A DNA stretch of 64,000 nucleotides from Halichondria panicea (lineage: Eukaryota > Porifera > Demospongiae > Suberitida > Halichondriidae): the NCBI RefSeq assembly GCF_963675165.1, contig NC_087382.1, positions 1,054,001-1,118,000 of the forward strand. The letters are read 5' to 3'. Position 1 is the stretch's first letter, and every line of letters begins with the position of its first letter. Below are positions 1 to 64,000 of this stretch, in pieces. The position numbers were made by a program, and so were the translations under genes. The notes beneath the pieces are model-generated. The model worked only from the letters and a program-made list of their open reading frames with translations. It was not told where the DNA came from and searched no databases.

Positions 1-540
1 TGCAAAGTTGCCAACGCTTTAGGAGAGAAATTGATCGGCTTGAGGGGGTCGTTTCTGGCAGAGCAGTGAGAGGTTTGCCGATAATGAAGTGACCAGGAGT
101 GAGTGCTTCTATACCATCATCGTCATTCACGAGGGAAGCAAGAGGTCGGCTGTTGAGACAAGACTCAATCTGGGCTAACAGAGTAGACAGCTCTTCATAA
201 GTTAGTTTCACTTCACCCAAAACTCGTCTTAAGTGGGTCTTTGTTGATTTGACGGCGGCTTCCCAGATTCCACCAAAGTGAGGTGCGCGCTAAGGGATGA
301 ATTTCCATGTCACTCCTTTGTCAGAAAGGTAGCGGTTGACTTCGTCTTGAGTGGATTGGTTCTGGAGGAATTGGTAGAGTTCCCTGATCTCTCTGGCAGC
401 TCCGGTGAAGTTTGTGCCGTTGTCGCTCCATACAAGTGAGGGGAGGCCACGCCGAGCAATGAAGCGTTTGAAACAAGCAATGAATGCCTCAGATGTTAGG
501 TCAGTCACCAACTCCAGGTGGACTGCCATGTCGAGGAACT
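1..540 (-). mobile_element. BEL/Pao-type retrotransposon integrase fragment (decayed)
   Basis: Read on the minus strand this is one continuous piece of retroelement integrase with a single in-frame TAG at 290-292. Before the stop it shows the family signature AVHLELV and WSDNGTNF, which carries the second catalytic aspartate of the DDE core. After the stop the same frame continues as RAPHFGGIWE and then SCLNSRPL, the usual end of a BEL/Pao integrase core. The left window edge cuts it. No reverse transcriptase, protease or LTR is visible, so this is a relic, probably lying in or beside the upstream part of the PIKfyve locus on the opposite strand. The family call rests on motif recognition. 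Confidence 0.8.
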
Positions 541-1169
541 CAAAGAATTGAGGGAGCTCATCTTCCCCAGTGGAGAAGAGGGGTGTGTGTATTAGGAGGT
601 GGGTTCACTGTATATTCACTATAGAAGGTAACTTCATGCAAGGCACCTGACTTTAAATGTAGTTATAGACGTGATTGTACTTGCAGTTGCAGTTACTGTT
701 ACTGTAGCCTTTAAGACTATCCCAGGGAATAATAGGCATGTCTATTTTTGGTAAAGATCATTACATTAAGTTTTGCAAACAACGTTTTCATTGCTGAAAG
801 TGGATCCAGTTTAGTCAGCAAGATAACAATGAGAATTATGATTATGTAATGTATCAGTTGTGTGCTGTGTTTATGTCTACGTCTTAATTTGTCTATAATT
901 ATTATGTCATATTTTTGGGGAAACATCTGAGAATAATTGAATTTTTTCAAGCACATTTTTCAATTTTTTAGAATAATGGGTGAAAAAAGCATAATTTATC
1001 AGGGTCTATTGTGGGGCCCATTAGCTATTGTGGCTACTGCATGTATGTGAATCTTAATTGTCAGTGTACAGACTTGCTCACTACTGATTCACATCACTGG
1101 CATGCCATGAGTGTAGGAATGATAATGATTTGACAGAAACTGTGCGTTGTTTTATTCTGTTCCCTTCAG
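541..1169. other. AT-rich stretch with no recognised gene
   Basis: No reading frame here resembles a known protein and no clear repeat structure is visible. It precedes the first recognisable PIKfyve exon, so it is probably intron. Upstream PIKfyve exons were looked for and not found. Confidence 0.4.
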
Positions 1170-1787
1170 TTTTATTCGTTCGCCGTCTCGTTGTATCAAG
1201 TACGATGCTAAAGGAGGAAAGTTGAGATCAGCTTTCTGCAAAGTAGTAGGTATAATCATAACTCTTACAAAAGTTAGCTGCGTGCTTATGTGCATGTTAT
1301 ATATAATTATCCAGCGGCTCACGTACTATCACTATCAACACTCTTAGTCGTACTATTTTTACCACCACTTTTTATTTCTAAGATGATAGATTTGTTCTGA
1401 AGCAGGTCAAGTCAATAGAGATATCATCATTCGAGCTCTTTGCTCCTCACTACCTCAAGCACGTCACAAAGGCTCTGGAAGATAAGGTATATAAAATTAT
1501 ATGGATGCCGTGGCTTTTCCTAGCTTAGTTATTCTGTAGTGCTGGCTGTATTAGAAAAAAAATATCCACTTTAAACACAGCACCAACAAGGTGTTCGATT
1601 TGAAGGGCTCCAAATCTGTCTAAAGAGAGCAGTGGGGACGTACTGTTTTGATGAGAACTACCTTCAATGTACGTGATACTTGTTTAAACTAACTGTCAGC
1701 TGATTTAGTAGCACATGATTTAGAAGCCTGCATGAAATCACTTCTGTAGTATCTCGAGTATAGAAAGCGTCCGAGTCCTATAATATA

Positions 1788-3176
1788 TCCGACTAGAAAA
1801 ACATTTGCAATGTGAAAAATTGCTAGGATTGGCCAGGGGAACCACAAAAAAGCGTGGGAACAAGAAATCAGACGAGAGCATAACTCCAATCCGTTACAAC
1901 GTCAATCACATGTATACTGGTAGTTTTCCCATGTTTTCCCAGCCAATATGCCACGCAATTTTTACTGGTGGAGTGATGACCAATCCCTATATATATTTAT
2001 TATACATCCATTTTAGAATGTGGGGCACATAATCATGATGATTTGTGATGAATTGATGTTCCTAATACATGCAGTGTTGAGCACAGGTACACACAGTCCA
2101 TCCATGCGTAGTAACATGCACGGACCGTACTGGTGAATGATGTGGTGGATGGAAGCTGATAGGTGGATCTGGAACACAGTCTATTATTTAATATACTATG
2201 TATTGTACATGTTCATGACGTTGTAACGGATTGGAGTTATGCTCTCGTCTGATTTCTTGTTCCCACGCTTTTTTGTGGTTCCCCTGGCCAATCCTAGCAA
2301 TTTTTCACATTGCAAATGTTTTTCTAGTCGGATTCCCTTTCTTTTTCAGTACAGTTTACGTATCATGACATGCATAAGTGGAACGTCAAGAGGCAGTACA
2401 AGAAGAGAAGACAGGACTAATCAGATATCTTCTCGAATATCTCTGGACTAATAATTAGAGTAATAATTTATTGCTTGATAATTATGTTGAATTTGGGAAT
2501 CAGTATTAAATGACAGCCATTTTAAGAGCATGATATCTAGCCAGTGCATATAGCATGCCTGTCAGAGAAAGGGAGCTAGAGCTGAACAGTGTGAAGAAAA
2601 GGAACACCTCAGGCTCTGGAAAAGCACTGCTGCACTGATTTTAGGCGCACGGTTTATTAGCCACGCCTATCTATTATTGGCCACAACGCAATTGCTGAGT
2701 CATTAAAGATGGCGGAATTGTCTAGGTAAGAGAAATAGAGACTGAGAGGTCATCTGCCTCGTGGAAGCAATCGCAAATCTGAAGAAGCGCTTTGTAATCC
2801 AGGTTGTAGTCGTTTGGAAACCCTGTGCAGAATGTCCTGGAGATGGCTGTACTTGGAGTAAATGCTGGGCAAGAAACTTACTTACTTACTTACTTACTTA
2901 CTCACTTACTTACTTACTTACTTAGTCAGTCAGACAAAGAGCGGTGAAACGTCGAAATAGTGCAATTTTTAAAATGAAAATATTCATTCATGAAAGGAGA
3001 GATACAAAGAGAGAAAAGGCTAAATAAACTATCTGTTCAGCCAGTTTCTTGATGTGGCCTTTCCCTGCAGAGATAGAACAGTTTGAACATGAGTCAAAAT
3101 AATTGAAATATTGCTAAACACGGGCAAACCCACTGCCAATCCTATGTAAAACCTACTGGTTTTACTAATTAATAAC
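1788..3176 (+). mobile_element. Repeat element A: 545-bp inverted-repeat MITE plus 840-bp tail
   Basis: The left part has two arms of about 110 bases in opposite orientation (about 1790-1905 and 2220-2335; outer end CCGACTAGAAAAAC, inner part CGTTACAACGTCA). The tail runs to CTGGTTTTACTAAT. The whole unit recurs at 37556-39226 in the same orientation and at 39705-41070 inverted; one arm alone recurs at 46436-46555. It lies inside an intron of the PIKfyve locus. No coding capacity is seen. Confidence 0.75.
2874..2926. repeat. (ACTT)n microsatellite
   Basis: About twelve copies of a CTTA tetranucleotide with one ACTC variant. It is part of repeat element A; the copies at 38637-38672 and 39955-39972 carry shorter runs. 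Confidence 0.9.
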
Positions 3177-3784
3177 TTGTTCTCCCCCTCCAGCAATTTG
3201 CTGCAACCCAGTGTACGTGTACCCTCACTCCAAGTGCGTACTGATACAGGCCATACTAGCCGACACTGAGTTCCTGGCACAGAACGCCATCATGGACTAC
3301 TCTCTACTCACTTGCATCGATAACTCCACGAGAGAACTTGTCGTCGGAATTATTGGTAAGCTTGTGAGGGGGCGGGGAAGTGTGTGTGTGTGGCTTGTAA
3401 AACAACAAGCTATACGTCGTTCAGTTCCTGTCGACGTTTGTTGATTGTGATTGTGCCATGAAAAGTGTTTGTTCTAAAAGAATTAATGATGTCTTTTACC
3501 TTAATCACGAGTTGCAATCCGTTCGTCAATTTAATAGTTGTGAACGTCAAGTGTATTAATTTTGTGATTATAATTATATTCCTTCTTCCTCCCCAACAGA
3601 CTATATCCGTACCTTTACTCTGGATAAGAGGGTGGAAATGTTCCTCAAGAAGACAGCTGGGAAGACGCTACCATCTGTTGTGTACCCTGAACTCTACCGT
3701 AAGAGATTCTGTGAGGCAATGGACAAATATTTCACAGTAGTGCCTGATAAATGGACAGGGTTAGGTGCAGACGTCAAGTACTAG

Positions 3785-4760
3785 AATTGTAAAATTATTA
3801 TAATTATGTGTGTCATGTCTCCGTCGTGATTTTGTTTTTATTGCTCAAAGCATCACTGCAATGTGACTATGTTCTCTGCCATCAATTGTTATTTCTGAAA
3901 TGTTGATGGAAATGTGTTGTCAGTGCTTCTGTTGCTGAATTGAAACACTATTGTCTGCATGCATGTTAAAACACAATGGGATCAGACATCACATGAGCCC
4001 CTCCCCCTTGCATGTCTATAGATCCATATTATAATTATATGTCTGAAGATGCCTCCAGGCTCCCTCAGGCCAGCCAGGCTACCTCAGCTGTACCTGTACA
4101 TATATACTAGATACTATGCAGAGAAATTGTATTGAAAACGTTAGTTATAATTAGTTTACTGTGTTCAAGGTGATGCACTGTAGCTCAGCTAAAGCTAGTA
4201 ATGTACAACTGCTTGTACCGATTATTATATATAATTATGTACTTCACTTTAACAACAGATTTGTTTGCATGTGGAATGCATGGAAAGTTATGCTCACATA
4301 ATCTGCCAGACCTGGTGCTACTACTGTTAGATACATGCAGCAGTACCATTGTTATCAATTGTGTGCATTTATATATGCATGTAGACCTCTTGAAGACAAC
4401 ACTTGGTTGAATTGTTAGTATTGACAGATGAGAATTAAGTAATTGTATATTTGCAGATTTCATGGACTGTTCAAATACGGAAAGTGATGATGAAGAAGTT
4501 TATTAAATGAGCGTGCGACGTCTAAAAACAGTGGCAAGGATAGAGATTCTGGAGGGAACAGGCAATGGTGAGAAATTAACTCTGGAAGTAAACTATACAC
4601 CTACATAGTATGGTTTTACTCTTTGGTAATTGACCTCATGAATGTAATCTATATATTGGTAACGTAGATAATTATGTGTGAATCGAAACAATTCATATAT
4701 ACCACAACCATTAAATCTCTACAAAAAATAAATCTACAAGAATCTACAAAAAAGCATATC
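3785..4760. other. PIKfyve 3' flank, no gene recognised
   Basis: AT-rich sequence. About 4470-4575 resembles, in inverted orientation, 21525-21615: both encode fragments reading TESDDE and a KTVA-IEIL block, so this is a small dispersed repeat or gene scrap. The last hundred bases before 4872 are the homologous 3' flank of the beta-helix gene copies. Confidence 0.4.
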
Positions 4761-4871
4761 TCTCTTTAAACTATAGTGACATAAACAAGTGCTAACGACA
4801 GTAACTGTTGGAATTAACAATGCCTACAAATGTTATTTACATGATAAGGTACCTCAGCTAAATAAGACAGT

Positions 4872-7800
4872 TCACACTTCATTGCGTATGGGGCCGATTT
4901 CTGTGTGTGTAACAGCAGGACGATGGTTGACTCTTGGAGGGGGAGGGGCTGGTCTGTAGTCCTCTGTGGTGAGTGGGGCTAGTTCATCCATGTAGGATAG
5001 TCTCAGCTGGTTCGGCCTTGTGGCTGGTCTGATGATGGGAGGAGTGATGTAACGATCAGGGTCAGCTTCTTCCACGGCTCCATCAGTGTAAGGTGGGTTC
5101 AAGGCGTCTCTTTGTTCATAGTCGTCTACTGCTTCGAGTAATTCATCTTCATCATTTTCATCGGCTACCAACTGATACATTTCCCAGGTATTGTTAGCTC
5201 GTCGGAGTCTCATGTCTGCAGCACCAGCTCGTAAGTTTCTTATGGTGTCCTCTATCTTCAGCCATGTATTGCTCTTCTTGAGCACGAATTGGTAAAAATG
5301 GTAGCAGACTGTTATCACAAATAAGGTGAATGATATAGCCATTGAAGTATTGGCTAGTGCTGACTGACTGTTCTTGGTATCTTTGACATAGGAGGTGCCA
5401 AATACAAGCATAGCAACATTCAGTAGATACAGGGTTTCGAGGGAATCACAGAACTTACTTTTGTACAAACGATTATTCAGTGGTTTCCAGCTGATCAGTC
5501 CAACTGATAGAACCCCAAATGATAGCACATAGAGAGAAGTATCTGGAGCCATGGCAGCTACTAGATTATGAGCAATCAGAGCAAAGAGGAGCAGTCCCAC
5601 CCAGTAGCGATGCTTGGGAGTGAATGGAGCATGGTACACATCCATGAAGCCAGTGTACTTTGTGTTCTTTGTCCATATCATAACCTTGGAGCAGCGTGGA
5701 AACCATTGTCCAAAGAAGAGCAGTACAGTAAACAATCCACCGGCAATGAGGATAATGGCAGCAGCAACAAACCGAGGGAGGTGATCGCGAGTGAAATATT
5801 GCACATTGCCGTCGTACACCCAAACTATAACACTTGTATCATCAGGATAATCCAAGACCCTGTACTGTAGTGCAGCAATGACAAACCGTAAGAGTTTGGA
5901 TCAAGAGAGTAGGACGAGTGTGCCTAAGGCAGCAACTGGGTTCCTGTTGGAGAGGAGCTTTGCAAATGAGTCAAAATATTTGCTTAAAAAATGATAATAA
6001 AAGACATTAGAAGAAACAAGTAAGCGGGAAAGACAAGTTGAAGGAGTACTTTCCCTTGAGAGTTCATTCCCTTGTAAAAGCATGTTTCAATTCCCAAGTC
6101 AAGATTCACCCATGATACAAAAACTGTTAAAAAGTTGGAAAGAAAATTTCTCTATTAGCAGCTACTATGTTGGCGTAAAAAATGAGGCCATGAATATTTC
6201 CAGTTGCTATAGTGATGTTGAGCACGAGAATTAAATCAACTAACAATATGCCAGCCAGCGCAAATGGTATTAGTAGAAGAATTAAGGTAAAGATTAGAGC
6301 ACAATTTACAGTTTGACGTAGCCAACATAAGACTGTGTCCTGGTTTACATTCTCCACACAAAACACCACTTTAATTGTAAGCACACTGTTCGTCAGGGTT
6401 ACTTAGACTAATGTTGACTGGTTTTTGCACGCAATAGTCAAGTGTACAGTTACTAACAACATGCCCTGTTTTATTGGTGGTATTTATGACTTCGATCCAT
6501 GTGTTGTTATTTCTTTCCAGCGTTATAGTCTCTTTTTCCTCAAAACATTTTGTTATCTGATATCCTAGTTGCAAGTCTGGATCACAGTCACACTTGCACT
6601 CAATATCGGACTGAATTGGCTGAAGTCCACTAGGGCATGTGCAGAGTTCAAAAGAAATATTGATAAGTTGTTTTGAAATTCCCATATTGTTGCATGGACC
6701 CTCGGCATAGAGTTCCACTTGAGCAGAGCTGTCTTGTGAAAATACATTGTACTCTAATTCTTTGCACTGATTGCCAACTTTCTGTTCAGCCTGTCCTTCT
6801 TTAAGACGACCAACTCCACTCGTAGTGACAACAAAACTACGAATAGTGGCATTTATTGGATTTCCAACTTGGTCAACAGCCAAAACACTGACTTTAAATG
6901 TGTGTCCCTTTCTTGTTGAAATAATATACTGTAGTCATTTTTGCAAAAAATTACCTAAACAGGCCTAGAGGAGATTGATAATTCGGTGGAGGATTTTATG
7001 ATGTTATTCATGTAGTCTAATCCATTTGAAGAAATTTGATATTCAGCACTTTGACTTTTTGAACACCTGTCCAACAGACCTCCGTAGATATCCGCTCCTG
7101 ACTGGGTAGCCATGTTGTTAGTTCTGAATGCATTGAAATAGTTATCAGAGCTAAACTCATACAGTTGAATGAAGTAGTCAGCAAAAATTGTTTGAGTTGC
7201 ATCATCTTCTGTGACTCCTAGCTCCTCCACATGCGCTCCTCTGGGTGTCATCTGCCACAAATATCCCCCCTCCGTACTGAGCCAAGTTGTTGTTAATCAT
7301 TAGCTTGACATATCGATCCTGAGTCCTATAATACTGATATGCTTCAACCGTTTTAAATAGGTACAGTTTCGAACTTTGCTGTAGATACACTCCACCTCCA
7401 CTAGTGTTAGCTGTGTTTGAGTCAATGTTGACGTGTGATCGAATAAGTTTAATACTTGAAGATACTGCATGTATACTTCCACCATTCTCAGCAATGTTGT
7501 GAGCAATCTCACTCTGTTTATTTGGAGAAAGTGGCCAACCATCTGCATATTCCATCTGCACTGATTGGAACTCAACTCTACTGGAATATGTATAAATCCC
7601 ATCCTGTGCTGTGTTGTGATAGATCTTTATTGGCTCATTTACAAAGAGTGTACCTCCTCCAGAGGTAGCTGTGTTGTTGGTGATGATCACTCCTTCCGTG
7701 TTAATATATATTTGACTCTGGTCAGCGCTGATGGCTCCACCAAACACACCACGATTGTTACTGAGTGTTGTAGGTCCATTAAACTCGATTCAACTATTGA

Positions 7801-8630
7801 AAGCATAAATGGGATAACCATTGTTACTGACAATATTCATTCCAGTGAATGTTACATTTGATTGCAAAATGTTCAAACTGGCCATGTTATTAGTAATGTC
7901 AGTGTTGTTGATGGACACACGGCCTGAGTAAATACTAATCGCTCCACCAGTGTCATCAGCTCTGTTGTTTGTCAGCTCACTGTTGGAGATGGACACACTG
8001 CCTGAGCCAACAACAATCGCTCCACCATCGTTAGCACTGTTGTTTGTCAGCTCACTGTTGGAGATGGACACACTGCCTGAGTCAACAACAATCGCTCCAC
8101 CAACTCTATTAGCTCTGTTGTGTGTCAGCTCACTGTTGGAGATGGACACACTGCCTGAGTAAACACTAATCGCTCCACCAGTGTCATCACCTCTGTTGTT
8201 TGTCAGCTCACTGTTGGAGATGGACACACTGCCTGAGTCAACATTAATCGCTCCACCATAATAGTCAGCACTATTGTGTGTCAGCTTACTGTTGGAGATG
8301 GACACACTGCCTGAGCCAACACTAATCGCTCCACCATTCTGAGAAGCTTTGTTATTTGTGAAGTTACACCGAGTGATCACTACAGTACTAGATACCACTT
8401 CTACTGCTCCTCCACTCTCAGCACTGTTATAGTTTAACTCTGTGTTGTTGATCATCAGAGAGTTGTTTGATTGAATGTAAACTGCACCTCCATCATTTCT
8501 AGTGAACACACTATTTGTTATATACACATCATCAGCCTCAACGTGCAGTGCTCGACCAGTGTTGTTCATAAAGAGAGTGCTCTCAATTGTTGCAGTTTGA
8601 GTATTAGTAATCTTAACGAGGTGGTTCGTA
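4872..8630 (-). pseudogene. Beta-helix / multi-membrane-span surface protein, copy 1 (broken)
   Basis: This matches the open copy at 15478-19848 along most of its length but in several frames. Order on the minus strand: beta-helix coils with repeated VSISNSELTNN units (8569-7790 and 7747-7202), a stalk (7260-6371), the first membrane span (around 6280), middle spans (6083-5901) and the last spans plus tail (5855-4872). An in-frame TGA near 5900 replaces a tyrosine codon of the open copy, and there are frame changes near 6100, 6380, 6950, 7200-7260 and 7750-7790. The first 175 or so codons, including the signal peptide, are missing; homology stops at about 8630 where a small transposon begins. 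The last block (4872-5855, ending in PIRNEV) keeps what looks like the ancestral C-terminus. The 3' flank is homologous to the other copies as far as about 4760. Confidence 0.85.
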
Positions 8631-8631
8631 T

Positions 8632-8967
8632 ATCTTCTAATTTATCGGACAGCAAAAAATAATTATTTTGGAAATTGTCCAGGTATAATTGGAACAGACT
8701 TTTATAGAGCATGCGAAGTGTCCGGAATAATTAGAACAAGCAAGCAGCTGCATGCGAACTAGCTAAGTTTAATAGAACAGGGTATATACGACTGAATAAG
8801 TCTTACTTGCCGTCATGAATGGTAACTCAACTTTTCAAGGTATTGTCCAGATATTTAGAACAAATGTAATATTAAAGTACTGGAGTGTCCGTTGTATTAG
8901 AACAACGAAAATTTCCCAAAAGAGTGTCCGGGGTAATTAGAAGTGTCCGATAAGTATGTATGAATGT
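8632..8967. mobile_element. Small MITE with clustered GTCCG/TTAGAAC motifs
   Basis: It is bounded by TCTTCTAATTTATCGGACA on the left and the imperfect inverse TGTCCGGGGTAATTAGAAG on the right. Inside, the short motif GTCC..(A/T-rich)..TTAGAAC or TTGGAAC occurs at least four more times. It sits exactly where copy 1 of the beta-helix gene loses homology. Confidence 0.55.
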
Positions 8968-9111
8968 CTATGATACAACTCTTTATATTTAAACTTTTTA
9001 CACACGTCTCACCGTTACTGCTAACTTCCTAACTAAGTATATACTATAATTATGCAGTTGACAAGATCAATCAGTTCCAGTGCATTAGCTATATACATAA
9101 TGCAGCTATAC

Positions 9112-9936
9112 TCAGCATTGCAGATGAAACGTTTTCCCCTGAGCCTCCTTTGACAAGCTGTCCCTTATGAAGTGTCCATCGGGGCATTTTGCAAAGGCAA
9201 TAAAGTTCTTTTGACAGCCAGGATAAGGATCCGTGAGAATGTCAGTAGATACAGTTCCAGAGCAGCTGGTCTTTCCTTCACACAGACTCTTGACCCACTT
9301 AGTGCTAGTGTATTCAACTTTGGAGTCGGGACCATCATTTGTACAAGTTGCACCATAATAGGCGAACCGGACGGTCATGCCTACACCAGATAAAGGGGAG
9401 GTATAATAATTATATGTATCCAGATAATCCATTGCTACTTTGATCGAACAATTAGTCGGCAGAACCATGTTAATTAATTGATAGAGTTTTAATTAGCAGC
9501 GCAATTATTATGGTTAACAGCGTCTTCATCAACATTTATGTCTTGCACTCAAACAAATGTATACAGCTAGATCTATATAATTATGACAGTTTTTAATTGA
9601 CATGAATAGCTGCATATGGGCCATTTTATTGAAGCAGAGCATTCTTCAGCTGATAATAATTATACTGTTGCTGATGAGCTATATAATTATAGTCAATGTA
9701 CTCTTGTGAAAACTCTCAAACATGTGAACCAACTCAAATTAATGGTGCAAGTCAATTTCTCATGAATTCTAGTAGTGCATGCCGATTGGTAAAATGATGT
9801 ACACTATAATACCTGGGTCATCTTGTTGCTCCAGGGCATCTATCAGCAGCTGATAATAACGACGACCGTGGGGAGCAGAAGAGGCCACAGCCAGGAGAGA
9901 TAGCAGAGCCACAGTAGCAATCATTAAAATCTTCAT
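9112..9936 (-). CDS. Secreted SUEL-type lectin-like protein, copy 1
   Basis: Probably a secreted galactose/rhamnose-binding-type lectin. Exon 1 is 9936-9813: ATG, signal peptide MKILMIATVALLSLLAVASS, then a short spacer, donor GTATTATA. The domain exon is 9380-9112 after the acceptor TGTAG: GMTVRFAYYGATC, the CEGKTSC block, TDPYPGC and FIAFAKC, which follow the cysteine and YG pattern of the SUEL (Gal_Lectin) fold. Joining them directly keeps frame and gives about 130 residues. The middle exon present in copies 2 and 3 is recognisable near 9697-9620 but has a TAA in place of a CAA codon and no donor, so it is probably skipped. An apparent upstream start (MVLPTNCS) is intron read through. Ligand unknown. 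Confidence 0.7.
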
Positions 9937-11333
9937 CACGATTATTATATATTAGCTATAGCTATCCAGAGGAAAATGCTTTAACGACTTGAAATGATGA
10001 ACAATTGCAGTTACTGTCACAATGAGAATTCAATTAATATACTAATACAGAGGTACAAGAGAACTACTGACATGTGCATGCTATTAAATTTCATTGGCCA
10101 TTTAAGTATAAACCATAATAATAATTACAGCATGCTTGGATTCACCACATTACACAGGACTTTGATGTTTAATTAGCGATTAAAAGTGGAAACTTCAGCT
10201 AATGGACAAAGAAATTGGATCTAAGGGCTGTGGATGGTGTTACCATGCAGGAGCTGATCGAGGCTGGCTAATGCATGGACAATGAAATTGGATCTGGTTG
10301 TGTCTCTGTTCCATTCCACCCAGGCATGTTTCATGTCGACATACAGAAGTGCGTTCTGAAACAGTCATGAGCTATAGCTGTAGAATCTAACAAAGACAAT
10401 CGAGAAATAGAGAATAAAAGTGCTAAAAGTTACAACACACATGCACACAATCCGACACACACAAACCAATCACTCTACACACATGCATATAGTATCAAAT
10501 GATATACACTGAAGTGCGGTGGGCACACTAAAACGGTCGCATATACCACACTTTTTTGAGTGTCAGTGTACTCACATTTTAGACTAGCTATTATGTGTTG
10601 CAGGTTAATATGCTTAGCCTCGTCCATGCACAAGCTTTACTTTTTATTGTTCTTGTCTACAGCTCTAAATATAAATTAATGAGCTAGAGATGATGGGAGG
10701 CAGTAAAGAAGGAAATGATGGACATAAAAAGAAAAGTAAAGCCAGGTATGCAAACTCGCGTGATCCCCATGCACATACATTTTTTTCACCGTAAAACAAT
10801 ACCTTTATGGTGGAAGCAAGTGTATGTAGAATAGTGTGTACATGCGCATATACGCGTGAGGTATAATATTTAGTTTGTTAGTTCTGCTCAGTGCAAGTTG
10901 GCCTCGGCTATATATATAACCAGGTCCACTGGTGATAGCTTCATTGCGTGGCCCCTTGATAATCGTGCACCACGTATGCACTGAACATTTTATGGCCCAC
11001 TATCCAGTACTCCACTTCCTGGAAGACATTTCAGAGGCGAAGTGTCCACTCTGACAGAATACTGAAAGTGAAACATGACTCGAAACAATTACATTAACGC
11101 TCAAAAGGCAAGCCTGTTACTCAGACTGTGCAAGCATGCAGGCATGTATACCTAATTACATGTACATGATGTACACTAATAATGGTATATTATGCGACAT
11201 GTAGACAAATAGACAATGTCTATATTGATAACTATAAAACACTTCGGAAACTTTTTACATTATGTCTCATTCTATACAGCATATATACGCAATTGACAGA
11301 TCCATCAGTGCAGTAGCTATGTACATAATGCAG
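9937..11333. other. Intergenic, with a dispersed repeat at 10176-10490
   Basis: No gene recognised. 10176-10490 is a diverged copy of 13092-13562: both contain the blocks CATTCCACCC, GGCATGTTTCATG and AGAAGTGCGTTCTGAA and end in ACCAATCACTCTAC. The rest is AT-rich and unassigned. Confidence 0.5.
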
Positions 11334-12551
11334 CTACACTCGGCATTGTAGATAAAACGTTTTCCCCTGAGCCTCCTTTGTCAAGTAGTCAGTTGTGCGT
11401 TGCCCATTGGGACAATCTGCGACAGCTATGAAGGACTTTTCACAGCCAGGATAAGGATCCGTGAGAACGTCAGTAGATACAGTTCCAGAGCAGCTGGTCC
11501 TTCCTTCACACAGACTCTTGACCCAGTTGGTGCTAGTGTATTGAAGAAGGTTGTAGTGGATATTGTTGGAACAGCTTGCACCATAAAAAGCAAATCGGAC
11601 GGTCATTCCTACAACGGATAAAGGGGAGGAAATTATATGTATTAAGTGTAGATAATCCATCGCTACTTTTATCGAACAATTAGTAGGACACACAATGTTA
11701 ATCAGAGTTTAGCAGCGCAATTATTAGCTAGATATTTCATAGATACAGTAGAACCTTGCTAATCCGGACCTCTTTAGTCCGAAACCTCACAAATCCGGAC
11801 AAAAATTAATGGCAAACTGAAAAGAGGAGGGCTGTCAGTATAGACTACTGCGCATGCACAATCTAACTTGCCTTGCTGAATCAGCAAATAAACTGCTCAT
11901 GACAATGCATGGCCACTGCAAAGAAACGAAAAGAAAGCTCACAAGACTCACTGTATTGGAGAGAAAGTTGAGGTAAAAGACTATTCTCTAGCTAGCAGCT
12001 CCTGGCCACAGTAATAATATTATCATAATAATTATATACATGTACAAAAGTGTCTTCATTAATGATATTCATAATCAATTAATGACATCCGTTAATCCAA
12101 AAATTTCATGTATTCGGATGGGGTCTGGTCCAGCTCTATTCGGATTAGCGAGGTTCTACTGTATTACAAACTTTTTGTATTCTGCTTATTACATTTATAC
12201 CTGTTTTTTCATTGACATGAGCAGCTGGGCCATTTTGTTGAAGCAGGACATTCTTCAGCTGATAATAGTGTTGCTGACGAGCTGTAGTCAAAGTAATGTA
12301 TCATGTCAACTATCAAAATGAACCAACTTAAATTAAATTAATAGTGCAAACTGTCAAATTAATGGTGCCACTTTCTCTTTAATTCTAGTGGTGGTTGGAC
12401 AAGATATACATTATTATATACCTGAGTCATCTTGTTGCTCCAGCTCCAGGGCATCTATAAGCTTCTGATAATAACCATGGTCATGAGGAGCAGAAGAGGC
12501 AAGGGCCACGAGAGATAGCAGAGCCACAGTGGCAATCATTGAAATCTTCAT
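11334..12551 (-). CDS. Secreted SUEL-type lectin-like protein, copy 2 (three exons intact)
   Basis: Exon 1 12551-12422 (signal peptide MKISMIATVALLSLVALASS, then YYQKLIDALE, donor GTATAT), exon 2 12281-12201 (ARQQHYYQLKNVLLQQNGP, donor GTATAA), exon 3 11608-11334 (GMTVRFAFYGASC, CEGRTSC, TDPYPGC, FIAVADC, ending in LQCRV). All junctions are phase 1, so exon 2 can be included or skipped without changing frame; with it the protein is 161 residues. The domain exon follows the SUEL lectin cysteine pattern. Intron 2 (592 bases) contains a pogo/Tigger-like MITE at 11748-12163. Exon 2 resembles the end of exon 1 (both have a YYQ-LI/LK pattern), so it may be an internal duplication. No clear TATA box was seen. 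Confidence 0.75.
11748..12163. mobile_element. pogo/Tigger-like MITE in a lectin intron
   Basis: The ends are inverted: ACAGTAGAACCTTGCTAATC on the left and the inverse GATTAGCGAGGTTCTACTGT on the right. Similar ends are found on the element at 30001-30296. It is non-coding and lies inside intron 2 of lectin copy 2. Confidence 0.75.
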
Positions 12552-12735
12552 GATGATATCCAGAGAAAATGCTTTAACAACTTGAAGTGATGAACAATTG
12601 CAGTCAGTTGTTATGAGTCAGTGTCAATGAGAAAATGTCACTAGAATAATTATGTTAATACCACTCTTAAGTAGGTACAGTATAACGGAACTGTGTGCTA
12701 TGTCCATTAAGTTAAACTATATGCATAATATAGGC

Positions 12736-13079
12736 TAGCCTCGATCCCAGGCCGATCCGTCTCCAATTGAACGCTAGGTCGCCTCCTCGCTCCTTCTTCC
12801 TTCGCACAAGACAGCTCCTCACACTCTAGCTAAGCCTATATCTCTGACAAACTAAACTTGCAAAGAATAGACCTATGACACGGAGTTCTCTGTGATTTAA
12901 CGGTGATTTTACGGAGTAAGTATGCTTACATACACTATTAGTGTTTCTATATTCGCTCTTTTTGAGCGAATACCTGAGCAACCACAGCAACCACAGCACA
13001 TGCCCAGATACAATCAATACCAGGCCGAGGAGGCGACATAGTGTTCAGTTGGAGACGGATCGGCCTGGGATCGAGGCTA
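12736..13079. mobile_element. Mutator-like MITE (344 bp) with 9-bp target duplication
   Basis: It starts TAGCCTCGATCCCAGGCCGA and ends with the inverse TCGGCCTGGGATCGAGGCTA; the inverted ends run about 35 bases. It is flanked by exact AATATAGGC copies at 12727-12735 and 13080-13088. It belongs to the same end-family as 19604-20235, 42950-43019, 43438-43495 and 43936-44509. Confidence 0.85.
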
Positions 13080-13091
13080 AATATAGGCATG

Positions 13092-14260
13092 CTTGGATTA
13101 AAGTGGAAGCTTCAGCTAATGGACATAGAAATTGGATCTATATGCTGTGGATGGGGTGAATCCATACATGCATGCAATGTTGCCATACCATGTGCATCCA
13201 GCCATGAAATCCATACAAGGCCTGTGCATGGTTGGGATAAATCTACACGTACCAGCCATGCATGCACTCTATAAAGTAGAAGCGTCCAATGACCAAGGGC
13301 CGTGATGGTGTGAATCCATGCAATGTTGTTACCAGCTGCAAAGTAGAGGCTCTTGTCTAATGGACAATGAAATTGGATTTGGTTGTGTCTCTGTTCCATT
13401 CCACCCGGGCATGTTTCATGGCGACATGCAGAAGTGCGTTCTGAATCGTGAGCTGAAGAATCTAAAACTGTTTGATAAGCAGACAAATACAATGGAGAAA
13501 CAAAAAAGGAATAAAAGTGCCAGAAAAGTTGTACACCTGCACACACACCAATCACTCTACTCTGCTGCATGGCGCTGCGCATGCACGGGGTAATTATAGT
13601 TATTATTCAACTACGTATAGTTTACATGTTTGTATTTCAGAATTGGAGGTTAATACTCTTGATTTACAAAACACGTCTTTGCAAAAGTGCATGAGTGGTA
13701 GGTCGCCCTTTCTCTGCATGGCTTTCTTTAAAAACTTGATTCTTTTCATTTCATGTGTGCTGTCATTAGTTGAGATAGATGGTGCTTCATGATAGCATCC
13801 AAGTGGCTCTCGAGGTCTTTACGCTTTGGCTTGATGTCACAACCTGCTTCAGCAAATTGACAGTCCACCGTCGCTTCTATAGGCAAGCAAATCACACGAG
13901 ACTTGGCTGCTTTGAGCTAGACTAGAGGCATGCAGAAAGAAAGTATTCCTTCATATATATATAGTATGTACAGCATCCATGAATACATATGATATGATTT
14001 ATATTTATTACTTTAGAGTTATAGCAATATATAGTCGTCAGTGGTGTGAGCGACTGGTTGTATCCCTTCAGCTTAGAACACACCCTCCACTTTGTGAGGG
14101 GGGTAATAATATGTTCAATGCACGCTCTTAATTAGGGATCATTTAATCTCCCTCCTGCACATCTAAAAGGCAGCCACTCAAGAGAAAGCAATTCTAACAC
14201 AATGTGTAATCAGTTTGTGTATGTGTGCTTGAGTGGGTTTGTCTGACAGAATGTGTACTG
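13092..14260. other. Intergenic, dispersed repeat then unassigned sequence
   Basis: 13092-13562 is the partner of the repeat at 10176-10490. From about 13600 to 14260 no gene or clear repeat is recognised. Confidence 0.4.
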
Positions 14261-14996
14261 CATGGTCACCACAGTCAATTTTGTAGGAAGCCTAAGCACA
14301 CACAGAGGAAGCTAAGCACACACCACGTATGCATGTTTGGTCAGTGACTCATTCACTGTCTGCATCTGTGATCTACGCCACACGCGCTAATTAGCTTCAA
14401 ATCTTCCTAGCATATGTTTCCACCTGTGCAAATGTTTTTACTCAATTAAAGATAACGCTGCATCTACTTTTACATGCAGACTGAGACATTACAATAATTA
14501 TATGTGCATGTGTTTATGTTCGTGTGTGTACCTGTAATGTGTGTGTGTGAACGTACTGGACGGCAACCAGTTAATAGTCCTTATATGAGTACACGCCGAG
14601 TTCTGGTTTCCTTGGACGAGTACCATATGAGAATAGGAGGCTGTCCTTCCCACTTGGTGTAGGGAGTGCACTTATGTCTAGGAGATGTCATACAAATTTA
14701 ACATTGACCATGCATGAGAACATAAACAAGTTCAGTGCGGCCTGGAATCGAGGCTAAAACGAGTTATGCACAAGATGAAGCCATGCATACTGCACTGCGT
14801 ACTAAATAGGAAGGAAGTCAAGTTAGTTATCTAGGACGAAACAAAATCGACTGAGAAGGTATCATAGACTTTTCAAAAAACCCATCGCAGTTTGGCAATA
14901 TAGAGTTGCGAGGCTATACTGAGAAGCAAAAACCAAAATTACAACATGCATCGGTGATAGTATCTACTATTATATCTCAAATTGTGAGGCTTCGTG

Positions 14997-15108
14997 CTTT
15001 TACACATTAGCTTCCAACAGGGTGATTTTACACATTAGCTTCTAACAGGGTGCTTTTACACATTAGCTTCCAACAGGATGCTTTTACACATTAGCTTCCA
15101 ACAGGGTG
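14997..15108 (+). repeat. 28-bp tandem repeat, four units
   Basis: Unit CTTTTACACATTAGC followed by TTCCAACAGGGTG, four near-identical copies head to tail with no spacers. The paralogous flank at 51005 has a single unit, so the array expanded after the segmental duplication. Confidence 0.85.
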
Positions 15109-15390
15109 CTTCCGACAGCTGGACCATTATCCTGAGAAACCACAAGGGAAGTAATGAGTCTACCACAGCCAGTAGACAATACAGCACAGATGGCTATACC
15201 ATTGTGTGCATGGTTGAAATAGTGCCAAACTCCCCCCCCTCCCCCGCTATAAGTGCATGGCATTTGGTAATCACTAACACACAATATTAAGTGCTCCTTG
15301 ACTAGCGAAACAGACAAAAGTGCAGCATCCATTAAACAGTGAGTTTAATTAACATGATTGCAGTTACTACAATGTATATGGCATGCATTG

Positions 15391-15398
15391 TATATAAT
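15391..15398 (+). promoter_or_regulatory. Candidate TATA box for beta-helix gene copy 2
   Basis: TATATAAT lies about 87 bases before the ATG at 15478. In copy 3 the matching site reads TATATAGC, a weaker box. Position and sequence only; no transcript evidence. Confidence 0.4.
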
Positions 15399-15477
15399 TA
15401 GTACATAACCATTCTTGGAGCAGCATAATTGTTATAACATACGTACCAACACCATCCTCAATACATGCACCTCAGAT

Positions 15478-18400
15478 ATGCTGTCTAGAAACATTCTCAG
15501 CTGGTTAGTGCTACTGTCCCTAGCTACTGTTACCAGGAGTGAGCACTATCACATTGTGCCAGTGGATTCAACCGACTTGTGTAATGACTATCGAAATGGA
15601 ACTTGTTTTACTCTCGAGCAGCTTGTTCAAACAGACCTGTTATCTGATGGAGTCAATCTCACCTTGAGCTTTCTACCTGGAGATCATGTGTTAACTGAGC
15701 AGTTACTGATTCGTAACTTCTCACATGTGCAAATCACCGGCCAGAACACAAGTACAACTGTAGTTGGATTCCATAGCAATGGTACGATACGTTTTGTTAG
15801 TATTACCAAATTGAATATTGAACGCTTGGGTTTTATTGGAGCGAATGTTGGATCACAAAACTCACATCAAGGTTTAACCATTGACGGTGCCAATGATGTG
15901 TACATCAAAGACTGCAACTTTTCGGACTTTGTATTACTCAATCAAGCGGAAAATCACCTCGTTAAGATTGCTAATACTCAAACTGCAACAATTGAGAGCA
16001 CTCTCTTTATGAACAACATTGGTCAGGCACTGCACGTTGAGGCTGATGATGTGTACATAACAAGTAGTGAGTTCACTAGAAATGATGGAGGTGCAGTTGA
16101 CATTAAATCAAACAACTCTCTGATCAACAAAACAGAGTTCAACTATAACAGTGCTGAGAGTGGAGGAGCAGTAGAAATGTTATCTGGTACTGTAGTAATC
16201 GCTTGGTGTAACTTCACAAATAACAAAGCTTCTCAGAATGGTGGAGCCATTTATGTTGGCTCAGGTAGTGTGTCCATCTCCAATAGTGAGCTGATAAACA
16301 ACAGTGCTGACTATGGTGGTGGAGGAGCGATTGTTGTTGTTTCTGGTAGTGTGTCCATCTCCAATAGTGAGCTGACAAACAACAGTGCTGACTATGGAGG
16401 TGGAGCGATTGTTGTTGACTCAGGTAATGTGTCTATCTCCAACAGTACGCTGAAATACAACAGAGCTAACTATGGTGGAGCGATTCTTGTTTTCTCAGAT
16501 AGTAGCGTGACCATCTCCGACAGTGAGATAACAAACAGCGTTGCTAAAGAGGGTGGAGTAATTCATGTCTCCCGATCTTCCACCTTGATCATCAACACTA
16601 GAATTGCTAATAACATGGGCAGTTTGAACATTTCACAGTCAAATGTAACATTCACTGGAAGGAATATTGTCAGTAACAATAGTCGTCCCATTTATGCTTT
16701 CAATAGTCGAATCGAGTTTAATGGACCTGCAATGCTGAGTAACAATTGTGGTGTGTTTGGTGGAGCTATCAGCGCTGACCAGAGTGAAATATACATTAAC
16801 ACAGAAGGAGTGATCATCACCAACAACACAGCTACCTCTGGAGGAGGGATACTTCTGAGAGAAAGTACACTCCTTGTAAAAGAGCCAATAAAGATCTATC
16901 ACAACACAGCACAGAATGGTGGAGGGATATATGTATATTCCAGTAGAGTTGAGTTCCAATCAGTGCCGATGGTAGGTGCATATGGTCAGCCACTTCCTCC
17001 AAATAGACAGAGTGAGATTGCTCAAAACATTGCTGAGAATAATGGTGGAGGTATTTATGCATCATCTTCAACTATTGAAGTTGTAACTCAATCGCACGTC
17101 AACATTGACTCAAACACAGCTAAAGCTAGTGGAGGTGGAGTGTATCTACAGCAAAGATCGAGAATGTACCTATTTAAAACGGATGTAGAATATAGGACTC
17201 AGGATCCGTTAGTCAAGTTAATGATTAAGAAGAACTTGGCTCAGTACGGAGGGGGAATATTTGTGGCAGATGACACAGACAGTGGTGCCTGCAAAGTAGG
17301 GGCCACAGAAATTGATGCAACCTACATCATTTTTGCTGACTGCTTCATTCAAACAATTAGTCTGTATGGGTATTACTATGATCCAAACTATTTCAACACA
17401 TTCATGACTAACAACACAGCCACTCAGTCAGGAGCAGACATCTACGGAGGTATGTTGGACAGGTGTACAATAAGTTCAAGTGCTGAATATCAAATTTCTT
17501 CAAATACATTGGACTACATAAATAACACTATAAAATCCTCCACCGAATTATTAATTTCTTCTAGGCCCCTGCAGGTGATGTTTTGTAACTATTCACAAAA
17601 TTACTATGTTTCTACAAAAAAGGGACACACATTTAAAATCAGTGTTATGGCTGTTGACCAAGTTGGAAATCCAGTGTATGCTGCAATTCGCAGTTCTGTT
17701 ATCACTGAGAGTGGAGTTGGTCGTCTCAAAGAAGGACAGACAGAACAAGAAGTTGGCAATCAGTGCACAGAATTAGAGTACAATGTATTCTCACAAGACA
17801 GCTCTGCTCAAGTGGAACTCTATGCTGAGGGTCCATGCAACAATTTGGGAATTTCAAGACAACTTTTTAATATTTCTTTTCTACCCTGCACATGCCCTAT
17901 TGGACTCAAACCAATTCAGTCAGATATTGAGTGCAAGTGTGACTGTGATCCAGACTTACTACCATATCAGATAACAGACTGTTCTGAAGAAAATGGGACC
18001 ATAACGCTGGAAAGAAATAGTAACATATGGATAGAATTCATAAATACTACCAACGGAACAGGGTATGTTGTTAGTAACTGTGTATTTGACTATTGCGCAC
18101 AAGGGCCAGTGAAGATCAGTCTAAGCAACCCTGACAAACAGTGTGCCTACAATCAAAGTGGTGTCTTATGTGGTGAATGTAAACCAGGATTCGGTCTTTT
18201 GTTGGCTACGTCACGGTGTGAAGAATGTTCTGATATTCACCTTCTTCTACTTCTTCTACTAATATCATTTGCGCTGGCTGGTATATTGCAAGTTGCCTTA
18301 ATTCTTGTGCTCGACATCACTATAGCAACTGGGAATATTCATGGTTTCATTTTTTACGTCAATATGCTAGCAGCTAATAGAGCAATTTTCTTACCAAATT

Positions 18401-19848
18401 TAAACAACTTTTTAACAATTTTCATATCATGGGTGAATCTTGATTTAGATATTGGGACGTGCTTTTACAATGGAATGACCTCTAAAGCAAAACTGCTCAT
18501 TCAACTTGTCTTCCCAGCTTACCTGTTTATTCTGATGTTCTTAATAATTATTTTGAGTAAACACTTTAAATCATTTGCAAAACTCCTCTCCAACAAGAAC
18601 CCAGTTGCTGCCCTAGGCACACTCGTTCTACTCTCTTATTCCAAACTCTTACGGTTTATCATTGCTGCACTACAATACAGGGTCTTGGATTATCCTGACG
18701 GTTCAACCAAGACTGTTTGGCTGTATGATGGAAATGTGCAATACTTTACTTCAGATTTCATCCCTCAGTTTGTTGCTGCAGCCATTATCTTCATTGCCGG
18801 TGGATTGTTCACTGTAGTGCTCTTCTTTGGACAATGGTTTCCACGCTGCTCCAAGGTTATGATATGGACCAAGAACACGAAGTACACTGGCTTCATGGAC
18901 ACATTCCATGCTCCATTCACTCCCAAGCATCGCTACTGGGTGGGACTGCTCCTCTTTGCTCAGATTGCTCAAAATATAGGAGCTGCCCTGGCTACAAACA
19001 CTTCTCTACCTGTGTTATCATCTGGGTGTATTGCATTCGGACTGATATCATTGAACAATCGAGTGTATAAAAAGCAACTTAATGAATATTTTGAAGCGTT
19101 GTTTCTGCTTAATCTTGGCATTCTATCTATTGGAACCTCCTACGTTGTTGAAACACAACAACAGCAAGAAACACTGGCCAATGTTTCAATGTCCATAGCT
19201 TTCATTATTTTTGTGACAATAATTATCTACCATTCTCACCACTTTATACTGAAGAAGACCAAAACATGGCTCAAGATAAAAGAACTCGTTAAGAGTATCA
19301 AAAGAATTTTACGAGCTGGTGCTGCAGACATGAGACTTCAACAAGCTAACAATGGCCGAGAAATATATCAGCTAGTAGCCGATGAAAACGATGACGATGA
19401 ATTACTCCAAGTAGTAGACGACTATGAACAAAGAGACCCAGTGGATCCACCTTACACTGATGGAGCAGAAGAAGAAGCTGACCCTGATCGCTACATCACT
19501 CCTCCCATCATCAGACCAGCCACGAGGCCGGACCAGCTGAGATTACCCTACATGGATGAGCTAGCCCCCCTCACCACAGAGGACTACAGACCAGCCCCTC
19601 CCCTAGCCTCCTTCTCAAGGCCTAAACAATTAGGCCTGCTACTAGCCTCGATTCAAGGCCGATCGTATTTTAATCGGCCTGGAATCGAGGCTAGCCTGCT
19701 ACTGACTGCTTGCGCATGCGCAAAATTATTGGATAATATTCCCGTAATGTTTCCCATTAAACTGAATTTTTACCCGAATTATATCCTGAATAACATATAC
19801 AGACAAAGAATACTCTTCATAAAGTCAGACACAGAGCTATATAGCTAG
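15478..19848 (+). CDS. Beta-helix / multi-membrane-span surface protein, copy 2 (open)
   Basis: A 1456-residue intronless frame. The ATG at 15478 begins a clear signal peptide (MLSRNILSWLVLLSLATVTR); upstream codons in frame have no ATG. Residues about 22-175 form an N-terminal domain; about 175-600 are right-handed beta-helix coils of roughly 24-25 residues (GGAI/GGGI turns, VSISNSEL, many N-glycosylation sites). About 700-915 is a stalk, partly cysteine-rich (CTCPIGL, CKCDCDPD, CGECKPGFG). Eight or nine hydrophobic spans follow from about 920 (IHLLLLLLLISFALAG) to 1257, with the conserved loop FHAPFTPKHRYWVGLLL. The tail is acidic with tyrosine/proline motifs (DDYEQRD, DPPYTDG). Likely a surface recognition or sensing protein; the function is unknown and the membrane domain may be channel-like. 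The last 80 or so codons come from a transposon inserted at 19604. Confidence 0.85.
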   Translation: MLSRNILSWLVLLSLATVTRSEHYHIVPVDSTDLCNDYRNGTCFTLEQLVQTDLLSDGVNLTLSFLPGDHVLTEQLLIRNFSHVQITGQNTSTTVVGFHSNGTIRFVSITKLNIERLGFIGANVGSQNSHQGLTIDGANDVYIKDCNFSDFVLLNQAENHLVKIANTQTATIESTLFMNNIGQALHVEADDVYITSSEFTRNDGGAVDIKSNNSLINKTEFNYNSAESGGAVEMLSGTVVIAWCNFTNNKASQNGGAIYVGSGSVSISNSELINNSADYGGGGAIVVVSGSVSISNSELTNNSADYGGGAIVVDSGNVSISNSTLKYNRANYGGAILVFSDSSVTISDSEITNSVAKEGGVIHVSRSSTLIINTRIANNMGSLNISQSNVTFTGRNIVSNNSRPIYAFNSRIEFNGPAMLSNNCGVFGGAISADQSEIYINTEGVIITNNTATSGGGILLRESTLLVKEPIKIYHNTAQNGGGIYVYSSRVEFQSVPMVGAYGQPLPPNRQSEIAQNIAENNGGGIYASSSTIEVVTQSHVNIDSNTAKASGGGVYLQQRSRMYLFKTDVEYRTQDPLVKLMIKKNLAQYGGGIFVADDTDSGACKVGATEIDATYIIFADCFIQTISLYGYYYDPNYFNTFMTNNTATQSGADIYGGMLDRCTISSSAEYQISSNTLDYINNTIKSSTELLISSRPLQVMFCNYSQNYYVSTKKGHTFKISVMAVDQVGNPVYAAIRSSVITESGVGRLKEGQTEQEVGNQCTELEYNVFSQDSSAQVELYAEGPCNNLGISRQLFNISFLPCTCPIGLKPIQSDIECKCDCDPDLLPYQITDCSEENGTITLERNSNIWIEFINTTNGTGYVVSNCVFDYCAQGPVKISLSNPDKQCAYNQSGVLCGECKPGFGLLLATSRCEECSDIHLLLLLLLISFALAGILQVALILVLDITIATGNIHGFIFYVNMLAANRAIFLPNLNNFLTIFISWVNLDLDIGTCFYNGMTSKAKLLIQLVFPAYLFILMFLIIILSKHFKSFAKLLSNKNPVAALGTLVLLSYSKLLRFIIAALQYRVLDYPDGSTKTVWLYDGNVQYFTSDFIPQFVAAAIIFIAGGLFTVVLFFGQWFPRCSKVMIWTKNTKYTGFMDTFHAPFTPKHRYWVGLLLFAQIAQNIGAALATNTSLPVLSSGCIAFGLISLNNRVYKKQLNEYFEALFLLNLGILSIGTSYVVETQQQQETLANVSMSIAFIIFVTIIIYHSHHFILKKTKTWLKIKELVKSIKRILRAGAADMRLQQANNGREIYQLVADENDDDELLQVVDDYEQRDPVDPPYTDGAEEEADPDRYITPPIIRPATRPDQLRLPYMDELAPLTTEDYRPAPPLASFSRPKQLGLLLASIQGRSYFNRPGIEASLLLTACACAKLLDNIPVMFPIKLNFYPNYILNNIYRQRILFIKSDTELYS

Positions 19849-20235
19849 CTAGCTAGAGACAGAGCTGTATTGGTTACAGCAGCAATTTCTTTCTGATAGA
19901 GTCGACTTTCACCAAGGTTAGTGTCAGATGGGCGTGGCCTATCATATAGGCTATTGTCAGCCTTCCCCTCCGTTCAGAGGATTGTTATCCACTCTGTTGC
20001 AGGCTGTGAGTCCTTTGTTAACATAGTAGGCTAAGGGTAGCTATTAGAATGCTATCACACGGGCTACAATCACACTTCTATCCACTTTCTTCAATCCACT
20101 TCCGTTCGTTGTGACGTCATTGTTTTACTGAGCAAAATACAATGGTATCCGAATTACCCACTTTCAGGGTAATAGGTGGCGCATGCGCAAACAGTCGATA
20201 CCAGGCCCTCTCTTAGCGGCCTGGAATTGAGGCTA
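19604..20235. mobile_element. Mutator-like MITE (632 bp) inserted into the end of the beta-helix gene
   Basis: It starts TAGCCTCC and ends GGCCTGGAATTGAGGCTA, flanked by exact CCCCTCCCC at 19595-19603 and 20236-20244. The paralogous site in copy 3 (around 56945) has the single uninterrupted sequence. The gene frame runs 245 bases into the element before reaching TAG at 19846-19848. It contains a smaller nested element. Confidence 0.9.
19643..19693. mobile_element. Nested 51-bp Mutator-like mini-element
   Basis: A near-perfect hairpin TAGCCTCGATTCAAGGCC...GGCCTGGAATCGAGGCTA flanked by exact GCCTGCTAC copies at 19634-19642 and 19694-19702. It lies inside the 632-bp element, so it inserted after it or travelled with it. 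It is translated in the current frame of copy 2. Confidence 0.85.
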
Positions 20236-20312
20236 CCCCTCCCCCTACAAGAGTTAACCATTGTCCTGTTGTTACACACACAGAAATAGGCCCCATACGC
20301 AATGAAGTGTGA
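20236..20312 (+). other. Displaced ancestral C-terminus of the beta-helix gene
   Basis: This stretch matches the last codons of copies 1 and 3 (RVNH..., ending in IGPIRNEV and stop TGA 20310-20312). In copy 2 it is cut off from the gene by the transposon at 19604-20235 and is no longer translated unless splicing removes the insert. Confidence 0.8.
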
Positions 20313-20738
20313 ACTGTCTCATTTAGCTGAGGTACTCTTAAAATAACATCTGTAGGCATTGTTAGTTACAACAGTTACTGTCATTAGCAATTTGTTATGC
20401 TACTAGTTTAAAGAGAGAGGTTAAAGATAAACATGGTTGTGCTAATATGTAATAATTATTTTAAATGTTGGATAATTATGCCGGCTATATACCACCCATA
20501 ATTATACATAGATTACATTATGAGGTCAATTACCACAATATGATAAAAATATGAAAAATAAAGCAGTAATTGTGCTGAATAAATCATAATGACCACAAGA
20601 TAAAAGTCTACTGTCTAGAGTAAAATATCAATTTCAAGACCATCAAATGAATACACTCAGTCATTTTGTGCATGTCCTGTTCTCAACAATCCACAACACT
20701 AATACTACTATAGTTCTATATCCTCTCGAATTTCATGT
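20313..20738 (+). other. 3' flank of beta-helix copy 2, holding the empty site of the LTR element
   Basis: Homologous to 57022-57154 plus 62210-62440. The sequence GCTAATATGTAATAATTATT near 20440-20460 is the paralogous uninterrupted target of the LTR retrotransposon at 57155. Confidence 0.75.
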
Positions 20739-20980
20739 CAGCCGGTTCTCATTGTAGCGTGGGAGGGAGAAAACCGTCTGGTGACGTAGTACTCTTTTCT
20801 GCCGTCGGACGGAATGTTGGTAGAGTACCACAATAATGTAAGATAGCTTTCAAGAATACAACTGGTGTGCATGAAATTGTGGGTTCTCTAGAGGATGATT
20901 ACATTCTTGACTGACAGAACGTTCTGCCTAGTGTTACCAGACGGTTCTCTCCATCCCACGCTACAATAAGAGCCAGCTGG
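20739..20980. mobile_element. MITE with about 45-bp terminal inverted repeats
   Basis: The left end CAGCCGGTTCTCATTGTAGC is matched inverted by GCTACAATAAGAGCCAGCTG on the right; inside, ACCGTCTGGT pairs with ACCAGACGGT. A diverged, right-truncated copy is in the duplicated flank at 62440-62680, so the insertion predates the duplication. Confidence 0.75.
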
Positions 20981-22040
20981 AATTCGAGACTACTACTGAC
21001 TTACATTACTGACTTACATGTAGTACCAAGGAGCAAAACCATTTATGTGGGTAGTCTATAGTTCTAGTTCCCATCTTCATATTATGCTTGGTGGTCCACA
21101 CGAAAGTGATGCCTATAGTTACATTTAAGTGGCCAACCAGTAAAACACATCATGTATGCACTTAGCCTCGATCCGAGGCCGCATTTCATTGGAGGCCAGT
21201 GAAGGAGGCTAGTACTGGAGTTGGCAGATCTTTGCAACACACCAGTAAAAGCGTAGAGCGTTACGCGTTCCTTATATGGATTTTGTGTATACATGCACTG
21301 TGGTCTGTTTTACTTTCTATTTAAGAACCACAGTGCTCAACACTTTTATTCATGAGTGGCAAAGATTCTGCAAACTCCAGTATGCACTTAAGGTTCACTT
21401 AATGTTCACTGATATCTATAAGGCTGCCATGTGCAATGTAAACTAAAAGGAGGCCATTTATGAATGGCCTCCGCATAAATGGCCTCCTTCCCCGGGAACT
21501 AAGATCAAAATCTTTCAAACTTCTCCGACCGTTTCCTACTGCTCCATCCAGAATCTCGATTTTTGCCACTGTTTTAGACGTGGCACGCTCCCTTTCATCA
21601 TCACTTTCTGTGCTTAAAGAGTTATAGCATGTATACAGCTGAAGGAGGGCCTGAGGCAATATATATATCAGATCTCTCTAGACTTGTAAGGGGGACGAGC
21701 TCATGTAACATGTGAAATAGAGTGGTGTACATTTTGTGTAGATGTACATTGTATAATACTAACATGCAGTGAAATCTGGACCACAATCACAAAACAATTT
21801 TTGTGTGCAAACCTAAATGCTAAAAGTCTTCAAACAGAATAGCTACTAGTATATACCTTTAATTATTAGTATGGCGTGAACACTATATCTATATTTGTAC
21901 AGGAGTGCATGCATGAATACACTATTAGTATGAATACACTATCAGTTAGTATACTGTTATACAGCATGTTATGCCCACACACAAACAAAAATTAATGTTC
22001 AAATACTTGAGGCTTTTAATTAAAACCATAACTGAAAGCC
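20981..22040. other. Intergenic, no gene recognised
   Basis: It contains a partial end of the TAGCCTCGA family near 21172-21215 and the TESDDE/KTVA scrap at about 21525-21615 (minus), shared with 4470-4575. The rest is AT-rich. Confidence 0.4.
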
Positions 22041-22048
22041 TATATAAG
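22041..22048 (+). promoter_or_regulatory. Candidate TATA box of the TRAF-like gene
   Basis: TATATAAG lies 78 bases before the ATG at 22119, followed by a GA-rich stretch. Sequence and spacing only. Confidence 0.5.
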
Positions 22049-22118
22049 GGAGATAACCTTCAGTAGGTGTGTCTAGTAACATAGAGAGAGAGAGAGTGTG
22101 TTTGATACAATTAGTGCA

Positions 22119-23429
22119 ATGGCTAGTGCAGTTAATTACGAGTTTGTAGACAAAGTACCGGAAGATTATCACTGCACTATTTGCAAAAAGGTTCTAACTA
22201 ATCCAGTACTGATTGAGTGTTGTGGCCAGCACTGCTGTGAGGCTTGTTTGGATGATTGGCTAACCGAAAAAAATGACTGCCCTGCGTGTCAACATGAAAA
22301 CATCAAATTCATAAAGAGTCTACATATGAAAAGACATGTAGATAGCTTGAAGATCTACTGTCTTAATCGCTCCAAAGGATGTGACAAAATCCCTGCACTG
22401 GGTGAATGCAATCAACATCTCGAGAAATGCTTGTTAGTGGAGGTATCATGCACTATAAAATGTGGAGAAATAATGCTGCGAAAAGACCTTCAAGATCACG
22501 AGGACAACAAGTGCCCAAATCGTCTGGTACGATGTCAGTATTGCAACTTAAAGGGGATGCACAAAGAAATAACAGTGAATAGTCACATAGACAAATGCCC
22601 ACATTTTCCTATTTCTTGCCCCAACAGTTGTGGGCATGAGAAAATACAGCGCAAGAATTTAGCAGATCACCAGAAGGTGTGCCCTCTTGAACCAGTAAAA
22701 TGTCCCTTCTTTGAAGCTGGGTGTACGGAAATGATTCCACGAAAAGATCTGGCAGCACATAAAGCATCAAACACAGAGCACCACCTGGAGCTAGTGATGA
22801 CAGAGACTGTTACGCTTAAACAAAAAGCAGCAGCTGAAAAAGAATCAGTGAAACACGAGGCTAAGATTCAGCAGCAGCAACTGTCACTGAGATTTGATGC
22901 CTTAGCATTTTGTGTAACTAAGCAGCTAGCTACCATCGATTCTAACCCTCAAAATACACGAGCAGCTATCAAGAACATCAAAAGCTCTCTAGAGACAATG
23001 ACCACAATGCTAGCATCAGGTGACACACAATACGAGTTACCATTAGTTAAAGTGTCCCAAAATATTGCCCAATCAGCTTCGTTCTATATCACACCTGGCT
23101 ACAAAATGTACGTAACATTTAATGCTGGACACTGCATGGTCTACTTGGAGAAAGGCAAACACGATCATCAACTAAAGTGGCCCATGCCTGAACTGGACAT
23201 TGAACTCAGTACTACAGAGAATAAAGCCCTGTACACAAATACAATCTGCACCAGGTGTGTCTCCCCTCCCACCATAATGAACCGACTAGATCGGTACAGA
23301 ACAGAACAAGAGATTCCCAACCCACGACTACTCAAGATAATTGGGAAAGGGGACGAAAGAGACATTTTGCTTCTAACAGTAAGAGAACATAATTGTATAA
23401 GCAACAAGCGACATGAGACTCTTAACTGA
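22119..23429 (+). CDS. TRAF-like protein: RING, TRAF zinc fingers, coiled coil, MATH-like end
   Basis: An intact intronless gene of 436 residues from the ATG at 22119 (MASAVNYEFVDK); the frame is open upstream but has no ATG there. An N-terminal C3HC4 RING has ligands C19, C22, C34, H38, C40, C43, C54, C57. TRAF-type zinc fingers follow at roughly 85-220 (HLEKC, HEDNKCPNR, HIDKCPHF, HQKVCP, CPFFEAGC). Residues about 225-255 are a charged helical stretch. The C-terminus resembles a MATH/TRAF-C domain (SASFYITPGYKMYV, DHQLKWPMPELDIEL). TRAFs act as cytoplasmic adaptors and often E3 ubiquitin ligases below TNF-receptor or Toll-type receptors; that role here is inferred. It appears to be the likely parent or sister of the many broken TRAF pieces downstream. 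Confidence 0.9.
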   Translation: MASAVNYEFVDKVPEDYHCTICKKVLTNPVLIECCGQHCCEACLDDWLTEKNDCPACQHENIKFIKSLHMKRHVDSLKIYCLNRSKGCDKIPALGECNQHLEKCLLVEVSCTIKCGEIMLRKDLQDHEDNKCPNRLVRCQYCNLKGMHKEITVNSHIDKCPHFPISCPNSCGHEKIQRKNLADHQKVCPLEPVKCPFFEAGCTEMIPRKDLAAHKASNTEHHLELVMTETVTLKQKAAAEKESVKHEAKIQQQQLSLRFDALAFCVTKQLATIDSNPQNTRAAIKNIKSSLETMTTMLASGDTQYELPLVKVSQNIAQSASFYITPGYKMYVTFNAGHCMVYLEKGKHDHQLKWPMPELDIELSTTENKALYTNTICTRCVSPPTIMNRLDRYRTEQEIPNPRLLKIIGKGDERDILLLTVREHNCISNKRHETLN

Positions 23430-25070
23430 CAAGTATTATTATAGCCTGCACATTGTTATTACCAGAAACCTGTCTATAAGTATAGAGGTCACTCTGGGGT
23501 AGATGTAATCATAGAGATATATGCATGCTGTAAAAAAAGGTTTTTAGTGCACATTGCATGTGTCATAGCTATACCATGCATATTTGGTGAGCCATTTTAT
23601 TTTACCGTAATTGGCGGTTTTAATTTGGCGTCTCAGATGTGGCTACTGCTGCAATGACATTGTGTCCACCGGAAAACTTTAATTTGACGGTTTAAAGACC
23701 TATTGTGACACTGTACGTGGTTTGCACAACAGTTTTCCAGAGCCGGCAAGGGCTCAAAGCAAAACCTTTTTGTTTTCAGCTATGAATTTCATTACGCTTG
23801 AGTCAATCCTTGCTCTTTTTTCTGGACAACTGTAGTTATACATATTTTATACATGCAGCTACTAAGCAAGGATGATTGATACAATAACCCAAACTGAAAG
23901 TATGAATATAGAAAGAAGAGTCAGGGAATGATTCATAGCTGACAGCCTAAAAAGGCTATTGTGGTTTTGCTGTTATGCAAACCGCTATACATGTAGGGGT
24001 AATCCGTGGTTTTTCCCTAGCTCACTAAGTGAATCCAATTATAGATAGAGTGAATCACATGCATGCGCATGCTGACACATGACCATTTTGTACTCTATCT
24101 ATAACTAGTGTTCAAGCTGGCGCTGTGCTAATGCCTCTCGCCATGTTTTTGCTTTCGCTGAAAAGTATTAGAGTGTTATATTAGTTTCTATAATGAATTT
24201 TATATTAAAGTTAGCTTATCAATATAAAGTCACTGAGAAGAAAAGACTTATTTACATGCATCTATTGTTGTATTATGTGGCTTACCAGGACCTAAAGAAA
24301 GAAGAAAATTGATTCTTCCAGGATCTGTAGTTCAGTGTATATAATATCTAAGAAGAAAAGACCTGTGTACATGCATATTGTTATCTATATTGTTATATGG
24401 GGTAGTGTTTTGTGGCTTACCAGGCCCTCAAGACAAAGATGATTCTACCAGGAGGATCTGGATCTGGATCTTGGATATTATTTCTCACACATGGGGAATG
24501 AGCGTGCATGCACATTAGATATTTTCTGAGTATTGTAGCTAACAAAAAGCTAGCGCTTTAGTGCAAGGCTAACTCATATGTTGAATAGAAAGTTTGTGCG
24601 GACAGATGATGCTATAAAAGATTCTGAAGAGACTGCAACAGCCTTCAATGTGAGTCAAACTAGCCATAACTTGAGAAAGAAGCTTTAGTTTTGCAAATCC
24701 ACAAATCAAAATCCAAGAGAACGTGGCTAGAAGCCTATAGAAGCTGTTAGCTTTCGTCACATTGCAACCGTTGAGCAGTTACAGCTGGAACAGACACACA
24801 CACACAGTCAGCTTTACCGTATCCCTCGTGCGGCTATGCCTCGAGGCATAATAATTTTTTTATTTTTTTGTAATAATTATGCTAGTTAGTTCAATGTTCA
24901 AGGATCAGTGGTCTGTTATCAGTGACTCACTGATCACTAAATCGATTGGGAGGGAAGATGCTTTTGAGGACTTGCCTGCAGTTGAACGAGCTCCTCTGAT
25001 GGCTTGGATTGAAGATCTTAGGAGTGAAAACGAGAGGCAGCATCTCAGCCAATTCATAATAAATACCATG
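23430..25070. other. Intergenic, with a direct duplication of about 115 bp
   Basis: 24235-24345 and 24350-24470 are diverged tandem copies (AGAAGAAAAGAC, ACATGCAT, TGTGGCTTACCAGG). Elsewhere no gene is recognised; a short open frame at 24879-25088 has no known relative. Confidence 0.45.
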
Positions 25071-25074
25071 TTCT

Positions 25075-25235
25075 TGTATATTCAGTAGATTTGCACATGT
25101 GGCTATACTGACACCGTGAACCGACTAGAGGGTGACAGAACAGAGCAAGATATCACCACTCACAAGCACATTTCAGGGGTATTGCGTCAGAGACTTTGTA
25201 TTCTTAACAGTGAGAAACCACAAGTGTGCATGGTA
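25075..25235 (+). pseudogene. TRAF-like fragment (MATH end)
   Basis: It matches the end of the intact TRAF gene (GTGAACCGACTAGAGG, AGAGCAAGATATCACC, AACAGTGAGAAACCACAAG), with frame breaks and no upstream domains. Confidence 0.75.
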
Positions 25236-25384
25236 CATGTAAAAGTACCATTAAGTCATGCCAGGAGTGCATGAATACACTGGTCTGCATACTATGAGTT
25301 TTTGAGGGGACAATAATTTTGAGTATTGATCCCAATAAAATTATTTAGATTCTCGATTATCTGACCCTTAGAACCTCCAATCAT

Positions 25385-25610
25385 AATTATGCATCTAGTT
25401 TTGCAAATTTTCTCTTGGACAGGTTCGATCTTCAACTATGTCACCTGGTGCTAGCATTGTGGTCATTGTCCCTAGACATAGGCTGAGAAAGCTGTTGATG
25501 TTCTTCAGCTACTCGTGTGTTTCGAGGATTATAATGAATGATGCCTATAGCTGCCTAGTTACACAAAATGCTTGAGTGTATGAGAATTGCTGTAGCTGAC
25601 ACTGAGTAGT
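25385..25610 (-). pseudogene. TRAF-like fragment, inverted
   Basis: On the minus strand this matches the intact TRAF gene around 22910-23030 (ACACAAAATGC..., then GACAATGACCACAATGCTAGC), the region between coiled coil and MATH. It is frame-broken. Confidence 0.7.
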
Positions 25611-25789
25611 CATAATCTTTTGTTCCATTACTTCTCTTTCAGTGCGGCCCGGAATCGAGGCTAGGCAGATCCAGGAAATGTGGTTTCAAAAATGTGTTTA
25701 CATGCACCCACGCACAGTGAATAGACCCTTGGCTAAGGAAATTGCTGAGTGAGTAACTATTTTTGGCTAACTCAGCGTTTTAAAATAAT

Positions 25790-25872
25790 GTCTTGAGGGC
25801 ATAATTATGCCTTGAGGCATTGCTATAGGTCTCGTGGGGCAATGCCTCGAGGCATAAAATTATGTCTTCAAG
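25790..25872. repeat. Palindromic element with GAGGCA core
   Basis: ATAATTATGCCTTGAGGCAT pairs with ATGCCTCGAGGCATAAAATTAT across a short loop. It is one of several hairpins in the window with a GAGGC-type centre. Confidence 0.6.
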
Positions 25873-26016
25873 ATAATAATAATAACACTTCCACTTCTTA
25901 AATTTGTGCGAATTATCAACTTTTCCTCGGGGAATTCTGTATGACTGCATGCATGGTATAATTATACCACTTGTTATACAAGATTGTTGTTTTTTGCTTC
26001 TTAAACAAACACCTTT

Positions 26017-26745
26017 GACAAGATCTGGCAGTACATAAAGCATCAAACACAGAGCACCACCTGGAGCTAGTGATGACAGAGACTGTTAAACTTAAGCAGG
26101 AGACAAAGTATGAAAAGAAGCAATGGAACAAAAGGTTAAAACTACCAAAAATCAGCTACAACAACTCTCTCAAGTTTGATGGACTAGCATTTTGTGTAAC
26201 TGAGCAACTTGATTCTGATCCTCAGAACACACAAGCAGCTATCGATACCATCAAAAGCTTTCTTAGCCTATAGGTGTATAGAGACAATGACCACGATACA
26301 CTAGCACCAGATGACACACGATATTACCTACCACTAGTTAAAGTGTTATGGTGTAGAGCTCGATCAGCTTCGTTCTTCATCACGCCTGGCTATAAAATGC
26401 ACGTGAACATTGACGGACACGATAATTGCAAGGTCTTCTTGGAGAAAGGCGACCACGATCACCAACTGAAGTGGTCCATGCCTGAAATGGAAATTGAACT
26501 CAGTACTACAGAGAATAAAACCCTGTATTATTAATAATAATAGTGAAACAATCTGCACCAGATGTGGCTACACAGTGAACCGACTAGAAGGGGACAAAAC
26601 AGAGCAAGATATCACCAACCCTGGACCATCCTGCTGGATTGTTACGTCATGGGCCGGGTTTTAAGAGATTTCGTATTTCTAACAGTGAGAAATCACAAGT
26701 GTAAAGTAATGGAGAGAACATGCGAGAACTTTCCGACTGACTCAA
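26017..26745 (+). pseudogene. TRAF-like pseudogene (C-terminal half)
   Basis: It covers the part of the intact TRAF gene from about residue 210 to near the end: HKASNTEHHLELVMTETV, FDGLAFCVTEQL, then a 13-base insertion creating a stop at 26271-26273, FFITPGYKMHV, HDHQLKWSMPEMEIEL, a stop cluster after ENKTL, and a further frame change. No RING or zinc fingers. Confidence 0.85.
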
Positions 26746-26899
26746 GTAACTTATAGCTTATAGATTTTAGTGTGCACAATATAATACGTACTCTTAACTT
26801 AAGTAGTATAGTACCATTAATTACACGCCGTACTTTACCACACTCAATAAAGTAAGTGTGTAGCTATAATTGAGAATGAGTTTTTGAGGCAATCATTTT

Positions 26900-27005
26900 A
26901 TTGGTTCCTCAATAAAACATCCTCGATTATCTGGCCCTCCAATATCCGAAACCTCGATTATCCGGCTTGGCAATTTTCTCTTGTACAGGGTCAAAGTTCA
27001 ACTAT
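26900..27005. mobile_element. Fragment of pogo/Tigger-like MITE end
   Basis: It contains CCTCGATTATCTGGCCC and AACCTCGATTATCCGGC, the same end sequences as the element at 30001-30296. Truncated; a related remnant is near 25355-25430. Confidence 0.5.
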
Positions 27006-27064
27006 TAAAGGAATGAGCATGGTCCTTAAATGGGTTGGTACTGGATGTAAGAACCACGAAATAA

Positions 27065-27788
27065 GCTGTGTCAGCATTTTATTATTCTATAGTGTACAAC
27101 ATGGTGTCTTGTGTAGTGACTCCAATAGTGTCTTTTAGTGTCCAATAGTGTCTTTTAGTATCTTGTTGTTCAGTAGTGTCCGTGGTGTCTATGGTGTCCT
27201 ATAGTGTCTATGGTGTCCTACATGCAGCTTCTCAGTGGCGTTCTGTATAGTGCCCGTGGTGTCTATGGTGTCCTATAGTGTCTATGGTGTCCTACAGCTT
27301 CTCAGTGGCGTTCAGTAGTACCCGTGGTGTCTATGGTGTCCTACAGTTTATCAGTGGTGTTCTGTAGTGTGTCCAACAGTTTCTCAGTGGTGTTCTGTAG
27401 TGTGTCCAACAGTTTCTCAGTGGTGTTCTGTAGTGCCCATGGTGTCTATGGTGTCCTATAGTGTCTATGGTGTCCAACACTTTGTCAATGTTGTTCTGTA
27501 GTGCCTGTGGTGTCCTATAGTGTCCAACAGTTTCTCATTGGTGTTCTGTAGTGCCCGTGGTGTCCTATAGTGTCAACAGTTTCTCATTGGTGTTCTGTAG
27601 TACCCGTGGTGTCTATGGTGTCCAACAATTTCTCAGTGGTGTTCTGTAGTACTAGCCTGTGGTGTCCTATAGTGTCTATGGTGCGTCCTACAGTTTCTCA
27701 GTGGTGTTATGCAGTGCCCGTGGTGTCTATGGTGTCCTACAGTTTCTCATTGGTGTTCAGTAGTGCCTGTGGTGTCTATGGTGTCCTA
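27065..27788 (+). repeat. Minisatellite array, left block
   Basis: Imperfect tandem units of about 45-60 bases built from GTGTCTATGGTGTCCTA, CAGTTTCTCAGTGGTGTTC and TGTAGTGCCCGTG. Continues at 28772-28930 and recurs inverted at 29270-29720. No coding sense is evident. Confidence 0.9.
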
Positions 27789-28771
27789 AGCCCCGTTTAC
27801 ACGAGGCCTTTAAATAATAGTTATAGACTGAGTCCAAGGTCTCTATGGGGTTTTGAGACCTGAAGGCCCGAGGCTGTAGCATCTCGAGCGTAGCGAGGGT
27901 GCTACTAAGGGCCTGAGGGTCTCAAAACTCCATAGTGACCGTTGACGAGGCCTATAACTGGTTTAGAATAGTGCTAAGCAAGCTAGGCTATATTAACACA
28001 AAGAAGACTCTGAAACCAAGAGTTTCTACAAGCCTCAAGCAACGTTAAAGCTTTGCTCTGGCTAGTCTACATAAAAAACTCACATTGATGAAGGCAGTTT
28101 CTGTTTCTTGAGAATCACGCATTGCAAATAAAAAGTTGCTATTGTCATAGTAGTTAGCTCTGCACTAGAGCACTAGCTATTGTAGCTGCAAGAGAGAGAT
28201 AAAAGCTGCAAAGCGGCACTGCAGAACGCAAAACTTTAAAAAAAATTAATTTTTAATGATGCACTGTATCATCGTTACTATGACTTCAACATAAACTGTG
28301 TGATGTTGCCATGTTCCATACATGTTAATCTTGACATCATCTTGCCTGTAGGTATAATCAGTATAATAGACCTACTTAGAAGACCTCAGGTCCATAAGTG
28401 AAATAATGGACCTCTCAGTGACCTATCAGATTGCAGTATTACTACAAGCATTTTCTAATCAGGGTTGGAATCCGGATTAAACCTAACCGCGTTCGTGTAA
28501 ACGGCCCTTATCCGGGTTCTAATCCGGATTAGCCAACCCACCTTTGGAGGTGGTTCAGATTGTGTCAGAAGCGGTTTAGCTGTGAGTAAGCACAAAGGGA
28601 TAATTCTGAGGTGTTGTACATGTTCGTGGGTGTTTCTAGAGTAAGCCTGTAGCTTCCTATCAGTCCAATGTTTGCGCAAATGATCATTTTACTATGCCCA
28701 CTACTCAGAAAAATCTGACCCGGATTCAATCCGGATTCGACCCGCATTATAGGGGTCGTGTAAACGGGGCT
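27789..28771. mobile_element. 983-bp element with AGCCCCGTTTACACGA ends
   Basis: Perfect 16-base terminal inverted repeats (AGCCCCGTTTACACGA / TCGTGTAAACGGGGCT) flanked by CTA on both sides, interrupting the minisatellite. A 3-base duplication is compatible with PIF/Harbinger-type elements. It is non-coding and contains a long internal palindrome at about 27822-27955. Confidence 0.75.
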
Positions 28772-28930
28772 CTATAGTGTCTATGGTGTCCCTACAGTTT
28801 CTGCAGTGCCCGTGGTGTCTACGGTTTCCTATAGTGTCTATGGTGTCCTACAGTTTCTCAGTGGTGTTCTGTAGTGGTGTCTATGGTGTCCTACAGTTTC
28901 TCAGTGGCGTTCAGTAGTGCCTGTGGTGTT
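28772..28930 (+). repeat. Minisatellite array, continuation
   Basis: Same units as 27065-27788, separated from them by the 983-bp insertion. Confidence 0.85.
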
Positions 28931-29269
28931 GACTATTCTAAGGCCAATTATTGTAGAAAAACTACCAACAAATGTTACATTCAACACAAAGACAGGAAAT
29001 GAAAAAATGTTGTACGAGAAGTCAAGCAAACTTCCTTATACGCAAGATAAATAGAGAAACTCTTGTCACCATGGACAAAAACATAACTGCATTCAATTGC
29101 ATGCACATTTGCTAGTAAACTTAACCATCACTTCCTTTTGTTTATGAAATTCATGCACATAATTATAAAACTCAGAAATAAAATCGTTGTTTTAAATGTG
29201 GTCTTATACAGTTACCTAGATACACATGGAGATCGCTGCGCAGCATACTACTGGAGAAACTCTCCACAG

Positions 29270-29720
29270 GCACTACTGAACACCACAGACAATAGTAGGA
29301 CACTATTGGGCACCATAGGCACTATTGAACAACACTATATTATAGGACACCATAGACGACACCACAGGCACTACTGAACACCACTGAGAAACTGTATAGG
29401 ACACTATAGACAACACGGGAAGTATTGAACACCACTGAGAAACTGAAGGACACCATATATAGACACTATAGGACACCATAAACACCATGGGCACTACTGA
29501 ACGCCATTGAGAAACTAGGACACCATAGACACTATAGGACACCTTATAGACACCACGGGCACTACTGAACGCCACTGAGAAACTGTAGGACACCATAGAC
29601 ACCACGGGCACTACAGAACACCACTGAGAAACTGTAGGACACCGTAGACACTATAGGACACCATAGACACCACGGGCACTACTGAACGCCACTGAGAAAC
29701 TGTAGGACACCATAGAGAAA
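29270..29720 (-). repeat. Minisatellite array, inverted block
   Basis: The inverse of the 27 kb units (CACCATAGACACCACGGGCA, CTGAGAAACTGTAGGACACC), about nine copies. Together with the left blocks it forms a long imperfect inverted repeat. Confidence 0.9.
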
Positions 29721-29721
29721 G

Positions 29722-29835
29722 GTGAACACGAGTGACCGATGTAAAATGGAAATTCAACTCAGTAATAACTACAGAGAATAGAATAAAATAAACAATCCGC
29801 ACCAGATGTGGCTATACCACAGTGAACCGACTGAT
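29722..29835 (+). pseudogene. TRAF-like fragment
   Basis: Matches the MATH end of the TRAF gene: GGTGAACACGAGTGACC, AAATGGAAATTCAACTCAGT, ACAGAGAATA, CGCACCAGATGTGG, GTGAACCGACTG. Adjacent to the minisatellite and frame-broken. Confidence 0.7.
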
Positions 29836-30000
29836 AACTGTTCCAAGCTTCCATGCATCCACCACAGTGCACATCAAGACTTTAATGTCACCACGCATGG
29901 GCGCACTGTATTTATCTATAATTATTATGAAACATTATCAGCATCATGATGGTTATTATGTTACACAAAATACCAAAATGCTACAAAAAACTGCTGTCAG

Positions 30001-30296
30001 TACAGTAGAACCTCAATTATCCGGACACCTTGGTTCCAGAAGCAGGCCGGATAAGTGAATATGTCGGATAATCGAATAGATAAACCACGCCTTGAGATCC
30101 ACCCACTTGATAATTAGCAGTGCCACATGGTTGTCTGCACATGCGCAGAAGATAAGCATGCATGTCTCCATGGTAACAGCTGTAACGCGCATGCGCATTT
30201 GAGGTACACGCCCATTTTCTAAAAATAAAACTGTCAAGCCGGATAATCGAGGTTTCGGATAATGGAGGGGCCGGATAATCGAGGTTCTATACTGTA
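30001..30296. mobile_element. pogo/Tigger-like MITE
   Basis: Inverted ends TACAGTAGAACCTCAATTAT and its inverse ATAATCGAGGTTCTATACTG, TA at each edge, with repeated CCGGATAATCGAGG inside. Non-coding. Confidence 0.75.
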
Positions 30297-30319
30297 ACAG
30301 CAAAAACTACAATGCATGT

Positions 30320-30410
30320 GAATGACGTTGTAACGAATTTGGAGTTATTCACCCGCCGAATTTCTTGTTTCTACGTTTTTTCGTGCTTTTCCTGGCAACG
30401 TTTCACATTG
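30320..30410. mobile_element. Diverged arm of repeat element A
   Basis: AATGACGTTGTAACG, ATTTCTTGTTTCTACGTTTT and TTTCACATTG align in order with the right arm of element A, with many changes. An old fragment. Confidence 0.45.
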
Positions 30411-31310
30411 TTTTTAGTTCGAAGTTCGGTAACAGTGAGCATTGTTTCCGAATGGAGTGTGGGATAGAGGACTCCATGCACTATCAAGATACTTGGGAGA
30501 TAGGCTAGTGACGCTTTCCAGGTCTAGCTATAATTATGTCAAAACTTCAAGAGCTAAGCCTCTGTTCAGTCTCAGTTATTGCGTTATATAATTATAGTCA
30601 ATGTGAATGTATGTTTTACGTCATTAATTTGTTAGGGGTTTGTACACAGGTGACTATTGCGCAAAATATCCATGGACTAGCCCAAATCTTGGAGGGAAAG
30701 GTTAGTGGAGGACTTTGGGTTGGGTAACCCAAACTTAAAGGGAAGGCTTGGGTGCGTAAAGGGGATAAATGTACGCTAATGCTAAAAGGTATTAGAGGAT
30801 ATAATTTGGTGATCAATATTTACGTAATGAACAAATACAATTATGGCCATGCATGTGCAGAGCAGTAACAACGGGAAAATCCTCATCAAACTTTAAAACG
30901 CAAGCCAGACTGCATATCAGACTCCATAGTTTATATAGTGATACTGTATGGCGGGAAATTTTCGTGAGGTGACAAATTTTGTGTTTTTTGAGGACAGAGC
31001 AGTTATTAACTTAATGCGAAAATTAAACTGGGAGAAACTCCCACGCACCGATATTTCACATGCAAAACTCTTGGTGGGTGTGGTTTCCTGGCATTGAAAC
31101 AGCATGCAGATATTACAACTGTGAACATCTGCAAAACTTTTCTGCTATAATTATTACACAGTACAAATCAATTATAAACTTTCTATAATAATTAGAAATC
31201 ATCAAATAATTATGACATAAGCTCTTTCAACATTACATCGACATGTCTCTTGTCTTCAGTAACAACTATATAATTATAATACTTTTTATCCTCATAGCTA
31301 ATTGGCATAA
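30411..31310. other. Intergenic, no gene recognised
   Basis: AT-rich. From about 31130 it becomes the duplicated flank shared with 47330 onward (AACTTTCTATAATA, CATCGACATG). Confidence 0.4.
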
Positions 31311-31522
31311 TACAGTGGAACCTGTGTTAAGAACCACCTCCGAATAAAGGCCAGCTGCTATATAACGGCCAGGCATCCAGGTCCCAAATGAACAGTTTGT
31401 TATATTATACAATACAGTTATATTATACAAAACAACCCTCAACAAAGGCCACCTCTGTATAAAGGCCAAAACAATGTTCCCCAAAGGTGTCCGTTATAGA
31501 GGGATTCCATGCATGCACTGTA
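31311..31522. mobile_element. MITE with TACAGTGGAACC ends
   Basis: Left end TACAGTGGAACCTGTGTTAA, right end GGTGTCCGTTATAGAGGG to GCACTGTA, with repeated AAAGGCCA motifs inside. The same element is in the duplicated flank at about 47509-47700, so it predates that duplication. Confidence 0.7.
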
Positions 31523-31616
31523 TACTTATACACATGCAGTTGACAGATCAATCAGTTAAAAGTTCTAATGAAATAGCAGCTATACACATGCATGCAGTTC
31601 AGCTATATATATATAC

Positions 31617-32421
31617 TCAGCAATGCAGAGAAAACTTCGTCCACTCAGCCTCCTTTGACAAGAAGTCAGTTATGACGTCCCCATTGGGGCATTCTGCAAT
31701 GGCAAGAAAGTCTTTTGCACAACCGTGGTAAGGATCCATGAGAACTGCAGTAGATACAATTCCAGAGCAGCTGGTCCTTCCATTGCACAAACTCCTGACC
31801 CAGTTAGTGCTAACGTATTGAACTAAGTACTCGAGCTCGTACTTAACACAGGATAAACCATAATAGGCAAACTGGACGGTCATACCTACACAAGATCAAG
31901 AGGGGGAAATTATTATGTACATGCCATCGCTATACTTTGATCAAACAATTAGTTTTTAGGACACAGAACCATTAGAGTTTAGCATGCACTATATATAGAG
32001 GTAAACTGAATTATTATATAATTATGCTTGTTTATCCTATTGTATATAGTGCTCACAAAAATAAATGATATGTATGACATTCATACCGTTTCCATTGACA
32101 TGAACAGCTGGGCCATTTTGTTGAAGCATGGCATTCTTTAGCTGATAATAGTGTTGCTGACGAGCTGTAGAATAAAATAATCATGCCAAATAATTATGTG
32201 AATTAATGGTGCATTGTCACCTTTTTGTGCATGGTGGTGTTGGTGCATGGAAGGTACTTACCTGGGCTATCTTTTTGTTCAGCCATAGCATGCTTATCGG
32301 CCTGTTTAACATCTTTTTGCAGCTGGGCAAGTATCTCCTGATAATAATAACGATTAGAAGCAGAAGAGGCCAGAGCCAGGAGAGATAGCAGAGCCACAGT
32401 GGCAATCACTGAAATCTTCAT
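31617..32421 (-). CDS. Secreted SUEL-type lectin-like protein, copy 3 (three exons intact)
   Basis: Exon 1 32421-32262 (signal peptide MKISVIATVALLSLLALASS, then a polar helix with QLQKDVKQADKHAMAEQK, donor GTAAGT), exon 2 32164-32087 (ARQQHYYQLKNAMLQQNGP, donor GTATGA), exon 3 31885-31617 (GMTVQFAYYGLSC, CNGRTSC, MDPYHGC, FLAIAECPNGD, ending FSLHC). Phases are 1 throughout; 168 residues. The domain exon has the SUEL lectin pattern. A TATA box (minus-strand TATATAAAG at 32514-32506) lies about 85 bases upstream. It is part of a segmental duplication with copy 4. Confidence 0.8.
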
Positions 32422-32505
32422 GATGATAGCTATATCCAAAGAAAATCTTTAACAACTTGAGAGTGATTGCAGTGAACGCATGCATGGTCATAAGAAAATG
32501 TGATC

Positions 32506-32514
32506 CTTTATATA
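32506..32514 (-). promoter_or_regulatory. Candidate TATA box of lectin copy 3
   Basis: TATATAAAG on the minus strand about 85 bases before the ATG at 32421. The paralogous site of copy 4 (48516-48509) reads TATAAAAA. Confidence 0.5.
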
Positions 32515-32606
32515 CAGTACACAGACTGTATGCTTCCAGGTACAAGGCTATACATGCTTCCAGACAATCCTGTATAATTACCCAGTGTAATTTGTATGGG
32601 GCAGTA

Positions 32607-32922
32607 CCAAAACTAAACCCCCAAATGTTGACAGTGCAGAGTGACCCCCAGAGAGTGACCCACAGAAATTAATACCTCAGAAGGAAATCATGCCCACACA
32701 AGGAAATCATTCCCACACAAGGAAATCCTGCCCACACAAGGAAACAATATATACCCTCAGAAAATAATACCCATGCCACACGTACGCATGCAAAAAGGAA
32801 TAATTTTATCAGAAAATCATACATTACAATGATATTATTTATAAGGTTCCCTTCTTGTGTGGGTCACTCTAGACTGAGGGTATCACTTTCTGCACTGTCA
32901 ACATTTTGGGGTTTAGGCCTTA
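32607..32922. mobile_element. MITE with 60-bp inverted ends and internal tandem repeat
   Basis: AACCCCCAAATGTTGACAGTGC at the left (first 20 bases) pairs with GCACTGTCAACATTTTGGGG at the right; AGTGACCCACA pairs with TGTGGGTCACT. Inside, a 19-base unit CCCACACAAGGAAATCATG is repeated about four times (32690-32745). Confidence 0.75.
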
Positions 32923-32946
32923 CAATTTACACTGGCTAATGTTGTC

Positions 32947-33009
32947 ATCGATTCCAGGCCACTGGAAAGAAGAAAGCAACTTTTGATGGCGGCCTGGAAT
33001 CGAGACTAT
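32947..33009. mobile_element. Small hairpin of the TAGCCTCGA family
   Basis: ATCGATTCCAGGCCAC pairs imperfectly with GGCGGCCTGGAATCGAGACTA. The flanks TGGCTAATG and TGGCTGAGT agree at 7 of 9 bases, possibly a decayed target duplication. Confidence 0.5.
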
Positions 33010-33049
33010 GGCTGAGTAGTCAGACAAGGCACAGAGCTAGAGACGCTTA

Positions 33050-33405
33050 CCGCCACGATGAACCGCGCACGCGGATGTTTTGTTAACCGCACGCTTAATT
33101 CTAAACTCTCGCGGTTAAACAAAGAGCCGCCACCAAAATTTGAGATCAGTCTGCACAAGGTCAAAGGTCAATAAATCATATCTGAATTCAAATTAACTCA
33201 AGGTATTCCTTGGCTATCGATGCAGACTGTAGGACATGATTGATTGACCTTTGACCTTGTGCAGACTAATGAGATTGGAGGTTCTTTGTTTAACCGCGCA
33301 CGCTGTGTGTCTCCTACCGCGTGCGGGCATCAGGACAACCGCGCTCGCTTAATGTCTTTACCGCGAGCGTTTATAGAATTAAGCGCGCGGTTATAACAAA
33401 AGCAC
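33050..33405. mobile_element. Inverted-repeat element with CCGCGCGC-rich ends
   Basis: CAGTCTGCACAAGGTCAAAG at about 33148 pairs with CTTTGACCTTGTGCAGACT at about 33250; outside these, AACCGCGCACGC and TTAAGCGCGCGGTTA repeat on both sides. Unusually GC-rich for the window and non-coding. Confidence 0.6.
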
Positions 33406-33459
33406 ATGACCTTAGGCAATTAATAGTAGTCTTACAGTACAGTAACACAATTATAGAGC

Positions 33460-34460
33460 ATGCATTGGCTATATATAATTACAAGTTTGTAGACAAAATA
33501 CCGAAATTAAGATTATCAGTGTAATAATTTGCACTATAGTATTCTAATGAACCCAGTATTGACGGATTGTTGTGGACAAGATTTTTGCAAGAGCTGTCTA
33601 ACAAAATGGCTATATGTTATAGTTGTGACACATGCACGAGTACCACATGGGATATATTGGCTCAGTAGTGACTTAGGCCCAAGGGCGCAGGCCTCGAAGG
33701 CAAAGGCACTACTGAGCCAATATATCCCATATGTGCACGAGTGAGCTGTGTAACAACTGATTTGTTGCATTCCTTGTTGTATTCCTTTCCGTGTACACAT
33801 CACTCCTTTTATAGGACAACTAGTTTCAACTACTTGTGGTGGCTGTGGAATGCACCAGACGCACGAAAAACGTTTTCTGCCTATCACTGAATCTGTTAAC
33901 ACTATAAAAGGGACCATTTCAGGTTACTGGGTGGAGGGTGGGCTTTAGGTAACTTCAGCCATACTATGCCAGGCTTAACCTGTGCCATATGGCAGATATT
34001 GGCACAGTGTTTCCTTTGATCTGCCCACTCAAAATGCAACAAAGCTATATACAGGGAAAGAAAACAAGCCCACATTGTCGAGAGGCTAATTCAATAATAA
34101 TATTATGAAAGATAAACAAATGAAGCGAGCCATCATGCCCATCACAATAGCTTAAAGATCTACTGTCCTATAATCGCTCCAAGTCTAGTATACACTGGGT
34201 GAATGTAATCAACATCTCGAGAAATGCTTGTTTGTAGAGGTATCGTGCACTAGGAAATGTGAAGAAAGAAAACTACTAAAAGAGCTCAACAATCACGAGC
34301 CCAAACCGTCTGAGTATTGCAAAGAATTGGGAATGCACTAAAAAATAATGGCCAAAAGTCATTTCGACGAATGTCTATAGATTTTCCAAGTTCTTGCCCC
34401 AAAAATTGTGGGCATGAAACACTACAGCGCTGGAAATTAGCAGGTCACCAGAAGGTCTGG
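33460..34460 (+). pseudogene. TRAF-like pseudogene (RING and zinc fingers), interrupted
   Basis: Fragments in order match the intact TRAF gene: YKFVDKIPK, then MNPVLTDCCGQDFCKSCLTKWL (RING, 33549-33612), then after about 540 foreign bases LKIYCP..., HLEKCLF, CTRKCEER, ISSSCPKNCGHETLQRW in broken frames (34155-34455). A palindrome at 33645-33735 sits where the RING breaks off. Multiple stops and frame changes. Confidence 0.8.
33645..33735. repeat. Palindrome with AAGGGC/GAAGGC core
   Basis: CATGGGATATATTGGCTCAG pairs with CTGAGCCAATATATCCCATA around the centre GGCCCAAGGGCGCAGGCCTCG. It has the same overall plan as 41553-41652 and 52441-52528 but different arms. It interrupts the TRAF pseudogene. 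Confidence 0.7.
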
Positions 34461-35474
34461 AATAGATCCTAGGTGCCAACTGTCCCAAATTGGCCGGGAC
34501 TGTCCCAGATTTAGCACCCCTGTCCCTTGTTTCTTGTCGTTTCCTCTCTCTCTCCATCTCATCTTGCAGTCCGCATGCAGTCGAGCAGCTTCCTCCTCTC
34601 GTCATTTACGCTCTTTCTCCTAGGGTCAGTGGGTGCGTATATGTAACTATTAGGTGGGTATATGTAACTATTGGTATATGTAACTATTGTCCCGAAAGGA
34701 AACTGCTGTTCACCTCAGATATCCCGAATTTTCAAGGTTGCTGCTCCTGAGCTGGGTTATACTAAGCTTCGATAAAGCTTAACAAGCCTGGAAAAGCTTA
34801 GAACACTGTGGCTACTATCCAAGAAAATGGACATACATGATGCTGCCAGGGTTGGTGTACCAGACCCTTCATCACACTATAATTATCAGTTTGAATCTTG
34901 AGCTAGAATCTTAAACATAAACAGCTAGCTTTACACAAGAAAATAACTTACAAATAGCTAAAGTCTACTTGTGTTGAAGTTGACCTTCATAATGTTGTCA
35001 TAACTTCATAATACTTCATACTGAAATTCAAAATTATACCATTGGATTCCTTATAATCATCGTAACATAACATTATTATTAATAGAATGGGAGAGAAAAG
35101 CTCCAGCTTCTTCTTTTGGCTTTATTCGAGACTAGTATAGGGATGTTGGTCTGACAGAGGATGTGTATGGCTATATATGGACAACGTGATTTGGAGGGAG
35201 TCAAGCTGCCGTACAAATGGCTGGCAGTGGAGAGTCTAAACGATGCTATGAGACGACCGACGTGGTACATTGCTATATAATGTTGAATAATTTGCATATT
35301 GAATTTCAATAATAATTATTGTTATTAACCCTTTCCTCGCTGAAGCCGTCTTTTTCCGGCCGCACTACTCAAAAAATTGCTGTCCACGCTGTGTTGGAGC
35401 TATGCACACGCTGTAGGTACCTGACCAGCACATGCATGCGCATGTAGGGCTAGCCTTGTTCCCAGGTACGAGGC
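34461..35474. other. Intergenic, no gene recognised
   Basis: The short piece 34470-34760 with repeated ACTGTCCC and ATATGTAACTATT motifs looks like transposon debris. No coding sequence was identified. Confidence 0.35.
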
Positions 35475-36802
35475 TAATGTAGGACTAGGCTCGATTCAAG
35501 GCCTCGATTCAAGGCTGATTAAAATACGGCGTGGTACGTATTGCAAGGGTGATAGTGCGCATGCATTAGTTTATTCACCAGAATCTGAGGAATCCCCTTT
35601 TTCTTTCGCTCTTCTATTTTCTACTATGTACATCAGCTTAGCTCTCTGTTGCGTTGTTCCAGAAGGCTTTCACACTAGTGTGAAGCCAGAAAAGAGGCTC
35701 TCATCTACTCATCTATGTATGACGGCTGTATGGTGTCGACGTCTTAGCTTGGATGTGTACAGTCTATGGGAAGTGTATGGCAGGGGCGGATCCAAGAAAA
35801 ATGAAAGGGGGGGGCTAGTAGAGAGGGGAGAAGCCCCGTACGAGGGTGGCAGAGCCACCCAGGGGGTGGGTACGGGAGGGGGAGCATCCTCCTCCCGCCT
35901 CTCCAGAGGTGACATTTTTTAGCTTTTTACAATTTGCTCACAATTTGACCTTTGAACTTTTAGGGTTATATTAATGAGTGAATACTGAATACGAAAATGT
36001 TATACAAAAAACTCGTTCTAATCAACATTAATGAAAGAATCACAATGACTGCACTGAGCTGAAAAAGTCTGAGATCTGCTCCATGTTGCAGCAGCATGCA
36101 CAATAGCCTCCTTCACAAGGCCTAGGAAGAGAGGCCTGGGATTGAGGCTACAAAACATTGAACAAGGAGGAGCTGACTCAGCAACAGCAATATAGTTTAC
36201 CTATGGCTATGCACTTTGAATTAGTATGTAAGTCTATAGCTAGCTAGCTAGCTGCTAGGTCCAGCTAGCTAGCCTAGATCCTTAATTTATACTCTTATAG
36301 TAGCTAGACCTGGCTGTTGTCTAGCATCTCTTAAGTCAGTGAGTGCATGTACATGCAGATGCATAAGTAACAAGGTTGGTGGCAAAATTGTTGTAACCTC
36401 AGACTAGCAATACATAGATCGTTTTTTCAAAAGGGCAAAACCACCCCCTAGTTCCGCCCCTGATTATGGTGCCTCTTAACTGCTACTTGCGAAGACAACC
36501 TGGCCATAGGACTATCGTAGACGGAGATGAGAGCTTCTTCTGTCTTTAGACTAGTGCTCAAGCCTTCTACACCAACGCAATAGATTGCATAAGCCACAGC
36601 TTCACAGAACTCAGTCATGGAGATAAATTTAAGTATTACGGAACATATTCTTAGTAAACGAACTAATTTACGGTCTAATTTACTAAGGTTTTACGTTCGT
36701 AGTACGATAACCCATATTCTGGGTAATTTGAAGCGCATGCGCACTATCACCCTTGCAATAGGTACCAGGTCGTATTTTAATCGGCCTTGAATCGAGGCCA
36801 GA
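35475..36802. mobile_element. Larger member of the TAGCCTCGA family carrying a nested MITE
   Basis: The outer parts match 43936-44509: GGCTCGATTCAAGG...AAAATACGG at the left, TGATAGTGCGCATGC, CAGAAGGCTTTCACACTAG, and ATTTTAATCGGCCTTGAATCGAGGC at the right. The CAGGGGCGGATCC element at 35781-36462 interrupts it. No clean target duplication was found. Confidence 0.6.
35781..36462. mobile_element. MITE with CAGGGGCGGATCC ends (nested)
   Basis: Starts CAGGGGCGGATCCAAG and ends CTAGTTCCGCCCCTG; the interior is like the element at 45000-45407 (GAAGCCCCGTACGAGGG, GGCAGAGCC). Longer than that copy. Confidence 0.75.
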
Positions 36803-37480
36803 AGAGGTTGGACACGCATCATAATGTTTTACGGAGGAAATGTGTGTGCATGGAGAGATATACGGAAACTTGCATGCAGAGAACATGCAGTAGCTATAAT
36901 AATATTCAGCCAATTCAAAAGCCTGCTAGACTAGTAAATGATGCTAAAAATACCCAGTGAAACTAGAAACTGAGTAGCATAGTCATACTAGAAGCAATGC
37001 GGAGCCAGAAACTTAGATTAGTCACAAACATCGAGTTGTTGCTGCACTTGCCTTTGTTTTTTTACTCCTGTCGATGTAGCAGGTATATAGCAATCATATT
37101 GTTAAACTACTACGACTCATTAACTAACTGGAGATATAATACAAGAGAGATAGACAAGCAAGAATGGAAGATTTAAGTAAAATGCTGACTCAGCAGGATC
37201 GAAAAGGATCGATTTTAAGCATATTCATTGATGACTACGGATGACGCGTGTCCAGCCTCCTCCGAGGCTAATGTAGGACCAGAAAGCCAGAAATCAGAAA
37301 AGGTGGAAGTGAAGGGAAAATGAGTGGACGTAGCAGGGCAATGCATTTCAAAATTAACCCTTGCAGATGTAATAGCTAGCTGGAGCTTAGCCTCGATTCC
37401 AGCCGCGAAGAGAAAGGCGTGGCCTGGTATACCTTGCGCGAAATAATTGACAGCAATTTCATCATACAAAATTGAAAACG
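36803..37480. other. Intergenic, with a repeat shared with 46232-46325
   Basis: 37270-37375 (AGGACCAGAAAGCCAGAAAT, GTAGCAGGGCAATG) recurs at 46232-46325. Partial TAGCCTCG-type ends lie near 37252 and 37388. No gene recognised. Confidence 0.45.
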
Positions 37481-38636
37481 GACCGATCATCAACTAAAGT
37501 GGCCTATGCCTGAAATGGAAGTGAACTCAGTACTACGGAAAATGAAATTCTGTATATATCCGACTAGAAAAACATTTGCAATGTGAAAAATTGCTAGGAT
37601 TGGCCAGGGGAACCACAAAAAAGCGTGGGAACAAGAAATCAGACGAGAGCATAACTCCAATCCGTTACAACGTCAATCACATGTACTGGTAGTTTTCCCA
37701 TGTTTCCATGTTCCAATATATCACGCAATTTTTACTGGTGGGGTGATGACCAATCCCTATAATATTTATTATACATCCATTTTGGAATGTGGGGTACATA
37801 ATCATGATGATTTGTGATGAATTGATGTTCCTAATACATGCAGTGTTGATCATGAGCACAGGTATATACACACAGTCCATCCATGCGTAGTAACATGCAC
37901 GGATCGTATATACTGGTGACCTGCATGGAATGATGTGGTGGATGGAAGCTGATAGATGGATCTGGAACACAGTCTATTATTTAATATACTATGTATTGTA
38001 CATGTTCATGACGTTGTAACGGATTGGAGTTATGCTCTCGTCTGATTTCTTGTTCCCACGCTTTTTTGTGGTTCCCCTGGCCAATCCTAGCAATTTTTCA
38101 CATTGCAAATGTTTTTCTAGTCGGATTCCCTTTCTTTTTCAGTACAGTTTACGTATCATGACATGCATAAGTGAAACGTCAAGAGGCAGTACAGAAGTTC
38201 AAGAAGAGAAGACAGGACTAATCAGATATTTTCTCGAATATCTCTGGACTAATAATAGTAATGCTTGATATGTTGAATTTGCGAATCAGTATTAAATGAC
38301 AGCCATTTTAAGAACATGATATCTAGCCAGTGCATATAGCATGCCTGTCAGAGAAAGGGAGCTAGAGCTGAACAGTGTGAAGAAAAGCAACACCTCAGGC
38401 TCTGGAAAAGCACGGCTGCACTGTTTTCGCCTATCTATTATTAATTGGCCACAAAGCAATTGCTGAGTCATTAAAGATGGCGGAATTGTCTAGGTATAGA
38501 GACTGAGAGGTGATCTGCCTCGTGGAAGCAATCGCAAATCTGAAGAAGCGCTTTGTAATCCAGGTTGTAGTAGTTTGGAAACCCTGTGCAGAATGTCCTG
38601 GAGATGGCTGTACTTGGAGCAAATGCTGGGCAAGAA

Positions 38637-38673
<37 letters not shown>

Positions 38674-39445
38674 GTCAGTCAGACCATAGATTGAAGAGTT
38701 AGAGGGATAGGAAACGGTTGGTATCTCGAGTAACATCCGCGCTACGCTGCGGTTTAATCGAGGCCATCACAACAATATCTATTTCTACACTCACTGCATA
38801 ATAAACTACAAGTAACTGTGCTTAGTCCGTGCAACTCACTTATATTTCAAGGTCTATACCTATTGTAGTAGTCATAACCAGCACGCTTACACGTTACATG
38901 TTCCAATAGCTCTAAAACAGCCTTGGGAACATATAACTTTATTGGAAAGTCTCTTTTTACTGGGTGTGGTCAGTCATTAGCAAGTACTACACGTGACTCA
39001 TGGACTAGGCGTGTTATAAGTTGCTGAAAGAGGTGATGTCTCGAGGAAACACAGCTTTGGGAGTTACCCGGCAAAAATGTACTTAAACTATTTGTCTAGC
39101 CAGTTCCTTGATGTGGCCTTTCCCTGCAGAGATAGAACAGTTTGAACATGAGTCAAAATAATTGAAATATTGCTAAACACAGGCAAACCCACTGCCAATC
39201 CTATGTAAAACCTACTGGTTTTACTAATAGAGCAACAATCTGCACCAGATGTGGAGTTACAATGAACCGACTACGGAGTGATAGAATGGAGCGAGATATC
39301 AACCCAAGATCACTTTACGTGGACAGTGCATGGGTTGGCTCTAAGAGACTTTGCGTTTCTGACAGTGAAAGAGCACACTTGCAGCTACGAGTGACAAGAG
39401 ACTTTTCGAGATTTATATGCTTCAAACCAAAATGTTTGTATTAGT
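37481..39445 (+). pseudogene. TRAF-like fragment split by repeat element B
   Basis: 37481-37553 matches the MATH part (GATCATCAACTAAAGTGGCC, CTCAGTACTACGGAAAATGA) and 39228-39445 matches the following part (AATCTGCACCAGATGTGG, AATGAACCGACTACGG, GACAGTGAAAGAGCACACTT). Element B lies exactly between them, so it inserted into an existing TRAF copy. Frame-broken. Confidence 0.75.
37556..39226 (+). mobile_element. Repeat element B (same family as element A)
   Basis: Same order as element A: inverted arms at about 37559-37680 and 38010-38125, tail with an (ACTT)n run, right end CTGGTTTTACTAAT. About 400 bases (38690-39085) differ from element A. Inserted within a TRAF fragment. Confidence 0.8.
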
Positions 39446-39704
39446 GTGATTGCTAAAGCCTTAATTGATACGTATACGTAACTCAATAGAGTATAATTAT
39501 GGTCCATAATTAACTTCTCCAATTTTCTTCAGTATAATATTTTCCTGATTAACTTCATCACGTACGTGCTCAATTAGCGTGAGAGCTCACATCACTAAGG
39601 ACCTCTGCGGTTTGCTGTTTGGTCTCGTTTGGCCTGCGATGACTATATCCACAGCTTGCGTCAAACCCGCAGTGAATTGTCTTGTCTATATAATAAATTA
39701 TTAG

Positions 39705-41070
39705 TAAAACCAGTAGGTTTTACATAGGATTGGCAGTGGGTTTGCCCGTGTTTAGCAATATTTCAATTATTTTGACTCATGTTCAAACTGTTCTATCTCT
39801 GCAGGGAAAGGCCACATCAAGTAGACAGATAGTTTATTTAGCCTTTTTTCTCTCTTTGTATCTCTCATTTCATAATCCATGAACATTTTAATGAATAAAT
39901 ATTTTCGTTTTTAAAATTGTACTATTTCGACATTTCACCGCTCTTTGTCTGACTGAGTAAGTAAGTAAGTTTCTTGCCCAGCATTTGCTCCAAGTACAGC
40001 CATCTCCAGGACATTCTGCACAGGGTTTCCAAACGACTACAACCTGGATTACAAAGCGCTTCTTCAGATTTGCGATTGCTTCCACGAGGCAGATGACCTC
40101 TCAGTCTCTATTTCTCTTACCTAGACAATTCCGCCATCTTTAATGACTCAGCAATTGCATTGTGGCCAAATAATAGATAGGCGTGGATAAGAAACCATGC
40201 GCCCAGTGCTGTGCTTTTCCAGAGCCTGAGGTGTTGCTTTACTTCACACTGTTCAGCTCTAGCTCCCTTTCTCTGACAGGCATGCTATAATATTATGCAC
40301 TGGCTAGATATCATGCTCTTAAAATGGCTGTCATTTAACACAAATTCAACATATCAAGCAATTAATTAATATTACTCATTACTATAATATTAGTCCAGAG
40401 ATATTCGAGAAGATATCTGATTAGTCCTGTCTTCTCTTCTTGAACTTCTGTACTGCCTCTTGACGTTCCACTTTTATGCATGTCATGATACGTAAATTTA
40501 TACTTCTGTACTGAAAAAGAAAGGGAATCCGACTAGAAAAACATTTGCAATGTGAAAAATTGCTAGGATTGGCCAGGGGAACCACAAAAAAGCGTAGAAA
40601 CAAGAAATCAGACGAGAGCATAACTCCAATCCGTTACAACGTCATGAACATGTACAATACATATAGTATAGACTGTGTTCCAGATCCATCTACCAACTTC
40701 CATCCACCACATCATTCCATGCAGTCACCAGTACGGTCCGTGCATGTTACTATGCATGGATGGACTGTGTGTACCTGTGCTCAACACTGCATGTATTAGG
40801 AACATCAATTCATCACAAATCATCATGATTATAATTATGCCCGCACAATGGATGTATAATAAATATATATAGGGATTGGTCATCACCCCACCAGTAAAAA
40901 TTGCGTGGTATATTGGCCGGGAAAAAATGGAAAACTACAAGTATACATGTGATTGACGTTGTAACGGATTGGAGTTGTGCTTTCGTCTGATTTCTTGTTC
41001 CCACGCTTTTTTGTGGTTCCCCTGGCCAATCCTAGCAATTTTTCACATTGCAAATGTTTTTCTAGTGCCT
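39705..41070 (-). mobile_element. Repeat element C (same family, inverted)
   Basis: Reads as the inverse of element A: AAACCAGTAGGTTTTACATA at the left, (AAGT)n run, then the two inverted arms at about 40528-40645 and 40955-41067. Faces element B across a spacer of about 480 bases. Confidence 0.8.
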
Positions 41071-42949
41071 ATTTATTTATTGGGGGGGGGGGGGAGGGGG
41101 GGGGGGTTTGGAGCCAGGGGGGATACTCCCCCTGTGTACTGTATGACACCCTGCATGGTACAATTGGTACAATAATTATTATACAATAGCTGTGCAATTA
41201 CATTGTACAGATGCTCCCCTGTGTACTGTATGACACCTGGTACAATACAATAGCTGTGCAATTACATTGTACAGATGCTCCCCCTGTGCATGTACTGTGA
41301 CTCGACCCAGTTGACAGTGAAGGTGGTTTCATTCACTCTTACGACTCTCAGACTATACCAACTGGACCAGGTTTTGAAGGAAGGATTTATCACATGACAT
41401 TAAGCGTATACTATACATGCAATGTAACATGAGACTGCATGCATTGTATGCATGCACTCCTGCACTAAATCACTAACATATACTATCTACATAAGATTGT
41501 ATTGTTGTATTGACTCTTATTGTGACACATGTATTAGTTATTGCCCAGCCAGAGTGCAACATGCCATATATTGCACTGGAGCAATATAATGCCCGAGGGC
41601 TGCAGGCCCCGAGGGCATTATGTCATCCAGTGCAATATATGGCATGTTGCACGAGGGCGCCGGCAATAACTAACTTGTTGCCCAATGACGTTAAACTCGT
41701 CTGACTGGTCATATAAATCGTAATAAAAGACATGTGTTTTGAAGGAATTTAGTGTATTCATTAGTTTTGCTGAATTCCATAGTAAATTTTTTAGGTTTTC
41801 TTCCCACTAGTAGTTGTAAAGGTAGTAGCCTATAAAAGAGACCAACTGAGTATTGGGTGGGATGGTGGGGCATAAGCCCAAATGGATATCTCTTAAAGAA
41901 ATCTACTGCATTTACACACAGTGCAAGTGCATATAATCCAGTGCAATATATGGTAGCCATGGCAGTGATGCAACATGCATATACTGAGCACTGGATTGTT
42001 TTGATCTGCCCACTCACTGGGCAACAAGCATGCATATAATTTTACCACATGCACTTTAATTAAAAAATTTCATGAGACAAACTGTGCATATATATATATA
42101 TTATAATAATAGTCACTGAGAAATGTCTTGCATGACTGGTTTTTTAGGGGAGCTCCCTCAATGGGAGTGCATGGGATACGAATACTGGGAACGCCCGCGG
42201 GGGTCCGATGATGGGGGGTCGAATCCATCGTTCATGAACAATAATCAAAACTACGTGTGTTAAAAAAGTAAATAATACAAATCTATATAGGTCTTAACTA
42301 CACTGACATGCAACAAACAGTATGGACTTCAAATAAAACTTTGCACTACATAATTCATTCTGTTAATCTAGTATAGTAATATAGCGGCACTATAGGTGAA
42401 AAAAACTATATTACTGAGTATATAGCTGTACTTCAATTAGGCTTTCCGTGAACATTTTATATTCTCTAGTAATAGTTTCGTGCCACTTAATTGTTTTCAT
42501 TTTCAAGCAATCCTGCATTGTACGACTTCTCTGAGCCGAATTCAGATGCAGTCTCATCGACTTTAATGGCTTCATATTGCATGGTGCTATATAATTGTGT
42601 TTGCTGAATCTAGAGTGACTTGGCTTGAGCTGAACACCACCATGCACTCACCGGATTCTTGCTCTGCAAAAAAATTGAAATTTCACAGTCTGGCATGTAC
42701 TAATTTCAACTGGAAATGAGCATATAATTATACACTCCCACCTGTCTAGACATATATATACCGGATTGTTTTTTCCTGAGGCAGAAGTTGATACAATTAA
42801 TGCTATCCATTCTCTGCATTGCTTTAGGAAGCTTGTAACCTAAAAATTAGTAGACATAAAAATATGCTAAAAAATGAAACGTGCACTCCTGAGTACATGG
42901 AAGATGAATACGAACAGGCCTTGCAGTGAGTTAAAGATAGAGAACAACC
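41071..42949. other. Intergenic, with poly-G, a direct duplication and a palindrome
   Basis: 41083-41107 is a poly-G run. 41132-41216 and 41217-41290 are direct copies (GTACTGTATGACACC, AATAGCTGTGCAATTACATT). A palindrome lies at 41553-41652. No gene was recognised to 42949. Confidence 0.5.
41553..41652. repeat. Palindrome with CCCGAGGGC core
   Basis: GTGCAACATGCCATATATTG pairs with CAATATATGGCATGTTGCAC; the centre reads GCCCGAGGGCTGCAGGCCCC then GAGGGC. Arms nearly perfect. Single-copy arms within this window. Confidence 0.75.
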
Positions 42950-43019
42950 TAGCCTCGATCCCAGGCCGAGTTTTCGCTTTTATTTATAAAAGCGAAAACT
43001 CTTCCTGGGATCGAGGCTA
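42950..43019. mobile_element. 70-bp hairpin MITE with 10-bp target duplication
   Basis: TAGCCTCGATCCCAGGCCGA to TCGAGGCTA, an almost perfect hairpin with AGTTTTCGCTTTTAT arms inside. Flanked by GAGAACAACC at 42940-42949 and 43020-43029. Confidence 0.85.
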
Positions 43020-43437
43020 GAGAACAACCATGCATGCAAACACAATAGTGCTGTTGTTGATTGAGAGTAGACCAAACACCCAAGTCAGCCCGAGTATTAA
43101 TTGGAAGGAGAATTACGGTGGCCTTGAAGAGTTGTCTGCACGCATATACAAGCATTGCATGGGATCAACATGCATGTTACTGAATAGCAGGAATGAGAGT
43201 TGATAAACTCACAAGAATAACTATAAAGATTTATTTTTTCCACTTCGTTGCATGCATGGTTAACTTTCTCTGTTTATAGACACTGCGCAAAGCAGCCAAG
43301 AAGAAGAATACATTCACCTGTATACATGCAGGTATATAGCTATAGTCGTTATATAACTTGATGAGAGTACGTACTCTCAAAAACTGGCTGCTATATACAA
43401 TTATTTGAATATACACTATAATTAATATAGATCTCAC

Positions 43438-43495
43438 TATCCTCGAATCCACGCCAATTAAAATATGTATTTTAATCGGCGTGGATTTGAGGCTA
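43438..43495. mobile_element. 58-bp hairpin MITE with 9-bp target duplication
   Basis: TATCCTCGAATCCACGCC pairs with GGCGTGGATTTGAGGCTA. Exact AGATCTCAC copies at 43429-43437 and 43496-43504. Confidence 0.85.
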
Positions 43496-43935
43496 AGATC
43501 TCACCAGAACATGCAACTAGTAGTAGCATCGGTACAACAAATGCCCATATCTCCTTTATCACCAGCACCAACAAAAATCCAACAACTGCATTGTATAAAG
43601 AGGAAAAATAATAAAATAATAATTGTCAGTTGTAATAATTACACGAATTTTTTATTGGGGCCGGGAAGCGCTGCAGTTATCTATAGATCTAGAGGCAACT
43701 CGGTTGGGAATGAGGCTAACTGCAGCTATAAGCTTGTCCTTTCTTGCGCATGCACTATCAGCAAATAAGACAACTTTTCTCCTAATTGTGTGAATTACTT
43801 ATACCCCTCGAAGTAGGATGGAGGGTTCATCCATTTATGCATGTATGTGCAGCATTCTGTTGAGTGCATTGGGTATATATTTTTTTGCAGTGATATAATT
43901 ATGTCTGCTGGACTTATTCATGACCAGTATGGCAC

Positions 43936-44509
43936 TAGCCTCGAGACCAGGCCGATTAAAATACGGCCTGGTCTCTATTGCATGGGTGCATGATAGTGCA
44001 CATGCGCGAACTGAGTTACCCAGAATCTGGGTAACTCGTATACTTTATAGTAAACCTTTGTAAAATTATACCGTAAACTAGTTTGTTTACTAGTTTCTTT
44101 CCGTAATAATTTTAACAAATACTTGTCTCCTGTGAAGTTGTGGCTTATGCTCTCTATTGCGTTGTCGAGAAGGCTTACTAGCTAGCTGTGGCCCTTTATG
44201 GTGTTATCGAGAAGGCTTGCACTAATCTGAAGCCAGAAGAAGCTCTCATTTGTACAGAAACCAAGTTCAAAACATCACACGACCATCCAACCATTATAGA
44301 GGTAGATGAGAGCCTCTTCTGGTTTCAGACTAGTGTGCAAGCCTTCTCGACAATACCATAGAGGGCCACAGCTATAGCTAGCTAGGCTACAAAGCTTCAT
44401 ATACATAGTATAGATATAGTACATGGGCGTGTATGGACCACGCTTATGAGATTAATTACACAGGCAATATATACCAGGCCGTATTTTAATCGGCCTGGAT
44501 TCGAGGCTA
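43936..44509. mobile_element. 574-bp member of the TAGCCTCGA family with 9-bp target duplication
   Basis: Starts TAGCCTCGAGACCAGGCC and ends GGCCTGGATTCGAGGCTA; flanked by GTATGGCAC at 43927-43935 and 44510-44518. Its interior contains an inverted segment (TTGTCGAGAAGGCTT and inverse) that recurs at 63676-64000. Non-coding. Confidence 0.85.
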
Positions 44510-44999
44510 GTATGGCACATGCAGAAGAGTAGTAAGTTTTCTAGGAACCTCATTCTAAATTCTAAGAACAAATAGAAAGTTTTGTCTTTGATTTTTGTGA
44601 GATGAAATTTCTAAGAACACAACAACTCTTACAATGCATGGCTGTAACTATATCAGCATATAATTATTGATTGACATGCACGTATCAGGAGCTGAGCCCA
44701 TGCAGCCTTGCATTGCGTATAACATGTGTAGGGATTCGACCACTTAAGTGACTCTGCATAATTATATATAGAATGCGGTTCTAACCACTTACGAAACGTA
44801 ATTCCCGTTGTCAGCCGCTTCTTCTCTCATTTATGGGCTCCTGCACGTATACAGTTACAATCTCACTCCGTAGGCTGCATTGCTCGATACCATAACTGCT
44901 TCACCTGTAATAATAATAATTTATAGTGAATAAAACTACATTAATTGGTACACAAACTTACACCGCTGTTTTTGTCAGGATCGATAGTTTCGTAAAGCA

Positions 45000-45407
45000 C
45001 AGGGGCGGATCCAGGAAAAACAAAAGGGGGGGGCTAGCTAGAAAGGGGCGAAGCCCCGTACGAGGGCGGCAGAGCCGCCCAGGCAGCCTCGCCGGAGGCG
45101 ACTTTTTTTTGCAAGATTTGACCTTTGAACTTTTATATTAATGAGTAGAATACGTTGACCTCTGCACTTACTTTTAATACTATGGTGATACTGTACTGAT
45201 CAGATGTATGTACGTACGTCCAGCTAGCTACCCTAGATCCTTTATACTCCTAGTAGCTGTTGTCTAGCATCTCTCAAGTGATTTCAAGTGAGTCTACAGA
45301 TGCATAATTGGTGGCAAAATTGTTGTAGAGTCAGACTACAACACATGGTAGTTTTTTCAAAAGGGGGGGGCTTCAGCCCCTCAAAATCACCCCTGGATCC
45401 GCCCCTG
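45000..45407. mobile_element. MITE with CAGGGGCGGATCC ends and 5-bp duplication
   Basis: Starts CAGGGGCGGATCCAGG, ends CCTGGATCCGCCCCTG, flanked by AAGCA at 44995-44999 and 45408-45412. Related to 35781-36462. Confidence 0.85.
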
Positions 45408-45412
45408 AAGCA

Positions 45413-45923
45413 CTTCAATATAATTCATCTACATGTATTATATCTGAAGGAAGCCATTATATACGTACGCACACGCACAGATACACACACCCACACCCAC
45501 AAAAATGAAGTCATGCTACAAAACTTGGGTACTACAATATCAAAGTAAAGATCGTTAATGAAAAATTTATATCTGTGCAGAATTGTCTATTAACTAATGT
45601 GCCTGAGGATATAGTAAAAAGTTGCTTGTTTATAGCTATAGCTGCATGCTAATAATAATCTTTAAAATTTGGGTCCCTCTATTTAGGACGCGACACACAA
45701 AAAAATGCAGCAGTCGCTACTTTTAGAGATCAGAAAATAAAAGATCGAGGGTGTCGCATATTTGGAGGGTCGCTTCAAATCGAATATATACAGTAATAAA
45801 CAAAGTTCTATCAACCTAGCTATACTCATTCATTTAATTTCCCCATATGCATGGTTTGACTGCAACTTGATGTTTTGCTTTGCCATCTGGGGTAGGAAAA
45901 TCAGTATACACAAATATCTATCG
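45413..45923. other. No gene recognised
   Basis: AT-rich, with a short CACACACC-rich run near 45470-45500. Confidence 0.35.
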
Positions 45924-46155
45924 ATTTATTTCCTCACTACATGTACTTGTCCATAAGCTTCATTAGACTCCACTTGAATGTCTTGTGCTCTTGGTGTCAT
46001 TGCCAGACCAACTTCCTCGTACGATCGTACACTGGACCAGCTGGGGCTAGTGGAGGAGCTTCATTGCCGCCTGACAGTTGTCTATTTGTCATTGCTAGAC
46101 CAACTTCCTCGTATACTGGACCAGCTGGTGCTATTGGAACTACATTGCCTGACAG
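45924..46155 (-). pseudogene. Receptor-type cytoplasmic tail exon with repeated YEEV motif (frame-broken)
   Basis: On the minus strand two direct repeats of about 75 bases encode TNRQLSGNVVPIAPAGPVYEEVGLAM-like units (first half TNRQLSG, second half PAGPVYEEV). In the second unit an extra GATCGTAC separates GPVY from EEVGLAM and shifts frame. Beyond it the frame reads TPRAQDIQVESNEAYGQVHV to a TAA at about 45924. Repeated VYEEV and NEAYGQV tyrosine motifs resemble cytoplasmic tails of sponge receptors that bind SH2 proteins (inference). The upstream splice site and the rest of the gene were not found, so this is an orphan last exon or pseudogene. Confidence 0.5.
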
Positions 46156-46435
46156 TTGTCTATTTGTGGAGCCAAAGCACAAACACATGCAAGATATAAA
46201 ACTACACATGGTGCAAGGTAATGACAGGTGCATGTAGGACCAGAAAGCCAGAAATCGGAAAAAGCGGAAGTGAAGAGTAAATGAGTGGGCGTAGCAGGGC
46301 AATGGATTCCAAGGTTAACCTTTGATTTTGCACAGAGATATCCTCTTGCCTGATCACTCTACTAGTCTATGTAAGTAAGTAGAAAGCTGGCCAGCCTAGT
46401 TTTAAGTAGACTCTCCATTGTCTGCAGTATAGACT

Positions 46436-46555
46436 TGATAGGCCAGGGGAACCACAAAAAAGCGTGGGAACAAGAAATCAGACGAGAGCATAACTCCAAT
46501 CCGTTACAACGTCAATCACATGTACTGGTAGTTTTCCCATGTTTTCCCAGCCAAT
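46436..46555 (+). mobile_element. Solo left arm of repeat element A
   Basis: GGCCAGGGGAACCACAAAAA to CGTTACAACGTCAATCACAT, nearly identical to 1835-1935, without the other arm or tail. Confidence 0.8.
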
Positions 46556-46951
46556 ATTCTTTTAGTAGTAATAAGAAACTCATCCAGGCAGATAGTAACA
46601 AACAATACTTACATCATCATGTTCAAGTGACACTACCAAACTTGGTTACGTCAGTGCACACCCAAGAAAAGATGATGTCATAACTATATTTACAACGAGG
46701 TACCACTTATAAAGCCAGCCACCCAAAGTTATAAGAATGACAACAATGCACACAACTGCAACCCAACACCAGCTATCAAATTTAACATAGAAACTGTTAT
46801 TGCCTTTTGACCAATCACGCTTGAGACAGCAGTTTTGCCGGAATAGCGAGGTGGCTGAAGACTACTTGCGGTTCTGTCTCGAGGATAATGTCATATCTGT
46901 CGGTGTACTACATTGTAGTATACCATATACGTAGAGAGATTTAGAAACTGA

Positions 46952-47066
46952 ATGGCTAGTCAGAATGAAGCAGAGTTGGTGGATGAGCTAACAGAAGACA
47001 ACATTTGCAGTATCTGCACTAACCTACTACTCAACAATGCTGACTGACTGTTGTGCATCACTAACC
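46952..47066 (+). pseudogene. RING-start fragment of a TRAF-like gene
   Basis: ATG, then MASQNEAELVDELTED and ICSICTNLLLN, the opening of a RING domain; TGA at 47045-47047. A frame change would continue as DCCASLT. The homology ends at CAGGGGCGTAGC, which looks like a transposon end. Confidence 0.6.
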
Positions 47067-47508
47067 TCAGGGGCGTAGCTTAATGGTTTCCTAGTTGCCC
47101 AGAAACCCCCTTGCTTGCTGAAAAATGGGTGGGGCTGATCATGTGCTGAAGTTAATATTGACCACAAGTAGATTAATATCATATCCACAGTCTGTATTTA
47201 TTGTGCCTATTAGTTACCTTCTGCAATCCAAGATAAGAGACCAAGATCAGCCCAGTTTGTTCCTCTACTTTGATCAAACAATTAGTTTTTAGGACACAGA
47301 GCCAAATAGCCGAAATTTGCACCTGCAAAACAGTACAAATCAATTAGAAACTTTCTATAATATAAATGTAAATAGGAATCATCAATTGAATCAAATACGA
47401 CATATTAAGCTCTTTCAACATTATACATCGACATGCATGTCTCTTGTCTTCAGTAACAACTATATATAATTATAATACTTTTTATCCTCATAGCTAATTG
47501 GTATAATA

Positions 47509-47700
47509 CAGTGGAACCTGTGTTAAGAACCACCTCCGAATAAATGCCAGCTGCTATATAACGGCCAGGCACCCAGGTCCCAAATGAACAGTTTGTGTAT
47601 ATACAAAACAACCCTCAACAAATGCCACCTCTGTATAAAGGCCAAAACAATGTTCCCCAAAGGTGTCCGTTATAGAGGGGTTCCATGCATGCACTGTATA
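47509..47700. mobile_element. MITE with ACAGTGGAACC ends, duplicate copy
   Basis: Paralogue of 31311-31522 in the duplicated flank of lectin copy 4, slightly shorter. Confidence 0.7.
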
Positions 47701-47797
47701 CTTATACACATGCATGCAGTTGACAGATCAATCAGTTAAAAAGTTCTAATGAAATAGCAGCTATACACATGCATGCAGTTCAGCTATATATATATAC

Positions 47798-48433
47798 TCA
47801 GCAATGCAGAGAAAACGTCGTCCCCTCAGCCTCCTTTGACAAGAAGTCAGTTATGACGTCCCCATTGGGGCATTCTGCAATGGCAAGAAAGTCTTTTGCA
47901 CAACCGTAGTAAGGATCCGTGAGAACTGCAGTAGATACAATTCCAGAGCAGCTGGTCCTTCCATTGCACAAACTCCTGACCCATTTAGTGCTAACCATTT
48001 GATCAAAGTCCATGAGCTCGTACTTAACACAGGATAAACCATAATAGGCAAACTGGACGGTCATACCTACACAAGATCAAGAGGAGGAAATTATTATGCC
48101 GTACATGCCATCGCTATACTTTGATCAAACAATTAGTTTTTAGGACACAGAACCATTAGAGTTTAGCATGCACTATATATATAGAGGTAAACTGAATTCC
48201 AAATAATTATGTGAATTAATGGTGCATGTCACCTTCTTGTGCATGGTGGTGTTGGTGCATGGAAGGTACTTACCTGGGCCATCTTTTTGTTCAGCCATAG
48301 CATGCTTATCGGCCTGTTTAACATCTTTTTGCAACTGGGCAAGTATCTCCTGATAATAATAACGATTAGAAGCAGAAGAGGCCAGGGCCAGGAGAGATAG
48401 CAGAGCCACAGTGGCAATCACTGAAATCTTCAT
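47798..48433 (-). CDS. Secreted SUEL-type lectin-like protein, copy 4 (two exons)
   Basis: Exon 1 48433-48274 (signal peptide identical to copy 3, donor GTAAGT) and domain exon 48066-47798 (GMTVQFAYYGLSC, CNGRTSC, TDPYYGC, FLAIAECPNGD, FSLHC). About 210 bases containing the middle exon of copy 3 are missing between them; because all junctions are phase 1 the frame survives, giving 142 residues. TATA box TATAAAAA at 48516-48509 (minus). Flanks from about 47330 to 48590 match those of copy 3. Confidence 0.8.
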
Positions 48434-48599
48434 GATGATATATCCAAAGAAAATCTTGAGAGTGATTGCAGTGATGAACGCATGCATGGTCATAAGAAAA
48501 TGTGATCCTTTTTATACAGTATACAGACTGTATATGCTTCCAGGTACAGGCTACATGCTTCCAGATAATCCTGTATAATTGCAATTGTGAATCCATTCA

Positions 48600-49160
48600 A
48601 TGTTGCTATCATGCAGCCACGAAGCTTTAAGGTGCATCCATGTATGAAATTGGATCTCCTTCCATGAATTTATAGGGATAGCATAAGCATGCATACACGC
48701 TGTCAGTGTTATTACTCTACCCCAGGATGATTGTAAAGTGAAGCTATACCACTAATAGACAATTCTGTAGCATGATATACACTGTGACAGTAAAAACACA
48801 TTCGTTACAGTAACATAAAACATGTTAAGCATTTTTTGAAATTTCATGTAGAAATAACATACATTTCTGTCATTTTAACACTAAAATACGATGATGCATC
48901 TCATATAACATATGTTTTTTTGCTGTGTAGCAACATTGAATGGATTCCCAATTACAGAATTGTCCATTAGCGGTAGCTTGACTTTACAATCATCCTGGGG
49001 TAGAGTATAATAACACTGACAGTGTGCATGCATGCTTATGCTATAGCTATCCCTTCATAAATTCATCGAAGGATGAAATCCAAATTCATACATGGATGCA
49101 CCTTAAAGCTTCGTGGCTCGCTGCATGATATAGCAACATTGAATGGATTCCGCCATGAAG
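48600..49160. mobile_element. Inverted-repeat element, about 560 bp
   Basis: 48600-48775 (AAGCTTTAAGGTGCATCCAT, AGGGATAGCATAAGCATGC, GATGATTGTAAAGTGAAGCT) is repeated inverted at 48940-49130. A third, direct partial copy is at 49735-49865. Confidence 0.75.
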
Positions 49161-49169
49161 CTTTAAGGT

Positions 49170-49620
49170 GCATCCATGTATGACAGTTCTATGGCCACTC
49201 GTCACTAGAATGTTTAAGACAACTCTACATCTCCCTTGTGAGATCAAAACTGGAATATGCTGCCCCTGTTTGGGATCCACACCAAAAAACAAATTCTCAA
49301 AATAGCAAAAGTTTGCCCTTACTACCGTCCCTTTCCACAAGAAGATTGTACCTGAAACTATCATACCTTTACTATAGGTAATAAATGGTAATTTAAATTC
49401 CCTGATCCACCACTGGGAAGAAGAGTATGCCCTCTCAATCTAAGAAGCACAAAAAATATACAGTTTGAAAGACCAATTTGCAGGACAAATGCATATGCGA
49501 ACTCTTTTTTCCCAAAAGCAATATCTATATGGAATGAACTACCACTGGAGCTGCAGGAAAGTACATCAGTTTTGTCATTTAAGAGAAATGTACTCTGTCA
49601 CTTGCATTAGTATAATATTA
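49170..49620 (+). mobile_element. CR1/L2-like non-LTR reverse transcriptase C-terminal fragment
   Basis: Frames in order read QLYISLVRSKLEYAAPVWDP, then LPSLSTRR, then AYANSFFPKAISIWNELP and LSFKRNV, the usual end of jockey/CR1-type reverse transcriptase. Several frame breaks. It lies between direct copies of the 48600-49160 repeat. Confidence 0.75.
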
Positions 49621-50218
49621 GTCTTTATTTTTAATTTGTACACGCTATTGTAAGTACTATATACAGGGCACACATTAGGTTAGCATAATATGCTACTAGT
49701 GTATCCATGCTTTTTGCAGAATTATTATGAATCTCATCCTTCCATGAATTTATGAAGGGATAGCATAAGCATGCATGCACGCTGTCAGTGTTATTATACT
49801 CTACCCCGGAATGATTGTAAAGTGAAGCTCCCGCTAATGACAATTCTGATTAGGAATCCATTCAATGTTGCTATTATGCATGGTCACCACAGTCAATTTT
49901 GTAGGAAGCCTAAGCACACACAGAGGAAGCTAAGCACACACCACATATGCATGCTTGGTCAGTGACTCATTCACTGTCTCATTCACTGTCTGTCTGTGAT
50001 CTAGCCACATGCACTAATTAGCTTCAAATCTCCCTAGCATAATTATGTTTCCACCTGTGCAAACCAGCCACTTTTTTATTATATCCACTGCGGTTGGTCT
50101 GCCCAAGGGTGGCAACCATAAACAAGTTTCTCAGGAACTGAGCTCACTATAATTATACACAATGGTCCTCAGGGAAACTAGTACATCCAACAAGTCAACC
50201 GTGTCCGGCCTGCAGTGC

Positions 50219-50345
50219 ATGTGTGTACGTACGTGTGTGTTGTGTGTGTGTGTGTGTGTGCATGACGTGTGTGACGTGTGAGTGTGCGGTGTGTGTGAGG
50301 TGTGTGAGTGTGTGTGTGTGAGGTGTGTGACTTGTGAGTGTGAGG
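50219..50345. repeat. (GT)n microsatellite
   Basis: GT-rich run with interspersed ACGTGTGTGA and GAGGTGTGTGA variants. Confidence 0.9.
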
Positions 50346-51269
50346 TGGGGACAAAGAATATCTGCACTGGCAAGATCTTAAACGAGAGGTTCAAATTAAA
50401 TAGTGCTATGATTGTTACTCAATTAAAGATAACGCTGCATCTACTTTTACATGCAGACTGAGACATTACAATAATTATGTGCATGTGTTTATGTGCGTGT
50501 GTCTACCTGTAATGTGTGTGTGAACGTACTGGACGGCAACCAGTTTGTATGTACATACCGGTATAGTCCTTATATATGAATAGAGTGACTATACACGCCA
50601 ATTAAGTTCTGGTTGCCTTGGACGAGTACCATATGATCATAGGAGGCTGTCCTTCCCACTTGGTGTGTAGGGAGTGCACTATCAAAAATGGGAATGTCAT
50701 ACAAATTTAGCATTGACCATGCATGAGAACATAAACGAGTTATGCACAATATGAAGCCATGCACACTGCACCTGCACAATATGAAGCCATGCATACTGCA
50801 CTGTGATGTACTAAATAGGAAGGAAGTCAAGTTAGTCATCTAGGACGAAACAAAATCGACTGAGAAGGTATCATAGACTTTTCAAAAAACCCATCGCAGT
50901 TTGGCAATATAGAGTTGCGAGGCTATACTGAGAAACAAAAACCAAAATTACAACATGCATCGGTGATAGTATCTACTATTATATCTCAAATTGTGAGGCT
51001 TCGTGCTTTTACACATTAGCTTCCAACAGGGTGCTTCCGACAGCTGGACCATTATCCTGAGAAACCACAAGGGAAGTAATGAGTCTACCACAGCCAGTAG
51101 ACAATACAGCACAGATGGCCATGCCATTGTGTGGTTGAAATAGTTGCAAACTCCCCCCCCCCTCCCCCGGCTATAAGTGCATGGAATGTGGTAATAACTA
51201 ACACTTCTTGCCCGTTGCTATGTGGTTGCTAAGGTATACAATGGTTTATAACTGTGATACAGAACCTGC

Positions 51270-51602
51270 TACCGCATAGCGGGTATATTTCGAGGGTATA
51301 AATGTTCGCGGTTTTCGCGGATTGAGCCTGTACCGCGAAAATTTATACCCACGAAAATTTATATCTTTATTGAATAGTAGGCGTGTTCAGTATTATTGAC
51401 CACACCTATCGACAATAAGAGGTGCCTCACCGTATAGGCTAGGCCTGGATTCGAGGCTAACGGTGTGGAGGTACAGCTGCATGTTGATGTGCGCATGCGC
51501 CAAAAGGCTGGCACTCAGACCACGAAAATAAAATCCGCGAAATCCTTTGTAATGGTCCATCCGCGAAAATTTATACCCTCGAAATATACCCGCTATACGG
51601 TA
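51270..51602. mobile_element. MITE with ACCG(C/T)ATAGCGGGTATA ends
   Basis: TACCGCATAGCGGGTATATT at the left is inverted as AATATACCCGCTATACGGTA at the right; TTCGCGG and CCGCGAA blocks repeat inside. TA borders suggest Tc1/mariner-type insertion. Confidence 0.75.
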
Positions 51603-51783
51603 TTACATAGGAATGATTGGGAATCATATACAGATCCCTGTGGTTAGGGAAAATGTTAATACAGATGTACAATGGATGTTTTTCACGTGTTTAAATACAT
51701 ATTTAACATGATTGTGTGATAAGGAAAATAAACAAAGAAAATGATTAAATAATAAGCAGTATGTGCATACCATAAATTAATGA

Positions 51784-52342
51784 TTAAAAAGGAAGCACGT
51801 CTTCAGCAACGAAATCAAGCAGAGAGTCTAGCTCTGCATTAACAGCTACTGTTTGTGGTGGTTGTATAGAAGGTTGTAGCTCTACATAATTCACTGGAGC
51901 TCGGTACACATGCACATTGCAGTTTGAAACACAAGTCATTGTTCGGGATTGCTCCAGAGCTGCTTTCTCCTTGATTGCTGTCAGTACTAGTACATAAAAA
52001 GACAACCAACGGTCCAATTGTTCGGCAGTGCCAGATGTTAGGAGCGCTTCAGGTACTGGAACAGTTGGAAAACACAAATTCCGCTGCTTTATCCAGTCTA
52101 AAAAGTTGCGAACAGCCCAAGTAGTAGAGTAATTTGTGTTTTTTGGTGCTTGTTTTTCTGTGTAGCTGTCTAGGTCTTCTTCAGTGGCAGTTTTAATTAA
52201 ATTGAGATTCAAGTTGAAGTTTTTGTTTCTTTGTCAAAGGACCTGTCAAAGGACCCTCTTCATCAGAGAACCACCCTTCAGGGGCAACATTAAGTTTAAG
52301 GTCCATTGAGTAGCCTACACCTAGTCTAGTAGAACTCATTCT
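51784..52342 (-). pseudogene. Crypton / KIAA1958-like recombinase N-terminal fragment
   Basis: From an ATG at 52342 the minus strand reads MSSTRLGVGYSMDLKLN, then GWFSDEEGPL and TKKQKLQLESQF to a stop. In the next frame it reads ATEEDLDSYTEKQAPKNTNY (first part), then STTWAVRNFLDWIKQRN and ends LLDFVAEDVLPF at 51784. The pattern KNT...W.V..F..W resembles the core-binding part of Crypton-derived tyrosine recombinase-like proteins. The catalytic half is absent and at least one frame change is present. Family assignment is tentative. Confidence 0.45.
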
Positions 52343-52440
52343 CTACTCTACTTGCTCTTTGTATGGCTAATAGCTACATGTAATAATAAATTCAAAATTG
52401 CTGTCAATAGCAACATGCAAGAAAACAGTTATTGACCAAT

Positions 52441-52528
52441 CACACGGTTTGTATGGATATACAGTGCATTCAAACCTCGGGCAAAGCCCTCGGGCATCAT
52501 GCACTGTATATTCCATACAAACCTTGTG
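52441..52528. repeat. Palindrome with CTCGGG/CCCTCGGGC core
   Basis: CACACGGTTTGTATGGATAT pairs with ATTCCATACAAACCTTGTG; the centre reads CCTCGGGCAAAGCCCTCGGG. Same plan as 33645-33735 and 41553-41652 with different arms. Confidence 0.7.
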
Positions 52529-52743
52529 ATTAGTCTATAACTATAACACAATATTAAGTGCTCCTTGACTAGCGAAACAGACAAAAGTGCAGCATCCATT
52601 ATAACAGTGAGTTTAATTAACATGATTGCAGTTACTAGAATATGGCATGCATTGTATATAGCAATAGGTACATAACCATTCTTGGAGCAGCATAATTGTT
52701 ATAACATATGTACCAACACCATCCTCATACATGCACCTCAGAT

Positions 52744-55700
52744 ATGCTGTCTAGAAACATTCTCAGCTGGTTAGTGCTACTGACCCTATAGCTACTGTTA
52801 CCAGGAGTGAGCACTATCACATTGTGCCAGTGGATTCAACTGACTTATGTAATGACTATCGAAATGGAACTTGTGTCACTCTCGAGCAGCTTGTTCAAAC
52901 AGACCTGTTATCTGGTGGAGACAAACTCACTTTGAGCTTTCTATCTGGTGATCATGTATTAACTGAGCAGTTATTGATTCGTAACTTCTCATACGTGCAA
53001 ATCACTAGTGGGAACACAAATACAGCTGTAATTGGATTCCATAGCAATGGTGCGATACGTTTTGTTATTATTACCAAGCTGAATATTGAACGCTTGGATT
53101 TTATTGGAGCGAATGTTGAACCACAAAACTCACATCAAGGATTGATCATTGACGGTGCCAATGATGTGGACATCAAAGACTGTTATTTTTCGGACTTTGT
53201 ATTACTCAATCAGGTGGAAACCCACATAGTTAAGATTGCTAATACTCAAACTGTAACAATTGAAAGCACTCTCTTTATGAACAACACTGGTCGGGCACTG
53301 CACGTTGAGGCTGATGATGTGTACATAACAAATAGTGTGTTCACTAGAAATGATGGAGGTGCACTTTACAGTGAATCAAATAACACACTGATCAACAACG
53401 CGGAGTTCAACTATAACAGTGCTAGGAACGGAGGAGCATTAAAATTGGTATCTGGTACTGTAGTAATCACTTGGTGTAACTTTACAAATAACACAGCTTC
53501 TCAATAATTATTATGGTGGAGCGATTTGTGTTGACTCAGGTAATGTGTCTATCTCCAACAGTACGCTGAAATACAACAGAGCTAACTATGGTGGAGCGAT
53601 TGGTGTTGACTCAGGTAATGTGTCTATCTCCAACAGTACACTGAAATACAACAGAGCTAACTATGGTGGAGCGATTCTTGTTGACTCAGGTAATGTGTCT
53701 ATCTCCAACAGTACGCTGAAATACAACAGAGCTAACTATGGTGGAGCGATTTGTGATGACTCAGGTAATGTGTCTATCTCCAACAGTACGCTGAAATACA
53801 ACAGAGCTAACTATGGTGGAGCGATTTTTGTTTTCTCAGGTAGTAGCGTGACCATCTCTGACAGTGAGATAACAAACAGCGTTGCTAAAGAGGGTGGGGT
53901 AATTGATGTCTCCCGATCTTCCACCTTGATCATTAACACTAGCATTGCTAATAACATGGGCAGTTTGAACATTTCACAGTCAAATGTAACATTCACTGGA
54001 AGGAATATTGTCAGTAACAATAGTCGTCCCATTTATGCTTTCAATAGTCGAATCGAGTTTAATGGACCTGCAACGCTGAGTAACAACCATGGTGTGTTTG
54101 GTGGAGCTATCAGCGCTGACCAGAGTAAAATATGCATTAACACAGAAGGAGTGATCATCACCAACAACACAGCTACCTCTGGAGGAGGGATACTTCTGAG
54201 AGAAAGTACACTCTTTGTAAATGAGCCAATAAAGATCTATCACAACACAGCACAGAATGGTGGAGGGATATATGTATATTCCAGTAGAGTTGAGTTCCAA
54301 TCAGTGCCGATGGTAGGTGCATATGGTCAGCTACTTCCTCCAAATAGACAGAGTGAGATTGCTCAAAACATTGCTGAGAATGGTGGAGGTATTTATGCAT
54401 CATCTTCAACTATTGAAGTTGTAACTCAATCGCACGTCAACATTGACTCAAACACAGCTAAAGCTAGTGGAGGTGGAGTGTATCTACAGCAAAGATCGAG
54501 AATGTACCTATTTAAAACGGATGTAGAATATAGGACTCAGGATCTGTTAGTCAAGTTAATGATTAACAACAACTTGGCTCAGTACGGAGGGGGAATATTT
54601 GTGGCAGATGACACAGACAGTGGTGCCTGCAAAGTAGGGGCCACAGAAATTGATGCAACCTACATCATTTTTGCTGACTGCTTCATTCAAACAATTAGTC
54701 TGTATGGGTATTACTATGATCCAAACTATTTCAACACATTCATGACTAACAACACAGCCACTCAGTCAGGAGCAGACATCTACAGAGGTATGTTGGACAG
54801 GTGTACAATAAGTTCAAGTGCTGAATATCAAATTTCTTCAAATACATTGGACTACATAAATAACACTATAAAATCCTCCACCGAATTATTAATTTCTTCT
54901 AGGCCTGTTCAGGTGATGTTTTGTAACTATTCACAAAATTACTATGTTTCTACAAAAAAGGGACACACATTTAAAATCAGTGTTATGGCTGTTGACCAAG
55001 TTGGAAATCCAGTGAATGCTGCAATTCGCAGTTTTGTTGTAACTGACAGTCGAGTTGGTCGTCTCAAAGAAGGACAGGCAGAACAAGAAGTTGGCAATCA
55101 GTGCACAGAATTAGAGTACAATGTATTCTCACAAGACAGCTCTGCTCAAGTGGAACTCTATGCTGAGGGTCCATGCAACAATTTGGGAATTTCAAGACAA
55201 CTTTTTAATATTTCTTTTCTACCCTGCACATGCCCTATTGGACTCAAACCAATTCAGTCAGATATTGAGTGCAAGTGTGACTGTGATCCAGACTTACTAC
55301 CATATCAGATAACAGACTGTTCTGAAGAAAATGGGACCATAACGCTGGAAAGAAATAGTAACATATGGATAGAATTCATAAATACTACCAACGGAACAGG
55401 GTATGTTGTTAGTAACTGTGTATTTGACTATTGCGCACAAGGGCCAGTGAAGATCAGTCTAAGCAACCCTGACAAACAGTGTGCCTACAATCGAAGTGGT
55501 GTCTTATGTGGTGAATGTAAACCAGGATTCGGTCTTTTGTTGGCTACGTCACGGTGTGAAGAATGTTCTGATATTCACCTTCTTCTACTTCTTCTACTAA
55601 TACCATTTGCGCTGGCTGGTATATTGCAAGTTGCCTTAATTCTTGTGCTCGACATCACTATAGCAACTGGGAATATTCATGGTTTCATTTTTTACGTCAA

Positions 55701-57021
55701 TATGCTAGCAGCTAATAGAGCAATTTTCTTACCAAATTTAAACAACTTTTTAACAATTTTCATATCATGGGTGAATCTTGATTTAGATATTGGGACGTGC
55801 TTTTACAATGGAATGACCTCTAAAGCAAAACTGCTCTTTCAACTTGTCTTCCCAGCTTACCTGTTTATTCTGATGTTCTTAATAATTATTTTGAGTAAAC
55901 ACTTTAAATCATTTGCAAAACTCCTCTCCAACAAGAACCCAGTTGCTGCCCTAGGCACACTCGTTCTACTCTCTTATTCCAAACTCTTACGGTTTATCAT
56001 TGCTGCACTACAATACAGGGTCTTGGATTATCCTGACGGTTCAACCAAGACTGTTTGGCTGTATGATGGAAATGTGCAATACTTAACTTCAGATTTCATC
56101 CCTTTTCATCAGTTTGTTGCAGCCATTATCTCCATTGCCGGTGGATTGTTCACTGTAGTGCTCTTCTTTGGACAATGGTTTCCACGCTGCTCCAAGGTTA
56201 TGATATGGACCAAAAACACAAAGTACACTGGCTTCATGGACACATTCCATGCTCCATTCACTCCCAAGTATCGCTACTGGGTGGGACTGCTCCTCTTTGC
56301 TCAGATTGTTCAAAATATAGTAGCTGCCATGGCTCCAGACACTTCTCTCCCTGTGCTATCATCTGGGTGTATTGCATTCGGACTGATATCATTGAACAAC
56401 CGAGTGTATAAAAAGCAACTTAATGAATATTTGAAGCGTTGTTTCTGCTTAATCTTGGCATTCTATCTATTGGAACCTCCTACGTTGTTGAAACACAACA
56501 ACAGCAAGAAACACTGGCCAATGTTTAAATGTCTATATATAGCTTTCATTATTTTTGTGACAATAATCATCTACCATTCTCACCACTTTATACTGAAGAA
56601 GACCAAAACATGGCTCAAGATAAAAGAAGTCGTTAAGAGTATCAAAAGAATTTTATGAGCTGGTGCTGCAAACATGAGACTTCAACGAGCTAACAATGGC
56701 CGAGAAATGTATCAGCTGGTAGCCGATGAAAACGATGACGATGAATTACTCCAAATAGTAGACGACTATGAACAAAGAGACCCAGTGGACCCACCTTACA
56801 CTGATGGAGCAGAAGAAGAGAAGCTAACCCTGATCGCTACATCACTCCTCCTATCATCAGACCAGCCACAAGGCCGGACCAGCTGAGATTACCCTACATG
56901 GATGAGCTAGCCCCCCTCATGCACCACAGAAGACTACAGACCAGCCCCTCCCCCTACAAGAGTTAACCATTGTCCTATTGTTACACACACAGAAATAGGC
57001 CCCATACGCAATGAAGTGTGA
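52744..57021 (+). pseudogene. Beta-helix / multi-membrane-span surface protein, copy 3 (broken)
   Basis: Very close to copy 2 along its length. Lesions: two extra bases in the signal peptide give TAG soon after ATG 52744; frame is lost at about 53504 (TAA after NNTASQ); one base is missing near 56431 with frame regained near 56530, leaving about 30 altered residues; CGA to TGA at about 56656; further small insertions near 56818 and 56918. Two long frames remain (52824-53507, 227 codons, and 53545-56658, 1037 codons). The beta-helix has four near-identical 75-base coils. The tail still ends in PIRNEV-type sequence. No membrane-domain deletion is seen, so the loss is recent. Confidence 0.85.
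53512..53811 (+). repeat. Four 75-bp beta-helix coil repeats
   Basis: Units start at 53512, 53587, 53662 and 53737 and differ at only a few positions (mostly in the codons after GGAI). Each encodes one 25-residue coil with VSISNSTLKYNRANYGG. Copy 2 has this unit once. Confidence 0.9.
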
Positions 57022-57149
57022 ACTGTCTCATTTAGCTGAGGTACTCTTAACTGTAGGCATTATTAGTTACAATAGTTACTGTCATTAGCAATTTGTTATG
57101 TTTCTAGTTTAAAGAGAGAGGTTAGAGATAAACATGGTTGTGCTAATAC

Positions 57150-57154
57150 GTAAT
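57150..57154. repeat. Target site duplication of the LTR element, left
   Basis: GTAAT directly before the left LTR; the same five bases follow the right LTR at 62210-62214. Confidence 0.9.
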
Positions 57155-57439
57155 TGTAACGTAGTACTCTTGACTATAGGAGAATTGACTTTTAATAGCT
57201 GTCTTGAACAATAAAGAACACGCACGAATAACACAACTTAGACACAAAACTGAACTGTTTTAAATACAAAACAAAACAGTTCTAGAACAAACCAGAACAA
57301 TACATAGAATAGTCCAGAATTGCTTAGTGTAAGAATACTCTAGAACAACTAAGATATTTCTAGTCCATAACACAGCACATAGTTCAACTTGACCACAGAT
57401 TGAGTGTTTGTGGTTAGTGGCTACTAGGAGTACGCCACA
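57155..57439 (-). repeat. 3' LTR of the Gmr1-like retrotransposon
   Basis: 285 bases, apparently identical to 61925-62209. In element orientation it begins TGTGGCGTAC and ends ACGTTACA (TG...CA). The purine run AGGAGGGAGGGA lies directly before it in element orientation (57440-57451) and would serve as polypurine tract. Confidence 0.95.
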
Positions 57440-60400
57440 TCCCTCCCTCCTAAAAGGGGGCCAGCTCGTGACAGTCCATCAGCATTGCCATTCGAAACTC
57501 CTCGACGATGGGTGATTTCCAGTTGATAGGGCTGAATAGCCAGCGCCCAACGCGTCAAACGGGCATTCGCGTTCTGCATCTTGTGTAACCAGGCGAGAGG
57601 TTGGTGGTCCGTCTGTACTTCAATTTTCCGACCATAAAGGTATGTATAGAAGATCTTAAGAGCCCACACAACCGCCAAGCACTCCTTTTCTATTGTTGCG
57701 TAATTCCTTTCCCTTGGCTGCAACTTCCGACTTGCAAATGCGATTGGGTTTTCTTGTCCTTCCGAATCTCGCTGACTCAAAACCGCCCCAAGGCCTCGTT
57801 CTGATGCATCAGTTTGTAACAGAAACTGTTTGTTGGGATCGAATACCTCTAAGACAGGATGCTTCAACAGAGTTTCCTTCAAGGCTATGAAAGACTGATC
57901 ACATTCACCGGTCCAGATAACCTTTTCTGGTTTCTTTTTTCGAGTGAGGTCCGTTAACGGCACTGCAATATCCGCAAAGTTGGGGGTGAATTTCCTATAG
58001 TATCCTACTAGTCCGAGGAAAGCTCGTACATCTTTCTTGGTCTGTGGACGCGGATACTCTGCTACTGCTTGCAGCTTCTGTGGATCGGGCCTAACTTTGC
58101 CACCACCAATCACATGTCCCAAATAACGAACTTCCCGTCGTCCAAACTGACATTTTCTCGGTTTCAGGGTCAACTTGGCAGCTTGCAGACGTTCTAACAC
58201 CACCTGCAAGTGTTGTAGGTGCTCTTCCCAGGATTTGCTGTACACAACCAGATCATCGATATAGCAACCTGCAAATTCTTCGCATCCTTCCAGCACTCGA
58301 TTCATTGTCCTCTGGAAAGTGGCTGGAGCATTGTGCAACCCGAAAGGCATCACTTGAAACTCGTACAGGCCAAACGGTGTTGTAAAAGCTGACTTCTCTT
58401 TAGAAGATTCCTCAAGGGGTATTTGCCAATAACCTTTCGCTAAGTCCATGGTGGTGATGTATCTAGCAGGTCCAATGTTGTCAAGTAGCTCCTCAATGCG
58501 TGGCATAGGATAAGCGTCAAAGCGAGCCACTTTGTTAAGCTTTCTATAATCCACACAAAACCGCACAGATCCATCTTTCTTGCCAACCATTACAATAGGT
58601 GAAGCCCATGGACTGGTAGAAGGTCGAATGACATCGGCTTCAAGCATCTTGTGGATCTCTTCTTTCACTACCTCCCTCCTTGAGTAAGGTACACGGTAGG
58701 GTCTCTGTTGTATTGGAGTCTCGTCCGCCACAAATATCTCGTGCTCTGCAATCGTTGTCCTTCCCGGGGCTGGACCACACACTGCGTCAAACTCTTGCAC
58801 CAGTGACAACAGTTGCTTTCGCTCTTCTGGATTTAAGTCAGGGGTCTGGATCTCGGTCACATCGAACAGTGTCTCTTCAGGTTCCCACAAACTCAGGTTG
58901 GTCGACTCTTCCTCGTCACACTCGTTCCCTTCCTCCATTATCGACATCAGATTTGAGACTGGTTGCGTTGGACACTTCCACAGCTTCAAGAGGTTGATGT
59001 GGTATATCTTCTTCTTCTGCCTCCGCCCTGGTGTAGCTACTTCATAGTCCACTGGAGTAACAGCACGAAGTACTTTATAGGGACCAACCCATTCCAACTT
59101 GAGCTTATTCTCATCTTTGGGTAGCAAAACCAAGACTTGATCACCGGCCTTCAGCTCTCGTTTTTTGGTACCCTTGTCATAGTACCTCTTCTGCTTTTGC
59201 TGGGCTTTGCTTGTAGTCTCCTGCACAATCTCCATCATTTCTTCCAAGCGATCTCGCATCTGGACCACATGAGCAATTACTGGGAACTCTGGTGACCTCT
59301 CCTCTGTCCATCCCTCTCGTATTACGTCGAGTGGTCCTCGCACTCTATGCCTGTACAACAGCTCAAACGGTGAGAATCCAGTGCTCTCCTGTGGGACTTC
59401 TCTATAAGAAAAGAGCAGATATGGAAGGTACTCGTCCCAATCTTTCTGGTTCCGGCTCGTAAACTTCCGAAGCATTGACTTCAAAGTTGCGTTAAAACGC
59501 TCCACCAGCCCATCGGTTTGAGGGTGGTATGGAGTTGTTCGGATCCTGGTGATCTGCAGAGCCTGGTACATCTCGTCTAGCAATGAAGACATAAAGTTAG
59601 TTCCTTGGTCAGACAGCACCTCCTCAGGAACTCCAACTCGAGTAAAGAGCAAAAGTAGCTCTCGTGCAACACGTGTAGCTTCCACACTTGGCAATGGAAT
59701 TGCCTCTGGGTATCGAGTGGCATAGTCACAGATAGTAAGGATATACCGATTCCCTCGTTGCGTCCTTGGCAGTGGCCCAACAATATCCATTGCTATCCTT
59801 GAAAAAGGCTTCTGAATCAATGGCATTGAGACCAGAGGAGCACGAGCTGGCCTCCTTCCACGACTTCTTTGACAAACTTCACAGGTAGTACAATACTCCG
59901 TTACCTCCTTGAAAACACCAGGCCAATAGTATCTCTGGAGTACTCGGTTTCGGGTTTTAGTGACGCCTAGATGGCCAGCTGTAGGCACATCATGCGCCAG
60001 TCGTAATACCAGTTGTCGGCACTGAGTCGGTAGCACCAACTGCTCGACTGCCTGCACTCCGTCTTTTCCTCGTTTTCTCGGTTGCCAGTGACGATACAGC
60101 AGTCCATCCTTCCTATAGAAGAAAACATTCTCTCCTTCGGTTCTATCTTCGGGTTGGGAACTTGCATAATCACGAACTTTTACTAGCGTTGCATCGCTTT
60201 CCTGCCATGCTTGAATTTGTTCTTTCGAAGCATCTAAGGGGGACACTGGTTCTGCATTCATCTCCTCTTCTAACGTAGAGGTATTTTCTGCCATGTCCTC
60301 CCTCCTAAGATTTTCATGCTCTTCAGAGGCAAGGTTTGCCTCTGGAACTTCTAGCTTCAACGATTGATCAAATAGCTCTGACAATATGGCTTGCTCGTCC

Positions 60401-61716
60401 AGATCCATCAGATCATCCATCGATTTCGATTCTCGTATCTTCTTTTGAGACCTAGTCTCCACCATGTATCCGGTATCTGAAGACTTCCATCCACTTCTGA
60501 TATCGTAGAGGTCTCTTCCAAGGAGTACTGGTACCGGTAGGCTAGGGGCAATAGCAACGTTTGCTTTCCTGGTATGGCCTCCTAAAGCGAGCTCTACCAT
60601 TGCTGTAGGATACTCTACCGTATCTCCATGCACGCACAGAACAGCCACCGTTTCTGCCTTACTGATCTTGGAAGAATCCACACTGTTGGCACTCACCATC
60701 GTTCGACTGCATCCAGAGTCCAAAAGCATCTGAACAGACTTTCCTCCAACTTTTCCCCACTTGAGGTACTTCTCAGTTCCTTTCGGCCAGGCCACATCTT
60801 CACAAGCTTTTCCATTGAAGGCAGGCTTGGAGTCAGCTTTCCCTTGTGACAGGCTTCGCTTGGGGCAATTGTACTTTAGATGACCCCACTGGTGACAATG
60901 AAAGCATTGCTTTTCTCCGGCAGCTTTGACCTTGGTTCTTGGCTCTGTACGAAATCCATTCCTTTTATGTGGTGCTCTTGTTCCCTGAGTTTCCACGGCT
61001 GGTGTCCCTGGAGAGGATAGGGGCTTCCTTGTCCCAAAGGGCTGGTCTTTACCCTTCCTGGCCAGAGTGTAGTCCTCTGCAAGTTTTGCCAGCTCCTCCA
61101 ATGACTTTGGCTGTCTCTCTCTCAGCCAGACAGTTAGACCTTCGGGCATTCCCCAGAGAGCCTGCTCCATGACAACAAGTTCCTTCATTGGCATTGTTGA
61201 GTCTTTGCACCACTTGTCAAAGTGGTTTGTGATGCGCCATAGCCACTCTCTGTAAGATTCTTCTGGCTTCTTCCGGTCTTCCCTGAATCTTCTGCGATGT
61301 GTTTCTTGGTTGACGTCATACCGATGCAAGATTGCCTCCTTCACTTTCTTGTAATCCTGGGCTTCTGTAGCATCTAGAGCAGCATAGGCAGCTTGTGCTC
61401 TACCGGTCAACAGTCCCGCCAGCTGGACAGCCCACGCATTCTCCGGCCAATCATGTTGGGTGGCAACCCGCTCAAATGTCTCCAAAAAGTTCTCGATATC
61501 GTCAGTCTCTTCTAATTTCTTGAAAACAGGCTTAGGCAATTTATGCCTTGTCTCTTCACGGTGCCTCACAGCTTCTTGATGTCGCAGCTCCTCCATCTCC
61601 TGGCGATAGGCACGCTGCTCTTCCTGCTGAGTTTGTAACATCTCTAGCAGAACTCTTTGCTGAGCTTGATGCTGCTCCGCCATCATCCTCTGCTGCTCCT
61701 GGAGCATCATTAACAT
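57424..61716 (-). CDS. Gag-Pol polyprotein with integrase before reverse transcriptase
   Basis: 1430 codons in one frame, ATG at 61714-61716. Order: glutamine-rich coiled coil (1-55); capsid with SCAN-like C-terminal part (about 140-220: EQALWGMPEGLTVWLRER, LAEDYTLAR); zinc knuckle C271, C274, H279, C284; protease DSG at 333-335; integrase zinc finger H575, H582, C612, C615; integrase core D644, D703, E739 (D-35-E spacing); GPY/F module near 878; reverse transcriptase (FCVDYRKLN, MPFGLHNAPATFQ, CYIDD at 1151-1155); RNase H (D1303, E1343, D1370, D1413). The last codons lie in the 3' LTR. Integrase upstream of reverse transcriptase with gypsy-type sequences defines the Gmr1-like group. No stop or frameshift separates gag from pol, so how their ratio is set is unclear. 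All catalytic residues are present. Confidence 0.95.
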   Translation of the reverse strand: MLMMLQEQQRMMAEQHQAQQRVLLEMLQTQQEEQRAYRQEMEELRHQEAVRHREETRHKLPKPVFKKLEETDDIENFLETFERVATQHDWPENAWAVQLAGLLTGRAQAAYAALDATEAQDYKKVKEAILHRYDVNQETHRRRFREDRKKPEESYREWLWRITNHFDKWCKDSTMPMKELVVMEQALWGMPEGLTVWLRERQPKSLEELAKLAEDYTLARKGKDQPFGTRKPLSSPGTPAVETQGTRAPHKRNGFRTEPRTKVKAAGEKQCFHCHQWGHLKYNCPKRSLSQGKADSKPAFNGKACEDVAWPKGTEKYLKWGKVGGKSVQMLLDSGCSRTMVSANSVDSSKISKAETVAVLCVHGDTVEYPTAMVELALGGHTRKANVAIAPSLPVPVLLGRDLYDIRSGWKSSDTGYMVETRSQKKIRESKSMDDLMDLDEQAILSELFDQSLKLEVPEANLASEEHENLRREDMAENTSTLEEEMNAEPVSPLDASKEQIQAWQESDATLVKVRDYASSQPEDRTEGENVFFYRKDGLLYRHWQPRKRGKDGVQAVEQLVLPTQCRQLVLRLAHDVPTAGHLGVTKTRNRVLQRYYWPGVFKEVTEYCTTCEVCQRSRGRRPARAPLVSMPLIQKPFSRIAMDIVGPLPRTQRGNRYILTICDYATRYPEAIPLPSVEATRVARELLLLFTRVGVPEEVLSDQGTNFMSSLLDEMYQALQITRIRTTPYHPQTDGLVERFNATLKSMLRKFTSRNQKDWDEYLPYLLFSYREVPQESTGFSPFELLYRHRVRGPLDVIREGWTEERSPEFPVIAHVVQMRDRLEEMMEIVQETTSKAQQKQKRYYDKGTKKRELKAGDQVLVLLPKDENKLKLEWVGPYKVLRAVTPVDYEVATPGRRQKKKIYHINLLKLWKCPTQPVSNLMSIMEEGNECDEEESTNLSLWEPEETLFDVTEIQTPDLNPEERKQLLSLVQEFDAVCGPAPGRTTIAEHEIFVADETPIQQRPYRVPYSRREVVKEEIHKMLEADVIRPSTSPWASPIVMVGKKDGSVRFCVDYRKLNKVARFDAYPMPRIEELLDNIGPARYITTMDLAKGYWQIPLEESSKEKSAFTTPFGLYEFQVMPFGLHNAPATFQRTMNRVLEGCEEFAGCYIDDLVVYSKSWEEHLQHLQVVLERLQAAKLTLKPRKCQFGRREVRYLGHVIGGGKVRPDPQKLQAVAEYPRPQTKKDVRAFLGLVGYYRKFTPNFADIAVPLTDLTRKKKPEKVIWTGECDQSFIALKETLLKHPVLEVFDPNKQFLLQTDASERGLGAVLSQRDSEGQENPIAFASRKLQPRERNYATIEKECLAVVWALKIFYTYLYGRKIEVQTDHQPLAWLHKMQNANARLTRWALAIQPYQLEITHRRGVSNGNADGLSRAGPLLGGRDVAYS

Positions 61717-61902
61717 TGCTTGGGGATTAACCCTCCCCCTCCATTCGTCTGCACATCTTAGTGTTCTTCTTCCATCGTGGTTCTAAATACTGTCCCAGCT
61801 CTTGTCCTACTCCCACCTTGCTCAGTCATATGCCAGTACCAGTCACACTAAAGTCTTTCACACGGCTATCTCGGGCTTGTCGAGTAGAGTCAGGACAATT
61901 GA

Positions 61903-61922
61903 GAATCCCACCGCTGCCGCCA
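61903..61922 (-). promoter_or_regulatory. Primer-binding site, probably tRNA-Leu
   Basis: In element orientation it starts TGGCGGCAGCGG two bases inside the 5' LTR. From memory of animal tRNA-Leu(AAG) 3' ends it would pair over about 20 bases with one mismatch at the discriminator position. The tRNA identity is inference. Confidence 0.6.
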
Positions 61923-61924
61923 AC

Positions 61925-62209
61925 TGTAACGTAGTACTCTTGACTATAGGAGAATTGACTTTTAATAGCTGTCTTGAACAATAAAGAACACGCACGAATA
62001 ACACAACTTAGACACAAAACTGAACTGTTTTAAATACAAAACAAAACAGTTCTAGAACAAACCAGAACAATACATAGAATAGTCCAGAATTGCTTAGTGT
62101 AAGAATACTCTAGAACAACTAAGATATTTCTAGTCCATAACACAGCACATAGTTCAACTTGACCACAGATTGAGTGTTTGTGGTTAGTGGCTACTAGGAG
62201 TACGCCACA
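61925..62209 (-). repeat. 5' LTR of the Gmr1-like retrotransposon
   Basis: 285 bases, same as 57155-57439. Followed on the plus strand by the GTAAT duplication at 62210-62214. Confidence 0.95.
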
Positions 62210-62214
62210 GTAAT

Positions 62215-62680
62215 AATTATTTTATTCCCACAAAATGATGCCGGCTACCACCATAATTATGCATTATGAGGTCAATTCCGACACAATTAAGATGATATGA
62301 AAACAAAGCAGTAATTGTGCTGAATAATTAAAAGTTTACTGTCAATTTCAAAAATCCGAATAATACACTCAGTCATTGATTGTGCATGTCCTGTTCTCAA
62401 CAATCCACAACACCAATACCACTATCGTTCTATATCTTCAACCGGTTCTCATTGTAGCGTGGGAGGGAGAGAACCGTCTGGTGACTCTAGGCATACTTTT
62501 CTGTCGTCGGACGGAATGTTGGTAGAGTATATTCATAATTGGAGCCTTACCCACAAGAATGTAAGATAGCTTTTAAGAATACAACTGTTTTATTTAGTGC
62601 GCATGAAATTGTGGGTTATTATCCACGTAGTTGACAGGTGATTACATTCCGGACTGTCAGAACGTTCTGCCCAGAGTCTG
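62215..62680 (+). repeat. Duplicated 3' flank of beta-helix copy 3
   Basis: Continues the homology to 20460-20950 interrupted by the LTR element, including a diverged copy of the 20739-20980 MITE. Homology fades after about 62680. Confidence 0.75.
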
Positions 62681-62931
62681 GCATGTCAGTGGACAAAATG
62701 CCACAGATACCATAAAATGTACGTCTTATTTTCGTGTAGATATACCTCTCGAAGTCTCTCCTATAGCTCTTCAACTGTTCCTGGAATTCTTGATGATTGA
62801 GCCATTGTGAATGAGCGTGCATTGTGCTAAATCTATAGGGGCTTATTACTAAATACCTGCCAACCTTTGGCATGGGCGCACATGCACAATAGTAAAAAAG
62901 TGAGGCCAACACCTTTAAAAAGTTAATTTCT

Positions 62932-63105
62932 GGATAACAAGATTAGAGTTGATTTGAGTTGATTTCAGGAGTTGAGTTGATCCTATGAAAAGTTAATTCT
63001 GTGAGAGTTGATCTATTGACAGTTGACTTCATGCAAAATTGCTCTGGTAAGAATTGATCTCGTGGGAGTTGATCTCATGAAAGTTGATCTCGTGTGAGGC
63101 AATCT
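62932..63105. repeat. Degenerate short tandem repeat
   Basis: Roughly ten imperfect units of about 16-18 bases around AGTTGATCTCATGAG. No coding sense. Confidence 0.7.
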
Positions 63106-63315
63106 TTGCGAGCCCTTGAATTGCACTTCCTTCCCATGTGACTTCTGAGCGTGTTTGGAAAAGCCCCCTATGCATACACGTGACGTGGCTTGAAAAAGCA
63201 TGACTTTTTTCCTGTGAAAGGCGTGGTCTAAACATTGAAAAATGTTACAAATGTAGCCACTTCCTGTTAAAACTAAGTGGTGGAATTTCAATGTGACGAA
63301 ACGCTTGTGTTCCGT

Positions 63316-63668
63316 TAGTCGAGCGCCGCCGCCCTCCTTGAAGGAGGTCGGGAATCAAGCCTATCCACAGTTTTGTTCTGGCCTGTTACACAATAGTATC
63401 ATGAATATCATTCATTCTATGTGGGTGCTAACCAATAGCGATGAATATCATTTATTAAAGTGGGTGTTGGCCACGCCTCTCAGTCAATCCAACGTGTGCA
63501 AAATTCACACGTGGTACAGTTGAGTGGGTGTGATCAATCCCCTTGAGATACTGCAATCTGATTGGAGCTGGTGGAATTGTTGGATTTCCAACAACAGAAC
63601 AAAACTGTGGATAGGCTTGATTCCTGACCTCCTTCCGGGCAACGGTAGAGGGCGGCGGCGCCCGACTA
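63316..63668. mobile_element. 353-bp Mutator-like MITE with about 65-bp inverted ends
   Basis: Left end TTAGTCGAGCGCCGCCGCCC, right end inverse GGGCGGCGGCGCCCGACTA; further in, ATCAAGCCTATCCACAGTTT pairs with AAACTGTGGATAGGCTTGAT. Exact GTGTTCCGT copies at 63307-63315 and 63669-63677 (9 bp). Ends differ from the TAGCCTCGA family apart from the first bases. Confidence 0.8.
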
Positions 63669-63677
63669 GTGTTCCGT

Positions 63678-64000
63678 ATCAAATACTTGTCTCCTGTGAA
63701 GCTGTGGCTTATGCTCTCTATTGCGTTGTCGAGAAGACTTGCTGGCTAGCTGTGGCCCTCTATGGTGTTGTCGAGAAGGCTTGCACACTAGTCTAAAGCC
63801 AGAAGAGCTCTCATTTGTACAGTTCAATAAATCACGACCATCCAACCATCATAGAGGTAGATGAGAGCCTCTTCTGGTTTCAGATTAGTGTGCAAGCCTT
63901 CTCGACAACACCATAGAGGGCCACAGCTAGCTAGCTAGGCTATAAAGCTGGTATAAAGCTTCATAGATAGTACGTGGGCGTGTATGGACCACGCCTATGA
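63678..64000. repeat. Copy of the interior of the 43936-44509 element
   Basis: AAATACTTGTCTCCTGTGAA onward matches 44115-44440, including the inverted TTGTCGAGAAGGCTT arms and the GGGCGTGTATGGACCACGC block. Cut by the window end. Confidence 0.75.

Follow-up and report, generated by a model that had tools for sequence, protein, structure and literature searches.

The locus described here raises the question of whether an LTR retrotransposon that carries gypsy-type proteins in the order of copia elements belongs to the Gmr1-like group, and whether that group reaches the sponges. To our knowledge, the Gmr1-like group, which was reportedly defined by Goodwin and Poulter in 2002, is the one gypsy group with a copia-like order. 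The window, which is the whole 64,000-nucleotide stretch of DNA that was analysed, is part of contig C6 of a 131-Mb host genome. Gmr1-like elements have been described from cod and Ciona (PMC8220671), and Gmr elements are reported from fish (PMC11117352) and frogs (PMC4131045). Two sources also cover protostomes, namely the element LGF3 of the annelid Lamellibrachia (PMC8220671) and elements of crustaceans, which are there termed the first of protostomes (PMC3587641). The initial annotation had noted that the group was first described from fish and other deuterostomes; members from protostomes were already reported in these two papers, so the step considered here is from bilaterians to sponges. 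A search of the open-licence literature found, among the papers listed, no report of Gmr1-like elements in sponges or cnidarians, and Repbase may list sponge members.

Structure and coding capacity of the element

The features of the element are collected in Table 1. The two LTRs, compared base by base, start with TGT, end with ACA and are identical at all 285 positions. Over 16 bases (61903-61918), the primer site is exactly complementary to the 3' part of tRNA-Leu(AAG) genes. A pattern search found the complement of these bases at 18 places in the genome, some of which are primer sites of other elements, and tRNA-Leu(AAG) genes were present at all five of the fetched places that lie away from elements. 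The last 16 bases of the gag-pol frame and its stop codon are within the 3' LTR, so there is no room downstream of pol for an envelope gene of the kind found in a retrovirus or errantivirus.

Table 1. Window coordinates of the retrotransposon, its parts and the paralogous empty site
Feature	Position	Strand	Basis or size
LTR retrotransposon, whole	57155-62209	-	5,055 bp
5' LTR	61925-62209	-	285 bp
3' LTR	57155-57439	-	285 bp
Target-site duplication ATTAC (element orientation)	62210-62214	.	sequence read
Target-site duplication ATTAC (element orientation)	57150-57154	.	sequence read
Primer-binding site, tRNA-Leu type	61903-61922	-	after 5' LTR
Polypurine tract AGGAGGGAGGGA	57440-57451	-	adjoins 3' LTR, by reading
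Single gag-pol frame, 1,430 aa	57424-61716	-	ORF
Gag capsid, SCAN-like part, aa 137-221	61054-61308	-	PF02023, E 3.3e-14; PDB matches
CCHC zinc knuckle, aa 271	60865-60906	-	motif
Aspartyl protease, aa 322-402	60511-60753	-	PF13650, PF13975, PF00077; DSG motif
Integrase zinc-binding domain H2C2, aa 563-619	59860-60030	-	PF17921
Integrase core through catalytic E739; rve match aa 636-732	59500-59811	-	PF00665; DDE motif
Integrase C-terminal module with GPY motif, aa 878-911	58984-59091	-	PF22938; WVGPY
Reverse transcriptase RVT_1, aa 1045-1203	58108-58584	-	PF00078; YIDD; PDB best match Ty3
RNase H, aa 1268-1397	57526-57915	-	PF17917, PF17919
Paralogous host segment with empty insertion site (near 20,453)	20236-20934	+	alignment of joined flanks

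Pfam matches place the domains of the frame in the order gag, protease, integrase, reverse transcriptase (RT) and RNase H. The protease features a DSG motif inside LLDSG at aa 331. The integrase has an HHCC motif that begins at aa 575 and a catalytic triad of D644, D703 and E739 with 35 residues between D703 and E739, and its C-terminal motif WVGPY is located at aa 876. The RT motif YIDD is located at aa 1152, and the RNase H motifs found are QTDAS, IEKECLA, QTDHQPL and GNADGLSR. All catalytic motifs that were searched for are present in the frame. This agrees with the initial annotation, which had read one open frame running from gag through protease, integrase and a GPY/F module to RT and RNase H, with both LTRs and the catalytic residues intact.

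The enzymes are of the gypsy type. The integrase features an H2C2 domain and a GPY-type C-terminus, and the best PDB match is yeast Ty3 for both RT (E 7.9e-72) and integrase (E 3.1e-31). Ty3 differs from the sponge element in that its integrase follows RT, as determined from PDB chain positions. The phrase used in the initial annotation, gypsy proteins in copia order, is thus borne out by the H2C2 and GPY-type domains, the Ty3 matches and the position of the integrase before RT. A chromodomain after the integrase, as in chromoviruses, is absent from the 13 Pfam matches of the protein.

The gag protein matches the Pfam SCAN family (PF02023) with 52.9 bits against a cut-off of 27. The capsid piece matched four PDB sequences at E <= 1, PEG3 and zinc-finger proteins 24, 174 and 42, the best two with E values of 0.00013 and 0.00045 and the other two with 0.048 and 0.27; we take these entries to be SCAN structures. 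The SCAN domain of vertebrate zinc-finger genes is therefore similar in sequence to the sponge capsid, as seen with both Pfam and PDB; however, the vertebrate SCAN is a domain of host proteins, whereas the SCAN-like part of the sponge element belongs to a retroelement gag. According to two papers, which cite Emerson and Thomas 2011, the SCAN domain was derived from a Gmr1-like gag (PMC3424704, PMC4592553). In frogs, slightly more than half of the Gmr elements are reported to carry SCAN, which was found nowhere else (PMC4131045), so it is a marker of Gmr1 and not a definition. The SCAN-type capsid, which the initial annotation did not include, is an independent Gmr1 marker.

The element shares further features with known Gmr1-like elements. 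Integrase before RT and gypsy-type enzymes are common to both (PMC3587641, PMC8220671, PMC4131045, PMC11117352, PMC2582038), as are the single gag-pol frame described from fish and the SCAN-like capsid described from frogs. The fish elements have one gag-pol frame of 1,506-1,634 aa, a length of 6,058-6,465 bp and LTRs of 337-518 bp (PMC11117352), whereas the sponge element is shorter, with 5,055 bp and LTRs of 285 bp.

Insertion site and copies

The host segment around the element is a diverged duplicate of the window segment near 20.2-20.9 kb. When the flanks are joined without the element, they align through the junction to this paralogous segment with 572 of 744 columns identical and 116 gapped, and the target sequence is present there as a single copy. 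The LTR has 19 matches in the genome. Four copies, the window's included, are located on contigs C1, C4, C6 and C9, and their RT is 100% and their integrase 99.6-100% identical to those of the window element. LTR pairs were compared for the window copy and two others and are identical in each case (285/285, 278/278 and 278/278), so these three insertions are recent.

The window holds additional repeated sequences. A large gene with a repeat-rich ectodomain (YGGAI-type repeats) and a membrane part is present in three related copies, at 4872-8641, 15409-19848 and 52755-56658; one is long and open, while the others have frames that are split in the six-frame reading, and the retroelement is located just behind one copy. 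Related short tandem-repeat arrays (GTGTCTATGGTGTCC-like) are present at 27121-29716, with one orientation at about 27.1-28.9 kb and the opposite one at about 29.3-29.7 kb.

Domain order and capsid type across the host genome

The RT and integrase pieces of the window element were searched over the genome and the order of the two domains was then scored by position. Among the matches listed, 140 RT matches comprise 28 that are integrase-first, 66 that are RT-first and 46 that were unscored, having no integrase match within 2.6 kb (midpoints). After merging of split matches, 26 integrase-first and 65 RT-first loci are obtained among the matches listed. The genome searches score the best candidates only and favour relatives of the query, so these counts are lower bounds with that bias and do not represent all gypsy elements. 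The order table used 113 of 169 integrase matches and omitted 37 listed ones from short high-copy or partial families; when these 37 were checked, one was near an RT match, on the opposite strand and at an element already scored as integrase-first. Additionally, nine pieces from neighbouring families, three integrase-first and six RT-first, were read by Pfam without the window query and gave the same two orders.

SCAN matches number at least 34 across the genome. Among the matches listed, a SCAN match is located upstream of 23 of the 28 integrase-first RT matches vs 0 of the 66 RT-first ones. The five integrase-first matches without SCAN come from four loci, and one of the five, C8:3010679, has a wider spacing of 1.9 kb. 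Twelve of the 34 SCAN matches have no RT match within 6.5 kb, and an integrase match is nearby in two of these twelve. Host genes captured from gag were at first considered for these RT-less matches, but the four of the twelve that were read by eye look like relics of elements.

Some of these relics can be described individually. L009 and L010 encode gag, protease and H2C2 followed by an RNase H remnant, with L009 split over two frames and the integrase core and RT lost in both; L011 encodes gag and protease, which occupy different frames in L014. L009-L011 (G000:C4:3576925, C12:1074491, C6:100728) are three closely similar SCAN gag-protease copies and are perhaps a non-autonomous deletion family. 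Short integrase-like frames of two families with high copy number (~188 and ~182 aa, matching the integrase query at 33-218 and 133-232) were also found in the integrase search, with near-identical scores. Among the matches checked, these families have no listed RT match within 8 kb, and they may represent fossil fragments or DNA transposons that carry an integrase.

Integrase-first elements in the host genome form four lineages, which are the window copies, L051, L052-L055 and L043-L050, and the RT of the last three is 55-61% identical to that of the window element. Among the RT-first elements, L058-L067 of the host genome are nearest to the window element in RT identity (50-52%), and they have the same set of pol domains. 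They differ from the window element in that their integrase follows RNase H and no SCAN match is present upstream.

Phylogeny of reverse transcriptase and integrase

Trees were made separately for RT and integrase. In the first trees, which used Ty3 as the outgroup and left out the broken or partial L056, L057 and L068, 17 integrase-first elements form one side of a branch with support of 96/95 for RT and 96/98 for integrase. In the second trees, 15 elements from outside the host genome were added, 11 near-duplicates were also omitted, and 15 of the 19 external loci were used (without L100 and L105-L107). The nine integrase-first elements are again together, with support of 100/99 for RT and 100/100 for integrase. 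The initial annotation had named the placement of RT and integrase in different gypsy clades outside Gmr1 as evidence against its reading; both sets of trees, which contain no named Gmr1 sequence, hold the integrase-first elements together for both domains.

The deeper placement of this clade differs between the two first trees. In the RT tree, all 14 of the host's own RT-first elements included are together beside the integrase-first clade (94/93), and in the integrase tree the clade joins the ten RT-first elements L058-L067, with L079-L082 outside (99/98); the root and the long branches of both are uncertain. Both domains keep the same integrase-first clade, and the change in order needs one step on either tree.

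Searches outside the host genome found relatives by RT only. Viral contigs searched with integrase, capsid and RT alignments gave no confirmed relative, and genome contigs searched with the integrase alignment gave none. The RT alignment found 19 relatives in genome contigs filed under prokaryotes, which are probably eukaryotic contaminants. Both domains are present in 16 of the 19, and 15 of these 16 are RT-first. In L098, from a contig labelled as Kapabacteria, about 3 kb separate a gypsy RT from the gypsy integrase upstream of it, whereas the two domains of the window element are compactly spaced; L098 is perhaps two adjacent elements or another integrase-first arrangement. No gag match at E <= 1e-4 was obtained for any of the 19, and a SCAN search of six of the genomes from which seven named external loci come, run without a positive control, gave no match.

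Identity of the host

Peptidase_C1 has 77 matches over the host genome. Eight small exons were read, and in two of them serine replaces the catalytic cysteine. These two exons matched 123 and 125 PDB sequences, with silicatein alpha ranking first in both cases, and one silicatein-like exon is located on the window's contig. Another cathepsin match of the genome is an ordinary cathepsin L. Silicatein is known from siliceous sponges, according to abstracts, and the silicatein-like exons suggest, at the level of sequence, that the host belongs to the sponge phylum, which strengthens the earlier designation of a probable sponge. For mitochondrial COX1, the genome yielded only a 64-codon nuclear fragment (L083, G000:C1:5280527-5280718), within which TGA stands for tryptophan and which is uninformative on the host.

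Discussion

The element is best read as a complete, recently inserted Gmr1-like member of Ty3/gypsy in a siliceous sponge, with a probability of about 0.9, and this assignment from sequence rests on the domain order, the capsid and the clade structure. The Gmr1-like identity proposed initially gains support from the order, from the clade in both trees (which lack named Gmr1 sequences) and from the SCAN-type capsid. The Gmr1-like group is thereby probably extended to Porifera. What stands out is the sponge host and the clear association of domain order with capsid type; the element group itself is known.

A Ty1/copia element with diverged enzymes would explain the domain order, which is that of copia, but its probability is practically negligible given that integrase and RT are of the gypsy type and that the copia gag_pre-integrs domain (PF13976) has no match in the gag-pol protein at E <= 0.01, though it is matched 31 times elsewhere in the host genome. 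It is also very improbable that the integrase-first order is an assembly chimera or a chance joining of pieces from two elements. The frame is continuous, and the single target-sequence copy at the empty paralogous site, together with the near-identical copies on other contigs, excludes the assembly chimera that the initial annotation had raised as an alternative; nor is the order due to chance, because it is common to the 26 merged loci. An independent origin of the order in a sponge gypsy lineage, only convergent with Gmr1, draws on the absence of a named Gmr1 sequence from both sets of trees and on the 50-52% RT identity to L058-L067 of the same genome. Convergence is nevertheless improbable, since the capsid is of the SCAN type that is tied to Gmr1-like gag in PMC3424704, PMC4592553 and PMC4131045, SCAN is upstream of none of the 66 RT-first matches listed, and two independent switches would need to meet the same capsid type.

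A true Gmr1-like element could also have been transferred horizontally from a bilaterian into the sponge, in which case it would be uninformative on early animals. The identical LTR pairs of the window copy and two others, and hence their recent insertion, are in line with such a transfer. It is unlikely in view of the four integrase-first lineages, three of them at 55-61% RT identity to the window element, and of the broken copies and deletion derivatives in the genome; the lineages and these damaged copies indicate long residence or repeated entry and not one fresh arrival.

Judging from its anatomy and from established knowledge of LTR retrotransposons, the window copy is expected to follow the usual life cycle of such elements. 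The LTR promoter would give a full-length RNA, and the frame would give one polyprotein that is cut by its own protease. The SCAN-type capsid would pack the RNA, tRNA-Leu would prime the minus strand at the primer-binding site and the purine tract would prime the plus strand, after which the gypsy-type integrase would cut the target with a stagger of 5 bp and insert the copy. The switch in order would most simply be a single event in the clade's ancestor, in which the integrase moved to a position before RT within one gypsy lineage and no copia integrase was borrowed.

The split between sponges and other animals is more than 600 million years old. If descent was vertical, the Gmr1-like group and the SCAN-type capsid are suggested to be old in animals. 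On balance, it is slightly favoured that gypsy elements with the integrase first, and with them the SCAN-type capsid, are older than this split, that the switch was a single event of that age, and that the vertebrate-specific family of host SCAN domains goes back to a type of capsid that sponge retroelements already carried. Because the host carries both orders side by side, the origin of the switch is directly testable across sponges, cnidarians and ctenophores. If the element is indeed Gmr1-like, the copia-ordered gypsy group would extend from bilaterians to sponges, a single change of order without any exchange of domains could be tested within one genome, and the vertebrate SCAN domain would have a far deeper source.
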